The position numbers were made by a program, and so were the translations under genes. Positions 1 to 64,000 of a DNA stretch of 64,000 nucleotides are shown here, piece after piece. The DNA lies in contig CM048846.1 of NCBI GenBank assembly GCA_026545225.1, positions 36,405,501 to 36,469,500 on the forward strand, written 5' to 3'. Source of the stretch: Cornus controversa. Taxonomy: Eukaryota > Streptophyta > Magnoliopsida > Cornales > Cornaceae. The notes beneath the pieces were generated by a model. It had not been told where the DNA came from, ran no database searches, and saw only the letters and a list, made by a program, of their open reading frames with translations. Each line of letters starts with the position of its first letter. Position 1 is the stretch's first letter.

Positions 1-141
1 CTGAACAAAAAAGTCATCTATCCTTGGCAAAGGATACTTGTTCTTAATCGTTTCTTGGTTCAACTTACGGTAGTCTATGCATAACCGTAAAGATCCGTCC
101 TTCTTTTTAGCAAATAGGACCGGAGCTCCCCAAGGCGATGT
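1..141 (-). pseudogene. E0 reverse transcriptase fragment
   Basis: Read on the minus strand, this stretch encodes the start of the Ty3/Gypsy RT domain, including the segment ending in LCIDYRKLN and the following PLPRIDD. It matches E8 at about 61944-62084. It is cut at 141/142 by E1; the five bases before the junction (GATGT, 137-141) recur at 9664-9668, where the same reading frame resumes. The rest of RT, RNase H and integrase would lie left of the window. Confidence 0.92.
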
Positions 142-1658
142 TGATAGGCGTTGAATGTTACGCATTCTAGCCTCTTAACTTATGTATTTTATTCTCTTAG
201 TGATAGATTATTTTGTTATTTTACTTCGTTTTAGTGTTTTCTGTATTTTCAGGGCCTTAATGATTATTTCAGTTAAAACCAAGCTTTTGGGTTTTTAAAG
301 ATGACATCCAAGATGGTGAGATGAAGCCTACATCAAGGAGATTCACTCAACCATTTATTTCAACTCAAATCAGCCCAAGGAAGAGGTCCAAGAGAATTAC
401 AATTGCTTAAGAAGGTTTCAGGGCTGAAGCCCAAATCTGCGCATAATGCAATCTGAATCCCGTTTTGGAAAACAAACCAGAAGTCTTATTTTCGAGCCTC
501 AAATCGACATAATTCTCAAATAAGGTTCAACGAAATTTGATTCTGCACACTTTTGTATTTCACAAAAATTCCGTAAATCGGACTTCTAGTGGGTCAAAAA
601 TTGGGCCGAAGTCAGTAGGAAAAACCCACCTGATTAGTGCTGCGGGAAACCCTAATTTATTCCTAATTGGATTAGGACTGTGGTGTATTCTCTTGGGAAA
701 TAAAGTGAAGACTTGGAGGCTGAATTGAGAGGAGATTAGAGAGTGAGAGAACAGAGCTTGGAGAGTCTGAGAGGGCTGAGAAGAAAATAGAAACATATTG
801 CAGAGCCATTGGAGAACGAAGTCATACGCGTAATTCAGAAAGATGATGTCTTCTTCCTCAACAGTTGAAGCTTCTTCTTCTACCATGAGTGGCTAGTTCA
901 TCCACTAGGTTTTGATGTCGCCCTAACAAAGCATCAATGGTTTGATTATTTTAATTACTGGGGACCTTTATATACATGCATAGATTGTGTAATTCAGAGG
1001 ATTCTCATTTTAGAATTGAGCAATAAAAGTCTTGTAAATTCAATCTCAATGATTTCTTATCTTGTCTTAGATATTTAGTTGTTGTTATTGAACTGAATCT
1101 CTCTTGTTTTCTGTGATCATGAGAGAGATTATTACACAATGGTAATCACTGAATATATTGTTATGAGCTTTGATGGATTATGCCTAGAGAAGATGAACCA
1201 TACTGCACCCTAGAATAGAGTAGTTAGGCAGATGGCCCATGCCAATCGAAGATAGTCCATGGCTTAGCCTTAATCATATGTTATCTTCTTGACAGATGAA
1301 GGTGAGCTTGTAGCCACCGACACCACTTATGCATGATGTAATTCCCCTATAGTTGATTCAATTGACCACTGATTGTGGAGTTAGTGGTGAAGTCAAACAC
1401 CCTAGATTTCTCTCCTATTATCTTCACTATCTTGTTTATTTTGATTTATTTTATTTTATATTTTTAATTAGTTTAAAAATCAGAATTCTTTTCTTCTAAA
1501 TTTAATTAAAATTAATTCCGTATTCCAACTCATCAGACCATAATCCCTAAGGTACGATACCTCTTTCGATAGCCTTATTCTGCAAGGAATTCGTTCTATT
1601 GCGAAGTGTGGAAAATCTTAATTGATATACTTTTTGAGTCATACTCACACACGAATCA
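142..1658 (+). repeat. E1 5' LTR (1,517 bp)
   Basis: It runs from TGATAGGCG to CACGAATCA and is followed by a primer site. It is about 75 bp longer than the E1 3' LTR because it keeps a segment (about 469-540) lost between short TTTG repeats in the LTRs at 8228, 11353 and 14478. Short ORFs on either strand here, several rich in Glu or Ser, recur in every copy of the LTR and follow simple sequence; I do not regard them as genes. Confidence 0.95.
969..1027 (+). promoter_or_regulatory. Candidate TATA box and poly(A) signal of the Athila-type LTR
   Basis: TATATA at 969-974 is followed 50 bp later by AATAAA at 1022-1027. The same pair is kept in the other plus-strand copies of this LTR (for example near 8978 and 9032). 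The order fits a U3 promoter followed by a short R region with its polyadenylation signal. This is an inference from position; no transcript data are available. Confidence 0.5.
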
Positions 1659-1663
1659 ATTTT

Positions 1664-1680
1664 TGGCGCCGTTGCCGGAG
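1664..1680 (+). other. E1 primer binding site, Asp-tRNA type
   Basis: Five bases after the LTR lies TGGCGCCGTTGCCGGAG, complementary to the 3' end of plant tRNA-Asp except for one base (A at 1679 where E4/E5 have G). Asp-tRNA priming is typical of Athila elements. The leader from 1681 to 1803 is T-rich and has no gene. Confidence 0.88.
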
Positions 1681-1803
1681 ATTATCTATTTGATTGATTG
1701 GATTTTACAGAATTAGTTTTAATTGGATTTTTAGTTTAGGAAATTTTTATATTTTATTTTTAATTTTGTTTTCGTTTTCTTTTCAGGTGCTTTTGGCTAA
1801 TAT

Positions 1804-4467
1804 ATGCAAGGTCGTCGTTTTGTGGCTGATCCTTTGATACCTCTTTATCCTGAACCTGAACGTACTCTTAGACAACAGAGGAACATCCCTGTTGATACAA
1901 TTGTGCAAGAGGAAGAATTAATTGAAGACATGGCAGAAGAGAGGAATAACAATCTTGTTCCTAATGCTGACGGAGAAAGAGCTAGATTGCTGAGGGACTA
2001 CTATGTTCCTGAGACATATACCTCGCCAGCAGGTTTTCAACTGCCTAATGTCACATCACAGAATTATGAGATCAAGTCCAGCATTATTCAGATGCTACCA
2101 TCTTGTTTTGGGCTGACTCAAGAAGACCCTTACAAGCATCTGGATGACTTCATTGAAGTGTGCTCAACTACAAAAATTCACAACTTCTCTGAAGATGCTT
2201 TCAGAATGAGACTTTTTCCATTCTCTCTGAAAGATAAAGCAAAGTATTGGTTCAACTCTCTACCGGCTGGTTCTATCACGACTTGGACTCAGATGCAACA
2301 TGAGTTTCTCAAGAAGTATTTTTCGATAGGGAAGACCAATCAGTTCAGACGTGCTATCACTAGTTTCTCCCAACATGAGGGGGAACAATTTTATGAGACA
2401 TGGGAAAGATTCAAGGACCTTCTTAGGAAGTGTCCCCATCATCAAGTCCCTAAGTGGCAACTAGTGCAGAGTTGTCATGAAGGGCTCACAGAAGCCAACA
2501 GACTGATGGTTGATGCGTCGTGTGGAGGTACTTTTATGTTGAAGAGTGAAGAAGAGGCATGGACCTTATTTGAAAATCTTAGTGACAATTCTCTATAACA
2601 TGTGTCCTCTACTCGTTCTAGCAGACCTGCCAATACAAGGAAGACTGATGGGATTTTTGAGGTTGGTGCTTCAGAAGCTATACCAACTGATATTGATTTA
2701 ATTGCACAGAAGGTGGTAGCAATTATGGCTGCCAATCAAACTCCTTCTACTTCAAATTCTTCATTGCTAGGCCCTTGTGAATTTTGCTCTAGTCCTATGC
2801 ATAATGTGAGCAATTGTCCTTCGGTGGGGTAATTTTCTGATATTCAACATAAGCAAGTTCAAGCTGCTTTCACTGGACCAATGAATCCTCCACGAGGTAA
2901 TACTTACAATCCCACATGGAGGAATCATCCTGGTTTTTCTTACAGTAACCAAGGGGCAGCAATGCAACCATCATATCAACCTAGGACTTTTGTGCCTCAA
3001 CAGCAATATCAAACACAAAGTCCTATGGCCCAAAGAATTTCTGCTATTGAAGACAAGCTGACTTTTACCTTGTCTAAATTTGACAAGCTTGATTCTCTCA
3101 TAGAGACAGTGCAAGCTACTGCAGCAACAGTACAATCTACAGTTCAGCTAGTGCACTCGCACTCTCAATCCATTGCCAAACTGGAATCTCAGTTTGGACA
3201 GCTTGCTACTTCATTATGCAGAAGAGAAGAAGGGAAGTTCCCTAGTCAATCAATTGCTAATCCAAGAGGGATGCAAGCTTCCACAAGCAACCCACACCAT
3301 GAGCAAGTTCAAGTCATTACCACTTTGAGAAGTGGGAAAATAATTGACAATAAGGTGGGTGAGAAGAAAGAAGAAGAAAAAGTAACCACAAGTCCAGGTG
3401 CTGAAATTCCTTATGAGCCCAAAGCTCCTTTCCCACAACGTTTCCTAGAAGCATCTAAATTGGGGAAGCAAGGGGACAAGCTGCATGATATGATGGATGT
3501 ATTTCGTCAAGTGAAGATTAATTTGCCACTCCTTGATGCCATCAAGCAAATTCCTCCTTATGCAAAATTTTTGAAGGACTTGTGCACTCAGAAAAGGCGT
3601 TCTAAAAGCCATGTGCCAAAGAAAGTGATGCTGCCACAACAAGTAAGTTCGATAATTCAGCAGTGTACTCCTCCCAAGTACAAAGATTCTGGTGCTCCAA
3701 CTATCTCATGTATTATTGGGGAGTACCATGTGGATAAAGCTCTTCTTGATTTGGGTGCAAGTGTGAATTTGCTACCCTATTCAGTCTACTTACAATTCGG
3801 CTTGGGAGAATTGAAGCCTACCTCGGTGGTATTACAATTTACAGATAGATCAACAAAGCAACCCCGAGGAATCATAGAAGATGTGCTCATTAAAGTTGAC
3901 AAGTTCTACTTTCCTGTTGATTTCATTGTACTTGACACTGAGCTGGTTCACAATCCGAAGAGGCACATTCCAGTGATCCTTGGTTGACCTTTCTTAGCTA
4001 CTGCTGATGCTTGCATAAACTGTAGGTCAGGGATCATGGATATTTCATTTGGCAATATGAATGTCAAGCTTAATGTGTTCAATGCTATCCAACACCCTCC
4101 AGATCAGAGTGATGTGTTCTGCATGGATGATATTGATGAATGTGTAGAATTTGTTTCATCCTCTATATCTTGAAACTCCCTGGAGGTATGTAAGTCTTTT
4201 TATGACTTTGAGAATATTAATGATGAAGGGTTGTGTGAAGAAGTGCATGCTATGCTGGAGAATGTGGTTGCAGATCACTTATCTCGGATTGAGTTTGAGT
4301 CGGTGATCGATGCATTACCTATTGGAGACTCATTCCTGGATGAGCAATTGTTTGGAATTGGTTTGATGAAAGTTAATGGCCAAAGATTGAAGCATTGTGT
4401 GGAAGGATGTGTGCCAAGAAGAGACGTAGAGTCCGTCGACTTGACGGATCCTGTCTATCCGACTTAA
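1804..4467 (+). pseudogene. gag-pol: E1 Gag-protease with truncated pol, four in-frame stops
   Basis: One reading frame of 888 codons, including the final stop, is broken by stops at 2596-2598, 2830-2832, 3985-3987 and 4171-4173. In order it holds a retrotransposon Gag domain (codons about 60-230), a CCHC zinc knuckle of spacing CX2CX4HX4C (2776-2817), a Gln/Ser-rich linker, and an aspartic protease with catalytic Asp at 3748-3750 in the form DLGAS. After the protease-RT linker the frame jumps directly to the tail of RNase H (VADHLSR, about 4264-4284) and then to KVNGQRLKH, a piece I take as the C-terminal end of Athila integrase. RT, most of RNase H and the integrase core are absent. The jump fuses two sites that both carry GGA. 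All four premature stops are C-to-T changes relative to E2. Gag would form particles and the protease would process it; neither can be made in full here. Confidence 0.88.
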
Positions 4468-5356
4468 TCCCTTCGGAGAGTCAATCGTCTCCTACGGACG
4501 TTAAATTGTAGGTTCTGTATGTATTTCTATACTTTATTTCTTTTAGTTTTCTTTAATTTTAATTTTTAGTTTTAGTTTTCTTAAGTTTTTCTTCAATTTT
4601 AGTTGCGTTTTAATGGTTTTTCTTTGAGTTTTTGATGTATAAGTTGCTTCCGGAGGATGCCAAGAGGTGTACCGAGGTAATCAGACTCAAGACGGGTGAA
4701 AAATAGTGCTCTCGGTCGACCTTGGGCGATGGAGACTCAAAAATATCAAGTCTCGGTCGAACTTGGGCGATGGAGGGTCAAACAGGCCTTCAGGAGGGGG
4801 ATCGATCGCCCCAGTCAAGGGGGATCGATCGCCCCATGTTTTTTTTAGAAGTTCCCCACCAGCAGGTGGGCGATCGATCGCCCACCCTAGGGGGGATCGA
4901 TCGCCCAAGCCCATGGGTGGGCTGGCCGAAAGTTTTTGCTATAAATGGACTCCTTATCCTCCTATGTTGCTACTACTTGCATCCTAAGCCTCCTTGAACT
5001 CCAATTCAAGTCCTATATCATCTGGAAAATTAATTTCTTCAATTAGTGAGCATTGAACAAGAATTCAACATTGATCATCATCAACTTCAACATCAAATTG
5101 GATCAAAAATCACTAATTCTCAAAGGAAGCTCTCACTTTTTCAAGTTCAACATCAAAGTAAGTGAAGTTTTTCCTTGAAGAAATTGTTCAAATCTTTTTG
5201 AGGGCTTTTGAAGACCAAGTTTGGGGGATCTATTTGGTGTATTTACTTGTTCGATTTGGGTGGAGAAATTGCCGAAAAGAGGAGGTTGAAGGGTACAAGT
5301 TAATTGTGCACGCCAAGTGTTCGATTTAATTCCTCAACCACACTTTTTCTACTTCT
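4468..5356 (+). other. E1 non-coding spacer with direct repeats and CGATCGAT palindromes
   Basis: No gene is supported. A 24-bp direct repeat beginning CTCGGTCGA and ending GGGCGATGGAG lies at 4711-4734 and 4752-4775. Four GATCGATC-centred motifs follow at about 4796-4812, 4819-4835, 4868-4883 and 4891-4906; the third extends to a 22-bp perfect palindrome (4865-4886). A copy of AAGTTTGGGGG lies near 5217-5227. Gly/Asp/Arg/Ser/Pro-rich ORFs here arise in several frames from the palindromes and are not credible proteins. Confidence 0.8.
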
Positions 5357-6580
5357 ATGGCACCAAAGAGAGCAAGTCACCAAGGTGCTTCAAGTTCACG
5401 TAATCCTCGCCGAGCGAGGCATGATCCGACCACAGGTTCTTCACGATCTCGCCGAGAAGGTATTCAAGAGAGATGGCATCCAAGGGCGTTGAACTTTGAA
5501 ACCACGTTTGACATTGCCGAACTTTATGGTATGTTTCCCGAGATACGATGGGGGATTTCCGAGATCCGTCGTCGTCGGTCGGCATCCATTTTTGTTCCAC
5601 TTTCATTTACTATTTACCTAAGGCTTGTCAAGGTATTTTATCAGAACTTAATACCGACACCTGATGAGCGGGATGTGCTTACTTCTTTCGTAGATGGCAC
5701 AATAGTTCGGGTGGACATGTCATCCATTGCCATTGCCATGGGTTGTCCTCATGAGTGCCCAAATGATTTATCTCATATCTATACTCCTTTACCCGACGAG
5801 TTGTCGGTGGGTAATGTGGTTGCACGTTTGTGTGCCAACCAATTTTCTGGGCTGAAAAGGAATGCAGCTTCAAAGTCTTCAATGCCAAATCATTTATGGT
5901 TCCTTGACGCTGTTCTACTCAAGAATGTATGTCCAATTGGACATAAAACCGAAAGACGTCAAGAGTTCCTCAGATCATTATATGCCATACATTTTGGGCA
6001 TTGGCTGTTATTCCCACAGATTGTTTGGGGCCAGATGGAGAAATTCTATTCCAAAGTTATGGCCAAGGCCCCAGACAGTGCAAGTGATTGGGAGTTTCCA
6101 TTCCCTACCATTATTCACCAGTTGCTTGTGACACAGGGGTATGCAGTCCATGAGGACGAGCTTGCCTTTCCACATGATCTTCATTATGGCACGCATGACT
6201 GGAACCTAAGTCGATCTCATATGCACCAGAGAGTCATAGCGGCGCCTGGTGAGGTATCTCGGTTGGCCCAGGGTGGAGAGCATATAGATATACCACCACC
6301 GGTGGAAGATCCAGAGGAGATGGAGGCTGAGGAAGAGGAGGTGCATGCACAGGCTGGTGGCCATGATTATCAATATTTAGAGGGGCAGATTGCTGGGTTG
6401 ACAGCCCAGTTTGGCACCTTACAGACAGAGGTATCCACACAGTTTGGTACAATGAGAACAGAGATGGAGGATCACTTTCGTGACACTCGCCAAGAGCAAC
6501 TAGAGATGAGGAGGATGATGCGTGCACTGATGCGCCAAGCAAACTTGGATCCAGATGCTCAGTCACCACCACATCCTTGA
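5357..6580 (+). CDS. E1 downstream ORF, 407 codons, Athila post-pol protein of unknown function
   Basis: This is an open frame in the position where Athila elements carry an env-like or extra ORF. The N-terminus (1-40) is basic and Ser/Arg-rich. A globular region follows (about 45-300) with conserved patches such as MSSIAIAMGC and HLWFLDAVLLK. An acidic stretch (about 310-330) and a Gln/Met-rich segment likely to form a coiled coil (about 335-400) follow. I see no signal peptide or membrane span, so it does not look like an envelope protein. It resembles the 'putative plant transposon protein' class found in plant retroelements, but I cannot run a domain search. E2 carries the same ORF at the same length without a stop. 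The start is the ATG shared by E1 and E2; upstream sequence is AT-rich leader. Nuclear or particle-associated roles are possible but unproven. Confidence 0.75.
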   Translation: MAPKRASHQGASSSRNPRRARHDPTTGSSRSRREGIQERWHPRALNFETTFDIAELYGMFPEIRWGISEIRRRRSASIFVPLSFTIYLRLVKVFYQNLIPTPDERDVLTSFVDGTIVRVDMSSIAIAMGCPHECPNDLSHIYTPLPDELSVGNVVARLCANQFSGLKRNAASKSSMPNHLWFLDAVLLKNVCPIGHKTERRQEFLRSLYAIHFGHWLLFPQIVWGQMEKFYSKVMAKAPDSASDWEFPFPTIIHQLLVTQGYAVHEDELAFPHDLHYGTHDWNLSRSHMHQRVIAAPGEVSRLAQGGEHIDIPPPVEDPEEMEAEEEEVHAQAGGHDYQYLEGQIAGLTAQFGTLQTEVSTQFGTMRTEMEDHFRDTRQEQLEMRRMMRALMRQANLDPDAQSPPHP

Positions 6581-6919
6581 CAGGGAGGTAACCATCTTTT
6601 GTATTTTATTTTATTTTTAGTTTTTATTTTTCTTTTTATTTCTCTTTTTGTAGTTTGATTTTTATTATAAAAAATATATATATATATATGAAAAACGAAA
6701 AATATATTTTTTTTTAGGATTTTACTCTTTCATATTTATTTTCACCCATACTATTTTCACTTGATCTTTGGGGTATAGTGGTTTGTTTTGACAGGTTTTA
6801 ACATCCAAGTTTGGGGGTGTGCTTGCATTGCCTTCCTGCTAGTGATGTACTCTATTTTCTTTCCACTACTCCGGATTTCTGGTAACATCGTTCTTACTCT
6901 TCTCTATGCTTTAATTGGG

Positions 6920-6941
6920 TGTACATTGAGGACAATGTACA
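6920..6941 (+). other. Conserved hairpin, 9-bp stem and AGGA loop
   Basis: TGTACATTG pairs perfectly with CAATGTACA across a 4-nt AGGA loop. The same structure is present at 33368-33389 (E2) and 52908-52929 (decayed E6), and nearly intact in reverse in E4/E5. Each time an AAGTTTGGGGGTG-type tract follows within about 15 bp. I recall similar motifs in other plant Athila-like elements but know of no assigned function. Confidence 0.75.
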
Positions 6942-8214
6942 GTTTAAGTTGGGGGTGAGGCGATGCCTATTTGTGTGCTTTATTGCAATATAGGGGAAAA
7001 TTTGTATGAAATTCTTTTTGTATTAGGATTTTATTTTATTTTATTTTCTTAGTTTGCTTTTTTTTATTTTGTTTTATTTTTAGATAGAATGTTTTGACAT
7101 TATTCAAAGGATTAATACCTTATTTAGGTGCATAACTTGCAATTTTTGAGTATGTTTGAAAATTTTTAAAACTGTGATTTAAATTATGTGGTTTTAATCA
7201 TGGTTTGCAATAACATGTTTTGAAGTGATTAATTTTAGTTTCCTTACATGCACAAACACACTAGCATAATCTTATGGGGTATGAACTTTGGTTTTGAGTT
7301 ATTGAGTTACATATGCTTGATATTAACAAGTATCTCTTGAGAATGAGTACCGATAATGTGTTACTTGACTTCAATGAAAAAGAAAAGAAAAGAAAAAGAA
7401 AAAGAAAAAAAGTGATGAATAAGCAAGTCAATTTGATCCTTTTCATGAGTAACTGGGCCTCTATGCCTCAGGAAGCACGGAGTGTTCGCGTCAAAAGTGA
7501 AAGGGTGAGAAAAGATTAGCATTGGTTGTCTTGATTTGTAGCCTGACTGATTCGAGTAATTAGGTCTTCGGGGTATCTTTAAGCCTAGTGCCCTAAAGCC
7601 ATCTGGTTTGGGAGTCATTGACTGAAAGCTTGCTACATGGACCTTTCAGAAAGCTTAATAAATCAAGACATTGCACAACCAATAAAGCAATGAAAAAAGA
7701 AAAGAAGTGAAAAAAAAATGAAAAAGTCATGTATTCATGTTTGGAAGTATGAGTTCAATAAGGGGAGCTAGTGAGTTGAAGGGGTAGGTGTCTTAATTTA
7801 TTTAGAGCTGGGTTATGCTACATGAGATGACTGCTAGTTCACTTTACACGAGGAAGCTAGAGTTGATTATTTTGAAATATGTTGATGTGAATTATGCATG
7901 AGGACCATTGATTTGAATTGTGGAATTTGAAAGTTTGGAATTATTCTTGAATGCAAGTTTGTAACTATATATTGTAATCTTCTTCTTGAATTAATGTTGA
8001 AACAGAATTTTGAATATTTGTGGGTAACATTTCTGGAAACCCTCACGAGACTATACTCGTCCACTAGGGGGAACCTAGGGGTTTAAAGGCTTGTTGCATA
8101 TGCTAAATGCAATCGTTTATCCCACGAAAGTGGAGTTGGTTAGTTTAGTTTGTATTTAGTAGTTTCTTTTGTTTTAGTTTTTTTTTATTCTATTGCTAAG
8201 GACTAGCAATATGT

Positions 8215-8227
8215 AAGTTTGGGGGTG
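8215..8227 (+). other. E1 polypurine tract
   Basis: AAGTTTGGGGGTG lies directly before the 3' LTR start TGATAGGCG. It is the expected primer for plus-strand DNA synthesis. Similar tracts inside the element are unusual and are described with the non-coding regions. Confidence 0.8.
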
Positions 8228-9663
8228 TGATAGGCGTTGAATGTTACGCATTCTAGCCTCTTAACTTATGTATTTTATTCTCTTAGTGATAGATTATTTT
8301 GTGATTTTACTTCATTTTAGTGTTTTCTGTATTTTCAGGACCTTAATGATTATTTCAGTGAAAACCAAGCTTTTGGGTTTTTAAAGAAGACATCCAAGAT
8401 GGTGAGATGAAGCCTACATCAAGGAGATACACTCAACCATTTATTTCAATTCAAATCAGCCCAAGAAAGAGGTCCAAGAGAATTACAGCTGCTTAAGAAG
8501 GTTTCGGGCCTGAAGCCCAAATCTGCGCATAATACAATCTTAATCCCGTTTTGATTCTGCACACTTTTGTATTCCACGAAAATTCTATAAATCGGACTTC
8601 TAGTGGGTCAAAAGTTGGGCCGAAGTCAGCAGGAAAAACCCACCTGATTAGTGCTGCGGGAAACCCTAATTTATTCCTAATTGGATTAGGACTTTGGTGT
8701 ATTCTCTTGGGGAATAAAGTGAAGACTTGGATGCTGAATGAAGGGGGGATTGGAGAGAGAGAGAACAGAGCTTGGAGAGTTTGAGAAGAGAATAAAAACA
8801 TATTCGCAGAGCCATTGGAGAACAAAGTCATACGCGTAATTCAGAAAGATGATGTCTTCTTCCTCAACAGTTGAAGCTTCTTCTTCTACCATGAGCGGCT
8901 AGTTCATCCACTAGGATTTTGATGTAGCCCTAACAAATCATCAATGGTTTGATTGTTTTAATTATTGGGGACCTTTATATACATGCATAGATTGTGTAAT
9001 TCAGAGGATTCTTATTATAGAATTGAGCAATAAAAGTCTTGTAAATTCAATCTCAATGATTTCTTATCTTGTCTTAGATATTTAGTTGTTGTTATTGAAC
9101 TCAATCTCTCTTGTTTTCTGTGATCATGAGAGAGATTATTACACAATGGTAATCACTGAATATATTGTTATGAGCTCTGATGGATTATGCCTAGAGAAGA
9201 TGAACCATACTGCACCCTAGATTAGAGTAGTTAGGCAGATGGCCCATGCCAATCGAAGATAGTCCATGGCTTAGCCTTAATCATATGTTATCTTCTTGAC
9301 GGATGAAGGTGAGCTTGTAGCCACCGACACCACTTATGCATGATGTAATTCCCCTATAGTTGATTCAATTGACCATTGATTGTGGAGTTAGTGGTGAAGT
9401 CAAACACCCTAGGTTTCTCTCCTATTATCTTCACTATCTTGTTACTTTGATTTATTTTATTTTATCTTTTTAATTAGTTTAAAAATCAGAATTCTTTTCT
9501 TCTAAATTTAATTAGAATTAATTCCGTATTCCAACTCATCAGACCATAATCCCTGAGGTACGATACCCCTTTCGATAGCCCTATTCTGCAAGTAATTTGT
9601 TCTATTGCGAAGTGTGGAAATTTTTAATTGATATATTTTTGAGTCACACTCACACACGAATCA
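8228..9663 (+). repeat. E1 3' LTR (1,436 bp), first LTR of the tandem block
   Basis: It runs from TGATAGGCG to CACGAATCA and is followed by the target duplication GATGT (9664-9668). It lacks the roughly 75-bp segment kept in the E1 5' LTR and shares this deletion with the LTRs at 11353 and 14478, which suggests exchange among these LTRs after insertion. Confidence 0.95.
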
Positions 9664-11352
9664 GATGTACTAGGTCGTACAAATCCCTTATCCAACAATT
9701 CCTGCAATTGATCTTTCAACTCCATTAACTCTGTTGGTGCCATCCGATACGCTGCCATGGAGATAGGCGCGGTACCAGGAGCAAGATCAATGCTAAACAC
9801 AACATCTCTCATCGGAGGTAACTCTGTCAAGTCCTTCGGAAACACATCCACAAACTCTCTAACCACAAGTGAAAATCCTCCACTAGCCACAATCTCATCC
9901 TCTTCGGCTAACAAGCTAGCTAGGAAATATCCAACCCCCTTCCACACACCGGAACGAAGTAGAGATGGAACGTAGAAATCATCCCGCTCTCCCAAAAAAT
10001 AAAAGCAATCACCCTCGGGTGTGCACACTGTCACTCTCCTACGGAGACAATCAATCGTGGCTCTAAATGTAAATAGCCAATCTATGCCTAGAATGACATC
10101 GAAAGTGGTCATGTCTAGTAACACAAAGTCGAACACTAGTCGATGCCCAGCAACCTCGATCTCGCAAGATCGACACACTCTATCTAGGGTAACCCTACCC
10201 CCAACTGGTGTATCAATGGACAATGGTGACTCCAGTGATGACACCCGCAGCCCCAAGGCACAAGCAAATGCAACAGATATGAATGAATGTGATGCACCCG
10301 AATCTATCAACACCCTAGCCCACGAGCTAGAAACCAAGAAAATACCTCTGACCACTGACGGTCCTGGTACATCCTCTGCTGGAGCAAGCATGAACACACG
10401 ACCCCGTGACTGCTGCCCAGTCCCCTGTAACCCTGACTGCTGACTAGAAGCAGGCATGGGACCCCTCACTACTCGCGATCCCTGTATTGACTGTGCTGGC
10501 TGTGGTGGCGGTAATGCCCTGAAGCCAGACTGAACTGTAGTCGTCTGCCCAGCTCTCTGCTGAGTCCTTGTACCACTCTGTATCACCTGCCTCTGTGGGT
10601 AGTTAGCTTTCACATGTTTAGGTTGTTTACAAGAGAAACACACCCTCTGCCCCACTATCCCTATGGGCACTGGTGCCACTGTATGTCCCTGTGGGCACTC
10701 CCTGCTGAAATGGCCAATCTAATGGCAATTATAGCACACCACAGAAGATCGTGAAGATCCAGAAGGCAAGGCCAATGATGGTATCGGGCGAGCTTGTTGT
10801 TGCCCCTGGAAACCTGACTTGCCCTCCCTATTCCTCTTCTGTCCTTGACTACCCAAAAATGCCCCCGCATTCTTCGCTTGCTGTTTAGACTCCCATATCC
10901 TTTGGGTGTCTCTGTCAACCTCCTCAGCCAACAAGGCTCTGTCAACCACCTCACTGTAGGTCCTCAAATTCAAAATGGACACCCTCTTTCTGATAGAGGT
11001 TTTCAATCCTTTCACGAACTTTTTCACCTTTACCTCTTCATTACCTACCATCTCCGGGGCGAAGCGAGCCAAAGATGTAAATTTGGTCTCGTACCCCATC
11101 ACATCCAAGTCCCCTTGGACTATGTCTATGAACTCTTGCCTCATCCGGTCTTTCACCGAAGTCAGAAAGAACTTGTCAAAGAATAAACCCTTAAAGGTTT
11201 CCCAATCTATAGTCTCGGTATTGTGGACATTCCCGATGAATTGCCACCACCGATCAGCTTCTCCTTCTAAGTGAAGCGCCGCTTCTCCCACTTTCAAATC
11301 CTCATCGATTGCAAAAGCAACCATGAGTTTGTGAGTTTGGTCTATCCAACTC
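9664..11352 (-). pseudogene. gag-pol: E0 gag-protease-RT start, copy A
   Basis: On the minus strand this holds the Gag domain (11324 down to 10719), a stop codon at 10719-10721 inside the first zinc knuckle, then the second knuckle, a protease with intact DSGASHSFIS, and the linker to RT, ending at the E1 junction. E8 has a Gln codon (CAG) where this copy has TAG. The second knuckle reads CFSCKQPKHVKANY, so its last Cys is replaced by Tyr. Both defects are shared by copy B and predate the duplication. The frame from 10679 to 9664 is open and runs on by accident into the E1 LTR. Confidence 0.9.
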
Positions 11353-12788
11353 TGATAGGCGTTGAATGTTATGCATTCTAGCCTCTTAACTTATGTATTT
11401 TATTCTCTTAGTGATAGATTACTTTGTGATTTTACTTTATTTTAGTGTTTTCTGTATTTTCAGGACCTTAATGATTATTTCAGTGAAAACCAAGCTTTTG
11501 GGTTTTTAAAGAAGACATCCAAGATGGTGAGATGAAGCCTACATCAAGGAGATTCACTCAACCATTTATTTCAATTCAAATCAGCCCAAGAAAGAGGTCC
11601 AAGAGAATTACAGCTGCTTAAGAAGGTTTCGGGCCTGAAGCCCAAATCTGCGCATAACACAATCTTAATCCCGTTTTGATTCTGCACACTTTTGTATTTC
11701 ACGAAAATTCTATAAATCGGACTTCTAGTGGGTCAAAAGTTGGGCCGAAGTCAGCAGGAAAAACCCACCTGATTAGTGCTGCGGGAAACCCTAATTTATT
11801 CCGAATTGGATTAGGACTTTGGTGTATTCTCTTGGGGAATAAAGTGAAGACTTGGATGCTGAATGAAGGGGGGATTGGAGAGAGAGAGAACAGAGCTTGG
11901 AGAGTCTGAGAAGAGAATAGAAACATATTCGCAGAGCCATTGGAGAACAAAGTCATACGCGTAATTCAGAAAGATGATGTCTTCTTCCTCAACAGTTGAA
12001 GCTTCTTCTTCTACCATGAGCGGCTAGTTCATCCACTAGGATTTTGATGTAGCCCTAACAAATCATCAATGGTTTGATTATTTTAATTATTGGGGACCTT
12101 TATATACATGCATAGATTGTGTAATTCAGAGGATTCTTATTATAGAATTGAGCAATAAAAGTCTTGTAAATTCAATCTCAATGATTTCTTATCTTGTCTT
12201 AGATATTTAGTTGTTGTTATTGAACTCAATCTCTCTTGTTTTCTGTGATCATGAGAGAGATTATTACACAATGGTAATCACTGAATATATTGTTATGAGC
12301 TTTGATGGATTATGCCTAGAGAAGATGAACCATACTGCACCCTAGATTAGAGTAGTTAGGCAGATGGCCCATGCCAATCGAAGATAGTCCATGGCTTAGC
12401 CTTAATCATATGTTATCTTCTTGACGGATGAAGGTGAGCTTGTAGCCACCGACACCACTTATGCATGATGTAATTCCCCTATAGTTGATTCAATTGACCA
12501 TTGATTGTGGAGTTAGTGGTGAAGTCAAACACCCTAGGTTTCTCTCCTATTATCTTCACTATCTTGTTACTTTGATTTATTTTATTTTATCTTTTTAATT
12601 AGTTTAAAAATCGGAATTCTTTTCTTCTAAATTTAATTAGAATTAATTCCGTATTCCAACTCATCAGACCATAATCCCTGAGGTACGATACCCCTTTCGA
12701 TAGCCCTATTATGCAAGGAATTCGTTCTATTGCGAAGTGTGGAAATTTTTAATTGATATATTTTTGAGTCACACTCACACACGAATCA
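11353..12788 (+). repeat. Hybrid LTR between the two duplicated units
   Basis: This full-length LTR has no element of its own. Its left flank CCAACTC is the E2 insertion site and its right flank GATGTACTAGG is the E1 insertion site. At six or so sites in its first 720 bp it agrees with the E2 5' LTR against the E1 3' LTR (for example TTCCGAATTGG rather than TTCCTAATTGG). It is not a normal solo LTR, because the flanks do not form a target duplication. Confidence 0.9.
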
Positions 12789-14477
12789 GATGTACTAGGT
12801 CGTACAAATCCCTTATCCAACAATTCCTGCAATTGATCTTTCAACTCCATTAACTCTGTTGGTGCCATCCGATACGCTGCCATGGAGATAGGCGCGGTAC
12901 CAGGAGCAAGATCAATGCTAAACACAACATCTCTCATCGGAGGTAACTCTGTCAAGTCCTTCGGAAACACATCCACAAACTCTCTAACCACAAGTGAAAA
13001 TCCTCCACTAGCCACAATCTCATCCTCTTCGGCTAACAAGCTAGCTAGGAAATATCCAACCCCGTTCCACACACCGGAACGAAGTAGAGATGGAATGTAG
13101 AAATCATCCCGCTCTCCCAAAAAATAAAAGCAATCACCCTCGGGTGTTCACACTGTCACTCTCCTACGGAGACAATCAATCGTGGCTCTAAATGTAGATA
13201 GCCAATCTATGCCTAGAATGACATCGAAAGTGGTCATGTCTAGTAACACAAAGTCGAACACTAGTCGACGCCCAGCAACCTCGATCTCGCAAGATCGACA
13301 CACTCTATCTAGGGTAACCCTACCCCCAACTGGTGTATCAATGGACAATGGTGACTCCAGTGATGACACCCGCAGCCCCAAGGCAAAAGCAAATGCAACA
13401 GATATGAATGAATGTGATGCACCCGAATCTATCAACACCCTAGCCCACGAGCTAGAAACCAAGAAAATACCTCTGACCACTGACGGTCCTGGTACATCCT
13501 CTGCTGGAGCAAGCATGAACACACGGCCCCGTGACTGCTGCCCAGTCCCCTGTAACCCTGACTGCTGACTAGAAGCAGGCATGGGACCCCTCACTACTCG
13601 CCATCCCTGTATTGACTGTGCTGGCTGTGGTGGCGGTAATGCCCTGAAGCCAGACTGAACTGTAGTCGTCTGCCCAGCTCTCTGCTGAGTCCTTGTACCA
13701 CTCTGTATCACCTGCCTCTGTGGGTAGTTAGCTTTCACATGTTTAGGTTGTTTACAAGAGAAACACACCCTCTGCCCCACTATCCCTGTTGGCACTGGTG
13801 CCACTGTATGTCCCTGTGGGCACTCCCTGCTGAAATGGCCAATCTAATGGCAATTATAGCACACCACAGAAGATCGTGAAGATCCAGAAGGCAAGGCCAA
13901 TGATGGTATCGGGCGAGCTTGTTGTTGCCCCTGGAAACCTGACTTGCCCTCCCTATTCCTCTTCTGTCCTTGACTACCCAAAAATGCCCCCGCATTCTTC
14001 GCTTGCTGTTTAGACTCCCATATCCTTTGGGTGTCTCTGTCAACCTCCTCAGCCAACAAGGCTCTGTCAACCACCTCACTGTAGGTCCTCAAATTCAAAA
14101 TGGACACCCTCTTTCTGATAGAGGTTTTCAATCCTTTCACGAACTTTTTCACCTTTACCTCTTCATTACCTACCATCTCCGGGGCGAAGCGAGCCAAAGA
14201 TGTAAATTTGGTCTCGTACCCCATCACACCCAAGTCCCCTTGGACTAAGTCTATGAACTCTTGCCTCATCCGGTCTTTCACCGAAGTCAGAAAGAACTTG
14301 TCAAAGAATAAACCCTTAAAGGTTTCCCAATCTATAGTCTCGGTATTGTGGACATTCCCGATGAATTGCCACCACCAATCAGCTTCTCCTTCTAAGTGAA
14401 GCGCCGCTACTCCCACTTTCAAATCCTCATCGATTGCAAAAGCAACCATGAGTTTGTGAGTTTGGTTTATCCAACTC
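12789..14477 (-). pseudogene. gag-pol: E0 gag-protease-RT start, copy B
   Basis: Nearly identical to copy A. Gag is open from 14449 to 13844 and shares the stop at 13844-13846. The protease frame (13804 down) has an extra stop at 13148-13150 where copy A has a Cys codon. The linker to RT follows to 12789. The TSD of E2 (AACTC, 14473-14477) ends this copy. It encodes no usable protein. Confidence 0.9.
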
Positions 14478-15388
14478 TGATAGGCGTTGAATGTTACGCA
14501 TTCTAGCCTCTTAACTTATGTATTTTATTCTCTTAGTGATAGATTATTTTGTGATTTTACTTTATTTTAGTGTTTTCTGTATTTTCAGGACCTTAATGAT
14601 TATTTCAGTTAAAACCAAGCGTTTAGGTTTTTAAAGAAGACAACCAAGATGGTGAGATGAAGCCTACATCAAGGAGATTCACTCAACCATTTATTTCAAT
14701 TCAAATCAGCCCAAGAAAGAGGTCCAAGAGAATTACAGCTGCTTAAGAAGGTTTCGGGCCTGAAGCCCAAATCTGCGCATAATACAATCTTAATCCCGTT
14801 TTGATTCTGCACACTTTTGTATTTCACGAAAATTCTATAAATCGGACTTCTAGTGGGTCAAAAGTTGGGCCGAAGTCAGCAGGAAAAACCCACCTGATTA
14901 GTGCTGCGGGAAACCCTAATTTATTCCGAATTGGATTAGGACTTTGGTGTATTCTCTTGGGGAATAAAGTGAAGACTTGGATGCTGAATGAAGGGGGGAT
15001 TGGAGAGAGAGAGAACAGAGCTTGGAGAGTCTGAGAAGAGAATAGAAACATATTCGCAGAGCCATTGGAGAACAAAGTCATACGCGTAATTCAGAAAGAT
15101 GATGTCTTATTCCTCAACAGTTGAAGCTTCTTCTTCTACCATGAGCGGCTAGTTCATCCACTAGGGTTTTGATGTAGCCCTAACAAATCATCAATGGTTT
15201 GATTATTTTAATTATTGGGGACCTTTATATACATGCATAGATTGTGTAATTCAGAGGATTCTTATTATAGAATTGAGCAATAAAAGTCTTGTAAATTCAC
15301 TCTCAACGATTTCTTATCTTGTCTTAGATATTTAGTTGTTGTTATTGAACTCAATCTCTCTTGTTTTCTGTGATCATGAGAGAGATTA
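14478..15388 (+). repeat. E2 5' LTR, 3'-truncated
   Basis: The first 911 bp of the LTR are fused to the T-rich leader of the element. Compared with the LTR at 11353 and the leader of E1, about 524 bp of LTR end and 92 bp of leader, including the primer binding site, are gone. Both deletion ends share TTAT. E2 therefore could not be copied after this loss. The leader from 15389 to 15442 has no gene. Confidence 0.88.
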
Positions 15389-15442
15389 TATTTTATTTTT
15401 AATTTTGTTTTTGTTTTCTTTTCAGGTGCTTTTGGCTAATAT

Positions 15443-17655
15443 ATGCAAGGTCGTCGTTCTGTGGCTGATCCTTTGATACCTCTTGATCCTGAACCTGAAC
15501 GTAATCTTAGACAACAGAGGAACATCCCTGTTGATACAATTGTGCAAGAGGAAGAATTAATTGAAGACGTGGCAGAAGAGAGGAATAATAACCTTGTTCC
15601 TAATGCTGATGGAGAAAGAGCTAGATTGCTGAGGGACTACTATGTTCCTGAGACATATACCTCACCAGCAGGTTTTCAATTGCCTAATGTCACAACACAG
15701 AATTATGAGATCAAGTCCAGCATTATTCAGATGCTACCATCTTATTTTGGACTGACTCAAGAAGACCCTTACAAGCATCTGGATGACTTCATTGAAGTGT
15801 GCTCAACTACAAAAATTCACAACTTCTCTGAAGATGCTTTCAGAATGAGACTTTTTCCATTCTCTCTGAAAGACCAAGCAATGTATTGGTTCAACTCTCT
15901 ACCGGCTGGTTCTATCACGACTTGGACTCAGATGCAACATGAGTTTCTCAAGAAGTATTTTTTGATAGGGAAGACCAATCAGTTCAGACGTGCTATCACT
16001 GGTTTCTCCCAACATCAGGGGAACAATTTTATGAGACATGGGAAAGATTCAAGGACCTTCTTAGGAAGTGTCCCCATCATCAAGTTCCTAAGTGGCAACT
16101 AGTGCAGAGTTTTCATGAAGGGCTGACAGAAGCCAACAGACAGATGGTTGATGCGTCATGTGGAGGTACTTTTATGTTGAAGAGTGAAAAAGAGGCATGG
16201 ACCTTATTTGAAAATCTTAGTGACAACTCTCTACAATATGTATCCTCTACTCGTTCTAGCAGACCTGCCACTACAAGGAAGACTGATGGGATTTTTGAGG
16301 TTGGTGCTTCAGAAGCTATGCCAACTGATATTGATTTAATTGCACAGAAGGTGGCAGCAATTATGGCTGCTAATCAAACTCCTTCTGCTTCAAATTCTTC
16401 ATTGCTAGGCCCTTGTGAATTTTGCTCTAGTCCTATGCATAATGTGAGCAATTGTCCTTCGGTGGGGCAATTTTCTGATATTCAACATGAGCAAGTTCAA
16501 GCTACTTTCACTGGACCAATGAATCCTCCATGAGGTAATACTTACAATCCCACATGGAGGAATCATCCTGGTTTTTCTTACAGTAACCAAGGGGCAGCAA
16601 TGCAACCATCATATCAACCTAGGACTTTTGTGCCTCAACAACAATATCAAACACAAAGTCTTATGGCCCAAAGAATTTCTGCTATTGAAGACAAGCTGAC
16701 TCTTATCTTGTCTAAATTTGACAAGCTTGATTCTCTTATAGAGACAGTGCAAGCTACTGTAGCAACAGTACAATCTATAGTTCAGCTAGTGCACTCGCAT
16801 TCTCAATCCATTGCCAAACTGGAATCTCAGTTTGGACAGCTTGCTACTTCATTATGCAGAAGAGAAGAAGGGAAGCTCCCTAGTCAACCAATTGCTAATC
16901 CAAGAGGGATGCAAGCTTCCACAAGTAACCCACACCATGAGCAAGTTCAAGCCATTACCACTTTGAGAAGTGGGAAAGTAATTGACAATAAGGTGGGTGA
17001 GAAGAAAGAAGAAGAAAAAGTGACCACAAGTCCAAGTGCTGAAATTCCTTATGAGCCCAAGGCTCCTTTCCCACAACGTTTCCTAGAAGCATCTAAATTG
17101 GGAAAGCAAGGGGACAAGCTGCATGACATGATGGAGGTATTTCGCCAAGTGAAGATTAATTTGCCACTCCTTGATGCCAAGCAAATTCCTCCTTATGCAA
17201 AATTTTTGAAGGACTTGTGCACTCAGAAAAGGCATTCTAAAAGCCATGTGCCAAATAAAGTGATGCTGCCACAACAAGTAAGTTCAATAATTCAGCAGTG
17301 TACTCCTCCCAAGTACAAAGATCCTGGTGCTCCAACTATCTCATGCATTATTGGGGAGCACCATGTGGATAAAACTCTTCTTGATTTGGGTGCAAGTGTG
17401 AATTTGCTACCCTATTCAGTCTACTTACAATTGGGCTTGGGAGAATTGAAGCCTACCTCGGTGGTATTATAATTTGTAGATAGATCAACAAAGCAACCCC
17501 GAGGAATCATAGAAGATGTGCTCATTAAAGTGGACAAGTTCTACTTTCCTGTTGACTTCATTGTACTTGACACTGAGCCGGTTCACAATCCAAAGAGGCA
17601 CATTCCAGTCGTCCTTGGTCGACCTTTCTTAGCTACAGATGATGCTTGCATAAAT
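15443..17655 (+). pseudogene. gag-pol: E2 Gag-protease, frameshift and two stops
   Basis: The Gag domain is open from 15443 to a 1-base loss near 16018-16020, after which the frame shifts. It continues from 16102 with stops at 16531-16533 (CGA to TGA) and 17470-17472 (CAA to TAA) relative to E1. It carries the CCHC knuckle (about 16416-16457) and a protease with catalytic Asp at 17383-17385 in DLGAS. The E3 insertion cuts the protease-RT junction at 17655, with the target bases TAAAT (17651-17655) repeated at 28875-28879. On the far side, reading resumes in the same frame at 28880, so E3 entered without other damage. Confidence 0.87.
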
Positions 17656-18021
17656 TGTAAGGACCGGAATTATTTTGACTGGTTCCGGATGAATTTTGAC
17701 CGGATTTATTTTTTTGAATGAATTAAATTCGGAAAGATGTGGATATATATATAGATTGGACGGAGGATGCATATATAGATATATATATATATGGAAATAT
17801 ATATATTTATGTGGGATATATTTATATTAAATTATAAATATATTTATTGAGTACATGCATTATTATATATACACATAAAAGTGTGTATATGTGTGAGCTT
17901 ATATGCAATTATGAAGGAGTGTGGGTGCACATGCAAGATTACAAGTATATGTGCATATGTTATGTATATATATATAATATATATATATATATTTGTGTGT
18001 GGAGGAGAATAAGAAAAAAAT

Positions 18022-18900
18022 GTGTGGTGTATATTTGAGAGAAGCTTCAGCCGAGAAAAGAGAAAAGAAGAAAAGAGGAAAGAAAGAAAAGGAAAAAGAA
18101 AAGAAAAGGAAAAGAAGAAAAGAAAGAGAGAAAAGGTGAGATCGGGAGAGAGAGATCGGGGGAGACCGAGGGAAGCCGAAGGAGAGAGAGGGAGAGCCGA
18201 TCCCGGCGCCGGCGATGGCAGCGGCTGCCGGCTGTTCGCGGTGGCTGAAGCGGCTGTTCTCAGTGGTGATCCTCGGCTGGAACGGTGAGGACTGTGTGGG
18301 TTCTCACGGCTATTTTTTTTCAGTTGGTTCCGGCGACGGCGGCTTGCGGTGGTTGCAGGTGGGTTTGGTGGTGCGAGCTGCCTGGTTCGCGGCTTCGGTT
18401 GAGTGGGTTGGGCTTCGGTTGCTCACGGTGGGTCTGGACTTTCACGGCTGTTTGGACAGCTTATCGGGGTGGCTCACGACGGCAGTGGATGGTTCTCTTG
18501 GCCGTAATTGCTGGGGATTTTGGGTGGTGTTTGGCTCGGGTGTAGCGGTGTTCGATGGTGGATGATTGGGTTGAGTCGTGGGTTGCTTGCTGCCACGGTT
18601 TTAGCTGGCCATTCTAGGTGGATTGAATGGTGGTTCATGACTGGGCAGTGGGCTGTGGAGGTGAGTCGCAGCTATGGCGGACAGCCATGGTGGCTACAGG
18701 GCTGTTGAGCCTTCGACTTCATAGCAGATGGGTCTTCTCGGTGATGGTAGTTCCATGGGAACTCGGCAGTGGTGGCGGCTGGGTATTGTGGTACATGGGC
18801 TGCCGTGAGGATGGTCCTTGGTGGGTCTTTGTGGGCATGGTTTGAGACAGCGATGCTCACGATTTGGGGGCATACATGGACTGTGGATGGGCTGTTTAGC
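18022..18900 (+). other. Purine-rich then GC-rich block in the E3 LTR
   Basis: Following TA-rich DNA, about 150 bp of almost pure A/G leads into a GC-rich part that holds overlapping open frames of 60-116 codons (for example 18215-18565). These frames are also open in the second LTR, but two recent identical LTRs prove nothing about selection. The Trp/Gly/Val-rich translations look like chance readings of G-rich DNA. A transcript leader or captured host DNA are both possible. The copy in the other LTR is at 24946-25824. Confidence 0.5.
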
Positions 18901-20052
18901 TGGGTGTTTGGATTGTTGGTCTTGGAGTACTTGGTTTGGTAGTGTTGCCTAATTGAATTGGGAATTGAAGATCAGTCCATAGATTTTGGAATAGGTTTAA
19001 AAATGGTGATTAGGCTTATTGGGCCAGCTGGGCTTGAGGCTAGAAATGGGCTGATTTTGGTCGGGCCAATGACTGAAATTAGAGTTTTAATTGAGCTGCC
19101 CATCCACGTGAATTTGGCCATGGTGGTTTCAGTTAGCCTTTGGTGGTAGTTTGACTCTGTTGTGGATGTGTTTTCGGTAGTGGGTTCAGACGATTATATG
19201 AGACTGTTTGGACCTTCACTGTTGATGATGCGGGTTGAGACATCGTGGATTGAGAGGTTTGGGCTTGACACGGGACTTGACCGAGCAAGGAAATGGACAG
19301 CTTGGCAGGCACGGACCGGTTGAGAGCTGGACCTAAGGCAAGTTGATTCTTGCCTCTATCTCTTACGTACATTTTATTTATGTTGAGTAATTTACATATG
19401 TTATTAATTTGATCATATGTGATATGTGTATATACATGTATATATAGGTGCTTATATATATGTGGGTATAGGTGGATGTTGTACATACATGGGATATGGG
19501 AGGACATATATATGTGTGTGTATATATCTATGTATGTGCGGGTTTGGGAAGCGATAACATGTTAGATTAATCGCCTGATTGCATTGTGATATGCATGTAC
19601 GTATAGATTAAAGTCTATGTAAAGCATGCTAAATAATACTTGTTTAGCTCTGTGTTGTCTTGTATGCATATGTGGTTCTTATGCATGGTGTTCAGGAAGT
19701 ATATATATGTATGTGATTATATATACGTACGGTTGCAGTGGTATAAATGCATACTAAGTTGAATATAACTTTTGGCGAGCATTTGAAAAGCATGAAATGT
19801 GCTAAGTGTTTTATATGTTCTTGATACATATGTGGGTGATGTAATATATATATGTGTATATGTATACTGTGACTGGAATGCATGTTAGCTACTTGTAATG
19901 AATACATGCATTGAATGAGAGCATGACTATATTTATGCTAGTGTAAGTGCATATGTGATTTATATGCATGATTTGACATGTACGTGTTTACATGTAGGGT
20001 TACGTGAATGAAATGCATGCTATCTGTTTATAGAAAATGTATGCATTGGTTA

Positions 20053-20231
20053 TAGCATGATAAAAATATGCTAAGTTGGGATTGTTTGCATATGTAAGGT
20101 GTTATGCAAGTATTTGGACATATATGTGTTTATATGTGGGAATGTGAATGTGAGATGCGTGCTAGCTTCATATATATATATATATATATATTGAATGTAT
20201 GCATTGGTCCTAGCATGATAAAAACGTGCTA
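20053..20231 (+). repeat. Imperfect ~160-bp repeats with TAGCAT hairpins in the E3 LTR
   Basis: Two neighbouring units carry ATGCATTGG...TAGCATGATAAAAA...TGCTAAGTTG. TAGCAT pairs with ATGCTA (20053-20073) or with GTGCTA through a U-G pair (20211-20231), each with a 9-nt loop. An older unit lies at 19920-19939. E8 has the same hairpin with a 9-nt loop at 57768-57788. The second E3 LTR repeats the set about 6,920 bp downstream. Confidence 0.7.
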
Positions 20232-20576
20232 AGTTGAAGTTGTTGCATATATGAGGTGTTATGCAAGTTTGTGAACATGTATGTGCTATATGTGTTGGAA
20301 TGTGATGAAAAGTATGCCAAATGCTTCTTTTTAGTATTCATAGGCATGGGTTGACGCATGAAAATATCATGTTATGTATATGTGCATCCATATTGCATAT
20401 ATAGGAGGGAAATGACACATACGTGGTTATGTGTGGGTCTATGTAGAGGGGAATGCATGCTATGTATTTATATACTAGCTGGTGCATTGGGATAGCATAA
20501 AATAGAATGCTTAGTTACGTATACATCCATATTGCATATATGGGAGGTTGCGGGAAAATTAACGCAAAAAGAGGTG

Positions 20577-20979
20577 CACGGGACTTCGGAGTGGTCCAAC
20601 CGTGTCACGAGAAGTGGTATAATTATCCACACGTATGGCCCTCGGAGTGGACCCGCCATACGAAGGCTTTATGCCTAGAATCGGAGTGTGTCCAACATTA
20701 GTGAGTTTCAGAGCTGCCCCCTCACAATTTGGCAAACCAATATATTGCCATCGGAATATGTCCAACAAGTATGGCCCTCGGAGTGGACCCGCCATGCACA
20801 GGCCTAAAGCCTGGAATTCGGAGTATGTCCAATGAATGTGAGCCTCGGAGCTGTCCCCTCACATAACGGTAATCCTATACATTGCCAGAGTAGGATGACC
20901 TTTCGGAGTGGTCCAGGTCATAGGATGGTTATCGGAGTTGTCCTAGGTCACATGATCCTCGGAGCGGGTTAATCATGTG
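20577..20979 (+). repeat. CGGAG hairpin array, E3 5' LTR
   Basis: About a dozen CGGAG-type motifs occur in 400 bp. Six sit in 15-nt loops closed by different but matching stems: 20632-20662 (8 bp), 20701-20725 (5 bp), 20769-20797 (7 bp with one G-U), 20836-20864 (7 bp), 20895-20921 (6 bp) and 20949-20979 (8 bp). A seventh (20577-20604) has a 5-bp stem and a longer loop. Small hairpins without CGGAG (20664-20676, 20731-20749, 20799-20813) lie between them. It resembles no feature I know by name. Confidence 0.85.
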
Positions 20980-21953
20980 GGGGTATCGGATGAGGACCGA
21001 GAGTGAGAGTATGTGCAAGCTTTGGTGCTTGTATCATGTATCGGATTATGACCGTAGTAGGTGAAAATACCTTTATGCTTATGTGTTTATCTGTTAAGCA
21101 CGTTTTTATGTTTAAATGCATCTATATTGCATTTGAGATGTGCTACTTGACGAGTAGGAGATGTGGTAGTTGATTTACATCGGTTATGTAAATGTGTTGA
21201 CATATATGTTCTATATACATATTGATGCCTGATGTTTACTGCTTTCAAGCATGTTGAAAATGATTTCTAAAATCATGTATAGTGGATTTTGTATGTTCAT
21301 ATGTGCTAGAGTAGCCATATACATCATTGGTTCATGCATGCTAGGTAGGGCATGGTCTTAAATATGGTGATATATTTAAGTGCATGTATATTTTTGAGAA
21401 TATGTGAGGATCGACCTGCTGCAGCGGTGATAGTATGGTTCTACATACCTTGTTGGGCCTTTGAGCTCACCCCCTCCCAGGTTTTGCAGGTATTGCTGGT
21501 TTTGGAGTTAGTTAGGGGACTGACAGCACCGGTTGCAGAGGTAGTACCTAGATTCCTTAGAATCTAGTGTATATCCAGGATAGTGGATAGATAGATGCTT
21601 TACATTTGGATTAAATGTATAAAGCGATTTATATTGATTCAGTTCCTTCAGTTGTATTTATTCATGTGATGTATGTATTTAATACGGACATTCAAGGACT
21701 GAGGCATGTATATTTATGATTGAATTATGCATGTTGTAGAAATATTAGGGGGACACGTGCCCAGAAGTGTCCATATGAATTGTAAAGCAGGTGTAATATG
21801 CCAGGAGCTGATTATTTAGAATGGGTCATGCCCGATTTTCGTAAAAATAATAGGAAATTGAATTGTATGATCAGGTGGAGGTTATGTCGTGAGGGTGATC
21901 TCACGGGGTTCACACCTCGGTTTCCGGGCCTCGGGAATCGGGGCGTGACAGGA

Positions 21954-21965
21954 TGGTATCAGAGC
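21954..21965 (+). other. E3 primer binding site, initiator Met-tRNA type
   Basis: TGGTATCAGAGC lies three bases after the LTR end and matches the complement of the initiator Met-tRNA 3' end used by many plant chromoviruses. E8 and E0 have the same site. Confidence 0.88.
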
Positions 21966-21966
21966 A

Positions 21967-22186
21967 CTAGGTTGGAACACCTAGGGACGACGGGAATGGA
22001 CATATCATGTGTATGGTTGAGAAGGTTGGATTTTTGTACCTGATACCAGAGTGGTATCTATCAGAGCACTAGGTTGGAATACCTAGGGGCGACGAGTAAG
22101 GGTTGAGGATTCGAGGAACTCTTGATTGCTGTTAAAGCACTAGGTTTGAAAACCTAGGGTATCAAAGTCGTAGGTTCGAATACCTA
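21967..22186 (+). repeat. Amplified CTAGGT hairpin next to the E3 primer site
   Basis: The motif GCACTAGGTTGGAA-ACCTAGGG, an inverted repeat CTAGGT/ACCTAG with a 6-nt loop, occurs at 21967-21984, 22069-22086 and 22140-22157, with a shorter version at 22171-22186. The second copy is preceded by TATCAGAGC, part of the primer site. E8 has only one copy directly after its primer site. Confidence 0.75.
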
Positions 22187-24561
22187 AGGACGGATGGTCA
22201 AATCACGTGATGGTTTGGAGATAGGCAATGGTTGATAGTTGTCTAGATGATATGTTTGGTTACATATGGACGGTAGTGGAATGATCTGCTCGGTTGGAGC
22301 AATCCTAATGAAAGATCAAAGTGTTGGTATGAAATTGAATTCAGTTGGTAAAACTCCCAGAGTTGGTTGAGTTTAGACATTTGATTTGGTGATTAAGTCT
22401 CATTAGTGAGCAACGAAGAGATACCGCAAGGAAATTTGCGAGTGTTTAAGTCCTTAGAAATACTTAGGGACTTATGAGATTGATGAGTGTTTTGCCTGGG
22501 TTGGCAATTGAGATTGAGATGGGATACAAGGAAGGCATATTGCCGGAGTTGGGCTAACTGGGAAAAGTGGCCTGGCCAGACATTTTTCTTGGATTAGTGC
22601 TTCTCTTACAATACGTCGGCTCTTGTGGATGTTGAGTTGTTTCGTCCGGATGACGATGGATAAAGAATTCCCAATGGTAAGGATATGTCACTGAAAGTGA
22701 TTGGTATTGATAGTCAAGGTTGCTGCCTTAGACTATAGAAGCGGATAGATTGGTAGGTGTTTACCAATGGGTACAGAGGATGAGAGTAGGTTGGTTTGAA
22801 CCACTCTAGATGTTGTGTTCCAGTATGTGTGTATACTAGGGGGACTGGGCCGTATTTTACACGCTTGCTCAGGCAGAGGAGGTACCAGGACCGTGTATGG
22901 TCAAGGGTATTTTCCTAGTATTAGCCCGAGGGCTAGGGGTTTGATTTATGCATCATATGTCATATCATGCATGGTATGTGTTTATTTGATTAGCATGTTG
23001 TGTGTTATATGCTATGTGGTATATGTGATTCATGTAACTGAGCATTGCATTTTTAGTGTTGCATTTTGTGTCACATGATTAGTAGTGACATGTAGTCACC
23101 TAGAGAGTTATGGTTTTGAAAACTTGTGAACCTGGGTAGAGGTTTGAAACCGAGTGAACTGTGATGTTGAAATAGACACGTAGTGATGGACTTTGAGAGT
23201 ATAAGTCTAGAATTGTGGAGAAAGGTATGGTTTACCTTGTGGCTTCCCAAACCAAGAGTTTGAAGGGTTTGTGGGGTCCTAGACGAAGCAGTCAGGATCT
23301 TGGGATCTCAAAGGAGATGTTGGAAAGGAATGGATAAATACCCGAAAAGCCAGAAACGTCCGTTAGGATTAATGGACGAGTGAGTAAATTGGATTCATTC
23401 CTTAGGAAATGAGATTGTGAAGTTAAGGGTATGTAAAACCCAAATCTTGGCACTAAATGCCAATGGAATGTAGTCCACCAAAAATGGGCAGGACTAGATG
23501 ATTTGTTTTGACAAGTGCACTCTTTATGTGCCTTGACCTTAGTGGAGTGTTGTGATATACACATGATTGATGCAGTTAGATCATAGTGTGGATATGATGT
23601 TAAGAGAAGGATGGGTTGATAGTGGATGAGGATCCTGACATATGGTATCTGAAGTGAGGATAATTTCTTGCCGTGAAGGGGAGAGGTGGATGTAGTGGAC
23701 GTGTAGACGCAGTGGGCTGTGGCCACTGTATGGCTGCTGTTTGGCTACTGTAGGTGACCTCAAACTTTCATTGGTAAGGGTTGTCTATGGTGAAGTGCTA
23801 ATATGAAAGGAATTCTCTCTAACTATCAACTGGTTCCTTGGTGTGAAAGATGAAAATGGGAAATGGATCTCCTCTGGAATAAAGAGATTGTGAAATCAGT
23901 GGGATGTGAGATCCTGGACTTGGCATTGGATTCCAGTGGGTTGTAGTCTATGAGACTGGGCAGGATTATGTGGCTTGCTGCGGTAAGTACACTGTTCGTG
24001 TTATTTTTATCGGCGAGTACACTGTCATGTGCCTTGCTGGTGAGTGCGCTTGTGATGTGCACTGGATTGATGTGGTTTGTGTTGTGATGATGCCCAGGAT
24101 ATTGGACTAAGCCCGGGAATGATATGCTAGAGATTGAAAGTCATGTCTGATAATAAAAGAATGACTTTGAGTATTGATGATCCTGGATTATAGGGAAGTA
24201 TCACTGTGAGTGATTGGTATGATTAGTCAAAGGTGTTGCCTTAGACTAGAGATAGAGATTGACTGGATAGGTCTTGAGATAGAGACTGTGGACTCTGCGA
24301 AGCAAGTGCTTCAGAGGATTTCGTGAGTGAACCGTACATGGGCTTAGGAGTCACTCAGCCATGTCACGGAAGTGGTTCTATTGCCTTACGGCAGTCGAGA
24401 TGCACTGTTGTGCAAGACTTGAGAGTTATGAGTTAGGGGTTGCAAGTGTAGCGCCTAGAGTATGTGGAAAGAGAAAGTGACGATCATTGGCGAGAATGAC
24501 GTCTGGTAAGGTTGGTTTTGCAAAGACCATGACTATGCTAATTTCGAGGACGAAATTCCTT

Positions 24562-24575
24562 GAAGGAGGGGAGGT
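24562..24575 (+). other. E3 polypurine tract
   Basis: GAAGGAGGGGAGGT lies directly before the 3' LTR start TGTAAGGACC. It is of the AAGGAGGGGAG type common in Tekay/Del-like elements. Confidence 0.82.
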
Positions 24576-24882
24576 TGTAAGGACCGGAATTATTTTGACC
24601 GGTTCCGGATGAATTTTGACCGGATTTATTTTTTTGAATGAATTAAATTCGGAAAGATGTGGATATATATATAGATTGGACGGAGGATGCATATATAGAT
24701 ATATATATATGGAAATATATATATTTATATGGGATATATTTATATTAAATTATAAATATATTTATTGAGTACATGCATTATTATATATACACATAAAAGT
24801 GTGTATATGTGTGAGCTTATATGCAATTATGAAGGAGTGTGGGTGCACATGCAAGATTACAAGTATATGTGCATATGTTATG

Positions 24883-24916
<34 letters not shown>

Positions 24917-27900
24917 TTGTGTGTGGAGGAGAATAAGAAAAAAATGTGTGGTGTATATTTGAGAGAAGCTTCAGCCGAGAAAAGAGAAAAGAAGAAAAGA
25001 GGAAAGAAAGAAAAGGAAAAAGAAAAGAAAAGGAAAAGAAGAAAAGAAAGAGAGAAAAGGTGAGATCGGGAGAGAGAGATCGGGGGGGACCGAGGGAAGC
25101 CGAAGGAGAGAGAGGGAGAGCCGATCCCGGCGCCGGCGATGGCAGCGGCTGCCGGCTGTTCGCGGTGGCTGAAGCGACTGTTCTCAGTGGTGATCCTCGG
25201 CTGGAACGGTGAGGACTGTGTGGGTTCTCACGGCTATTTTTTTTCAGTTGGTTCCGGCGACGGCGGCTTGCGGTGGTTGCAGGTGGGTTCGGTGGTGCGA
25301 GCTGCCTGGTTCGCTGCTTCGGTTGAGTGGGTTGGGCTTCGGTTGCTCACGGTGGGTCTGGACTTTCACGGCTGTTCGGACAGCTTATCGGGGTGGCTCA
25401 CGACGGCAGTGGACGGTTCTCTTGGCCGTAATTGCTGGGGATTTTGGGTGGTGTTTGGCTCGGGTGTAGCGGTGTTCGATGGTGGATGATTGGGTTGAGT
25501 CGTGGGTTGCTTGCTGCCACGGTTTCAGCTGGCCATTCTAGGTGGATTGAATGGTGGTTCACGACTGGGCAGCGGGCTGTGGAGGTGAGTCGCAGCTATG
25601 GTGGACAGCCATGGTGGCTACTGGGCTGTTGAGCCTTCGACTTCATAGCAGATGGGTCTTCTCGGTGATGGTAGTTCCATGGGAACTCGGCAGTGGTGGC
25701 GGCTGGGTATTGTGGTACATGGGCTGCCGTGAGGATGGTCCTTGGTGGGTCTTTGTGGGCATGGTTTGAGACAGCGATGCTCACGATTTGGGGGCATACA
25801 TGGACTGTGGATGGGCTGTTTAGCTGGGTGTTTGGATTGTTGGTCTTGGAGTACTTGGTTTCGTAGTGTTGCCTAATTGAATTGGGAATTGAAGATCAGT
25901 CCATAGATTTTGGAATAGGTTTAAAAATGGTGATTAGGCTTATTGGGCCAGCTGGGCTTGAGGCTAGAAATGGGCTGATTTTGGTCGGGCCAATGACTGA
26001 AATTAGAGTTTTAATTGAGCTGCCCATCCACGTGAATTTGGCCATGTTGGTTTCAGTTAGCCTTTGGTGGTAGTTTGACTCTGTTGTGGATGTGTTTTCG
26101 GTAGTGGGTTCAGACGATTATATGAGACTGTTTGGACCTTCACGGTTGATCATGCGGGTTGAGACATCGTGGATTGAGAGGTTTGGGCTTGACACGGGAC
26201 TTGACCGAGCAAGGAAATGGACAGCTTGGCAGGCACGGACCGGTTGAGAGCTGGACCTAAGGCAAGTTGATTCTTGCCTCTATCTCTTACGTACATTTTA
26301 TTTACGTTGAGTAATTTACATATGTTATTAATTTGATCATATGTGATATGTGTATATACATGTATATATAGGTGCTTATATATATGTGGGTATAGGTGGA
26401 TGTTGTACATACATGGGATATGGGAGGACATATATATGTGTGTGTATATATCTATGTATGTGCGGGTTTGGGAAGCGATAACATGTTAGATTAATCGCCT
26501 GATTGCATTGTGATATGCATGTACGTATAGATTAAAGTCTATGTAAAGCATGCTAAATAATACTTGTTTAGCTCTGTGTTGTCTTGTATGCATATGTGGT
26601 TCTTATGCATGGTGTTCAGGAAGTATATATATGTATGTGATTATATATACGTACGGTTGCAGTGGTATAAATGCATACTAAGTTGAATATAACTTTTGGC
26701 GAGCATTTGAAAAGCATGAAATGTGCTAAGTGTTTTATATGTTCTTGATACATATGTGGGTGATGTAATATATATATGTGTATATGTATACTGTGACTGG
26801 AATGCATGTTAGCTACTTGTAATGAATACATGCATTGAATGAGAGCATTACTATATTTATGCTAGTGTAAGTGCATATGTGATTTATATGCATGATTTGA
26901 CATGTACGTGTTTACATGTAGGGTTACGTGAATGAAATGCATGCTATCTGTTTATAGAAAATGTATGCATTGGTTATAGCATGATAAAAATATGCTAAGT
27001 TGGGATTGTTTGCATATGTAAGGTGTTATGCAAGTATTTGGACATATATGTGTTTATATGTGGGAATGTGAATGTGAGATGCGTGCTAGCTTCATATATA
27101 TATATATATATATATTGAATGTATGCATTGGTCCTAGCATGATAAAAACGTGCTAAGTTGAAGTTGTTGCATATATGAGGTGTTATGCAAGTTTGTGAAC
27201 ATGTATGTGCTATATGTGTTGGAATGTGATGAAAAGTATGCCAAATGCTTCTTTTTAGTATTCATAGGCATGGGTTGACGCATGAAAATATCATGTTATG
27301 TATATGTGCATCCATATTGCATATATAGGAGGGAAATGACACATACGTGGTTATGTGTGGGTCTATGTAGAGGGAAATGCATGCTATGTATTTATATACT
27401 AGCTGGTGCATTGGGATAGCATAAAATAGAATGCTTAGTTACGTATACATCCATATTGCATATATGGGAGGTTGCGGGAAAATTAACGCAAAAAGAGGTG
27501 CACGGGACTTCGGAGTGGTCCAACCGTGTCACGAGAAGTGGTATAATTATCCACACGTATGGCCCTCGGAGTGGACCCGCCATACGAAGGCTTTATGCCT
27601 AGAATCGGAGTGTGTCCAACATTAGTGAGTTTCGGAGCTGCCCCCTCACAATTTGGCAAACCAATATATTGCCATCGGAATATGTCCAACAAGTATGGCC
27701 CTCGGAGTGGACCCGCCATGCACAGGCCTAAAGCCTGGAATTCGGAGTATGTCCAATGAATGTGAGCCTCGGAGCTGTCCCCTCACATAACGGTAATCCT
27801 ATACATTGCCAGAGTAGGATGACCTTTCGGAGTGGTCCAGGTCATAGGATGGTTATCGGAGTTGTCCTAGGTCACATGATCCTCGGAGCGGGTTAATCAT

Positions 27901-28874
27901 GTGGGGGTATTGGATGAGGACCGAGAGTGAGAGTATGTGCAAGCTTTGGTGCTTGTATCATGTATCGGATTATGACCGTAGTAGGTGAAAATACCTTTAT
28001 GCTTATGTGTTTATCTGTTAAGCACGTTTTTATGTTTAAATGCATCTATATTGCATTTGAGATGTGCTACTTGACGAGTAGGAGATGTGGTAGTTGATTT
28101 ACATCGGTTATGTAAATGTGTTGACATATATGTTCTATATACATATTGATGCCTGATGTTTACTGCTTTCAAGCATGTTGAAAATGATTTCTAAAATTAT
28201 GTATAGTGGATTTTGTATGTTCATATGTGCTAGAGTAGCCATATACATCATTGGTTCATGCATGCTAGGTAGGGCATGGTCTTAAATATGGTGATATATT
28301 TAAGTGCATGTATATTTTTGAGAATATGTGAGGATCGACCTGCTGCAGCGGTGATAGTATGGTTCTACATACCTTGTTGGGCCTTTGAGCTCACCCCCTC
28401 CCAGGTTTTGCAGGTATTGCTGGTTTTGGAGTTAGTTAGGGGACTGACAGCACCGGTTGCAGAGGTAGTACCTAGATTCCTTAGAATCTAGTGTATATCC
28501 AGGATAGTGGATAGATAGATGCTTTACATTTGGATTAAATGTATAAAGCGATTTATATTGATTCAGTTCCTTCAGTTGTATTTATTCATGTGATGTATGT
28601 ATTTAATACGGACATTCAAGGACTGAGGCATGTATATTTATGATTGAATTATGCATGTTGTAGAAATATTAGGGGGACACGTGCCCAGAAGAGTCCATAT
28701 GAATTGTAAAGCAGGTGTAATATGCCAGGAGCTGATTATTTAGAATGGGTCATGCCCGATTTTCGTAAAAATAATAGGAAATTGAATTGTATGATCCGGT
28801 GGAGGTTATGTCGTGAGGGTGATCTCACGGGGTTCACACCTCGGTTTCCGGGCCTCGGGAATCGGGGCGTGACA
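24576..28874 (+). repeat. E3 3' LTR (4,299 bp)
   Basis: Same content as the 5' LTR, offset by about 6,920-6,924 bp, including the hairpin array at 27501-27903 and the purine-rich and GC-rich blocks. It ends GGGGCGTGACA and is followed by the target copy TAAAT (28875-28879). Confidence 0.93.
27501..27903 (+). repeat. CGGAG hairpin array, E3 3' LTR
   Basis: Copy of the array in the 5' LTR with the same stems. Here one motif reads CGGAG where the 5' LTR has CAGAG (20709-20713), which restores the consensus loop. Confidence 0.85.
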
Positions 28875-28879
28875 TAAAT

Positions 28880-30928
28880 TGTAGGTCATGGATCATGGAT
28901 ATTTCATTTGGCAATATGAATATCAAGCTTAATGTGTTCAATGCTATCCAACACCCTCCAGATCAGAGTGATGTGTTCTGCATGGATGATATCGATGAAT
29001 GTGTAGAGGAATTTGTTTCATCCTCTATATCTCGAAACTCACTGGAGGTATGTAAGTCGCTTTATGACTTTGAGAACATTAATGATGAAGGGTTGTGTGA
29101 AGAAGTGCATGCTATGCTGGAAGTGGGTGCTATTCAGAATACTCCACCATGGAGAATTACAATTGAGCCACTACCTTCTCTATCTAGCACTCCCTTAGTG
29201 CCTTCATTGGAGTCCCCACCAGAATTAGAATTGAAGCCTTTGCCTGACAAATTGAAGTATGTATTCTTAAGGGCACAGAAAACTCTTCCTGTTATAATTG
29301 CCTCTGATCTGACAGAAATTCAAGAGAAGAGCTTAGTAGAGGTTTTATACCAACATCGTGAAGCAATTGGATGGAGTGTTGCTGATCTTAAGGGCATTGA
29401 TCACTCAATTTGCATGCACAAAATCTATTTGGAAGAAGGATGTAAGCCAACTAGAGAGGCACAGAGGCGACTGAACCCCAACATGAAGGAGGTGGTAAAG
29501 AAAGAGGTTGTCAAGTTACTTGATGCAGGAATTATTTATCCAATTTCTGACAGCACATGGGTGAGTCCGACACAAGTGGTTCCAAAGAAATCTGGTCTTA
29601 CCATTGTCCCTAACTCTGTGGGAGAGCTTGTTCCACAACGTACTGCCACAGGTTGGCGTGTTTGCATTGATTACAGAAAGCTTCATTCTATGACAAGGAA
29701 AGATCACTTCCCTCTTCCATTCATTGATCAAATACTTGAAAGGTTAGCTGGTCAGAGCTATTATTGCTTTCTGGATGGCTACTCTGGTTATAACCAAGTA
29801 GCTATGGATCCGGAAGATCAAGAGAAGACCACTTTCACTTGTCCCTTTGGTACTTTTGCTTATCGTCATATGCCCTTTGGATTATGTAATGCTCCGGCTA
29901 CATTCCAGAGGTGTATGATGGCCATCTTTTTCGACATGGTGGAAAAATTCTTGGAGGTGTTCATGGATGACTTCTCTATTTTTGGATCATCCTTTGAACA
30001 CTGTTTGAGCAATTTATCATTTGTGCTTCAAAGGTGCCGAGAACGGAATTTGGTACTTAGTTGGGAGAAGAGCCATTTTATGGTGAAAGAAGGTATTGTA
30101 TTGGGCCATATTGTTTCAGAGAGGGGCATTGAAGTTGATAAAGCAAAAATTGACCTAATTGCAACTCTGCCTCATCTAACTTTGATAAGGCAAGTTCGAT
30201 CTTTCTTAGGCCATGCCGGGTTCTATAGAAGATTCATCAAAGATTTCAGTAAAGTGGCTCGACCATTGTGCCATTTGTTATCTAAAGATGTTCCCTTTAT
30301 CTTTGATGAAGATTGTGTGCAAGCTTTTGAAAAACTTCGATCTCTATTATCTTCTGCACCAATTATGCAATCACCAAAATGGGCTCTACCTTTTGAAATC
30401 ATGTGTGATGCCTCTGATTATGCAGTGGGAGCCGTGTTGGGACAGAGAGAAGAGAAACGACCACATGTCATCTACTACGCTAGTAAGACTCTCTCTGATG
30501 CCCAACTCAATTATACAACCACAGAGAAAGAGCTTCTAGTCGTAGTGTTTGCCTTGGACAAATTTCATTCGTACTTACTAGGGTCCAAGGTGGTTGTCTA
30601 CTCTGATCATGCAGCATTGCGACACTTATTGGCAAAGAAAGAAACCAAACCGAGTCTTATTCGGTGGATTTTATTGCTGCAAGAATTTGATTTGGAGATA
30701 AAAGACAAAAAGGGGACGGAGAATGTGGTTGCGGATCATTTATCTCGGATTGAGTTCGAGCCGGTGATCGATGCATTACCTATTCGAGACTCATTCCCGG
30801 ATGATCAATTGTTTGGAATTGCTTTGATGAAAGTTAATGGCCAAAGGTTGAAGCATTGTGTGGAAGGATGTGTGCCAAGAAGAGACGTAGAGTCCGTCGA
30901 CTTGACAGATCCCGTCTATCCGACTTAA
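28880..30928 (+). pseudogene. pol: E2 Pol: RT and RNase H, integrase deleted
   Basis: The second part of the E2 frame is open from the E3 junction to a stop at 30926-30928. Taking the internal Met codon at 28895 as residue 1, RT spans about 170-400, with the CIDYRKL motif and the FMDD catalytic motif (Asp codon at 29966-29968). RNase H follows from about 500, with its first catalytic Asp codon at 30407-30409 in MCDASDY, and ends near VADHLSR. After DDQLFGI the frame goes straight to KVNGQRLKH, the end of integrase, so the zinc-binding and DDE domains are missing without loss of frame. E1 shares this junction. RT copies the RNA and RNase H removes it; integration would need another element. 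I call it a pseudogene because gag-protease upstream is broken and E3 separates the parts. Confidence 0.9.
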
Positions 30929-31816
30929 TCCCTTCGGAGAGTCAATCGTCTCCTACGGACGTTAAATTGTAGTTTCTGTATGTATTTCTATACTTTATTT
31001 CCTTTAGTTTTCTTTAATTTTAATTTTTAGTTTTAGTTTTCTTAAGTTTTTCTTCAATTCTAGTTGCGTTTTAATGTTTTTTCTTTGAGTTTTTGATGTA
31101 TAAGTTGCTTCCGGAGGATGCCAAGAGGTGTACCGAGGTATTCGGACTCAATACGGGTGAAAAATAGTGCTCTCGGTCGACCTTGGGCGATGGAGACTCA
31201 AAAATATCAAGTCTCGATCGACCTTGGGCGATGGAGGGTCCAACAGGCATCCAGGGGGGGATCGATCGCCCCAGCCAAGGGAGATCGATCGCCCCATGTT
31301 ATTTCTTGAAGATCACCACCATCAGGTGGGCGATCGATCGCCCATCCTTGGGGGGATCAATCGCCCAAGGCAATTTTTGGACTGGCCGAGACCATCTTCT
31401 ATATAAAGACTCCTTCTCCAAGTTTAAAGCTACTCCATGCATCCTAAGCCTCTTTGAACTCCAATTCAAGTCCTACATGATCCGGAAAACTAATTTCTTC
31501 AATTAGTGAGTATTAAACAAGAATTCAACATTGATCATCATCAACTTCAACATCAAATTGGATCAAAAATCACTAGTTCTCAAAGGAAGCTCTCACTTTT
31601 TCAAGTTCAATATCAAAGTAAGTGAAGTTTTTCTTTGAAGAAATTGTTCAAATCTTTTTGAGGGCTTTTGAAGACCAAGTTTGGGGGATCAATTTTGTGC
31701 ATTCATTTGTTCGATTTGGGTGGAAAAATTGTCAAAAAGAGGAGGTTGAAGGGTACAAGTTAATTGTGCACGCCAAGTGTTCGATTTAATTCCTCAACCA
31801 CACTTTTTCTACTTCT
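30929..31816 (+). other. E2 non-coding spacer with CGATCGAT palindromes
   Basis: No gene is supported. It is the counterpart of E1 4468-5356. The GGGCGATGGAG direct repeat is present (about 31172-31236), followed by four GATCGATC-type motifs at about 31256-31272, 31278-31295, 31328-31343 and 31351-31366. The third has arms that would pair in RNA through one G-U. AAGTTTGGGGG recurs near 31677-31687. Confidence 0.8.
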
Positions 31817-33040
31817 ATGGCACCAAAGAGAGCAAGTCACCAAGGTGCTTCAAGTTCACGTAATCCTCGCCGAACGAGGCATGATCCGACCACAGGTTCT
31901 TCACGATCTCGCCGAGAAGGTATTCAAGAGAGATGGCATCCAAGGGCGTTGAATTTTGAAACCACGTTTGACATAGCCGAACTTTATGGTATGTTTTCCG
32001 AGACACGATGGGGGATTTCTGACATCCGTCATCGTCAGTCGGCATCAATTTTTGTTCCACTTTCATCTACTATTTACTCGAGGCTTGTCAAGGTATTTTA
32101 TCAGAACTTAATGCCGACACCTGATGAGCAGGATGTGCTTACTTCTTCCGTAGATGGAACAATAGTTCGAGTGGACATGTCATCCATTGCCATTGCCATG
32201 GGTTGTCCTCATGAGTGCCCAAATGATTTATCTCATATCTATACTCCTCTACCCGACGACTTGTCAGTGGGCAATGTGGTTGCACGTTTGTGTGCCAACC
32301 AATTTTCTGGGCCGAAAAGGAATGCAACTTCCAAGTCTTCAATGCCAAATCATTTATGGTTCCTTGACGCTGTTTTACTCAAGAATGTATGTTCAATTGG
32401 ACATAAAACCGAAAGACGTCAAGAGTTCCTCCGAGCCTTATATGCCATACATTTTAGGCATTGGCTGTCATTCCCACAGATTGTCTGGGGCCAGATGGAG
32501 AAGTTCTACTCCAAGGTTGTAGCCAAGGCACCAGACAGTGCAAGTGACTGGGAGTTTCCATTCCCTACCATTATTCACCAGTTGCTTGTGGCACAAGGGT
32601 ATGCAGTCCATGAGGACGAGCTTGCCTTTCCACGTGATCTTCATTATGGCACGCATGACTGGAACTTGAGTCGATCACATATGCACCAGAGAGTCATAGC
32701 GGCGCCTGGTGAGGTATCTCGGTTGGCCCAGGGAGAAGAGCATGTAGATATACCACCACCGGTGGAAGATCCAGAGGAGATGGAGGCTGAGGAAGAGGAG
32801 GTGCATGCACAGGCTGGTGGCCATGATTATCAATATTTAGAAGGGCAGATTGCTGGGTTGACAACCCAGTTTGGCACCCTACAGACAGAGGTCTCCACAC
32901 AGTTTGGTGCAATGAGAACAGAGATGGCGGATCACTTTCGTGACACTCGCCAAGAGCAATTAGAGATGAGGAGGATGATGCGTGCACTGATGCGTCAAGC
33001 AAACTTGGATCCAGATGCTCAGTCACCACCACATCCTTGA
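31817..33040 (+). CDS. E2 downstream ORF, 407 codons, unknown function
   Basis: Counterpart of E1 5357-6580: same length, no stop, no indel, with scattered substitutions. It keeps the basic N-terminus, the MSSIAIAMGC and HLWFLDAVLLK patches, the acidic stretch and the C-terminal coiled-coil-like segment. There is no membrane span. It is intact in an element whose gag-pol is broken, although E2 cannot express it from a normal LTR any longer because its 5' LTR is truncated. The decayed copy at 51310-52533 shows the fate of this ORF without constraint. Confidence 0.75.
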   Translation: MAPKRASHQGASSSRNPRRTRHDPTTGSSRSRREGIQERWHPRALNFETTFDIAELYGMFSETRWGISDIRHRQSASIFVPLSSTIYSRLVKVFYQNLMPTPDEQDVLTSSVDGTIVRVDMSSIAIAMGCPHECPNDLSHIYTPLPDDLSVGNVVARLCANQFSGPKRNATSKSSMPNHLWFLDAVLLKNVCSIGHKTERRQEFLRALYAIHFRHWLSFPQIVWGQMEKFYSKVVAKAPDSASDWEFPFPTIIHQLLVAQGYAVHEDELAFPRDLHYGTHDWNLSRSHMHQRVIAAPGEVSRLAQGEEHVDIPPPVEDPEEMEAEEEEVHAQAGGHDYQYLEGQIAGLTTQFGTLQTEVSTQFGAMRTEMADHFRDTRQEQLEMRRMMRALMRQANLDPDAQSPPHP

Positions 33041-34675
33041 CAGGAAGGTAACCATCTTTTGTATTTTATTTTATTTTTAGTTTTTATTTTTCTTTTTGTA
33101 GTTAGATTCTTATTAAAAAAAAAAAAACATGAAAAATGAAAAAAAATATTTTATTTTTTTTTTAGGATTTTTCTCTTTCATATTTATTTTCACCCATACT
33201 ATTTTCACTTGATCTTTGGGGTATAGTGGTTTGTTTTGACAGGTTTTAACATCCAAGTTTGGGGGTGTGCTTGCATTGCCTTCATGCTAGTGATGTACTA
33301 TATTTTCTTTCCACTACTCCGGATTCCTGGTATTCTCGTTCTTACCCTTCTCTATGCTTTAATTGGGTGTACATTGAGGACAATGTACAGTTTAAGTTTG
33401 GGGGTGAGGCGATGCCTATTTGTGTGCTTTATTGCAATATGGGGGGGAAATTTGTGTGAAATTCTTTTTGTATTAGTATTTTATTTTATTTTATTTTCTT
33501 AGTTTATTGTTTTTATTTTATTTTGTTTTATTTTTAGATAGAATAATTTTACATTATTCAAAGGATTAATACCTTATGTAGGTGCATAACTTGCAATTTT
33601 TGAGTATGTTTGAAAATTTTAAAAACTGTGATTTAAATTATGTGGTTTTAATCATGGTTTGCAATAACATGTTTTGGGGTAATTAGTTTTAGTTTCCTTA
33701 CATGCACAAACACACTAGCATAATTTTGTGAGGTATAAACTTTGGTTTTGAGTTATTGAGTTACATATGCTTGATATTAATTAGTATCTCTTGAGAATGA
33801 GTACCAATGACGTGTTTTACTTGACTTCAATGAAAAAGAAAGAAAAAAAGAAAAAAAATGTGATGAATAAGCAAATCAATTTGATCCTTTTCATGAGTAA
33901 CCGGGCCTTTATGCCTCAGGAAGCACGGAGTGTTCGCATCAAAAGTGAAAGGGTGAGAAAAGATGAGCATTGGTTGTCTTGATTTGTAGCTTGACTGATT
34001 CAAGTGATTAGGTCTTCAGGGTATCTTCAAGCCTAGTGCCCTAAAGACATCTGGTTTGGGAGTCACTGACTGAAAGCTTGCTACATGGATCTTTCAGAAA
34101 GCTTAATAAATCAAGACATTGCACAACCAATAAAGCAATGGAAAAAAAAGAATGATGAAAAAAAAATTGAAAAGTCATGTATTCATGTTTGGAAGTATGA
34201 TTTCAATAAGGGGAGCTAGTGAGTTGAAGGGGTATGTGCCTTAATGTATTCAGAGTTGAGTTATGCTACATGAGAGGACTGCTAGTTCACTTTACACGAG
34301 GGAGCTAGAGTTGATTATTTTGAGATATGTTGATGTGAATTATGCATGGGGACCATTGATTTGAATTATAGAATTTGGAAGTTTGAAATTATTCTTGAAT
34401 GCAAGTTTGTAACTATATATTGTAATCTTTTTCTTGAATTAATGTTGAAACAGAATTTTGAATGTTTGTGGGTAACATTTCTAGAAACCCTCACGAGACT
34501 ATACTCGTCCACTAGGGGGAACCTAGGGGTTTAAAGGCTTGTTGCATATGCTAAATGCAATCGTTTCTCCCACGAAAGTGGAGTTGGTTAGTTTAGTTAG
34601 TGTTTAGAAGTTTCTTTGTTTTAGTTTTGTTTTATTTTATTGCTAAGGGACTAGCAATATGTAAGTTTGGGGGTG
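33041..34675 (+). other. E2 3' non-coding region with hairpin and polypurine tracts
   Basis: No gene is seen. The conserved hairpin is at 33368-33389. AAGTTTGGGGGTG tracts are at about 33255-33267, 33393-33405 and 34663-34675; the last one is the polypurine tract beside the 3' LTR. The rest is AT-rich with A-runs. Confidence 0.8.
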
Positions 34676-34864
34676 TGATAGGCGTTGAATATTACGCATT
34701 CTAGCCTCTTAACTTATGTATTTTATTCTCTTAGTGATAGATTATTTTGTGATTTTACTTTGTTTTAGTGTTTTCTGTATTTTTAGGGCCTTAATAATTA
34801 TTTCAGTTAAAACCAAGCTTTTGGGTTTTTAAAGAAGACATCCAAGATGGTGAGATGAAGCCTA
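34676..34864 (+). repeat. E2 3' LTR, left fragment
   Basis: The first 189 bp of the LTR, starting TGATAGGCG. It is cut by the E4/E5 complex. The remainder resumes at 48283, but LTR positions about 190-550 are missing, so the insertion site itself has been lost on the right. Confidence 0.9.
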
Positions 34865-36299
34865 TGATTCGTGTGTGAGTGTGACTCAAAAAGTATATCA
34901 ATTAAAAATTACCACACTTCGCAATAGAACGAATTCCTTGCAGAATAGGGCTATCGAAAAGAATGGGTATCGTACCTCAGGGACTGTGGTCTGACTGTGT
35001 TGGATATAAGGAATTAATTCTAATTAAATTTAAAAGAAATAAATTCTGATTTTTAATTCTAAATTAACTAGTGAAGCAATTGAACAAAAGCAAGAAAAAC
35101 TGAGGAGTGTAGAGAATATAAGATAAGTCTAGGGTAATTGATTTCACCACTAACTTCACAATCAATGGTCAATTGAACTAACTATGGGGCATCATATCAT
35201 GCATAAGTGGTGTCGGTGGCTACAAGCTCACCTCCATCCGTCAAGAAGATAACATATGATTAAGGCTAAGTCATGGACTATCTTCGATTGGCATGGGCCA
35301 TCTGCCTAACTACTCTACTCTAGGGTGCAGCATGGTTCATCTTCTCTAGGCATAATCCATCAAAGCTTTTAATGATATATTCAGTGAAAACCATTGTGTA
35401 ATAATCACTCTCATGATCACAGAAAACAAGAGGGACGAGTTCAATAACAACAATCAAGTATCTAAGACAAGATAAGAAATCATTGAAACTGAATTTATAA
35501 GACTTTTATTGCTCAATTCAATAATAAGAATCCTCTAAATTACACAATCTATGAATGAATACAAAAATCCCCAATAATTAGAACAATCAAACCAGTGATG
35601 TTTAGTTAGGGCTCCATCAGAACCCTGGTGGCTGAACTAGCCGTTCATGATACGCCTTGTTCTCCAATGATTCTCTATTCCAAAAGCTCTTCAAAACTGC
35701 TGCCAAGCCTCCCCAATACAGCCCTAATTTGTCACTTTAAATAGCCAAGAGAATACATCAAAGTCCTAATCCAATTAGGAATAAATTAGGTTTTCCCGCA
35801 GCACTAATCAGGTGGGTTTTTTCTGCTGACTTTGGCCCAACTTTTGACCCACTAGAAGTCCGATTTACGGAATTTTCGTGAAATACAAAAGTGTGCAGAA
35901 TCAAATTTCGTTCAACCTTACGCGAGAATTATGTCGATTTGAAGCTCGGAAATAAGACTTCTGGTCCGTTTTCTAAAACGGGATTAAGACTGCATTAAGC
36001 GCAGATTTGGGCTTCAGGCCCGAAACCTTCTTAAGCAGTTGTAATTCTCTTGGACCTCTTTCTTGGGCTGATTTGAGTTAAAATATGGAGTTCAATGGAT
36101 CCCTTTAATGTAGGCTTCATCCAACCATCTTGCATGTCATCTTTAAAAGCCCAAAATCATGGTTTTAACTGAAATAATCATTAAGGCCCTGAAAATACAG
36201 AAAACACTAAAACAAAGTAAAATCACAAAATAATCTATCACTAAGAGAATAAAATACATAAGTTAAGAGGCTAGAATGCGTAACATTCAACGCCTATCA
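34865..36299 (-). repeat. E4 3' LTR (1,435 bp)
   Basis: In reverse it runs from TGATAGGCG (at 36299) to CACGAATCA (at 34865). It is a diverged subfamily of the E1/E2 LTR. It lies in the E2 LTR after AAGCCTA. Confidence 0.93.
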
Positions 36300-38858
36300 C
36301 ACCCCCAAACTTACATATTGCTAGTCCCTTAGCAATAGAATAAAACAAAACTAAAAGAACAGAAACTAACAAATACTAACTAAACTACCCAACTCCACTT
36401 TCGTGGGAGAAACGATTGCATTTAGCATATGCAACAAGCCTTTAAACCCCTAGGTTCCCCCTAGTGGACGAGTATAGTCTCGTGAGGGTTTCCAGAAATG
36501 TTACCCACAAACATTCAAAATTCTGTTTCAACATTAATTCAAGAAGAAGATTACAATATATAGTTACAAATTTGCATTCAAGAATAATTTCAAACTTTCA
36601 AATTCTATAATTCAAATCAATGGTCCCCATGCATAATTCACATCAACATATCTCACAATAATCAACTCTAGCTCCCTCGTGTAAAGTGAACTAGCAATCA
36701 TCTCATGTAGCATAACCAAGCTCTGAATATATTAAGGCACATACCCCTTCAACTCACTAGTTCCCCTTATTGAACTTATACTTCCAAACATGCATACATG
36801 ACTTTTTCATTTTTTTTTTCTTATCCTTCTTTTTTTTTCATTGCTTTATTGGTTGTGCAATGTCTTGATCTATTGAGCTTTCTGAAAGATCCATGTAGCA
36901 AGCTTTCAGTCAGTGACTCCCAAACCAGATGGCTTTAGGGCACTAGGCTTTAAGATACCCCGAAGACCTAATTACTCGAATCAGTCAGGCTACAAATCAA
37001 GACAACCAATGCTCATCTTTTCTCACCTTCTCACTTTTGACGCGAACACTCCGTGCTTCCTGAGGCATAGAGGCCCGGTTACTCATGAAAAGGATCAAAT
37101 TGATTGCTTATTCATCATTTTTTTTCTTTCTCTTTTTTCATTGAAGTCAAGTAAAACACATCATCGGTACTCATTCTCAAGAGATACTAATTAATATCAA
37201 GCATATGTAACTCAATAACTCAAAACATAGGTTTATACCTCACAAAATTATGCTAGTGTGTTTGTGCATGTAAGGAAACTAGAATTAATCATCCCAAAAC
37301 ATGTTATTGCAAACCATGATTAAAACCACTTAATCTAAATCACAGTTTTCAAAATTTTAAACATACTCAAAAATTGCAAGTTATGCACCTACATAAGGTA
37401 TTAATCCTTTCAATCATGTCAAAACATTCTATCTAAAAATAAAACAAAATAAAATAAAAAATAAACTAAGAAAATAAAATAAAATAAAATCCTAATACAA
37501 AAATAATTTCACACAAATTTCCCCCCATATTGCAATAAAGCACACAAATAGGCATCGCCTCACCCCCAAACTTAAACTGTACATTGTCCTCAATGTACTA
37601 CCAATCAAAGCATAGAGAAGAGTAAGAACGATGTTACCATGACCATGGAGTAGTGGCAAGAAAATATAGCAAACCAATAGCATGAAGGCAATGCAAGCAC
37701 ACCCCCAAACTTGGATGTTACAACCTGTCAAAACAAACCACTATACCCCAAAGATTAAGTGAATAGTATGGGTGAAAGTAAATATGAAATAAATTTGTTT
37801 TTTTTTTTTTTTTTTTTTAAACTGAAAAAAAAAATACAAAATGAAAAAGAAAATAAAGAAAAGAAAATTATATAAAAAAAATAAAATAAAAATACAAAAG
37901 ATAGTTACCTCCGAAAAAATCAAGGAGAAGGTGGTGCCGAAGCATCTAAGTCATGGCCGGAATGGTGCATCAAAATCAACCAACTAGCCCACATTTAATG
38001 TGCAATGTCCTCCCTCAAACTTGTAGCACAAAACCTCTCAAAGAAATCTAACCAATTTTTCAAACAAAGTCTACTTCCTTGTGAAGAAGAAGCTTGAGAA
38101 AATTGATCATTTAATGAGGATGGAGAAAAATAGATTGGAATAGATGATGATGGTGATGAATGATGATGATCAAGTAGTGTTATGAAAGATTTTTAGAGTG
38201 TATTTTGATGTTGGAGAGGCACAAAGAGTCATCAAAACATGTAAATTCGAGTGGGGGCAGCTAGAAGGCTTTGAAATTGAAGCAAAACGGATCAGCTTGG
38301 GCATTCATGGACTGGGCGATCGATCCCCCTAGGCATGGGCGATCGATCGCCCATGCTGCTGTATGGTGCACTTCAAAAATTCAAGGGGCGATCGATCCCC
38401 CTTGGGCTGGGCGATCGATCGCCCAGCTGGTTGGTCTCCTAGCTTGGGGAAAAATGGGGGCGATCGATCCCCCCTTGCTTGGGCGATCGATCCCCCCGGC
38501 TGATGCCTGTTTTGCCCTCCATCGCCCAAGGTCGACCGGGACGTGTATTTTTGGAGTCTCCATCGCCCAAGGTCGACCGAGAGCTCATTTTTTCACCCGT
38601 CTTGAGTCTAAATACCTCGGTACACCTCTTGGCATCCTCCGGAAGCAACTTATACATCAAAAACTCAAATAAAAACCATTAAAACGCAACTAGAATTGAA
38701 AGAAACTAAAGAAAAACATAAACTAAAAATAAAAATAAAATAAAATAAAAATAAAATAAAAAAAATAAAAGAAAACTAAAGAAATTAAAGGATAGAAATA
38801 CATACAAATCCTACAATTTAACGTCCGTAGGCGACGATCATCAACTTGAATTGAAAGT
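36300..38858 (-). other. E4 3' non-coding region, unit 1
   Basis: No gene is supported in 2.5 kb. Read on the minus strand from the Gag stop: AT-rich DNA, the GGTCGACC-type direct repeat, six CGATCGAT motifs (38314-38497), sequence that replaces the 407-codon ORF of E1/E2, the TACATTG/CAATGTA hairpin with its tract (about 37562-37588), and a polypurine tract AAGTTTGGGGGTG ending at the LTR (36300-36312). Two of the motifs extend to perfect palindromes of 24 bp (38333-38356) and 22 bp (38406-38427). A T-run lies at about 37798-37818. Confidence 0.78.
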
Positions 38859-40697
38859 TCATCCAATGCCACATCTCTTGAGGAGATTTAATTTCGTTCC
38901 TCCTATATGATCCTCACCTCCTTGTGTCGAACTCAAAGTAACCGGAATGGTTTCATTGGTTCCGAAAAACACATCTCTTTTCCTTGACGGAACAAATTTC
39001 AATTTTACCCATGGAGAAGACTCTAATGATGGCACTTGAGGAGTGCTCGAAAGAATAGGCAATGGCTCAATCGGAATCCTCCAAGGTGGAGTATTTTTCA
39101 TGGCCACTACATCAAGTAAATCATTCACCCCCTCAATGGACTTCTCAACATCATGTGATAGAGCAACCGGATCACCTTCTTCAATATAATCATCAAAGCC
39201 ATCCATGAAGAAGCAATCACTCTCATCTTGAGGATGTTGAATGGCATTAAAAGTATTCAATTTCATCTTAGGCTCATGAGAAATTTCAACATTTGGACTC
39301 TTTGTCACCTCTTCTTCATCAAGCTTCTTCTCCCCCACCTTGTTGTCACTTATTTCTCCACTTCTAAGAGTGGTGATGGCTTGAAATTTTTCATGGTGTG
39401 GGTTTCTCAAAGAAGAAATATTGTTGAGGACATGAACCCCTCTTGGGTTGGCAATTGGTTGGTTTGGCAGTTTCCCCTCTTCTCTTTTACTCACGGCATT
39501 GACAAGTTGTCCAAACTGAGATTCTAGTTTGGCAATCGACTGAGAGTGAGAGTGAACCAGTTGAACAGTGGATTGAAGTGTTGCTGCAGTAGCTTCCACC
39601 ATCTCAACAATAAAGTCAAGCTTCTCAAGTTTTTCTAGGACAATTGCCATCGTGTCCTCAATGGCTGAATACCTCTGTGCCATAGGAACTTGTTCTTGAT
39701 ATAATTGTGAAGGCACATAGTTCTGAGGTTGAAAAGTGGGCTGAATTGCTACCCCTTGCTCTTGTGGAAGATTGAAAAATTGCCCAAGTGAAGGGCAATT
39801 ATTCACATGGTGCATAGGACTCGAGCAAAAATCACATGGCTCAAACATAGAAGGATATGAAGATTGATTAGGAACTTGACCAGCCGCCATAAGTTGCACC
39901 ACTCTCTGTACCACAGCATCCACAATGGTAGACATAACAACTGTAGAACCAATCTCAAAAATATCATCAGTCTTCTTTGTATTGGATGGTCTACTCGAAC
40001 GAGATGAAGACACATGTTGTAAAGAATTGTCACTGAGATTCTCGAACAAAGTCCATGCTTCATCTACACTTTTTAACATAAAAGTACCCCCACATGATGC
40101 ATCTACCATCAGTCTGTTACCTTCAGTTAGCCCTTCATAGAAACATTGCACTAACTGCCACTTTGGAACTTGGTGATGAGGACACTTCCTAAGAAGGTCC
40201 TTGAATCTCTCCCATGTCTCAAAAAATTGTTCCCCCTCAAATTGAGAGAAACCAGTGATAGCTCGTCTGAATTGATTGGTCCTCCCTATCGGAAAATATT
40301 TCTTCAAGAACTCACTTTGCATTTGAGTCCATGTAGTGATAGAGCTCACAGGTAGAGATCTGAACCAATACTTGGCCTTTTCCTTCAAAGAGAATGGAAA
40401 GAGTCGCATCCGAAAAGCATCTTCTGAGAAGTTATGAATTTTTGTTAATGAGCAAACTTCTAAAAATTCTTCCAAGTGCTTGTACGGATCCTCATGAGTC
40501 AACCCAAAATAAGATGGCAACATATGAATGATACTGGGCTTGATCTCATAGTTCTGTGCAGTGACATCAGGCAATTGAAAATCAGCTGGCGAATTGTATG
40601 TCTCTGGGACATAGTAGTCTCTGATCAATCTCGATTTTTCCACAACAGCATTAGGCACAATATTGTTGTCCTCATTATTACCACACACACCATCCAT
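38859..40697 (-). CDS. gag: E4 Gag-only polyprotein, 612 codons, unit 1
   Basis: An uninterrupted minus-strand frame. Residues about 20-210 form the retrotransposon Gag domain, closely matching E1 and E2 (RDYYVPETY, FSEDAFRMRLFPFSLKEKAKYWF). A CX2CX4HX4C zinc knuckle spans residues 288-301. A Gln/Ser-rich linker with HSHSQSIAKLESQFGQL follows. At about residue 480 the sequence passes from EISHEPK directly to MKLNTFNAIQHP, skipping the protease; the end covers only the linker before RT and a short novel tail. The protein could assemble particles and bind RNA but could not process itself, copy RNA or integrate. It starts at the first Met after the leader. Confidence 0.85.
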   Translation of the reverse strand: MDGVCGNNEDNNIVPNAVVEKSRLIRDYYVPETYNSPADFQLPDVTAQNYEIKPSIIHMLPSYFGLTHEDPYKHLEEFLEVCSLTKIHNFSEDAFRMRLFPFSLKEKAKYWFRSLPVSSITTWTQMQSEFLKKYFPIGRTNQFRRAITGFSQFEGEQFFETWERFKDLLRKCPHHQVPKWQLVQCFYEGLTEGNRLMVDASCGGTFMLKSVDEAWTLFENLSDNSLQHVSSSRSSRPSNTKKTDDIFEIGSTVVMSTIVDAVVQRVVQLMAAGQVPNQSSYPSMFEPCDFCSSPMHHVNNCPSLGQFFNLPQEQGVAIQPTFQPQNYVPSQLYQEQVPMAQRYSAIEDTMAIVLEKLEKLDFIVEMVEATAATLQSTVQLVHSHSQSIAKLESQFGQLVNAVSKREEGKLPNQPIANPRGVHVLNNISSLRNPHHEKFQAITTLRSGEISDNKVGEKKLDEEEVTKSPNVEISHEPKMKLNTFNAIQHPQDESDCFFMDGFDDYIEEGDPVALSHDVEKSIEGVNDLLDVVAMKNTPPWRIPIEPLPILSSTPQVPSLESSPWVKLKFVPSRKRDVFFGTNETIPVTLSSTQGGEDHIGGTKLNLLKRCGIG

Positions 40698-40991
40698 GAT
40701 GTAAATAATCTCTTCTCTCGCTCAACGGAATGGTGATTGAAGTACCGGAAAAAAAAAAAAAAAAACAAAAATAAATTAGATTAGTAGCAAAAATAAAAAT
40801 TCTAAACTAAAAAAAAAACAAATAAAACAAAACAAATTAGTACTACAAAAGAAAAAAAAAATAATCAAATAAAAAAATAATAATAACAAAAAAAAAAAAA
40901 AAAAAAAAATTCCTAAACTAAAAATCCAATTAGAACTAATTCTAAAATCCAAACAATCAAATAAACAGTCCCCGGCAACGGCGCCAAAAAT
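40698..40991 (-). other. E4 leader and Asp-tRNA primer site, unit 1
   Basis: The primer site at 40970-40986 is a perfect 17-nt complement to the plant tRNA-Asp 3' end, five bases from the LTR at 40992. The leader is very A-rich on the plus strand (T-rich in the element) and has no gene. Confidence 0.88.
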
Positions 40992-42426
40992 TGATTCGTG
41001 TGTGAGTGTGACTCAAAAAGTATATCAATTAAAAATTACCACACTTCGCAATAGAACGAATTCCTTGCAGAATAGGGCTATCGAAAAGAATGGGTATCGT
41101 ACCTCAGGGACTGTGGTCTGACTGTGTTGGATATAAGGAATTAATTCTAATTAAATTTAAAAGAAATAAATTCTGATTTTTAATTCTAAATTAACTAGTG
41201 AAGCAATTGAACAAAAGCAAGAAAAACTGAGGAGTGTAGAGAATATAAGATAAGTCTAGGGTAATTGATTTCACCACTAACTTCACAATCAATGGTCAAT
41301 TGAACTAACTATGGGGCATCATATCATGCATAAGTGGTGTCGGTGGCTACAAGCTCACCTCCATCCGTCAAGAAGATAACATATGATTAAGGCTAAGTCA
41401 TGGACTATCTTCGATTGGCATGGGCCATCTGCCTAACTACTCTACTCTAGGGTGCAGCATGGTTCATCTTCTCTAGGCATAATCCATCAAAGCTTTTAAT
41501 GATATATTCAGTGAAAACCATTGTGTAATAATCACTCTCATGATCACAGAAAACAAGAGGGACGAGTTCAATAACAACAATCAAGTATCTAAGACAAGAT
41601 AAGAAATCATTGAAACTGAATTTATAAGACTTTTATTGCTCAATTCAATAATAAGAATCCTCTAAATTACACAATCTATGAATGAATACAAAAATCCCCA
41701 ATAATTAGAACAATCAAACCAGTGATGTTTAGTTAGGGCTCCATCAGAACCCTGGTGGCTGAACTAGCCGTTCATGATACGCCTTGTTCTCCAATGATTC
41801 TCTATTCCAAAAGCTCTTCAAAACTGCTGCCAAGCCTCCCCAATACAGCCCTAATTTGTCACTTTAAATAGCCAAGAGAATACATCAAAGTCCTAATCCA
41901 ATTAGGAATAAATTAGGTTTTCCCGCAGCACTAATCAGGTGGGTTTTTTCTGCTGACTTTGGCCCAACTTTTGACCCACTAGAAGTCCGATTTACGGAAT
42001 TTTCGTGAAATACAAAAGTGTGCAGAATCAAATTTCGTTCAACCTTACGCGAGAATTATGTCGATTTGAAGCTCGGAAATAAGACTTCTGGTCCGTTTTC
42101 TAAAACGGGATTAAGACTGCATTAAGCGCAGATTTGGGCTTCAGGCCCGAAACCTTCTTAAGCAGTTGTAATTCTCTTGGACCTCTTTCTTGGGCTGATT
42201 TGAGTTAAAATATGGAGTTCAATGGATCCCTTTAATGTAGGCTTCATCCAACCATCTTGCATGTCATCTTTAAAAGCCCAAAATCATGGTTTTAACTGAA
42301 ATAATCATTAAGGCCCTGAAAATACAGAAAACACTAAAACAAAGTAAAATCACAAAATAATCTATCACTAAGAGAATAAAATACATAAGTTAAGAGGCTA
42401 GAATGCGTAACATTCAACGCCTATCA
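40992..42426 (-). repeat. Shared middle LTR of the E4/E5 array
   Basis: Full length (1,435 bp). It serves as 5' LTR for unit 1 and 3' LTR for unit 2; no flanking host or target sequence separates it from either internal region. This is the hallmark of LTR-LTR recombination. Confidence 0.93.
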
Positions 42427-44984
42427 CACCCCCAAACTTACATATTGCTAGTCCCTTAGCAATAGAATAAAACAAAACTAAAAGAACAGAAACTAACAAA
42501 TACTAACTAAACTACCCAACTCCACTTTCGTGGGAGAAACGATTGCATTTAGCATATGCAACAAGCCTTTAAACCCCTAGGTTCCCCCTAGTGGACGAGT
42601 ATAGTCTCGTGAGGGTTTCCAGAAATGTTACCCACAAACATTCAAAATTCTGTTTCAACATTAATTCAAGAAGAAGATTACAATATATAGTTACAAATTT
42701 GCATTCAAGAATAATTTCAAACTTTCAAATTCTATAATTCAAATCAATGGTCCCCATGCATAATTCACATCAACATATCTCACAATAATCAACTCTAGCT
42801 CCCTCGTGTAAAGTGAACTAGCAATCATCTCATGTAGCATAACCAAGCTCTGAATATATTAAGGCACATACCCCTTCAACTCACTAGTTCCCCTTATTGA
42901 ACTTATACTTCCAAACATGCATACATGACTTTTTCATTTTTTTTTTCTTATCCTTCTTTTTTTTTCATTGCTTTATTGGTTGTGCAATGTCTTGATCTAT
43001 TGAGCTTTCTGAAAGATCCATGTAGCAAGCTTTCAGTCAGTGACTCCCAAACCAGATGGCTTTAGGGCACTAGGCTTTAAGATACCCCGAAGACCTAATT
43101 ACTCGAATCAGTCAGGCTACAAATCAAGACAACCAATGCTCATCTTTTCTCACCTTCTCACTTTTGACGCGAACACTCCGTGCTTCCTGAGGCATAGAGG
43201 CCCGGTTACTCATGAAAAGGATCAAATTGATTGCTTATTCATCATTTTTTTTCTTTCTCTTTTTTCATTGAAGTCAAGTAAAACACATCATCGGTACTCA
43301 TTCTCAAGAGATACTAATTAATATCAAGCATATGTAACTCAATAACTCAAAACATAGGTTTATACCTCACAAAATTATGCTAGTGTGTTTGTGCATGTAA
43401 GGAAACTAGAATTAATCATCCCAAAACATGTTATTGCAAACCATGATTAAAACCACTTAATCTAAATCACAGTTTTCAAAATTTTAAACATACTCAAAAA
43501 TTGCAAGTTATGCACCTACATAAGGTATTAATCCTTTCAATCATGTCAAAACATTCTATCTAAAAATAAAACAAAATAAAATAAAAAATAAACTAAGAAA
43601 ATAAAATAAAATAAAATCCTAATACAAAAATAATTTCACACAAATTTCCCCCCATATTGCAATAAAGCACACAAATAGGCATCGCCTCACCCCCAAACTT
43701 AAACTGTACATTGTCCTCAATGTACTACCAATCAAAGCATAGAGAAGAGTAAGAACGATGTTACCATGACCATGGAGTAGTGGCAAGAAAATATAGCAAA
43801 CCAATAGCATGAAGGCAATGCAAGCACACCCCCAAACTTGGATGTTACAACCTGTCAAAACAAACCACTATACCCCAAAGATCAAGTGAATAGTATGGGT
43901 GAAAGTAAATATGAAATAAATTTGTTTTTTTTTTTTTTTTTTTTAAACTGAAAAAAAAAATACAAAATGAAAAAGAAAATAAAGAAAAGAAAATTATATA
44001 AAAAAAATAAAATAAAAATACAAAAGATAGTTACCTCCGAAAAAATCAAGGAGAAGGTGGTGCCGAAGCATCTAAGTCATGGCCGGAATGGTGCATCAAA
44101 ATCAACCAACTAGCCCACATTTAATGTGCAATGTCCTCCCTCAAACTTGTAGCACAAAACCTCTCAAAGAAATCTAACCAATTTTTCAAACAAAGTCTAC
44201 TTCCTTGTGAAGAAGAAGCTTGAGAAAATTGATCATTTAATGAGGATGGAGAAAAATAGATTGGAATAGATGATGATGGTGATGAATGATGATGATCAAG
44301 TAGTGTTATGAAAGATTTTTAGAGTGTATTTTGATGTTGGAGAGGCACAAAGAGTCATCAAAACATGTAAATTCGAGTGGGGGCAGCTAGAAGGCTTTGA
44401 AATTGAAGCAAAACGGATCAGCTTGGGCATTCATGGACTGGGCGATCGATCCCCCTAGGCATGGGCGATCGATCGCCCATGCTGCTGTATGGTGCACTTC
44501 AAAAATTCAAGGGGCGATCGATCCCCCTTGGGCTGGGCGATCGATCGCCCAGCTGGTTGGTCTCCTAGCTTGGGGAAAAATGGGGGCGATCGATCCCCCC
44601 TTGCTTGGGCGATCGATCCCCCCGGCTGATGCCTGTTTTGCCCTCCATCGCCCAAGGTCGACCGGGACGTGTATTTTTGGAGTCTCCATCGCCCAAGGTC
44701 GACCGAGAGCTCATTTTTTCACCCGTCTTGAGTCTAAATACCTCGGTACACCTCTTGGCATCCTCCGGAAGCAACTTATACATCAAAAACTCAAATAAAA
44801 ACCATTAAAACGCAACTAGAATTGAAAGAAACTAAAGAAAAACATAAACTAAAAATAAAAATAAAATAAAATAAAAATAAAATAAAAAAAATAAAAGAAA
44901 ACTAAAGAAATTAAAGGATAGAAATACATACAAATCCTACAATTTAACGTCCGTAGGCGACGATCATCAACTTGAATTGAAAGT
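42427..44984 (-). other. E5 3' non-coding region, unit 2
   Basis: Near-identical copy of 36300-38858. CGATCGAT motifs lie at 44440-44623. No gene is seen. Confidence 0.78.
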
Positions 44985-46823
44985 TCATCCAATGCCACAT
45001 CTCTTGAGGAGATTTAATTTCGTTCCTCCTATATGATCCTCACCTCCTTGTGTCGAACTCAAAGTAACCGGAATGGTTTCATTGGTTCCGAAAAACACAT
45101 CTCTTTTCCTTGACGGAACAAATTTCAATTTTACCCATGGAGAAGACTCTAATGATGGCACTTGAGGAGTGCTCGAAAGAATAGGCAATGGCTCAATCGG
45201 AATCCTCCAAGGTGGAGTATTTTTCATGGCCACTACATCAAGTAAATCATTCACCCCCTCAATGGACTTCTCAACATCATGTGATAGAGCAACCGGATCA
45301 CCTTCTTCAATATAATCATCAAAGCCATCCATGAAGAAGCAATCACTCTCATCTTGAGGATGTTGAATGGCATTAAAAGTATTCAATTTCATCTTAGGCT
45401 CATGAGAAATTTCAACATTTGGACTCTTTGTCACCTCTTCTTCATCAAGCTTCTTCTCCCCCACCTTGTTGTCACTTATTTCTCCACTTCTAAGAGTGGT
45501 GATGGCTTGAAATTTTTCATGGTGTGGGTTTCTCAAAGAAGAAATATTGTTGAGGACATGAACCCCTCTTGGGTTGGCAATTGGTTGGTTTGGCAGTTTC
45601 CCCTCTTCTCTTTTACTCACGGCATTGACAAGTTGTCCAAACTGAGATTCTAGTTTGGCAATCGACTGAGAGTGAGAGTGAACCAGTTGAACAGTGGATT
45701 GAAGTGTTGCTGCAGTAGCTTCCACCATCTCAACAATAAAGTCAAGCTTCTCAAGTTTTTCTAGGACAATTGCCATCGTGTCCTCAATGGCTGAATACCT
45801 CTGTGCCATAGGAACTTGTTCTTGATATAATTGTGAAGGCACATAGTTCTGAGGTTGAAAAGTGGGCTGAATTGCTACCCCTTGCTCTTGTGGAAGATTG
45901 AAAAACTGCCCAAGTGAAGGGCAATTATTCACATGGTGCATAGGACTCGAGCAAAAATCACATGGCTCAAACATAGAAGGATATGAAGATTGATTAGGAA
46001 CTTGACCAGCCGCCATAAGTTGCACCACTCTCTGTACCACAGCATCCACAATGGTAGACATAACAACTGTAGAACCAATCTCAAAAATATCATCAGTCTT
46101 CTTTGTATTGGATGGTCTACTCGAACGAGATGAAGACACATGTTGTAAAGAATTGTCACTGAGATTCTCGAACAAAGTCCATGCTTCATCTACACTTTTT
46201 AACATAAAAGTACCCCCACATGATGCATCTACCATCAGTCTGTTACCTTCAGTTAGCCCTTCATAGAAACATTGCACTAACTGCCACTTTGGAACTTGGT
46301 GATGAGGACACTTCCTAAGAAGGTCCTTGAATCTCTCCCATGTCTCAAAAAATTGTTCCCCCTCAAATTGAGAGAAACCAGTGATAGCTCGTCTGAATTG
46401 ATTGGTCCTCCCTATCGGAAAATATTTCTTCAAGAACTCACTTTGCATTTGAGTCCATGTAGTGATAGAGCTCACAGGTAGAGATCTGAACCAATACTTG
46501 GCCTTTTCCTTCAAAGAGAATGGAAAGAGTCGCATCCGAAAAGCATCTTCTGAGAAGTTATGAATTTTTGTTAATGAGCAAACTTCTAAAAATTCATCCA
46601 AGTGCTTGTACGGATCCTCATGAGTCAACCCAAAATAAGATGGCAACATATGAATGATACTGGGCTTGATCTCATAGTTCTGTGCAGTGACATCAGGCAA
46701 TTGAAAATCAGCTGGCGAATTGTATGTCTCTGGGACATAGTAGTCTCTGATCAATCTCGCTTTTTCCACAACAGCATTAGGCACAATATTGTTGTCCTCA
46801 TTATTACCACACACACCATCCAT
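44985..46823 (-). CDS. gag: E5 Gag-only polyprotein, 612 codons, unit 2
   Basis: Same protein as the ORF at 38859-40697, differing by Ala for Ser near residue 22 and Asp for Glu near residue 76. The frame is open throughout, with the same zinc knuckle and the same protease deletion. The very small divergence points to a recent duplication rather than two old insertions. Confidence 0.85.
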   Translation of the reverse strand: MDGVCGNNEDNNIVPNAVVEKARLIRDYYVPETYNSPADFQLPDVTAQNYEIKPSIIHMLPSYFGLTHEDPYKHLDEFLEVCSLTKIHNFSEDAFRMRLFPFSLKEKAKYWFRSLPVSSITTWTQMQSEFLKKYFPIGRTNQFRRAITGFSQFEGEQFFETWERFKDLLRKCPHHQVPKWQLVQCFYEGLTEGNRLMVDASCGGTFMLKSVDEAWTLFENLSDNSLQHVSSSRSSRPSNTKKTDDIFEIGSTVVMSTIVDAVVQRVVQLMAAGQVPNQSSYPSMFEPCDFCSSPMHHVNNCPSLGQFFNLPQEQGVAIQPTFQPQNYVPSQLYQEQVPMAQRYSAIEDTMAIVLEKLEKLDFIVEMVEATAATLQSTVQLVHSHSQSIAKLESQFGQLVNAVSKREEGKLPNQPIANPRGVHVLNNISSLRNPHHEKFQAITTLRSGEISDNKVGEKKLDEEEVTKSPNVEISHEPKMKLNTFNAIQHPQDESDCFFMDGFDDYIEEGDPVALSHDVEKSIEGVNDLLDVVAMKNTPPWRIPIEPLPILSSTPQVPSLESSPWVKLKFVPSRKRDVFFGTNETIPVTLSSTQGGEDHIGGTKLNLLKRCGIG

Positions 46824-47119
46824 GATGTAAATAATCTCTTCTCTCGCTCAACGGAATGGTGATTGAAGTACCGGAAAAAAAAAAAGAAAAACAAAAATAA
46901 ATTAGATTAGTAGCAAAAATAAAAATTCTAAACTAAAAAAAAAACAAATAAAACAAAACAAATTAGTACTACAAAAGAAAAAAAAAATAATCAAATAAAA
47001 AAATAATAATAACAAAAAAAAAAAAAAAAAAAAAAAATTCCTAAACTAAAAATCCAATTAGAACTAATTCTAAAATCCAAACAATCAAATAAACAGTCCC
47101 CGGCAACGGCGCCAAAAAT
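46824..47119 (-). other. E5 leader and Asp-tRNA primer site, unit 2
   Basis: Perfect 17-nt Asp-tRNA primer site at 47098-47114. The leader is a copy of unit 1 with a slightly different A-run length and has no gene. Confidence 0.88.
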
Positions 47120-48282
47120 TGATTCGTGTGTGAGTGTGACTCAAAAAGTATATCAATTAAAAATTACCACACTTCGCAATAGAACGAATTCCTTGCAGAA
47201 TAGGGCTATCGAAAAGAATGGGTATCGTACCTCAGGGACTGTGGTCTGACTGTGTTGGATATAAGGAATTAATTCTAATTAAATTTAAAAGAAATAAATT
47301 CTGATTTTTAATTCTAAATTAACTAGTGAAGCAATTGAACAAAAGCAAGAAAAACTGAGGAGTGTAGAGAATATAAGATAAGTCTAGGGTAATTGATTTC
47401 ACCACTAACTTCACAATCAATGGTCAATTGAACTAACTATGGGGCATCATATCATGCATAAGTGGTGTCGGTGGCTACAAGCTCACCTCCATCCGTCAAG
47501 AAGATAACATATGATTAAGGCTAAGTCATGGACTATCTTCGATTGGCATGGGCCATCTGCCTAACTACTCTACTCTAGGGTGCAGCATGGTTCATCTTCT
47601 CTAGGCATAATCCATCAAAGCTTTTAATGATATATTCAGTGAAAACCATTGTGTAATAATCACTCTCATGATCACAGAAAACAAGAGGGACGAGTTCAAT
47701 AACAACAATCAAGTATCTAAGACAAGATAAGAAATCATTGAAACTGAATTTATAAGACTTTTATTGCTCAATTCAATAATAAGAATCCTCTAAATTACAC
47801 AATCTATGAATGAATACAAAAATCCCCAATAATTAGAACAATCAAACCAGTGATGTTTAGTTAGGGCTCCATCAGAACCCTGGTGGCTGAACTAGCCGTT
47901 CATGATACGCCTTGTTCTCCAATGATTCTCTATTCCAAAAGCTCTTCAAAACTGCTGCCAAGCCTCCCCAATACAGCCCTAATTTGTCACTTTAAATAGC
48001 CAAGAGAATACATCAAAGTCCTAATCCAATTAGGAATAAATTAGGTTTTCCCGCAGCACTAATCAGGTGGGTTTTTTCTGCTGACTTCGGCCCAACTTTT
48101 GACCCACTAGAAGTCCGATTTACGGAATTTTCGTGAAATACAAAAGTGTGCAGAATCAAATTTCGTTCAACCTTACGCGAGAATTATGTCGATTTGAAGC
48201 TCGGAAATAAGACTTCTGGTCCGTTTTCTAAAACGGGATTAAGACTGCATTAAGCGCAGATTTGGGCTTCAGGCCCGAAACC
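47120..48282 (-). repeat. E5 5' LTR, truncated
   Basis: The last LTR of the array keeps 1,163 of 1,435 bp and stops at CCCGAAACCT, where it meets plus-strand E2 LTR sequence (GAGAAGAGAATAG). The outer 272 bp, the target duplication and about 360 bp of the E2 LTR were lost together. CT is shared at the junction. Confidence 0.9.
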
Positions 48283-49165
48283 TGAGAAGAGAATAGAAAC
48301 ATATTCGCAGAGCCATTGGAGAACAAAGTCATACGCGTAATTCAGAAAGATGATGTCTTCTTCCTCAACAGTTGAAGCTTCTTCTTCTACCATGAGCGGC
48401 TAGTTCATCCACTAGGGTTTTGATGTAGCCCTAACAAATCATCAATGGTTTGATTGTTTTAATTATTGGGGACCTTTATATACATGTATAGATTGTGTAA
48501 TTCAGAGGATTCTTATTATAGAATTGAGCAATAAAAGTCTTGTAAATTCAATCTCAATGATTTCTTATCTTGTCTTAGATATTTAGTTGTTGTTATTGAA
48601 CTCAATCTCTCTTATTTTCTGTGATCATGAGAGAGATTATTACATAATGGTAATCACTGAATATATTGTTATGAGCTTTGATGGATTATGCTTAGAGAAG
48701 ATGAACCATACTGCACCCTAGATTAGAGTAGTTAGGCAGATGGCCCATGCCAATCGAAGATAGTCCATGGCTTAGCCTTAATCATATGTTATCTTCTTGA
48801 CGGATGAAGGTGAGCTTGTAGCCACCGACACCACTTATGCGTGATGTAATTCCCCTATAGTTGATTCAATTGACCATTGATTGTGGAGTTAGTGGTGAAG
48901 TCAAACACCCTAGGTTTCTCTCCTACTATCTTCACTATCTTGTTACTTTGATTTATTTTATTTTATCTTTTTAATTAGTTTAAAAATCAGAATTCTTTTC
49001 GTCTAAATTTAATTAGAATTAATTCCGTATTCCAACTCATCAGACCATAATCCCTGAGGTACGATACCCCTTTCGATAGCCCTATTCTGCAAGGAATTCG
49101 TTCTATTGCGAAGTGTGGAAATTTTTAATTGATATACTTTTTGAGTCACACTCACACACGAATCA
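48283..49165 (+). repeat. E2 3' LTR, right fragment
   Basis: It corresponds to the last 880 bp of the LTR, with the TATA-like and AATAAA signals, and ends CACGAATCA before AACTC (49166-49170). Confidence 0.92.
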
Positions 49166-49406
49166 AACTCTCAGCCACAAGCGGATCACACGCGCTATCA
49201 AAGGTAGGCGGCTTAAATTTTACATATTCCTTCATTGTCACCATTTGGCGGTTTAAGGCAACCCTAGGTAATGCCTAAACCTCCTCTTCTCTGCCTTCCC
49301 TAGCCATTCTTCTCATAGTATCAGCCATATCACGCATAAACTGTGTTCCATCTATTAGCACCTGAGAAGCATCAGCGCCAATGTCTCGCGCTCTTCTTGG
49401 AGGCAT
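49166..49406 (-). pseudogene. gag: E0 Gag N-terminus
   Basis: Minus-strand start codon at 49404-49406, with MPPRRARDIGADA as in E8. An in-frame TAG at 49275-49277 replaces a Gln codon of E8. The frame reaches the E2 insertion at 49170 and would continue at 14472 or, after duplication, also at 11347. Confidence 0.88.
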
Positions 49407-49675
49407 TTCTTTCTATATGCACAACAAGAAATTTTTTTTTTTTTAAGTCCAACAAATTTACATTTCTCACTCATATCCATCATACTTACACATGCCATGT
49501 CAATTTAATCCACAAAAGCATGTTAAGAAATCGTAAGCATAAATCAAGTTCCACATAAGCAATTTACAACCACAAGTCAAAATCCTCATGTTCTGATTCT
49601 TAACTCAAGTAATAACTAAGTTAAGTCTCACCCTTTGTCCCTATGTATTCCAACCTAGAGCTCTGATACCATCTC
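49407..49675 (-). other. E0 leader and Met-tRNA primer site
   Basis: The primer site reads TGGTATCAGAGC on the minus strand at 49660-49671, four bases from the LTR. The leader has no gene. Confidence 0.87.
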
Positions 49676-50841
49676 TGTCACGCCCCGAAACCCGGACCGT
49701 CGGGACTCCCCCGGACCAACCCCAAATCCCGAGTGTGAACCCGTTCACTCATCCCCATGAATAATCTCAATTTCACTCATGCATTAGTTTCAAGGTTTGA
49801 TACCATGCTATAATGCCCCGATTTCTAATTCTCGGAGAACCGGAGGTTAAACTGTTTATTTAGCCCAATAGACCCTCATTCACCGCAGAATCTTACCTCA
49901 ATTCTCGCATATAAATGCATACAACTCCATCTTAACTAATCCCCATGAGCCCTACATCAAATCACACACCTTAGTGAACATTTACTTGCCCACACTTTTA
50001 AGAATCACTCACTTTAGAGCCTCAAAACTTTTTGTATTTGGAATCTAGAACTGAGGCTTACACCATTGGATAGAGAATCCAAAAATACTCAAGTTCAAAA
50101 GAAACCACACTCAATTCCGATCTAGAATGAAGAAATTACATCGAAATGAAGTTTTGGAAAAAGCTGTGAATAGTAATTTCGATTGATCGAAATGAGCATC
50201 TCGATTGATCAAAATTAAATCTCGATTAATCGAAATGCTTGCGATATTTTCACCCTTTCGGGACCCCAGACCTGTAATATCTCGATTGATCGAGATGGGG
50301 GGTTTCGATTGATCGAAATTCCTCCTATCTGGAGTCTAAAAATTAGCATAAATCATCACCCCTTCGATCAATCGAAATGGGGGTTTCGATTGATCGAAAT
50401 AGGCATCTCGATTGATCGAAATGCACCTCCCGGGACTTCCAACAACCCTATACATGATCCATATGAAGCCCAATCAACATTCTATCATCCTCGAACCCCT
50501 CATACATGATTAAAAACATAATGAAAGGTTCCAACATCAATCTCACTCTCAAGATCACATTCATAATTGAATTCATACACCAAAATGAATCATTTCTTTC
50601 ACGAACACAACCATTCATAATGGAAACATCATCAAAATGAATCAAGTGCCGCCATGGGCATTACATAAATTAAATCATTGTCTTTTCACACCCAACATGT
50701 TTATAATCCAATACATACATCAAGAGTACATATGCCCAAAGTACAACACTCAAAACATGTTAAAGACCACTCGAAATGCATTTATGGCAATTATAATGCG
50801 AAAAATGCAAGAACCGGCCAAAATTGGTCACGGTCTCTATA
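49676..50841 (-). repeat. E0 5' LTR, internally deleted (1,166 bp)
   Basis: On the minus strand it begins TATAGAGACCGTG (expected TGTAGAGACC as in E8, so the first G is changed) and ends GGGGCGTGACA. Compared with the 2,962-bp LTR of E8, about 1.8 kb corresponding to E8 56898-58717 is missing; the break lies near 50740. This removes the TATA box and the CGGAG hairpin array. The CGAT-NN-ATCG cluster is kept. Confidence 0.87.
50180..50418 (-). repeat. CGAT-NN-ATCG inverted-repeat cluster, E0 LTR
   Basis: Eight copies of CGAT-NN-ATCG start at 50180, 50202 (last base changed), 50223, 50283, 50306, 50365, 50387 and 50409. NN is TG, TA or CA. Most extend to arms such as ATTTCGAT/ATCGAAAT. Confidence 0.85.
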
Positions 50842-51309
50842 GGATCGATCTCCCAAGTCATAAATATGGCTGGCCAAAATATCTTGATACATATAGGTCC
50901 CCTCTCCAACTATGATGTTTATACTTGCTTCCTTGAAGACTTTGTGATCCAATTTGACTCCTACATCAATTAGGACAATAATTTCTTTAATTGGTGATTT
51001 TCATATAAGTATTTATCATTTATCATCATCATCATCATCAACAATATCAAACCAGGTTGATTATCACTAGTTCTCATGAAAACTCTTACTTTCTCAAGTT
51101 CTTCATCAAAGTAAGTAGAGTTTTTATTTTGCAACATTGTGCCAATCTTTTTGAGGGCTTTTGAAGACAAATTTTGGAGGACATTATTGGAGAATTGAAT
51201 TGTTCAAATTGGGGTAAAAATGTTGCCGAAAGAAGAGGTTGAAGGAGGAACTCTAATTGTGCACGCCAAGTGTTTGTTTAAATTCCTCAACGAAACTTTT
51301 TCTATTTCT

Positions 51310-52533
51310 ATGGCACAAAAGAGAGCAAGTAACCAAGGTGCTTCAAGCTCACGCAATCCTCACCAAGCAAGAAATGATCCGACCTCGGGTTGCTCAAGAT
51401 CTCGCTAAGACGGGATAAATGAGAGATGGCACCCAAGAGCTTTAAATTTTGAAGCGATGTTTGATATTGCCGAGCTTTATGCTATGTTTCCCAAGACCCG
51501 ATGGGGTATTTCTGACATCCATTGTCGTCGAGCTGCTTCAATTTTTGTTCCATCCTCTACCACTTTGTACTCGAGGCTCGTCAAAGTCTTTTATTAGAAT
51601 TTAATGCCAAAACCTGACGAGCGGGGTGCACTTATTTCTTCGGTGGATGGAACACATATTCGGGTAGATATGTCATCCATTGCTATTGCCATGGGCTATT
51701 CTCATGAATACCCAGATGATTTGACCAATATCTACACTCCTTTACCCAATGATTTGTTGGTGGGTAATGTGGTTACATGGTTGTGTGCTAACTAATTCTC
51801 AGGGCTAAAGTATAATGTAGTTTCAAAGTCCTCTATGCTAAGTCATCTATGGTTCCTTGATGCCATTTTATACAAGAATGTGTGTCCCATTGGGCATAAA
51901 ACTGAGAGGCATCAAAAGTTCCTTCCAGCTTTATATGCTATACACTTTGGGCATTGGTTATCATTCCCACAGATCGTTTGGGGCCAAATTGAGAAGTTTT
52001 ATTAAAAAGTTGTGGCCAAGGCACCAAATAGTGTGAGTGACTGAGAGTTTCCATTCCCTACTATTATTCACCAGTTACTCATTGCACAAGAATATGCAGT
52101 CGATGAGGACGAGCTTGCTTTTCCATAAGATATTCACTATGGCACACATAACTGGAACATGAGCCGATCTCATATGCATCAATGAGTCATTACTGCACCA
52201 GGTGAAGTATCTAGATTAGCCTGGGGAGGGGAAGCTGCAGACATACCACCACCGGTGGAGGATCTTGAGGAGATGGAAGCAGAAGAAGAGAATGTCTATA
52301 CACAAGCTGGCGGACATGATTATGGTTATCTAAAAGGGCAGATTGCTGGGTTGACTAACCAGTTTGGCACCTTATAGATTGAGGTTTCCACATAGTTTGG
52401 AGCTATGTGGACAGAGATAGCGAATCACTATCATGAGACTCGCTAGGATTAGAGAGAGATGCGGAGGATGCTGCATGCTTTGATGCGCTAGGTGAACCTA
52501 GACCCAAATGCTCAGTCACCACCACATCCTTGA
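51310..52533 (+). pseudogene. Decayed copy of the 407-codon Athila downstream ORF
   Basis: It aligns over its length with the intact ORFs at 5357 and 31817 (start MAQKRASNQGASSSRN, end CCACCACATCCTTGA) but has many stops, for example at 51406-51408 and 51594-51596, and further ones near 51794, 52003 and 52185. It shows that the ORF is ancestral to these families. Confidence 0.88.
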
Positions 52534-53900
52534 TTGGGAGGTAACTATCTTGTGTATTTTATTTTATTTTTAGTTTTTTCTATTATTTTATTTTATTTAT
52601 TTTTTATATTTTTATTTTTCTTTCTGTATTTAGTTATTTTATTTTATTTTATTTTTATTTTTAGTTTTTTTTTAAAAAAAAGAAAAAAAATAATTTTTCT
52701 ATTTATGTATTTTCTGGTTCATATTTATTTTCACCCATGCTATTTCACTTGGTTGGTGGGGTATAGTGGTCTGTTTTGACAGGTTGTCGCATTCAAGTTT
52801 CAAGGAGTGCTTACATTGCCTTCATTTTACTAGTTTGCTCTATGTTCTTGCCATTATTTCGGATTCTTGGTACTATCGTTCTTACTATTCTCTATACTTT
52901 TATTAGATGTACATTGAGGACAATGTACAGTTTCAGTTTGGAGGTGAGACAATGCCTATTGATGTGCTTTAATGCAATATGGGCAAAATTTTTATGAAAT
53001 TCTTCTTGTTTTAGGACTTTTTGTTTACTTTATTTTTCTTAGTTTGTTTATTATAATTTGTTTTTTTGTTTTTAGATAGAAGTTTTTGATATTATTCAAG
53101 AGATTAATACCTTTTGTAGGTTCGTAACTTGAAATTTTTGAGTATGTTTTAAATTTTTGGAAACTATGGTTTAAATTATGTGGTTTTAATCATGATTTGC
53201 ATTTATATGCCTTTGGGTAATTGGTTTTAGTGTCCTCACATGCACAAACACACTAGCATAATTTTGTAGGGTATAAATTTTAGCTTTGAGTTCTTGTGTT
53301 ACATATACTTGAGATTAATTAGTATCTTTTGAGAATGAGTACCGATGATGTGTTTACTTGACTTCAATGAAAAAAACAATAAAAAAAGGGAAAAAAGTCA
53401 TGTATTCATGTTTGGAAGTATGAGTTCAATAAGGGGAGCTAGTGAGTTGAAAGGGTATATGCCTCAATATATTCAGAGCTGGGTTAGGCTACATGAGATG
53501 ACTGTTAGTTCACTTTACACGAGGGAGCTAGACATGGTTGCTTTGGGATATATTGATGTGAATTATGTGTGGGTACCATTGCTTTTAATTATGGAATTTG
53601 AAAATTTGAAATTATTCTTGAATGCAAGTTTGTAACTATATATTGAAATCTTCTTCTTGATTAAATGTTTAAACAAAAATTTTGAATGTTTGTGGGTATC
53701 ATTTCTGGAAACCCTCACGAGACTATACTCATCCACTAGGGGGAACCTAGGAGTTTAAAGACTTATTGCAAATGTTAAATGCAATCGTTTCTCCCATGAA
53801 AGTGGAGTTGAATAGTTTAGTTAGTATTTGTTAGTTTCATTTGTTTTAGTTTCATTTTATTCTATTGGTAAGGGACTTGCAATATGTAAGTTTGGGGGTG
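52534..53900 (+). other. E6 3' non-coding region
   Basis: No gene. The hairpin TGTACATTG-AGGA-CAATGTACA at 52908-52929 is still perfect although the surrounding DNA is diverged. A polypurine-like AAGTTTGGGGGTG ends at 53900. Confidence 0.78.
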
Positions 53901-55365
53901 TAATCGACGTTGAATGTTACACATTCTAGCCTCTTAATTTGCATATTTTATTCTCTTAGTGATTGATTATTTTGTGATTTTACTTCATTTTAGTGTTTTC
54001 TGTATTTTCAGGACTTAATGATTATTTTAGTTTAATACCATAATTTTGGGCTTTTAAAGATGACAACCAAGAGGGTTAGATGAAGCCTACATCAAATGGA
54101 TCCATTCAACTCTTTATTTCAACTGAAATCAGTCCAAGGAAGTGGTCCAAGAGAATTACAGCTGTTTAAGGAGGGTACGGGCCTAAAGCCCAATTCTGCG
54201 CTTAATACAGTTTTAATCCCGTTTTGGAGAATAGACCAGAAGCGTTATTTTAGAGCCTCAAATCGACTTAATTCTCGCGTGGGTTTAAAAATTCTGCGCT
54301 TAATACAATTTTAATCCTGTTTTAGATAATAGAGCAGAAGTATTATTTTTGAGCCTCAAATTGACTTAATTCCCGCGTAAGTTGCATGAAATTCAATTTT
54401 GGACACTTTTGTATTTCACAAATATTCTGTTAATCAGACTTATAGTGGGTCAAAAGTTGGGCCGAACGTCAAAAGAAAAATCCACCTGTTTAGTGCTGTG
54501 GGAAAGCCTAATTAATTCCTAATTGGATTAGGACTTTAGTGTATTATCTTGGTGCATAAAGTGGCAAATTGGAGGCTATTTTGAGAGAGTCTTAGAGAGC
54601 TTTTGGAAAGAATTGAAGACATACTTTGCAGAGGTTTGGACTGGAGAACCATTGGATAACGAAGTCTTACGCGTAATTCATAAAGATGATGCCTTCTTCC
54701 CCAACCGTTGATGCTTCTTCTTCTATCATGAACGATTAGTTCATCCACTAGGGTTTTGATGTAGCCGTAACTAAACATCAATGGTTTGATTGCTTTCATT
54801 ATTGGGGATCTTTATATAAATGCATAGATTGTGTAATTTAGATGATTCTTATTATAGAATTCAGTTATAAAAGTCTTATAAATTCAATTTCAATAATTTC
54901 TTATATTGTCTTAGATATTTTGTTGTTGTTATTAAACTCAATCTATCTTATTTTTTGTGATTATGAGAGTGATTATTACACAATGGTAACCACTGAATAT
55001 ATCATTAAATGCTTTGATGGAGTATGCCTAGAAAAGATAAACCATAATGCACCCTAGAGTAGAGTAGTTAGGCAGATGACCCATACCAATTGAAGATAGT
55101 TCATGACTTAGCCTTAATCATATATTATCTTTTTATGGATGAAGGTGAGCTTGTAGCCAGTGACACCACTTATACATGCTGTAATTCCCCATATTTAATT
55201 CAATTGGCCATTGATTGTGACGTTAGTGGTGAAATCAAATACCCTAAATTTATGTCATATTTTCTACACTCTCTATTTCCTTTGTTTTATTTTATTTGTT
55301 TATTTAATTAGTTTAAATATAAAAATCAGAATTCTTGTCTTTTAAAATTTAATTAGAATTAATTC
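53901..55365 (+). repeat. E6 3' LTR, diverged and 3'-truncated
   Basis: It starts TAATCGACGTTG (expected TGATAGGCGTTG) and follows the Athila-type LTR to AATTAATTC, where roughly the last 110 bp are missing and E7 gag begins. A partly duplicated stretch (TTCTGCGCTTAATAC at about 54195 and 54292) lengthens it. Confidence 0.85.
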
Positions 55366-55509
55366 GCTACCAACTCTCGGTGGAGCCTAATTTTCCTCTT
55401 ACGTTTCCCTCGTAATTTGCCGCATGGTTACGACCATGTCGTGTATAAACTGTTCTACATCAATTGGAGCTGCAGCGGCTGCTCTTCCGCGAGCTCTTCT
55501 TGGTGACAT
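55366..55509 (-). pseudogene. gag: E7 Gag N-terminal fragment
   Basis: Minus-strand start codon at 55507-55509, with MSPRRARGRAAAAAP, then VEQFIHDMVVTMRQ, matching the first 40 or so residues of E8 Gag. Two in-frame stops follow. It ends at the broken E6 LTR. Confidence 0.78.
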
Positions 55510-55743
55510 CTTGTTATACATAGGTAACAAGAATATTTAATACTCAAATATACATGCTCATACAACTGTCGTCATGCTTTCTCAATGTTATGCCAAGTTA
55601 TTCTAGAATTAGCATGTTATAAAGACGTATACAAGTAGTCATGTTCCACATAAACAATTTGTAAACCTCAAGTTCAAGTCCTTAACCTCAATTAAATGCA
55701 TAATCAAATTTCACCCTTCGTCTCTAGGTATTCAAATCCGGTT

Positions 55744-55755
55744 GCTCTAATACCA
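55744..55755 (-). other. E7 primer binding site, Met-tRNA type
   Basis: TGGTATTAGAGC on the minus strand, one base different from the E8 site, three bases from the LTR end. The leader 55510-55743 has no gene. Confidence 0.75.
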
Positions 55756-55758
55756 TGT

Positions 55759-56798
55759 TGTCACGCCCTGATTTTTGACTCCCGGGAACTGGAGGTGAAC
55801 CTATCCACTAATCCATAATGGACCCTGTTAACTCTCAAATTACTGCAAAAACTTAAAACCCATAGTGCACATATATATGCACAACCCACTATCATCCTAC
55901 TTCAATGGGCCCCACACATTGTTCCTTACTTTGTATATCTAATATAGTGTGTTTGCAATTTTTTACCACAATAGAAATATTAGTTTTGCACATTCGGAAT
56001 CACGTTTTTGCGCAATCGAAATTATAGTTTCACATGATCAAAATGTTCGACCTATCGAAGTAATATTGAGATCCCCTTGGATTTTTGACTCTTGGGACAA
56101 CAATTTTTCAAATAATCAAAGGCATTTTGATCATGCAAAATTGCCTTTCGCAGAAAATCCTGCTACCTCAACATTTGGTCCATTTTGCACTAAAACCCAT
56201 TCTGACACCCTAGAATCAACCATACATCATTCCAACCATAAATGAAATATAATATCACCGTACAAATGTTCCAAATCATACATTTGATCAATTTACACAT
56301 ATCGTTGGTCTCAAGTTCTACATCAACAAGTCTTCCTCATTCTTATACATAAATGATCCAAACAAATACATTTCATTAAAATGGCACCCCAAGTTTATAG
56401 TCATTATACGAATTACATGCTTAAGGTCAAAAATAAGAGTAATTTAGCTATGACAATAACTATAACAAAATCAATACGCCACAACCCGACATGGACAGCT
56501 ATATACTTAATATCCAAAAGTAAGACCAAAAGCTATAAGGATATCCCCTCAGATGCTCAAGTCTCATCCGTCATTAGTGCCTTATCTATAAAAAAAGTTT
56601 AGGGGAGAAGGGTGAGCATACAACTATGCCTAGTATGAATGTCCCAACCCACCTAGGCATCGACCCGACACTAACCTACATGATATATAACCATGATGTC
56701 ACTACACTACATGATATATATCATATTCTCAAGTCAATCATCTGAATGCAACTCAACAAGTATACATTTAACCTACATAGCATGCTTAACAGTCAAAA
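55759..56798 (-). repeat. E7 5' LTR, interrupted by E8
   Basis: On the minus strand it ends GGGCGTGACA at 55759. It runs rightward to 56798, where E8 begins. It includes degenerate remnants of the CGAT-NN-ATCG cluster (about 55990-56070) and a CTCACCC segment (about 56610). The rest would lie beyond E8, outside the window. No gene. Confidence 0.8.
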
Positions 56799-57232
56799 TG
56801 TAGAGACCGTGACCAATTTTGGCCGGTTTTGCATTTTTCGCATTATAATCGCCATAAATGCATTTTGAGTGGTGATTAGCATGTTTCGAGTGTGAGGAAC
56901 ATGTTTAGGAAGTGTTTTTAAGGTTTTGGGAAATTTTCAGGAGATTTGGAGAAGTTTGACTTTTTGGTCAAACCGGGGCCCGGGGTGCGACTTAAGTGGG
57001 CCCGGGAATCCGGAAAATTTTTGAAAATATTTATTTTTGAGAATGGCTGAGATGAAATGTTTAGAGAGTAGAGGAAGTGATTTCGAGACCGTATGAGTTT
57101 TCGGAATCGAAAAAGGAGTCCGGGAAGGTACGTTAAGTGGCCCGGGGGTATTTTGGTCTTTTTGCAAACCCTAGATATTTTAAATATCAGTGGCAGAGTT
57201 ATTCAGCCATATCTCACGCCTCTTTCTCTCTC

Positions 57233-57238
57233 TATAAG
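57233..57238 (+). promoter_or_regulatory. E8 LTR TATA box
   Basis: TATAAG preceded by CTCTTTCTCTCTC and followed by a CT-rich start region, the usual layout of a plant LTR promoter. Transcription would then begin near 57265, placing the hairpin array in the RNA leader. Confidence 0.6.
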
Positions 57239-57993
57239 TTCTCCATCTTCAAAGCTCTCCCTTCTCTCTACATTTCGGACCCGTTCGGCTTGGATTCAAG
57301 ACTCGCCGAAGGAGGGAGATACGTAGGGGACGGCTAGGGCTTCCTTTTGAACCGAACAAAGTGGTGATTCGGCAAGGTAGACTCCGCTGGAAAATTGGTG
57401 AAGTGCTTGGAAGGCCTTCATTTTCGAGGTAGGGGTTCTTCTTCTCTTCTAATTGTTGATTCTAGGGTTTCGGGTGAAGGAGAGAGGTCTAGGTTGTGTT
57501 TCACATGCTTTAGGATGGTGAGAGGTGTAGAAAGTTATGTTTTCTTCTTCTCTAGAGTCCTGTCTTTTCACAATTGTGTATATTGTGTTGGTGGTAGCAT
57601 GTGGGTTTGAAGTATATGAGTGTAAGAAATTGATACATAGGCATTATGTGCTCAATTTGATGTATATGTGGAAAAATGTGTATCAAGTGTCATATATGTG
57701 ATTATATGTGGGAATGTGGTTGTTGAATGCATGTTTAGTTCTATGTGCTAAAATTATGCATTGAATGTAGCATGAGTAAAATATGCTAATTTTGAAGTTG
57801 TATGCATATGAGATGATATATGCATGTGTTTTACATATATGTGCTATATGTGGTGTGTGGTGATGGAAAATATGCTTGTTACCTCTTTTTAGTATCAATG
57901 AGCATGAAGTAGTGCATGAAAATAAAATGCCATGTGTTTATGCATTCATATTGCATATGTGGGAAGTTGTGGGAAAAATGACGCAAAAGAGGT

Positions 57994-58318
57994 ACACGGG
58001 GCTTCGGAGTAGTCCAACCGTGTGGTGAAATGTGGTAAAATTATCCACTATGTATGGCCCTCGGAGTGGACCCGCCATACTAAGGCTTAATGCCTAGGAT
58101 CGGAGTATGTCCAATACTAATGACCTTTCGGAGTTGTCCTGGTCATAGGATGATTATCGGAGAATGTCCATGACTTGTGAGCCTCGGAGTTGCCCCCTTA
58201 CTCTAGGGCAATCCCATATATTGCTATGGTAAAATGACCTTTCGGAGTTGTCCCGGTCATTGGATGATTATCGGAGGTGTCCAAGGTTACATGATCCTCG
58301 GAGCGGGCCAATCATGTA
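57994..58318 (+). repeat. CGGAG hairpin array, E8 LTR
   Basis: Stems closing 15-nt loops that contain CGGAG: 58052-58080 (7 bp), 58120-58146 (6 bp), 58177-58201 (5 bp with one G-U), 58234-58260 (6 bp) and 58288-58318 (8 bp). A sixth at 57994-58023 has a 6-bp stem and a longer loop. Small spacer hairpins occur at 58083-58095 and 58207-58225. The order matches E3, with two pair changes that keep pairing. Confidence 0.85.
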
Positions 58319-59170
58319 TGGTATCGGATGAGGACCGAGAGAGAGAGCATTTACTCACTTTAATGCTTTTATGTTTGAACATGTTGTACATGATTTGTGA
58401 AATATGCAATCCTCTTTAATTGCATTTGTTGATGTGTTTGTGAGATTGTGGACGTGGCATGTAGTGTATTCATATGCATTCCATGTAGGTCGTGTCGGGT
58501 CGGCACTTAGAAGGGTTGGGGAACCTTTACTGAGCCGCAGTGGTGCTCACCCCTTTATTCTAAATATTTTACAGATAAAGCGCCGATGACGGATGGGACA
58601 TGAGTGTCTAAGTGGAACACTAGTGGTGGTTTTGCTATCTTTTGAGTTTTGGAGCATTTTTGTGGCTATCCATGCCGGCTTGTGGCATGTGACTTATGTT
58701 TTGAGTTGTGGTTGGACCTTGGACATATGTACTTTTGATGTATGTATTGGATTATAAACTTGTTGGGTGTGAAAAGACAACGGTTTAATATATGTAGCGC
58801 CCATGGTGGCATTTTATTCATTTTGATGATGTTTTCATTTTGAATGGGTTGTGTGCGTGAAAGAAATGATTCATTTTGGTGTATGGATTCAATTATGAAA
58901 GTGGTTTGAGTGTGAGATTGGTGTTTTGGAAATGAATTTGGAAATCAAGGTTGGTTCATACACTTGAGTTTTGGGTGTATTGTGAACCTAGGGAAATTTC
59001 TATGATTATGCAAGATTTGAGATTCAAATGTATAGGTTGATGTGCGAGCATGATTTTATATCAATGGTAGATGATTTATATGAAATATGAATGATCTAAG
59101 GTGGTTTGGTTGAGATTTGGATTCAATTTGATCTTGTATAGGTGTTTGAGAATTTCCGGGCAGTGCATTT

Positions 59171-59380
59171 CGATTAATCGAAATGCCCATTTCGATTAAT
59201 CGAGATGCCCATCTCGATTGATCGAAATGGTTGCGAGATTTTATGTGTTTTCAGGCCTTATTTCGATCAATCGAAGTCCCAGTTTCGATTAATCTAAATA
59301 ATGCAGGTCCAAGATACCGAGAGGGTGTTTGCTAATCGAGATGCATTTCGATTGATCGAAATGCCAATTTCGATTGATCG
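59171..59380 (+). repeat. CGAT-NN-ATCG inverted-repeat cluster, E8 LTR
   Basis: Seven copies start at 59171, 59193, 59215, 59264, 59286 (last base changed), 59349 and 59371. The first extends to a 22-bp palindrome (59165-59186). NN is TA, TG or CA, as in E0. Confidence 0.85.
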
Positions 59381-59764
59381 AAATTACTATTCACAGCTTT
59401 TTCCAAAACTTCATTTCGACGTAATTTCTTCGTTCTAGATCGGAATTGAGCGTGGTTTTTTTTGAACTTGAGTATTTTTGGATTCTCTATCCAATGGTGT
59501 AAGTATCAGTTCCAGATTCCAATCACAGAAATTTTGAGACTCGAAAGTGAGTGATTCTTAAAAGTGTGGGCGTGTAAATGTTCACTAAGGTGTGTGATTT
59601 GATGTAGGGCCCATGGGGGTTGGTTAAGATGGATTTGTGTGCATTCATATGCAAGAATTAGGTTAAGCTTCCGCAGGGAATAAGGGTAATGAGGGTCCAT
59701 TGGGACTAATGGACGGGTTAACCTCCGGTTGCCCGGGAGACGGGGAATCGGGGCGTTACAGAAA

Positions 59765-59776
59765 TGGTATCAGAGC
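59765..59776 (+). other. E8 primer binding site, initiator Met-tRNA type
   Basis: TGGTATCAGAGC four bases after the LTR, followed at once by one CTAGGT/ACCTAG hairpin. The leader 59777-60023 has no gene. Confidence 0.88.
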
Positions 59777-60023
59777 ACTAGGTTGGAATACCTAGGGTCG
59801 AAGGGTGAAACTTGATTTTATAGTCACTTGAGGTTAAGGATTTGAACATAAGGATTTGAACTTGATATTGTAAATTGCTTATGTGGAACTTGATGTATGC
59901 TTATATTTTCATAACATGCTTTTGTGGATTAAATTGACATGGCATAAGTAAGCATGATGGATATGTGTGAGAAGTGTAAATTTGTTGGACTTAAAAATTT
60001 TCTTGTTGTGCATATAGAAAGAA

Positions 60024-63000
60024 ATGCCTCCAAGAAGAGCGCGAGACATTGGCGCTGATGCTCCTCAGGAGCCAACTGATGGAACGCAATTTATGCGTGA
60101 CATGGCTGATACTATGAGAAGAATGGCTAGGGAAGCCAGGGAAGAGAAGGTTCAGGCATTTCCTAGGGTTGCCTTGAGCCGACAAATGGTAGCAATGAAG
60201 GAATATGTGAAATTTAAGCCGCCTACTTTTGATGGCGCGCGTGATCCGCTTGTGGCTGAGAATTGGATAGACCAAACTCACAAACTCATGGATGCTCTTG
60301 CAATCGATGAGGATTTGAAAGTGGGAGTAGCGGCGCTTCACTTACAAGGAGAAGCTGATCGGTGGTGGCAATTCATCGGGAATATCCATAACACTGAGAC
60401 TATGGACTGGGAGACCTTTAAGGGTTTATTCTTTGACAAGTTCTTTCCGGCTTCGGTGAAAGACCGGATGAGGCAAGAGTTCATAGACTTAGTCCAAGGG
60501 GACTTGGATGTGATGGGGTACGAGACCAAATTCACATCATTGGCTCGCTTTGCCCCAGAAATGGTAGCTAATGAAGAGCTAAAGGTGAAAAAGTTTGTGA
60601 AGGGACTGAAAACCTCTATCAGAAAGAGGGTGTCCATCTTGGGTTTGAGGACCTACAGTGAGGTGGTTGATAGAGCCTTGGTGGCTGAGGAGGATGACAG
60701 AGACACTCAGAGGTTATGGGACTCTAGACAGCAAGCTAAGGGTACGGGTACCTCTTCGAGTGGTCATGGGAGGAAAAGAAATAGGGAAGGCAGATCAGGT
60801 TCACAGGGGCAGCAGCAGACTCGCCCAGTACCTTCATTGTCCTTACCTACTGGATCTGCACGATCCACAGTTGTGTGCTATCATTGCCAGCAGTCTAGCC
60901 ATTTTCGTTCTGAGTGCCCTCAAAGGCAAATAGTGGCATCTGTGCCGGTAGCTTCGGTGGGGGAACGGGTATGCTTTCATTGCAAGCAATCCGGCCATGT
61001 TAGGGCCAATTGTCCACAGAGACAGAGTACACCGAGTGGTATGGGGACTCAGCAGAGGGCTGGGCAGACAGCTACGGTACAGTCTGGTTTTAGGACATTA
61101 CCGCCACCTCATCCAGCGCATTCTGTACAGGGATCTCGGGTAGCGAGAGGTTCCATGCCTGCTTCTAATCAGCAGTCAGGGTTACAGGGGACTGGTCAAC
61201 AGTCACGGGGCCGTGTGTTCACGCTTGCTCCGGCAGAGGATGTACCAGGACCGTCAGTGGTCAGAGGTATTTTCCTGGTTTCTAGCTCGTGGGCTAGGGT
61301 GTTGATAGATTCAGGTGCATCACATTCATTCATATCTGTTGCATTTGCTTGTGCCTTGGGGCTGCGGGTGTCATCACTGGAGTCACCATTGTCCATTGAT
61401 ACACCGGTTGGGGGTAGGGTTACCCTGGATAGAGTGTGTCGGTCTTGCGAGATCGAGGTTGCTGGGCGTCGACTAGTGTTCGACTTTGTGTTACTAGACA
61501 TGACCACTTTTGATGTCATTCTAGGTATGGACTGACTATCTACATTTAGAGCCACGATTGATTGTCTCCGTAGGAGAGTGACAGCGTGCACACCCGAGGG
61601 TGATTGCTTTTATTTTGTGGGAGAACGGGATGATTTCTACGTTCCGTCTCTGTTTGGTTCCTATGTGAAGGATGGGGTTGGATATTTCCTAGCTAGCTTG
61701 TTAGCCAAGGAGGATGAGATTGTGACTAGTGGAGGGTTTCCACCGGTGGTTAGAGAGTTTGTGGATGTGTTCCCGGAGGACTTGACAGAGTTACCTCCGA
61801 TGAGAGATGTGGTATTTAGCATTGATCTTGCTCCTGGTACCGCGCCTATCTCTATGGCACCGTACCGGATGGCACCGGCAGAGTTGATGGAGTTGAAAGA
61901 TCAATTGCAAGAATTATTGGATAAGGGATTTGTACGACCTAGTACATCGCCTTGGGGAGCTCCGGTCCTTTTCGCTAAAAAGAAGGACGGATCTTTACGG
62001 TTATGCATAGACTACCGTAAGTTGAACCAAGCAACAATTAAGAACAAGTATCCTTTGCCAAGGATAGATGACTTGTTTGATCAGCTTAAGGGTTCAACAT
62101 GTTTTTCAAAGATCGACTTGAGGTCGGGGTATTACCAGTTGAGGGTAAGGGAAGAGGACATTCCGAAGACAGCTTTTCGGACTAGATATGGCCACTACGA
62201 GTTTCTAGTGATGCCATTTGGATTGACGAATGCACCGGCAGCGTTCATGGATTTGATGAACCGAATATTCAGGGTGTACTTGGATAGGTTTGTGGTGGTC
62301 TTCGTGGATGACATTCTTGTGTATTCTTCTTCTATGGAGGAGCATGAGATCCATTTGAGGACAGTGTTGCAGACATTGAGAGAGCACCGTTTGTATGCCA
62401 AATTTGAAAAATGTGAATTTTGGCTAATGGAGGTGAAGTTCCTAGGACACGTGGTGTCAGAAGGAGGAGTATCGGTAGACCCTTCTAAGATAGAAGCGGT
62501 AATGGATTGGGAGAGGCCTAAGAGCGTATTCGAGATACGTAGCTTCTTGGGGTTGGCAGGATATTACCGGCGCTTCGTGAAAGACTTTTCGAAGTTAGCG
62601 GCGCCGATGACCAAACTTACTCGTAAAGGAGTTAACTTTGAGTGGAACGAGGCTTGCGAGCATTCCTTTATGGAATTGAAGCGTAAATTGACTAGTGCTC
62701 CAATATTGATTATTCCCGAGCGCAGTTTGGGTTATGTCATATACTGTGATGCTTCACGGGATGGTTTGGGATGTGTATTGATGCAGACCGAGAGGGTTGT
62801 TGCATATGGTTCCCGACAGTTGAAGATCCACGAGCAGAATTACCCGACTCATGACTTGGAGTTGGCGGCGGTAATTTTTGCTTTGAAAACGTGGAGGCAT
62901 TATCTCTACGGAGAGAAGTTTGAAGTTTTCTCCGGTCATAAGAGTTTGAAGTACCTTTTTACGCAAAAGGACTTGAATATGAGACAGAGGAGATGGGTTG

Positions 63001-64000
63001 AATACATGGAAGACTACAACTTTGATCTTCAGTATCACCCGGGGAAAGCTAATGTGGTTGCCGATGCATTGAGCAGGAAATCACATGGTACTTTGGCTAG
63101 CATCACCATTCGTGAATGGAAGATGATGGAAGACATCTCAGAAATGGGATTGTGCTTCAGTGAGAGTGATGGACATGCCACTTTGTTCACACTCATAGTG
63201 CAACCAACTCTAGTGAGTAGGGTGGTTGAGGAGCAGAGGCATGACACAGAGTTAGAGAGCATTCGCACTCAGATTACAGGTAGCGAGGCAGTGGAGGATT
63301 GGGTTATCCATTCAGACGGAGGTCTGAGGTTCAGAGGCAGAATGGTTGTTCCATTGGCTTGTAGGGATGAGGTCCTGAGGGAGTTTCATAGCTCCAGACT
63401 TGCAGTACATCCCGGTGGTACCAAAATGTACCACAACTTTCGTAGACAGTATTGGTGGAAGGGCATGAAAAAGGACGTCGCACGGTTTGTGGCGAGGTGC
63501 CTCACTTGTCAACAAGTGAAGGCCGAGCATCAGAGACCGGCAGGTTTGTTACAGCCCTTACCGGTAGCTATGTGGAAGTGGGAACACGTTACTATGGACT
63601 TTGTGACGGGGTTACCTAGGACAAGGAAGAGTCATGATGCAGTTTGGGTCATTGTAGATAGGTTGACCAAGGTGGCTCATTTCCTTCCTATTCGAGTGAC
63701 AGATGATGTGGATACCCTTAGTCGGTTGTATATTGATCAGATTGTGAGACTGCACGGAGTGCCAGTTTCCATTGTGTCTGATAGAGATCCGAGATTCACA
63801 TCACGATTTTGGCAGAGTTTTCAGGCTGCACTTGATACGAACCTCCATTTCAGTACGGCTTTCCATCCCCAGACAGATGGTCAGTCAGAGCGTACTATAC
63901 AGATTTTGGAGGATATGCTTAGAGCATGTGCACTTGATTTTCGGGGTAGTTGGGAGGATCACCTTCCATTGGTGGAGTTCGCATACAATAATAGCTACCA
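60024..64000 (+). pseudogene. gag-pol: E8 Gag-Pol polyprotein with one stop codon, incomplete at window end
   Basis: One frame of 1,325 codons in view, broken only by TGA at 61533-61535, where both E0 copies keep a Trp codon (TGG). Gag occupies about 1-250; zinc knuckles of spacing CX2CX4HX4C start at residues 285 and 317. Protease has DSGASHSFIS with catalytic Asp at codon 429. RT carries CIDYRKLN and FVDD (first Asp codon 62307-62309). RNase H has its first Asp in YCDASRDG (62748-62750). Integrase shows the zinc-binding region with CLTC near 63499, and the catalytic triad codons at 63597-63599 (Asp), 63780-63782 (Asp) and 63888-63890 (Glu), spaced 35 residues between the last two. Gag would form particles, RT/RNase H copy the RNA, and integrase insert it. 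The stop lies just after the protease active site and would prevent RT synthesis unless read through. The start Met has the same MPPRRARDIGA as E0. Confidence 0.93.

What the first reader, a model, noticed from the sequence alone, without database searches (positions are those of the whole stretch)
20577..20979. Hairpin array with a constant CGGAG loop and variable, self-matching stems in chromovirus LTRs
In E3, six hairpins have loops of exactly 15 nt with CGGAG near the loop start (typically CCTCGGAG-GG-CCC), but each stem sequence differs (CGTATGGC, GTGAG, ATGTGAG, ATGACC, CACATGAT and others) and each pairs with its own partner. E8, whose LTR is largely different, has the array in the same order at 57994-58318. 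Pair changes keep pairing: the outer C-G of the 20949-20979 stem is T-A at 58288-58318, and an A-T pair in a GTGAG stem becomes a G-U type pair at 58179/58199. Both copies are downstream of the likely start of transcription in E8, so the array would sit in the RNA leader. Roles in packaging, dimer formation, translation or protein binding are open. I know of no description of such an array.
Basis: partly seen in the sequence, partly recalled or inferred. Interest (0 to 1): 0.87.

Follow-up and report, generated by a model that had tools for sequence, protein, structure and literature searches.

The report
Palindrome array in plant retrotransposon LTRs
Many retrotransposon copies in this plant genome carry the same array of short self-matching DNA motifs around a fixed core; the matching arms have been kept by selection, but the data do not show that they work as RNA hairpins, and a role as binding sites in the DNA fits somewhat better.

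Summary
The hairpins are real. With the loop fixed at 15 nt, 6 of 11 core units tested in E3 and 5 of 9 in E8 have stems of 5-9 bp; the others have 0-2 bp. The loop pattern has 2706 genome matches, its reversed control 11.

Of the two pair changes cited, the G-U at 58179/58199 is private to E8's 5' LTR (1 of 30 copies). The C-G/T-A outer pair holds between E3- and E8-type copies but not in a third, diverged group. The TATA that would put the array in the RNA leader is private to that copy; a TATA conserved in the E8 family lies downstream of the array.

In 63 non-redundant arrays the arms are the most constrained part (internal/terminal changes 0.21, spacers 0.56, P=2e-8). Compensatory double changes are modestly in excess (12 vs 5.1, P=0.014), carried mainly by two pairs. 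G-U and A-C changes are equally common, which argues against selection on a sense-strand RNA helix.

Best reading: a conserved cis-acting array of dyad-symmetric elements in Tekay-like LTRs, comparable to Sirevirus palindromic motif clusters. RNA packaging is an open rival.

The parts
17655..21950 (+). E3 5' LTR (4.3 kb; 99.2% identical to the 3' LTR; alignment coordinates, the TG start may be 17656)
   Evidence: self-BLAST; ends and PBS read
24575..28874 (+). E3 3' LTR, carrying the second copy of the array (27500-27904)
21954..21965 (+). E3 primer binding site (TGGTATCAGAGC, tRNA-iMet type; identity of the tRNA recalled)
20576..20605 (+). H1 hairpin of E3 (6 bp, loop 18)
20632..20662 (+). 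A2 hairpin (8 bp, loop 15)
   Evidence: best covariation
20664..20676 (+). short hairpin C1 (AGGC/GCCT)
   Evidence: read; homologous pairs in E8 coordinates counted
20701..20725 (+). A3 hairpin (5 bp, loop 15; core CAGAG here, CGGAG in the 3' LTR)
20730..20750 (+). short hairpin C2 (TGGCAA/TTGCCA)
20769..20797 (+). A4 hairpin (7 bp including a G-U present in 35 of 35 rows, loop 15)
20799..20813 (+). short hairpin C3 (CAGGC/GCCTG)
20836..20864 (+). A5 hairpin (7 bp, loop 15)
20868..20886 (+). short hairpin C4 (GGTAAT/ATTGCC)
20895..20921 (+). A6 hairpin (6 bp, loop 15)
20948..20980 (+). A7 hairpin (9 bp, loop 15)
20681..20992 (+). stemless B units with the same core, TCGGA at 20681, 20751, 20818, 20932 and 20986
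56799..59760 (+). E8 5' LTR (2962 bp; 98.3% identical to the 3' LTR outside the window)
59765..59776 (+). E8 primer binding site
57993..58024 (+). H1 hairpin of E8 (7 bp, loop 18)
58052..58080 (+). A2 hairpin of E8 (7 bp, loop 15)
58120..58146 (+). extra ATGACC/GGTCAT hairpin of E8 (6 bp, loop 15)
58177..58201 (+). A5 hairpin of E8 (5 bp; the G-U is private to this LTR)
58206..58226 (+). short hairpin C4 of E8
58233..58261 (+). A6 hairpin of E8 (7 bp, loop 15)
58288..58318 (+). A7 hairpin of E8 (8 bp, loop 15)
58753..58759 (+). TATAAAC, the only TATAWA motif found in 60% or more of the E8-family rows (23 of 30), downstream of the array; candidate promoter, unproven
21618..21624 (+). TATAAAG of E3 (TATAWA in 28 of 30 rows), also downstream of the array; candidate, unproven, one of several in E3
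60024..63998 (+). E8 gag-protease and pol (RT, RNase H, integrase zinc domain above cut-off; integrase core below it), Ty3/gypsy order; Gag with one CCHC zinc knuckle above cut-off and a second seen in the sequence

Best explanation
The array is a conserved cis-acting element of Tekay-like LTRs: 10-12 tandem copies of a TCGGAG..(G)TCC core, about every other copy flanked by unit-specific inverted arms at a fixed spacing (shown). It is kept by purifying selection acting chiefly on the arms (shown, by a parsimony contrast). Most likely it works at the DNA level, as a cluster of dyad-symmetric binding sites for host proteins that drives or tunes transcription of the element, as proposed for the palindromic motif clusters of Sirevirus LTRs (inferred). 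Sharing by the gag-pol-coding E8 and the non-coding E3 fits a function that is needed in cis (inferred).
For: Self-matching arms at fixed geometry. 2706 loop matches against 11 in the control. E3 has an internal region of 2.6 kb with no ORF above 144 aa (not scanned against profiles), yet shares the array at 81-85% with E8; the other similar stretches are a 70-79% block upstream, the LTR end with PBS, PBS-like repeats inside E3 (22059-22202) and a 0.1-kb internal stretch that falls in E8's gag-protease ORF. Arms: internal vs terminal changes 48/225, spacers 213/378, odds ratio 0.38, P=2e-8; without C>T/G>A changes 19/88 vs 137/195, odds ratio 0.31, P=8e-6. Pairing type: G-U 13.2 vs A-C 13.7 on internal branches, 67 vs 65 on terminal ones (with another choice of pairs 12 vs 15 and 71 vs 68); 101 vs 100 cells. 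A DNA site expects this parity, an RNA helix does not. Local folding is not better on the sense strand: z -1.52 to +0.25 sense, -2.84 to -0.56 antisense, antisense lower in 7 of 8 arrays. A conserved TATAWA lies downstream of the array in both families. Precedent: PMC2829016 and PMC10760457 (passages).
Against: The arms differ between units of one array (GTATGGC, GTGAG, ATGACC, ACATGAT), which is odd for one dimeric factor. Double changes that keep the pair are in mild excess, and C-G/T-A at the outer pair of A7 between E3- and E8-type copies fits pairing too. E3 also has conserved TATAWA motifs upstream of the array (20469, 30 of 30, and more), and the start of transcription is unknown. No CpG island (CpG o/e 0.74-0.78, the rest of the LTRs 0.62-0.90), unlike Sireviruses. 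No binding or expression data.
Confidence: 0.45

Rival explanations
1. RNA-level array: the hairpins form in the element's RNA and present GGAG in their loops to the CCHC zinc knuckles of Gag, as a modular packaging or dimerisation signal shared by coding and non-coding families.
For: The stemmed loops hold GGAG (or its decayed form AGAG); tandem CCHC knuckles of HIV-1 NC and Lin28 bind GGAG in loops (PMC7599994, PMC3759924, passages). E8 Gag has a CCHC knuckle and a second visible. A2 pair 2 changed A-T to G-C three times as a complete double change, with only G-T otherwise seen (2 of 63) and no A-C; E=0.012 among 55 pairs. Doubles 12 vs 5.1, P=0.014. The outer pair of A7 is C-G or T-A in 72 of 80 E3- and E8-type copies. 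Wherever the promoter lies, the LTR array would be in the RNA at one end or the other (general LTR biology, recalled).
Against: G-U and A-C changes equally frequent. Without two pairs the excess of doubles is P=0.17; on internal branches alone 3 vs 0.5, P=0.17. No stem pair stands out among all column pairs. Whole-array folding z -0.03 and +0.53; local folding relatively better on the antisense strand in 7 of 8 arrays. In PMC7599994, replacing the GGAG loop of the HIV-1 Psi hairpin did not significantly affect packaging.
Confidence: 0.25
2. Mutational origin: the palindromes arise and are kept symmetrical by template switching within quasi-palindromes during reverse transcription or replication, without a function of their own.
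For: Would give complete double changes without intermediates and no G-U preference, as seen for part of the changes.
Against: The deficit of transmitted changes in the arms is large (48 seen; about 127 expected at the spacer ratio, worked out), whereas only 3 doubles on internal branches were seen, too few for correction to explain it. The arms stay recognisably the same across the three groups of arrays.
Confidence: 0.1
3. Silencing interface: the palindromes form hairpin RNA that feeds small RNAs, so they are targets of the host rather than tools of the element.
For: Small RNAs are in excess over palindromic clusters of maize Sirevirus LTRs (reported in PMC10760457, passages).
Against: Predicted structure is weak here, and selection conserves the arms, which the element would be expected to lose if they only harmed it. 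[quoted passage not shown]
Confidence: 0.1

Closest known systems
Sirevirus (Ty1/copia) LTR repeated palindromic motifs (PMC2829016, passages)
   Same: Cluster of many dyad-symmetric motifs in a plant LTR with a CGG-type core, in LTRs that are otherwise very divergent; 8-32 copies per element there, 3-14 of them in the LTR; 10-12 cores here.
   Different: This element is Ty3/gypsy. Within one Sirevirus element one consensus palindrome is repeated; here the core is constant and the arms differ from unit to unit and lie outside a 15-nt core. No CpG island here.
Maize LTR palindromes with the CACCGGACNNNGTCCGGTG motif (PMC10760457, passages, citing Bousios et al. 2016, which was not read)
   Same: Palindromes in LTR cis-regions, discussed as both regulatory and small-RNA-producing.
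   Different: There in Copia/RLC (and Helitron) elements; Ty3/RLG elements generally had no obvious peak of structure.
GGAG loops bound by CCHC zinc knuckles (HIV-1 NC-Psi hairpin, Lin28-pre-let-7; PMC7599994, PMC3759924, passages)
   Same: GGAG in a hairpin loop, and a Gag protein with CCHC knuckles.
   Different: No binding shown here; loop of 15 nt, several copies in a row; strand-specific RNA selection not seen.
Non-autonomous large LTR elements (LARD-type; name recalled)
   Same: E3: long LTRs, short non-coding internal region, PBS kept.
   Different: The array links E3 to a gag-pol-coding element.

Membership tests
Sirevirus palindromic RM cluster | host element is Ty1/copia Sirevirus | tested here: not met
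   E8 pol order RT, RNase H, integrase, i.e. Ty3/gypsy
Sirevirus palindromic RM cluster | cluster of dyad-symmetric motifs in the LTR | tested here: met
Sirevirus palindromic RM cluster | one palindrome repeated within an element, CGG-CCG core | tested here: not met
   arms differ between units; core is CGGAG..TCC or CCC
Sirevirus palindromic RM cluster | lies upstream of the TATA box | tested here: inconclusive
   conserved TATAWA downstream in both families; others upstream in E3; start of transcription unknown
Sirevirus palindromic RM cluster | defines a CpG island | tested here: not met
   CpG o/e 0.74 and 0.78, the rest of the LTRs 0.62-0.90
Tekay/Del chromovirus (E8) | Ty3/gypsy pol order and PBS at the LTR end | tested here: met
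Tekay/Del chromovirus (E8) | chromodomain after integrase | tested here: inconclusive
   a chromodomain-like end is visible in the L032 ORF (judged by eye), but Pfam gave no Chromo match; no RT tree was made
Structured RNA with covariation | more compensatory change than a phylogenetic null | tested here: inconclusive
   1 of 55 pairs; doubles P=0.014, P=0.17 without two pairs
Structured RNA with covariation | G-U preferred over A-C in helices | tested here: not met
Gag-bound packaging signal | nucleocapsid binding and presence in packaged RNA | not testable with these tools
   only the GGAG loops and CCHC knuckles are seen
Rfam family | match to a described RNA family | tested here: not met
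   no gathering-level match in either array

The most novel reading that the evidence does not exclude
The array is a modular RNA signal: hairpins present GGAG loops to the tandem zinc knuckles of Gag, and non-coding elements such as E3 keep it in order to be packaged by the Gag of coding relatives. I know of no such array described for a plant Ty3 element.
Probability: 0.18. Interest if true: 0.8.

Novelty: new variant of a known kind. Interest (0 to 1): 0.5.

Why it matters
Regulatory or packaging signals of plant Ty3 elements are little known (recalled), and their LTRs are hard to align. This array is a conserved, countable landmark, probably in hundreds of copies or more (inferred from 2706 loop matches), shared by a coding and a non-coding element, with arms under measurable selection. 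It makes the question of what a non-coding LTR element must keep in order to be mobilised testable by reporter, binding and probing assays.

Tried and rejected

Considered and left open: that the array is intronic. E8 has GAG|GTAGGG at about 57430 (GAGGTAGG 29 of 30) and TTTTACAG at about 58574 (28 of 30). E3 has AAG|GCAAGT at about 19338 (28 of 30) and TTTTGCAG at about 21489 (28 of 30). No transcript data; E3's donor lies in a hairpin of its own.

Led nowhere: a viral-contig scan for one loop with its arm (0 hits); family-internal covariation in copies 95-100% identical (too little variation, and copies chosen by array similarity); low array diversity as evidence (biased by that choice). Nearly all diverged copies were reached through one query, L073 (40 hits scored of 2165 candidates; besides L073 and L080 I fetched 37 of the other 38). 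A further query with L115 did not complete.

Limits: parsimony on one FastTree tree; the MAFFT alignment of spacers may inflate their internal changes; the 63 rows are those left of 115 (E3, E8 and 113 loci) after dropping near-duplicates by shared 9-mers; L113 and L118 were left out beforehand. The 40 core pairs are my choice from the stems of E8; the outer pair of A7 is not among them, though it is among the 55. The E3 coordinates of C1 used were one base off; that row is not used. Searches counted E8's 5' LTR twice (as E8 and L001); one search corrects the count used here. TATA and splice motifs of E3 were sought only in 19070-21990.

Full report
WHAT IS THERE. The window lies in a 772-Mb assembly, a plant by its contents (inference). 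E3 is an LTR element with 4.3-kb LTRs (17655-21950, 24575-28874; 99.2% identical), a PBS at 21954 and an internal region of only 2.6 kb with no ORF above 144 aa: by all signs a non-autonomous element, though its ORFs were not scanned against profiles. E8 has a 2962-bp LTR (56799-59760; 98.3% to its 3' LTR), a PBS at 59765, and gag-protease and pol of Ty3/gypsy order. Its C-terminal ORF looks chromodomain-like by eye, but Pfam did not report a Chromo domain, so 'Tekay' is likely, not proven. E3 and E8 share a 70-79% block upstream of the array, the array itself (81-85%), the LTR end with PBS (90%), PBS-like repeats inside E3, and a 0.1-kb stretch inside E3 that matches E8's gag-protease ORF.

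THE ARRAY. Units with a TCGGAG-type core follow each other; about every other unit (A) is flanked by arms that pair across a loop of exactly 15 nt, and the units between (B) have none. Stems are 8, 5, 7, 7, 6, 9 bp in E3 and 7, 6, 5, 7, 8 bp in E8, and 0-2 bp in the other 5 of 11 and 4 of 9 units given to (one search lists 14 and 10 core positions; the four not given have 0-1 bp). Dealing the right arms anew among units lowers the summed stems from 43 to 10.9 and from 36 to 10.2. In 20 loci that I chose for varied unit spacing from the 100 places listed, 73 of 155 units have a stem of 5 bp or more with their own partner, against 71 of 1124 swapped combinations. The loop pattern CCTCGGAGNNGNCCC has 2706 exact matches in the genome, its reversed control 11. 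Short hairpins (AGGC/GCCT; GGCAA/TTGCC) and H1 belong to the array too.

The T at 58199 that makes a G-U pair is found in 1 of 30 E8-family copies, E8's own 5' LTR; its 3' LTR has C (the count of 2 of 31 counted this copy twice). It is a mutation after insertion. The outer pair of the last hairpin is C-G in 37, T-A in 35, T-G in 2 and unpaired in 6 of 80 E3- and E8-type copies, many near-identical, so that change is real. Over 63 arrays that include the third group it is C-T in 23, C-G in 17, C-A in 8, T-A in 6, C-C in 5, T-G in 2 and others in 2, so it is not maintained throughout.

WIDER SAMPLE. Copies close to E8 and to E3, 20 loci of contig C1 and 37 diverged loci found with L073 were reduced from 115 to 63 non-redundant arrays. 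Differences between groups appear: A2 pair 2 is A-T in 34, G-C in 27, G-T in 2; A6 pair 2 is T-A in 32, C-G in 24, T-G in 3, C-A in 2, others or gaps in 2; A6 pair 7 is T-A in 36, A-T in 8, T-G in 1 and unpaired or gapped in 18. On the tree, A2 pair 2 changed from A-T to G-C three times, once for a whole clade and in L092 and L117.

COVARIATION TEST. An R-scape-like null (substitutions redistributed on the tree; own script) gives E<0.05 for 1 of 55 annotated pairs (A2 pair 2, E=0.012); A6 pair 2 has E=0.36. Among all column pairs nothing is significant: the best is a non-stem pair with E=2.1, and A2 pair 2 has E=9.4. Complete double changes number 12 in 40 core pairs (3 on internal, 9 on terminal branches), against 5.1 when left sites are matched with right sites of other stems (P=0.014; internal alone P=0.17, terminal alone P=0.045); without A2 pair 2 and A6 pair 2, 8 against 5.1, P=0.17. 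So there is some compensation, resting mostly on two pairs. Single changes keep or break pairing no better than with swapped partners (G-U 79 vs 86.7, broken 134 vs 141.2).

SELECTION. Changes on internal branches were transmitted by transposition; those on terminal branches are mostly decay (interpretation). Per site, terminal changes are alike in arms (2.88) and spacers (2.80), but internal ones are 0.62 and 1.58. Arms against spacers: odds ratio 0.38, P=2e-8; leaving out C>T and G>A changes, odds ratio 0.31, P=8e-6. Cores and the rest of the loops are also lower than spacers (P=0.001, 0.007), but not when C>T and G>A are left out (P=0.49, 0.71); arms against cores, P=0.08. The arms are thus the part most clearly kept.

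DNA OR RNA. If a sense-strand RNA helix were selected, G-U should be tolerated better than A-C. They are equal: 13.2 vs 13.7 on internal and 67 vs 65 on terminal branches, 101 vs 100 cells. Whole-array folding is ordinary (z -0.03 and +0.53). With pairs limited to 45 nt, eight arrays give z from -1.52 to +0.25 on the sense strand and from -2.84 to -0.56 on the other, lower on the other strand in 7 of 8. The TATA that would place the array in the leader is a one-base insertion in 1 of 30 copies, E8's 5' LTR; the one TATAWA found in 60% or more of that family is at 58753, downstream. E3 has conserved TATAWA both upstream (20469, 30 of 30, and others) and downstream (21212, 27 of 30; 21618, 28 of 30). 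Possible splice sites around the array leave an intronic position open.

COMPARISON. The nearest published thing that I found is the palindromic repeated motif cluster of Sirevirus LTRs (PMC2829016, passages), with its discussion as a regulatory region and small-RNA source in maize (PMC10760457, passages). [quoted passage not shown] Here the host element is Ty3-type, the core is constant and the arms vary by unit. For the RNA rival the precedent is GGAG bound by tandem CCHC knuckles (PMC7599994, PMC3759924, passages). Nine answered library searches listed no description of this array in titles or abstract starts; five of them matched more papers than were listed, and most subscription papers are not held.

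VERDICT. A real, conserved and unusual array; the hairpin-in-leader story is not established and part of its stated evidence falls. Interest 0.5; new variant of a known kind.

Noticed in passing
window 17655-28874: E3 has 4.3-kb LTRs and a 2.6-kb internal region without an ORF above 144 aa; neighbouring arrays of related loci lie mostly 6.6-7.0 kb apart, which suggests a whole family of this kind.
   Followed up: partly
window 57431-58574 and 19338-21489: Conserved splice-site-like motifs flank the array in both families (GAG|GTAGGG..TTTTACAG; AAG|GCAAGT..TTTTGCAG), so the array could be intronic.
   Followed up: partly
window 2342-2447, 15981-16085, 40168-40273, 46294-46399: Four matches to the plant snoRNA family snoR71 inside repeated segments of the window.
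   Followed up: no
window 34865-48283 and 8228-15389: Large tandem duplications: 34865-42155 vs 40992-48283 at 99.9%, and 8228-12264 vs 11353-15389 at 99.0%.
   Followed up: no
G000:C5:787408-806858: Four E8-family arrays follow each other at 5.65, 5.65 and 7.8 kb, as in tandem elements sharing LTRs.
   Followed up: no
L063 and L068: Arrays differ in number of units; L068 has an additional unit with a 10-bp stem (TTTGATGACC / GGTCATCAGG) that is broken in L063.
   Followed up: no
L073 and L083-L119: In the diverged group the A2 and A6 arms are nearly alike (GTATGAC, GTATGAT), suggesting the two units are old duplicates whose arms drifted apart in E3 and E8 (the print was cut in the middle).
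   Followed up: partly
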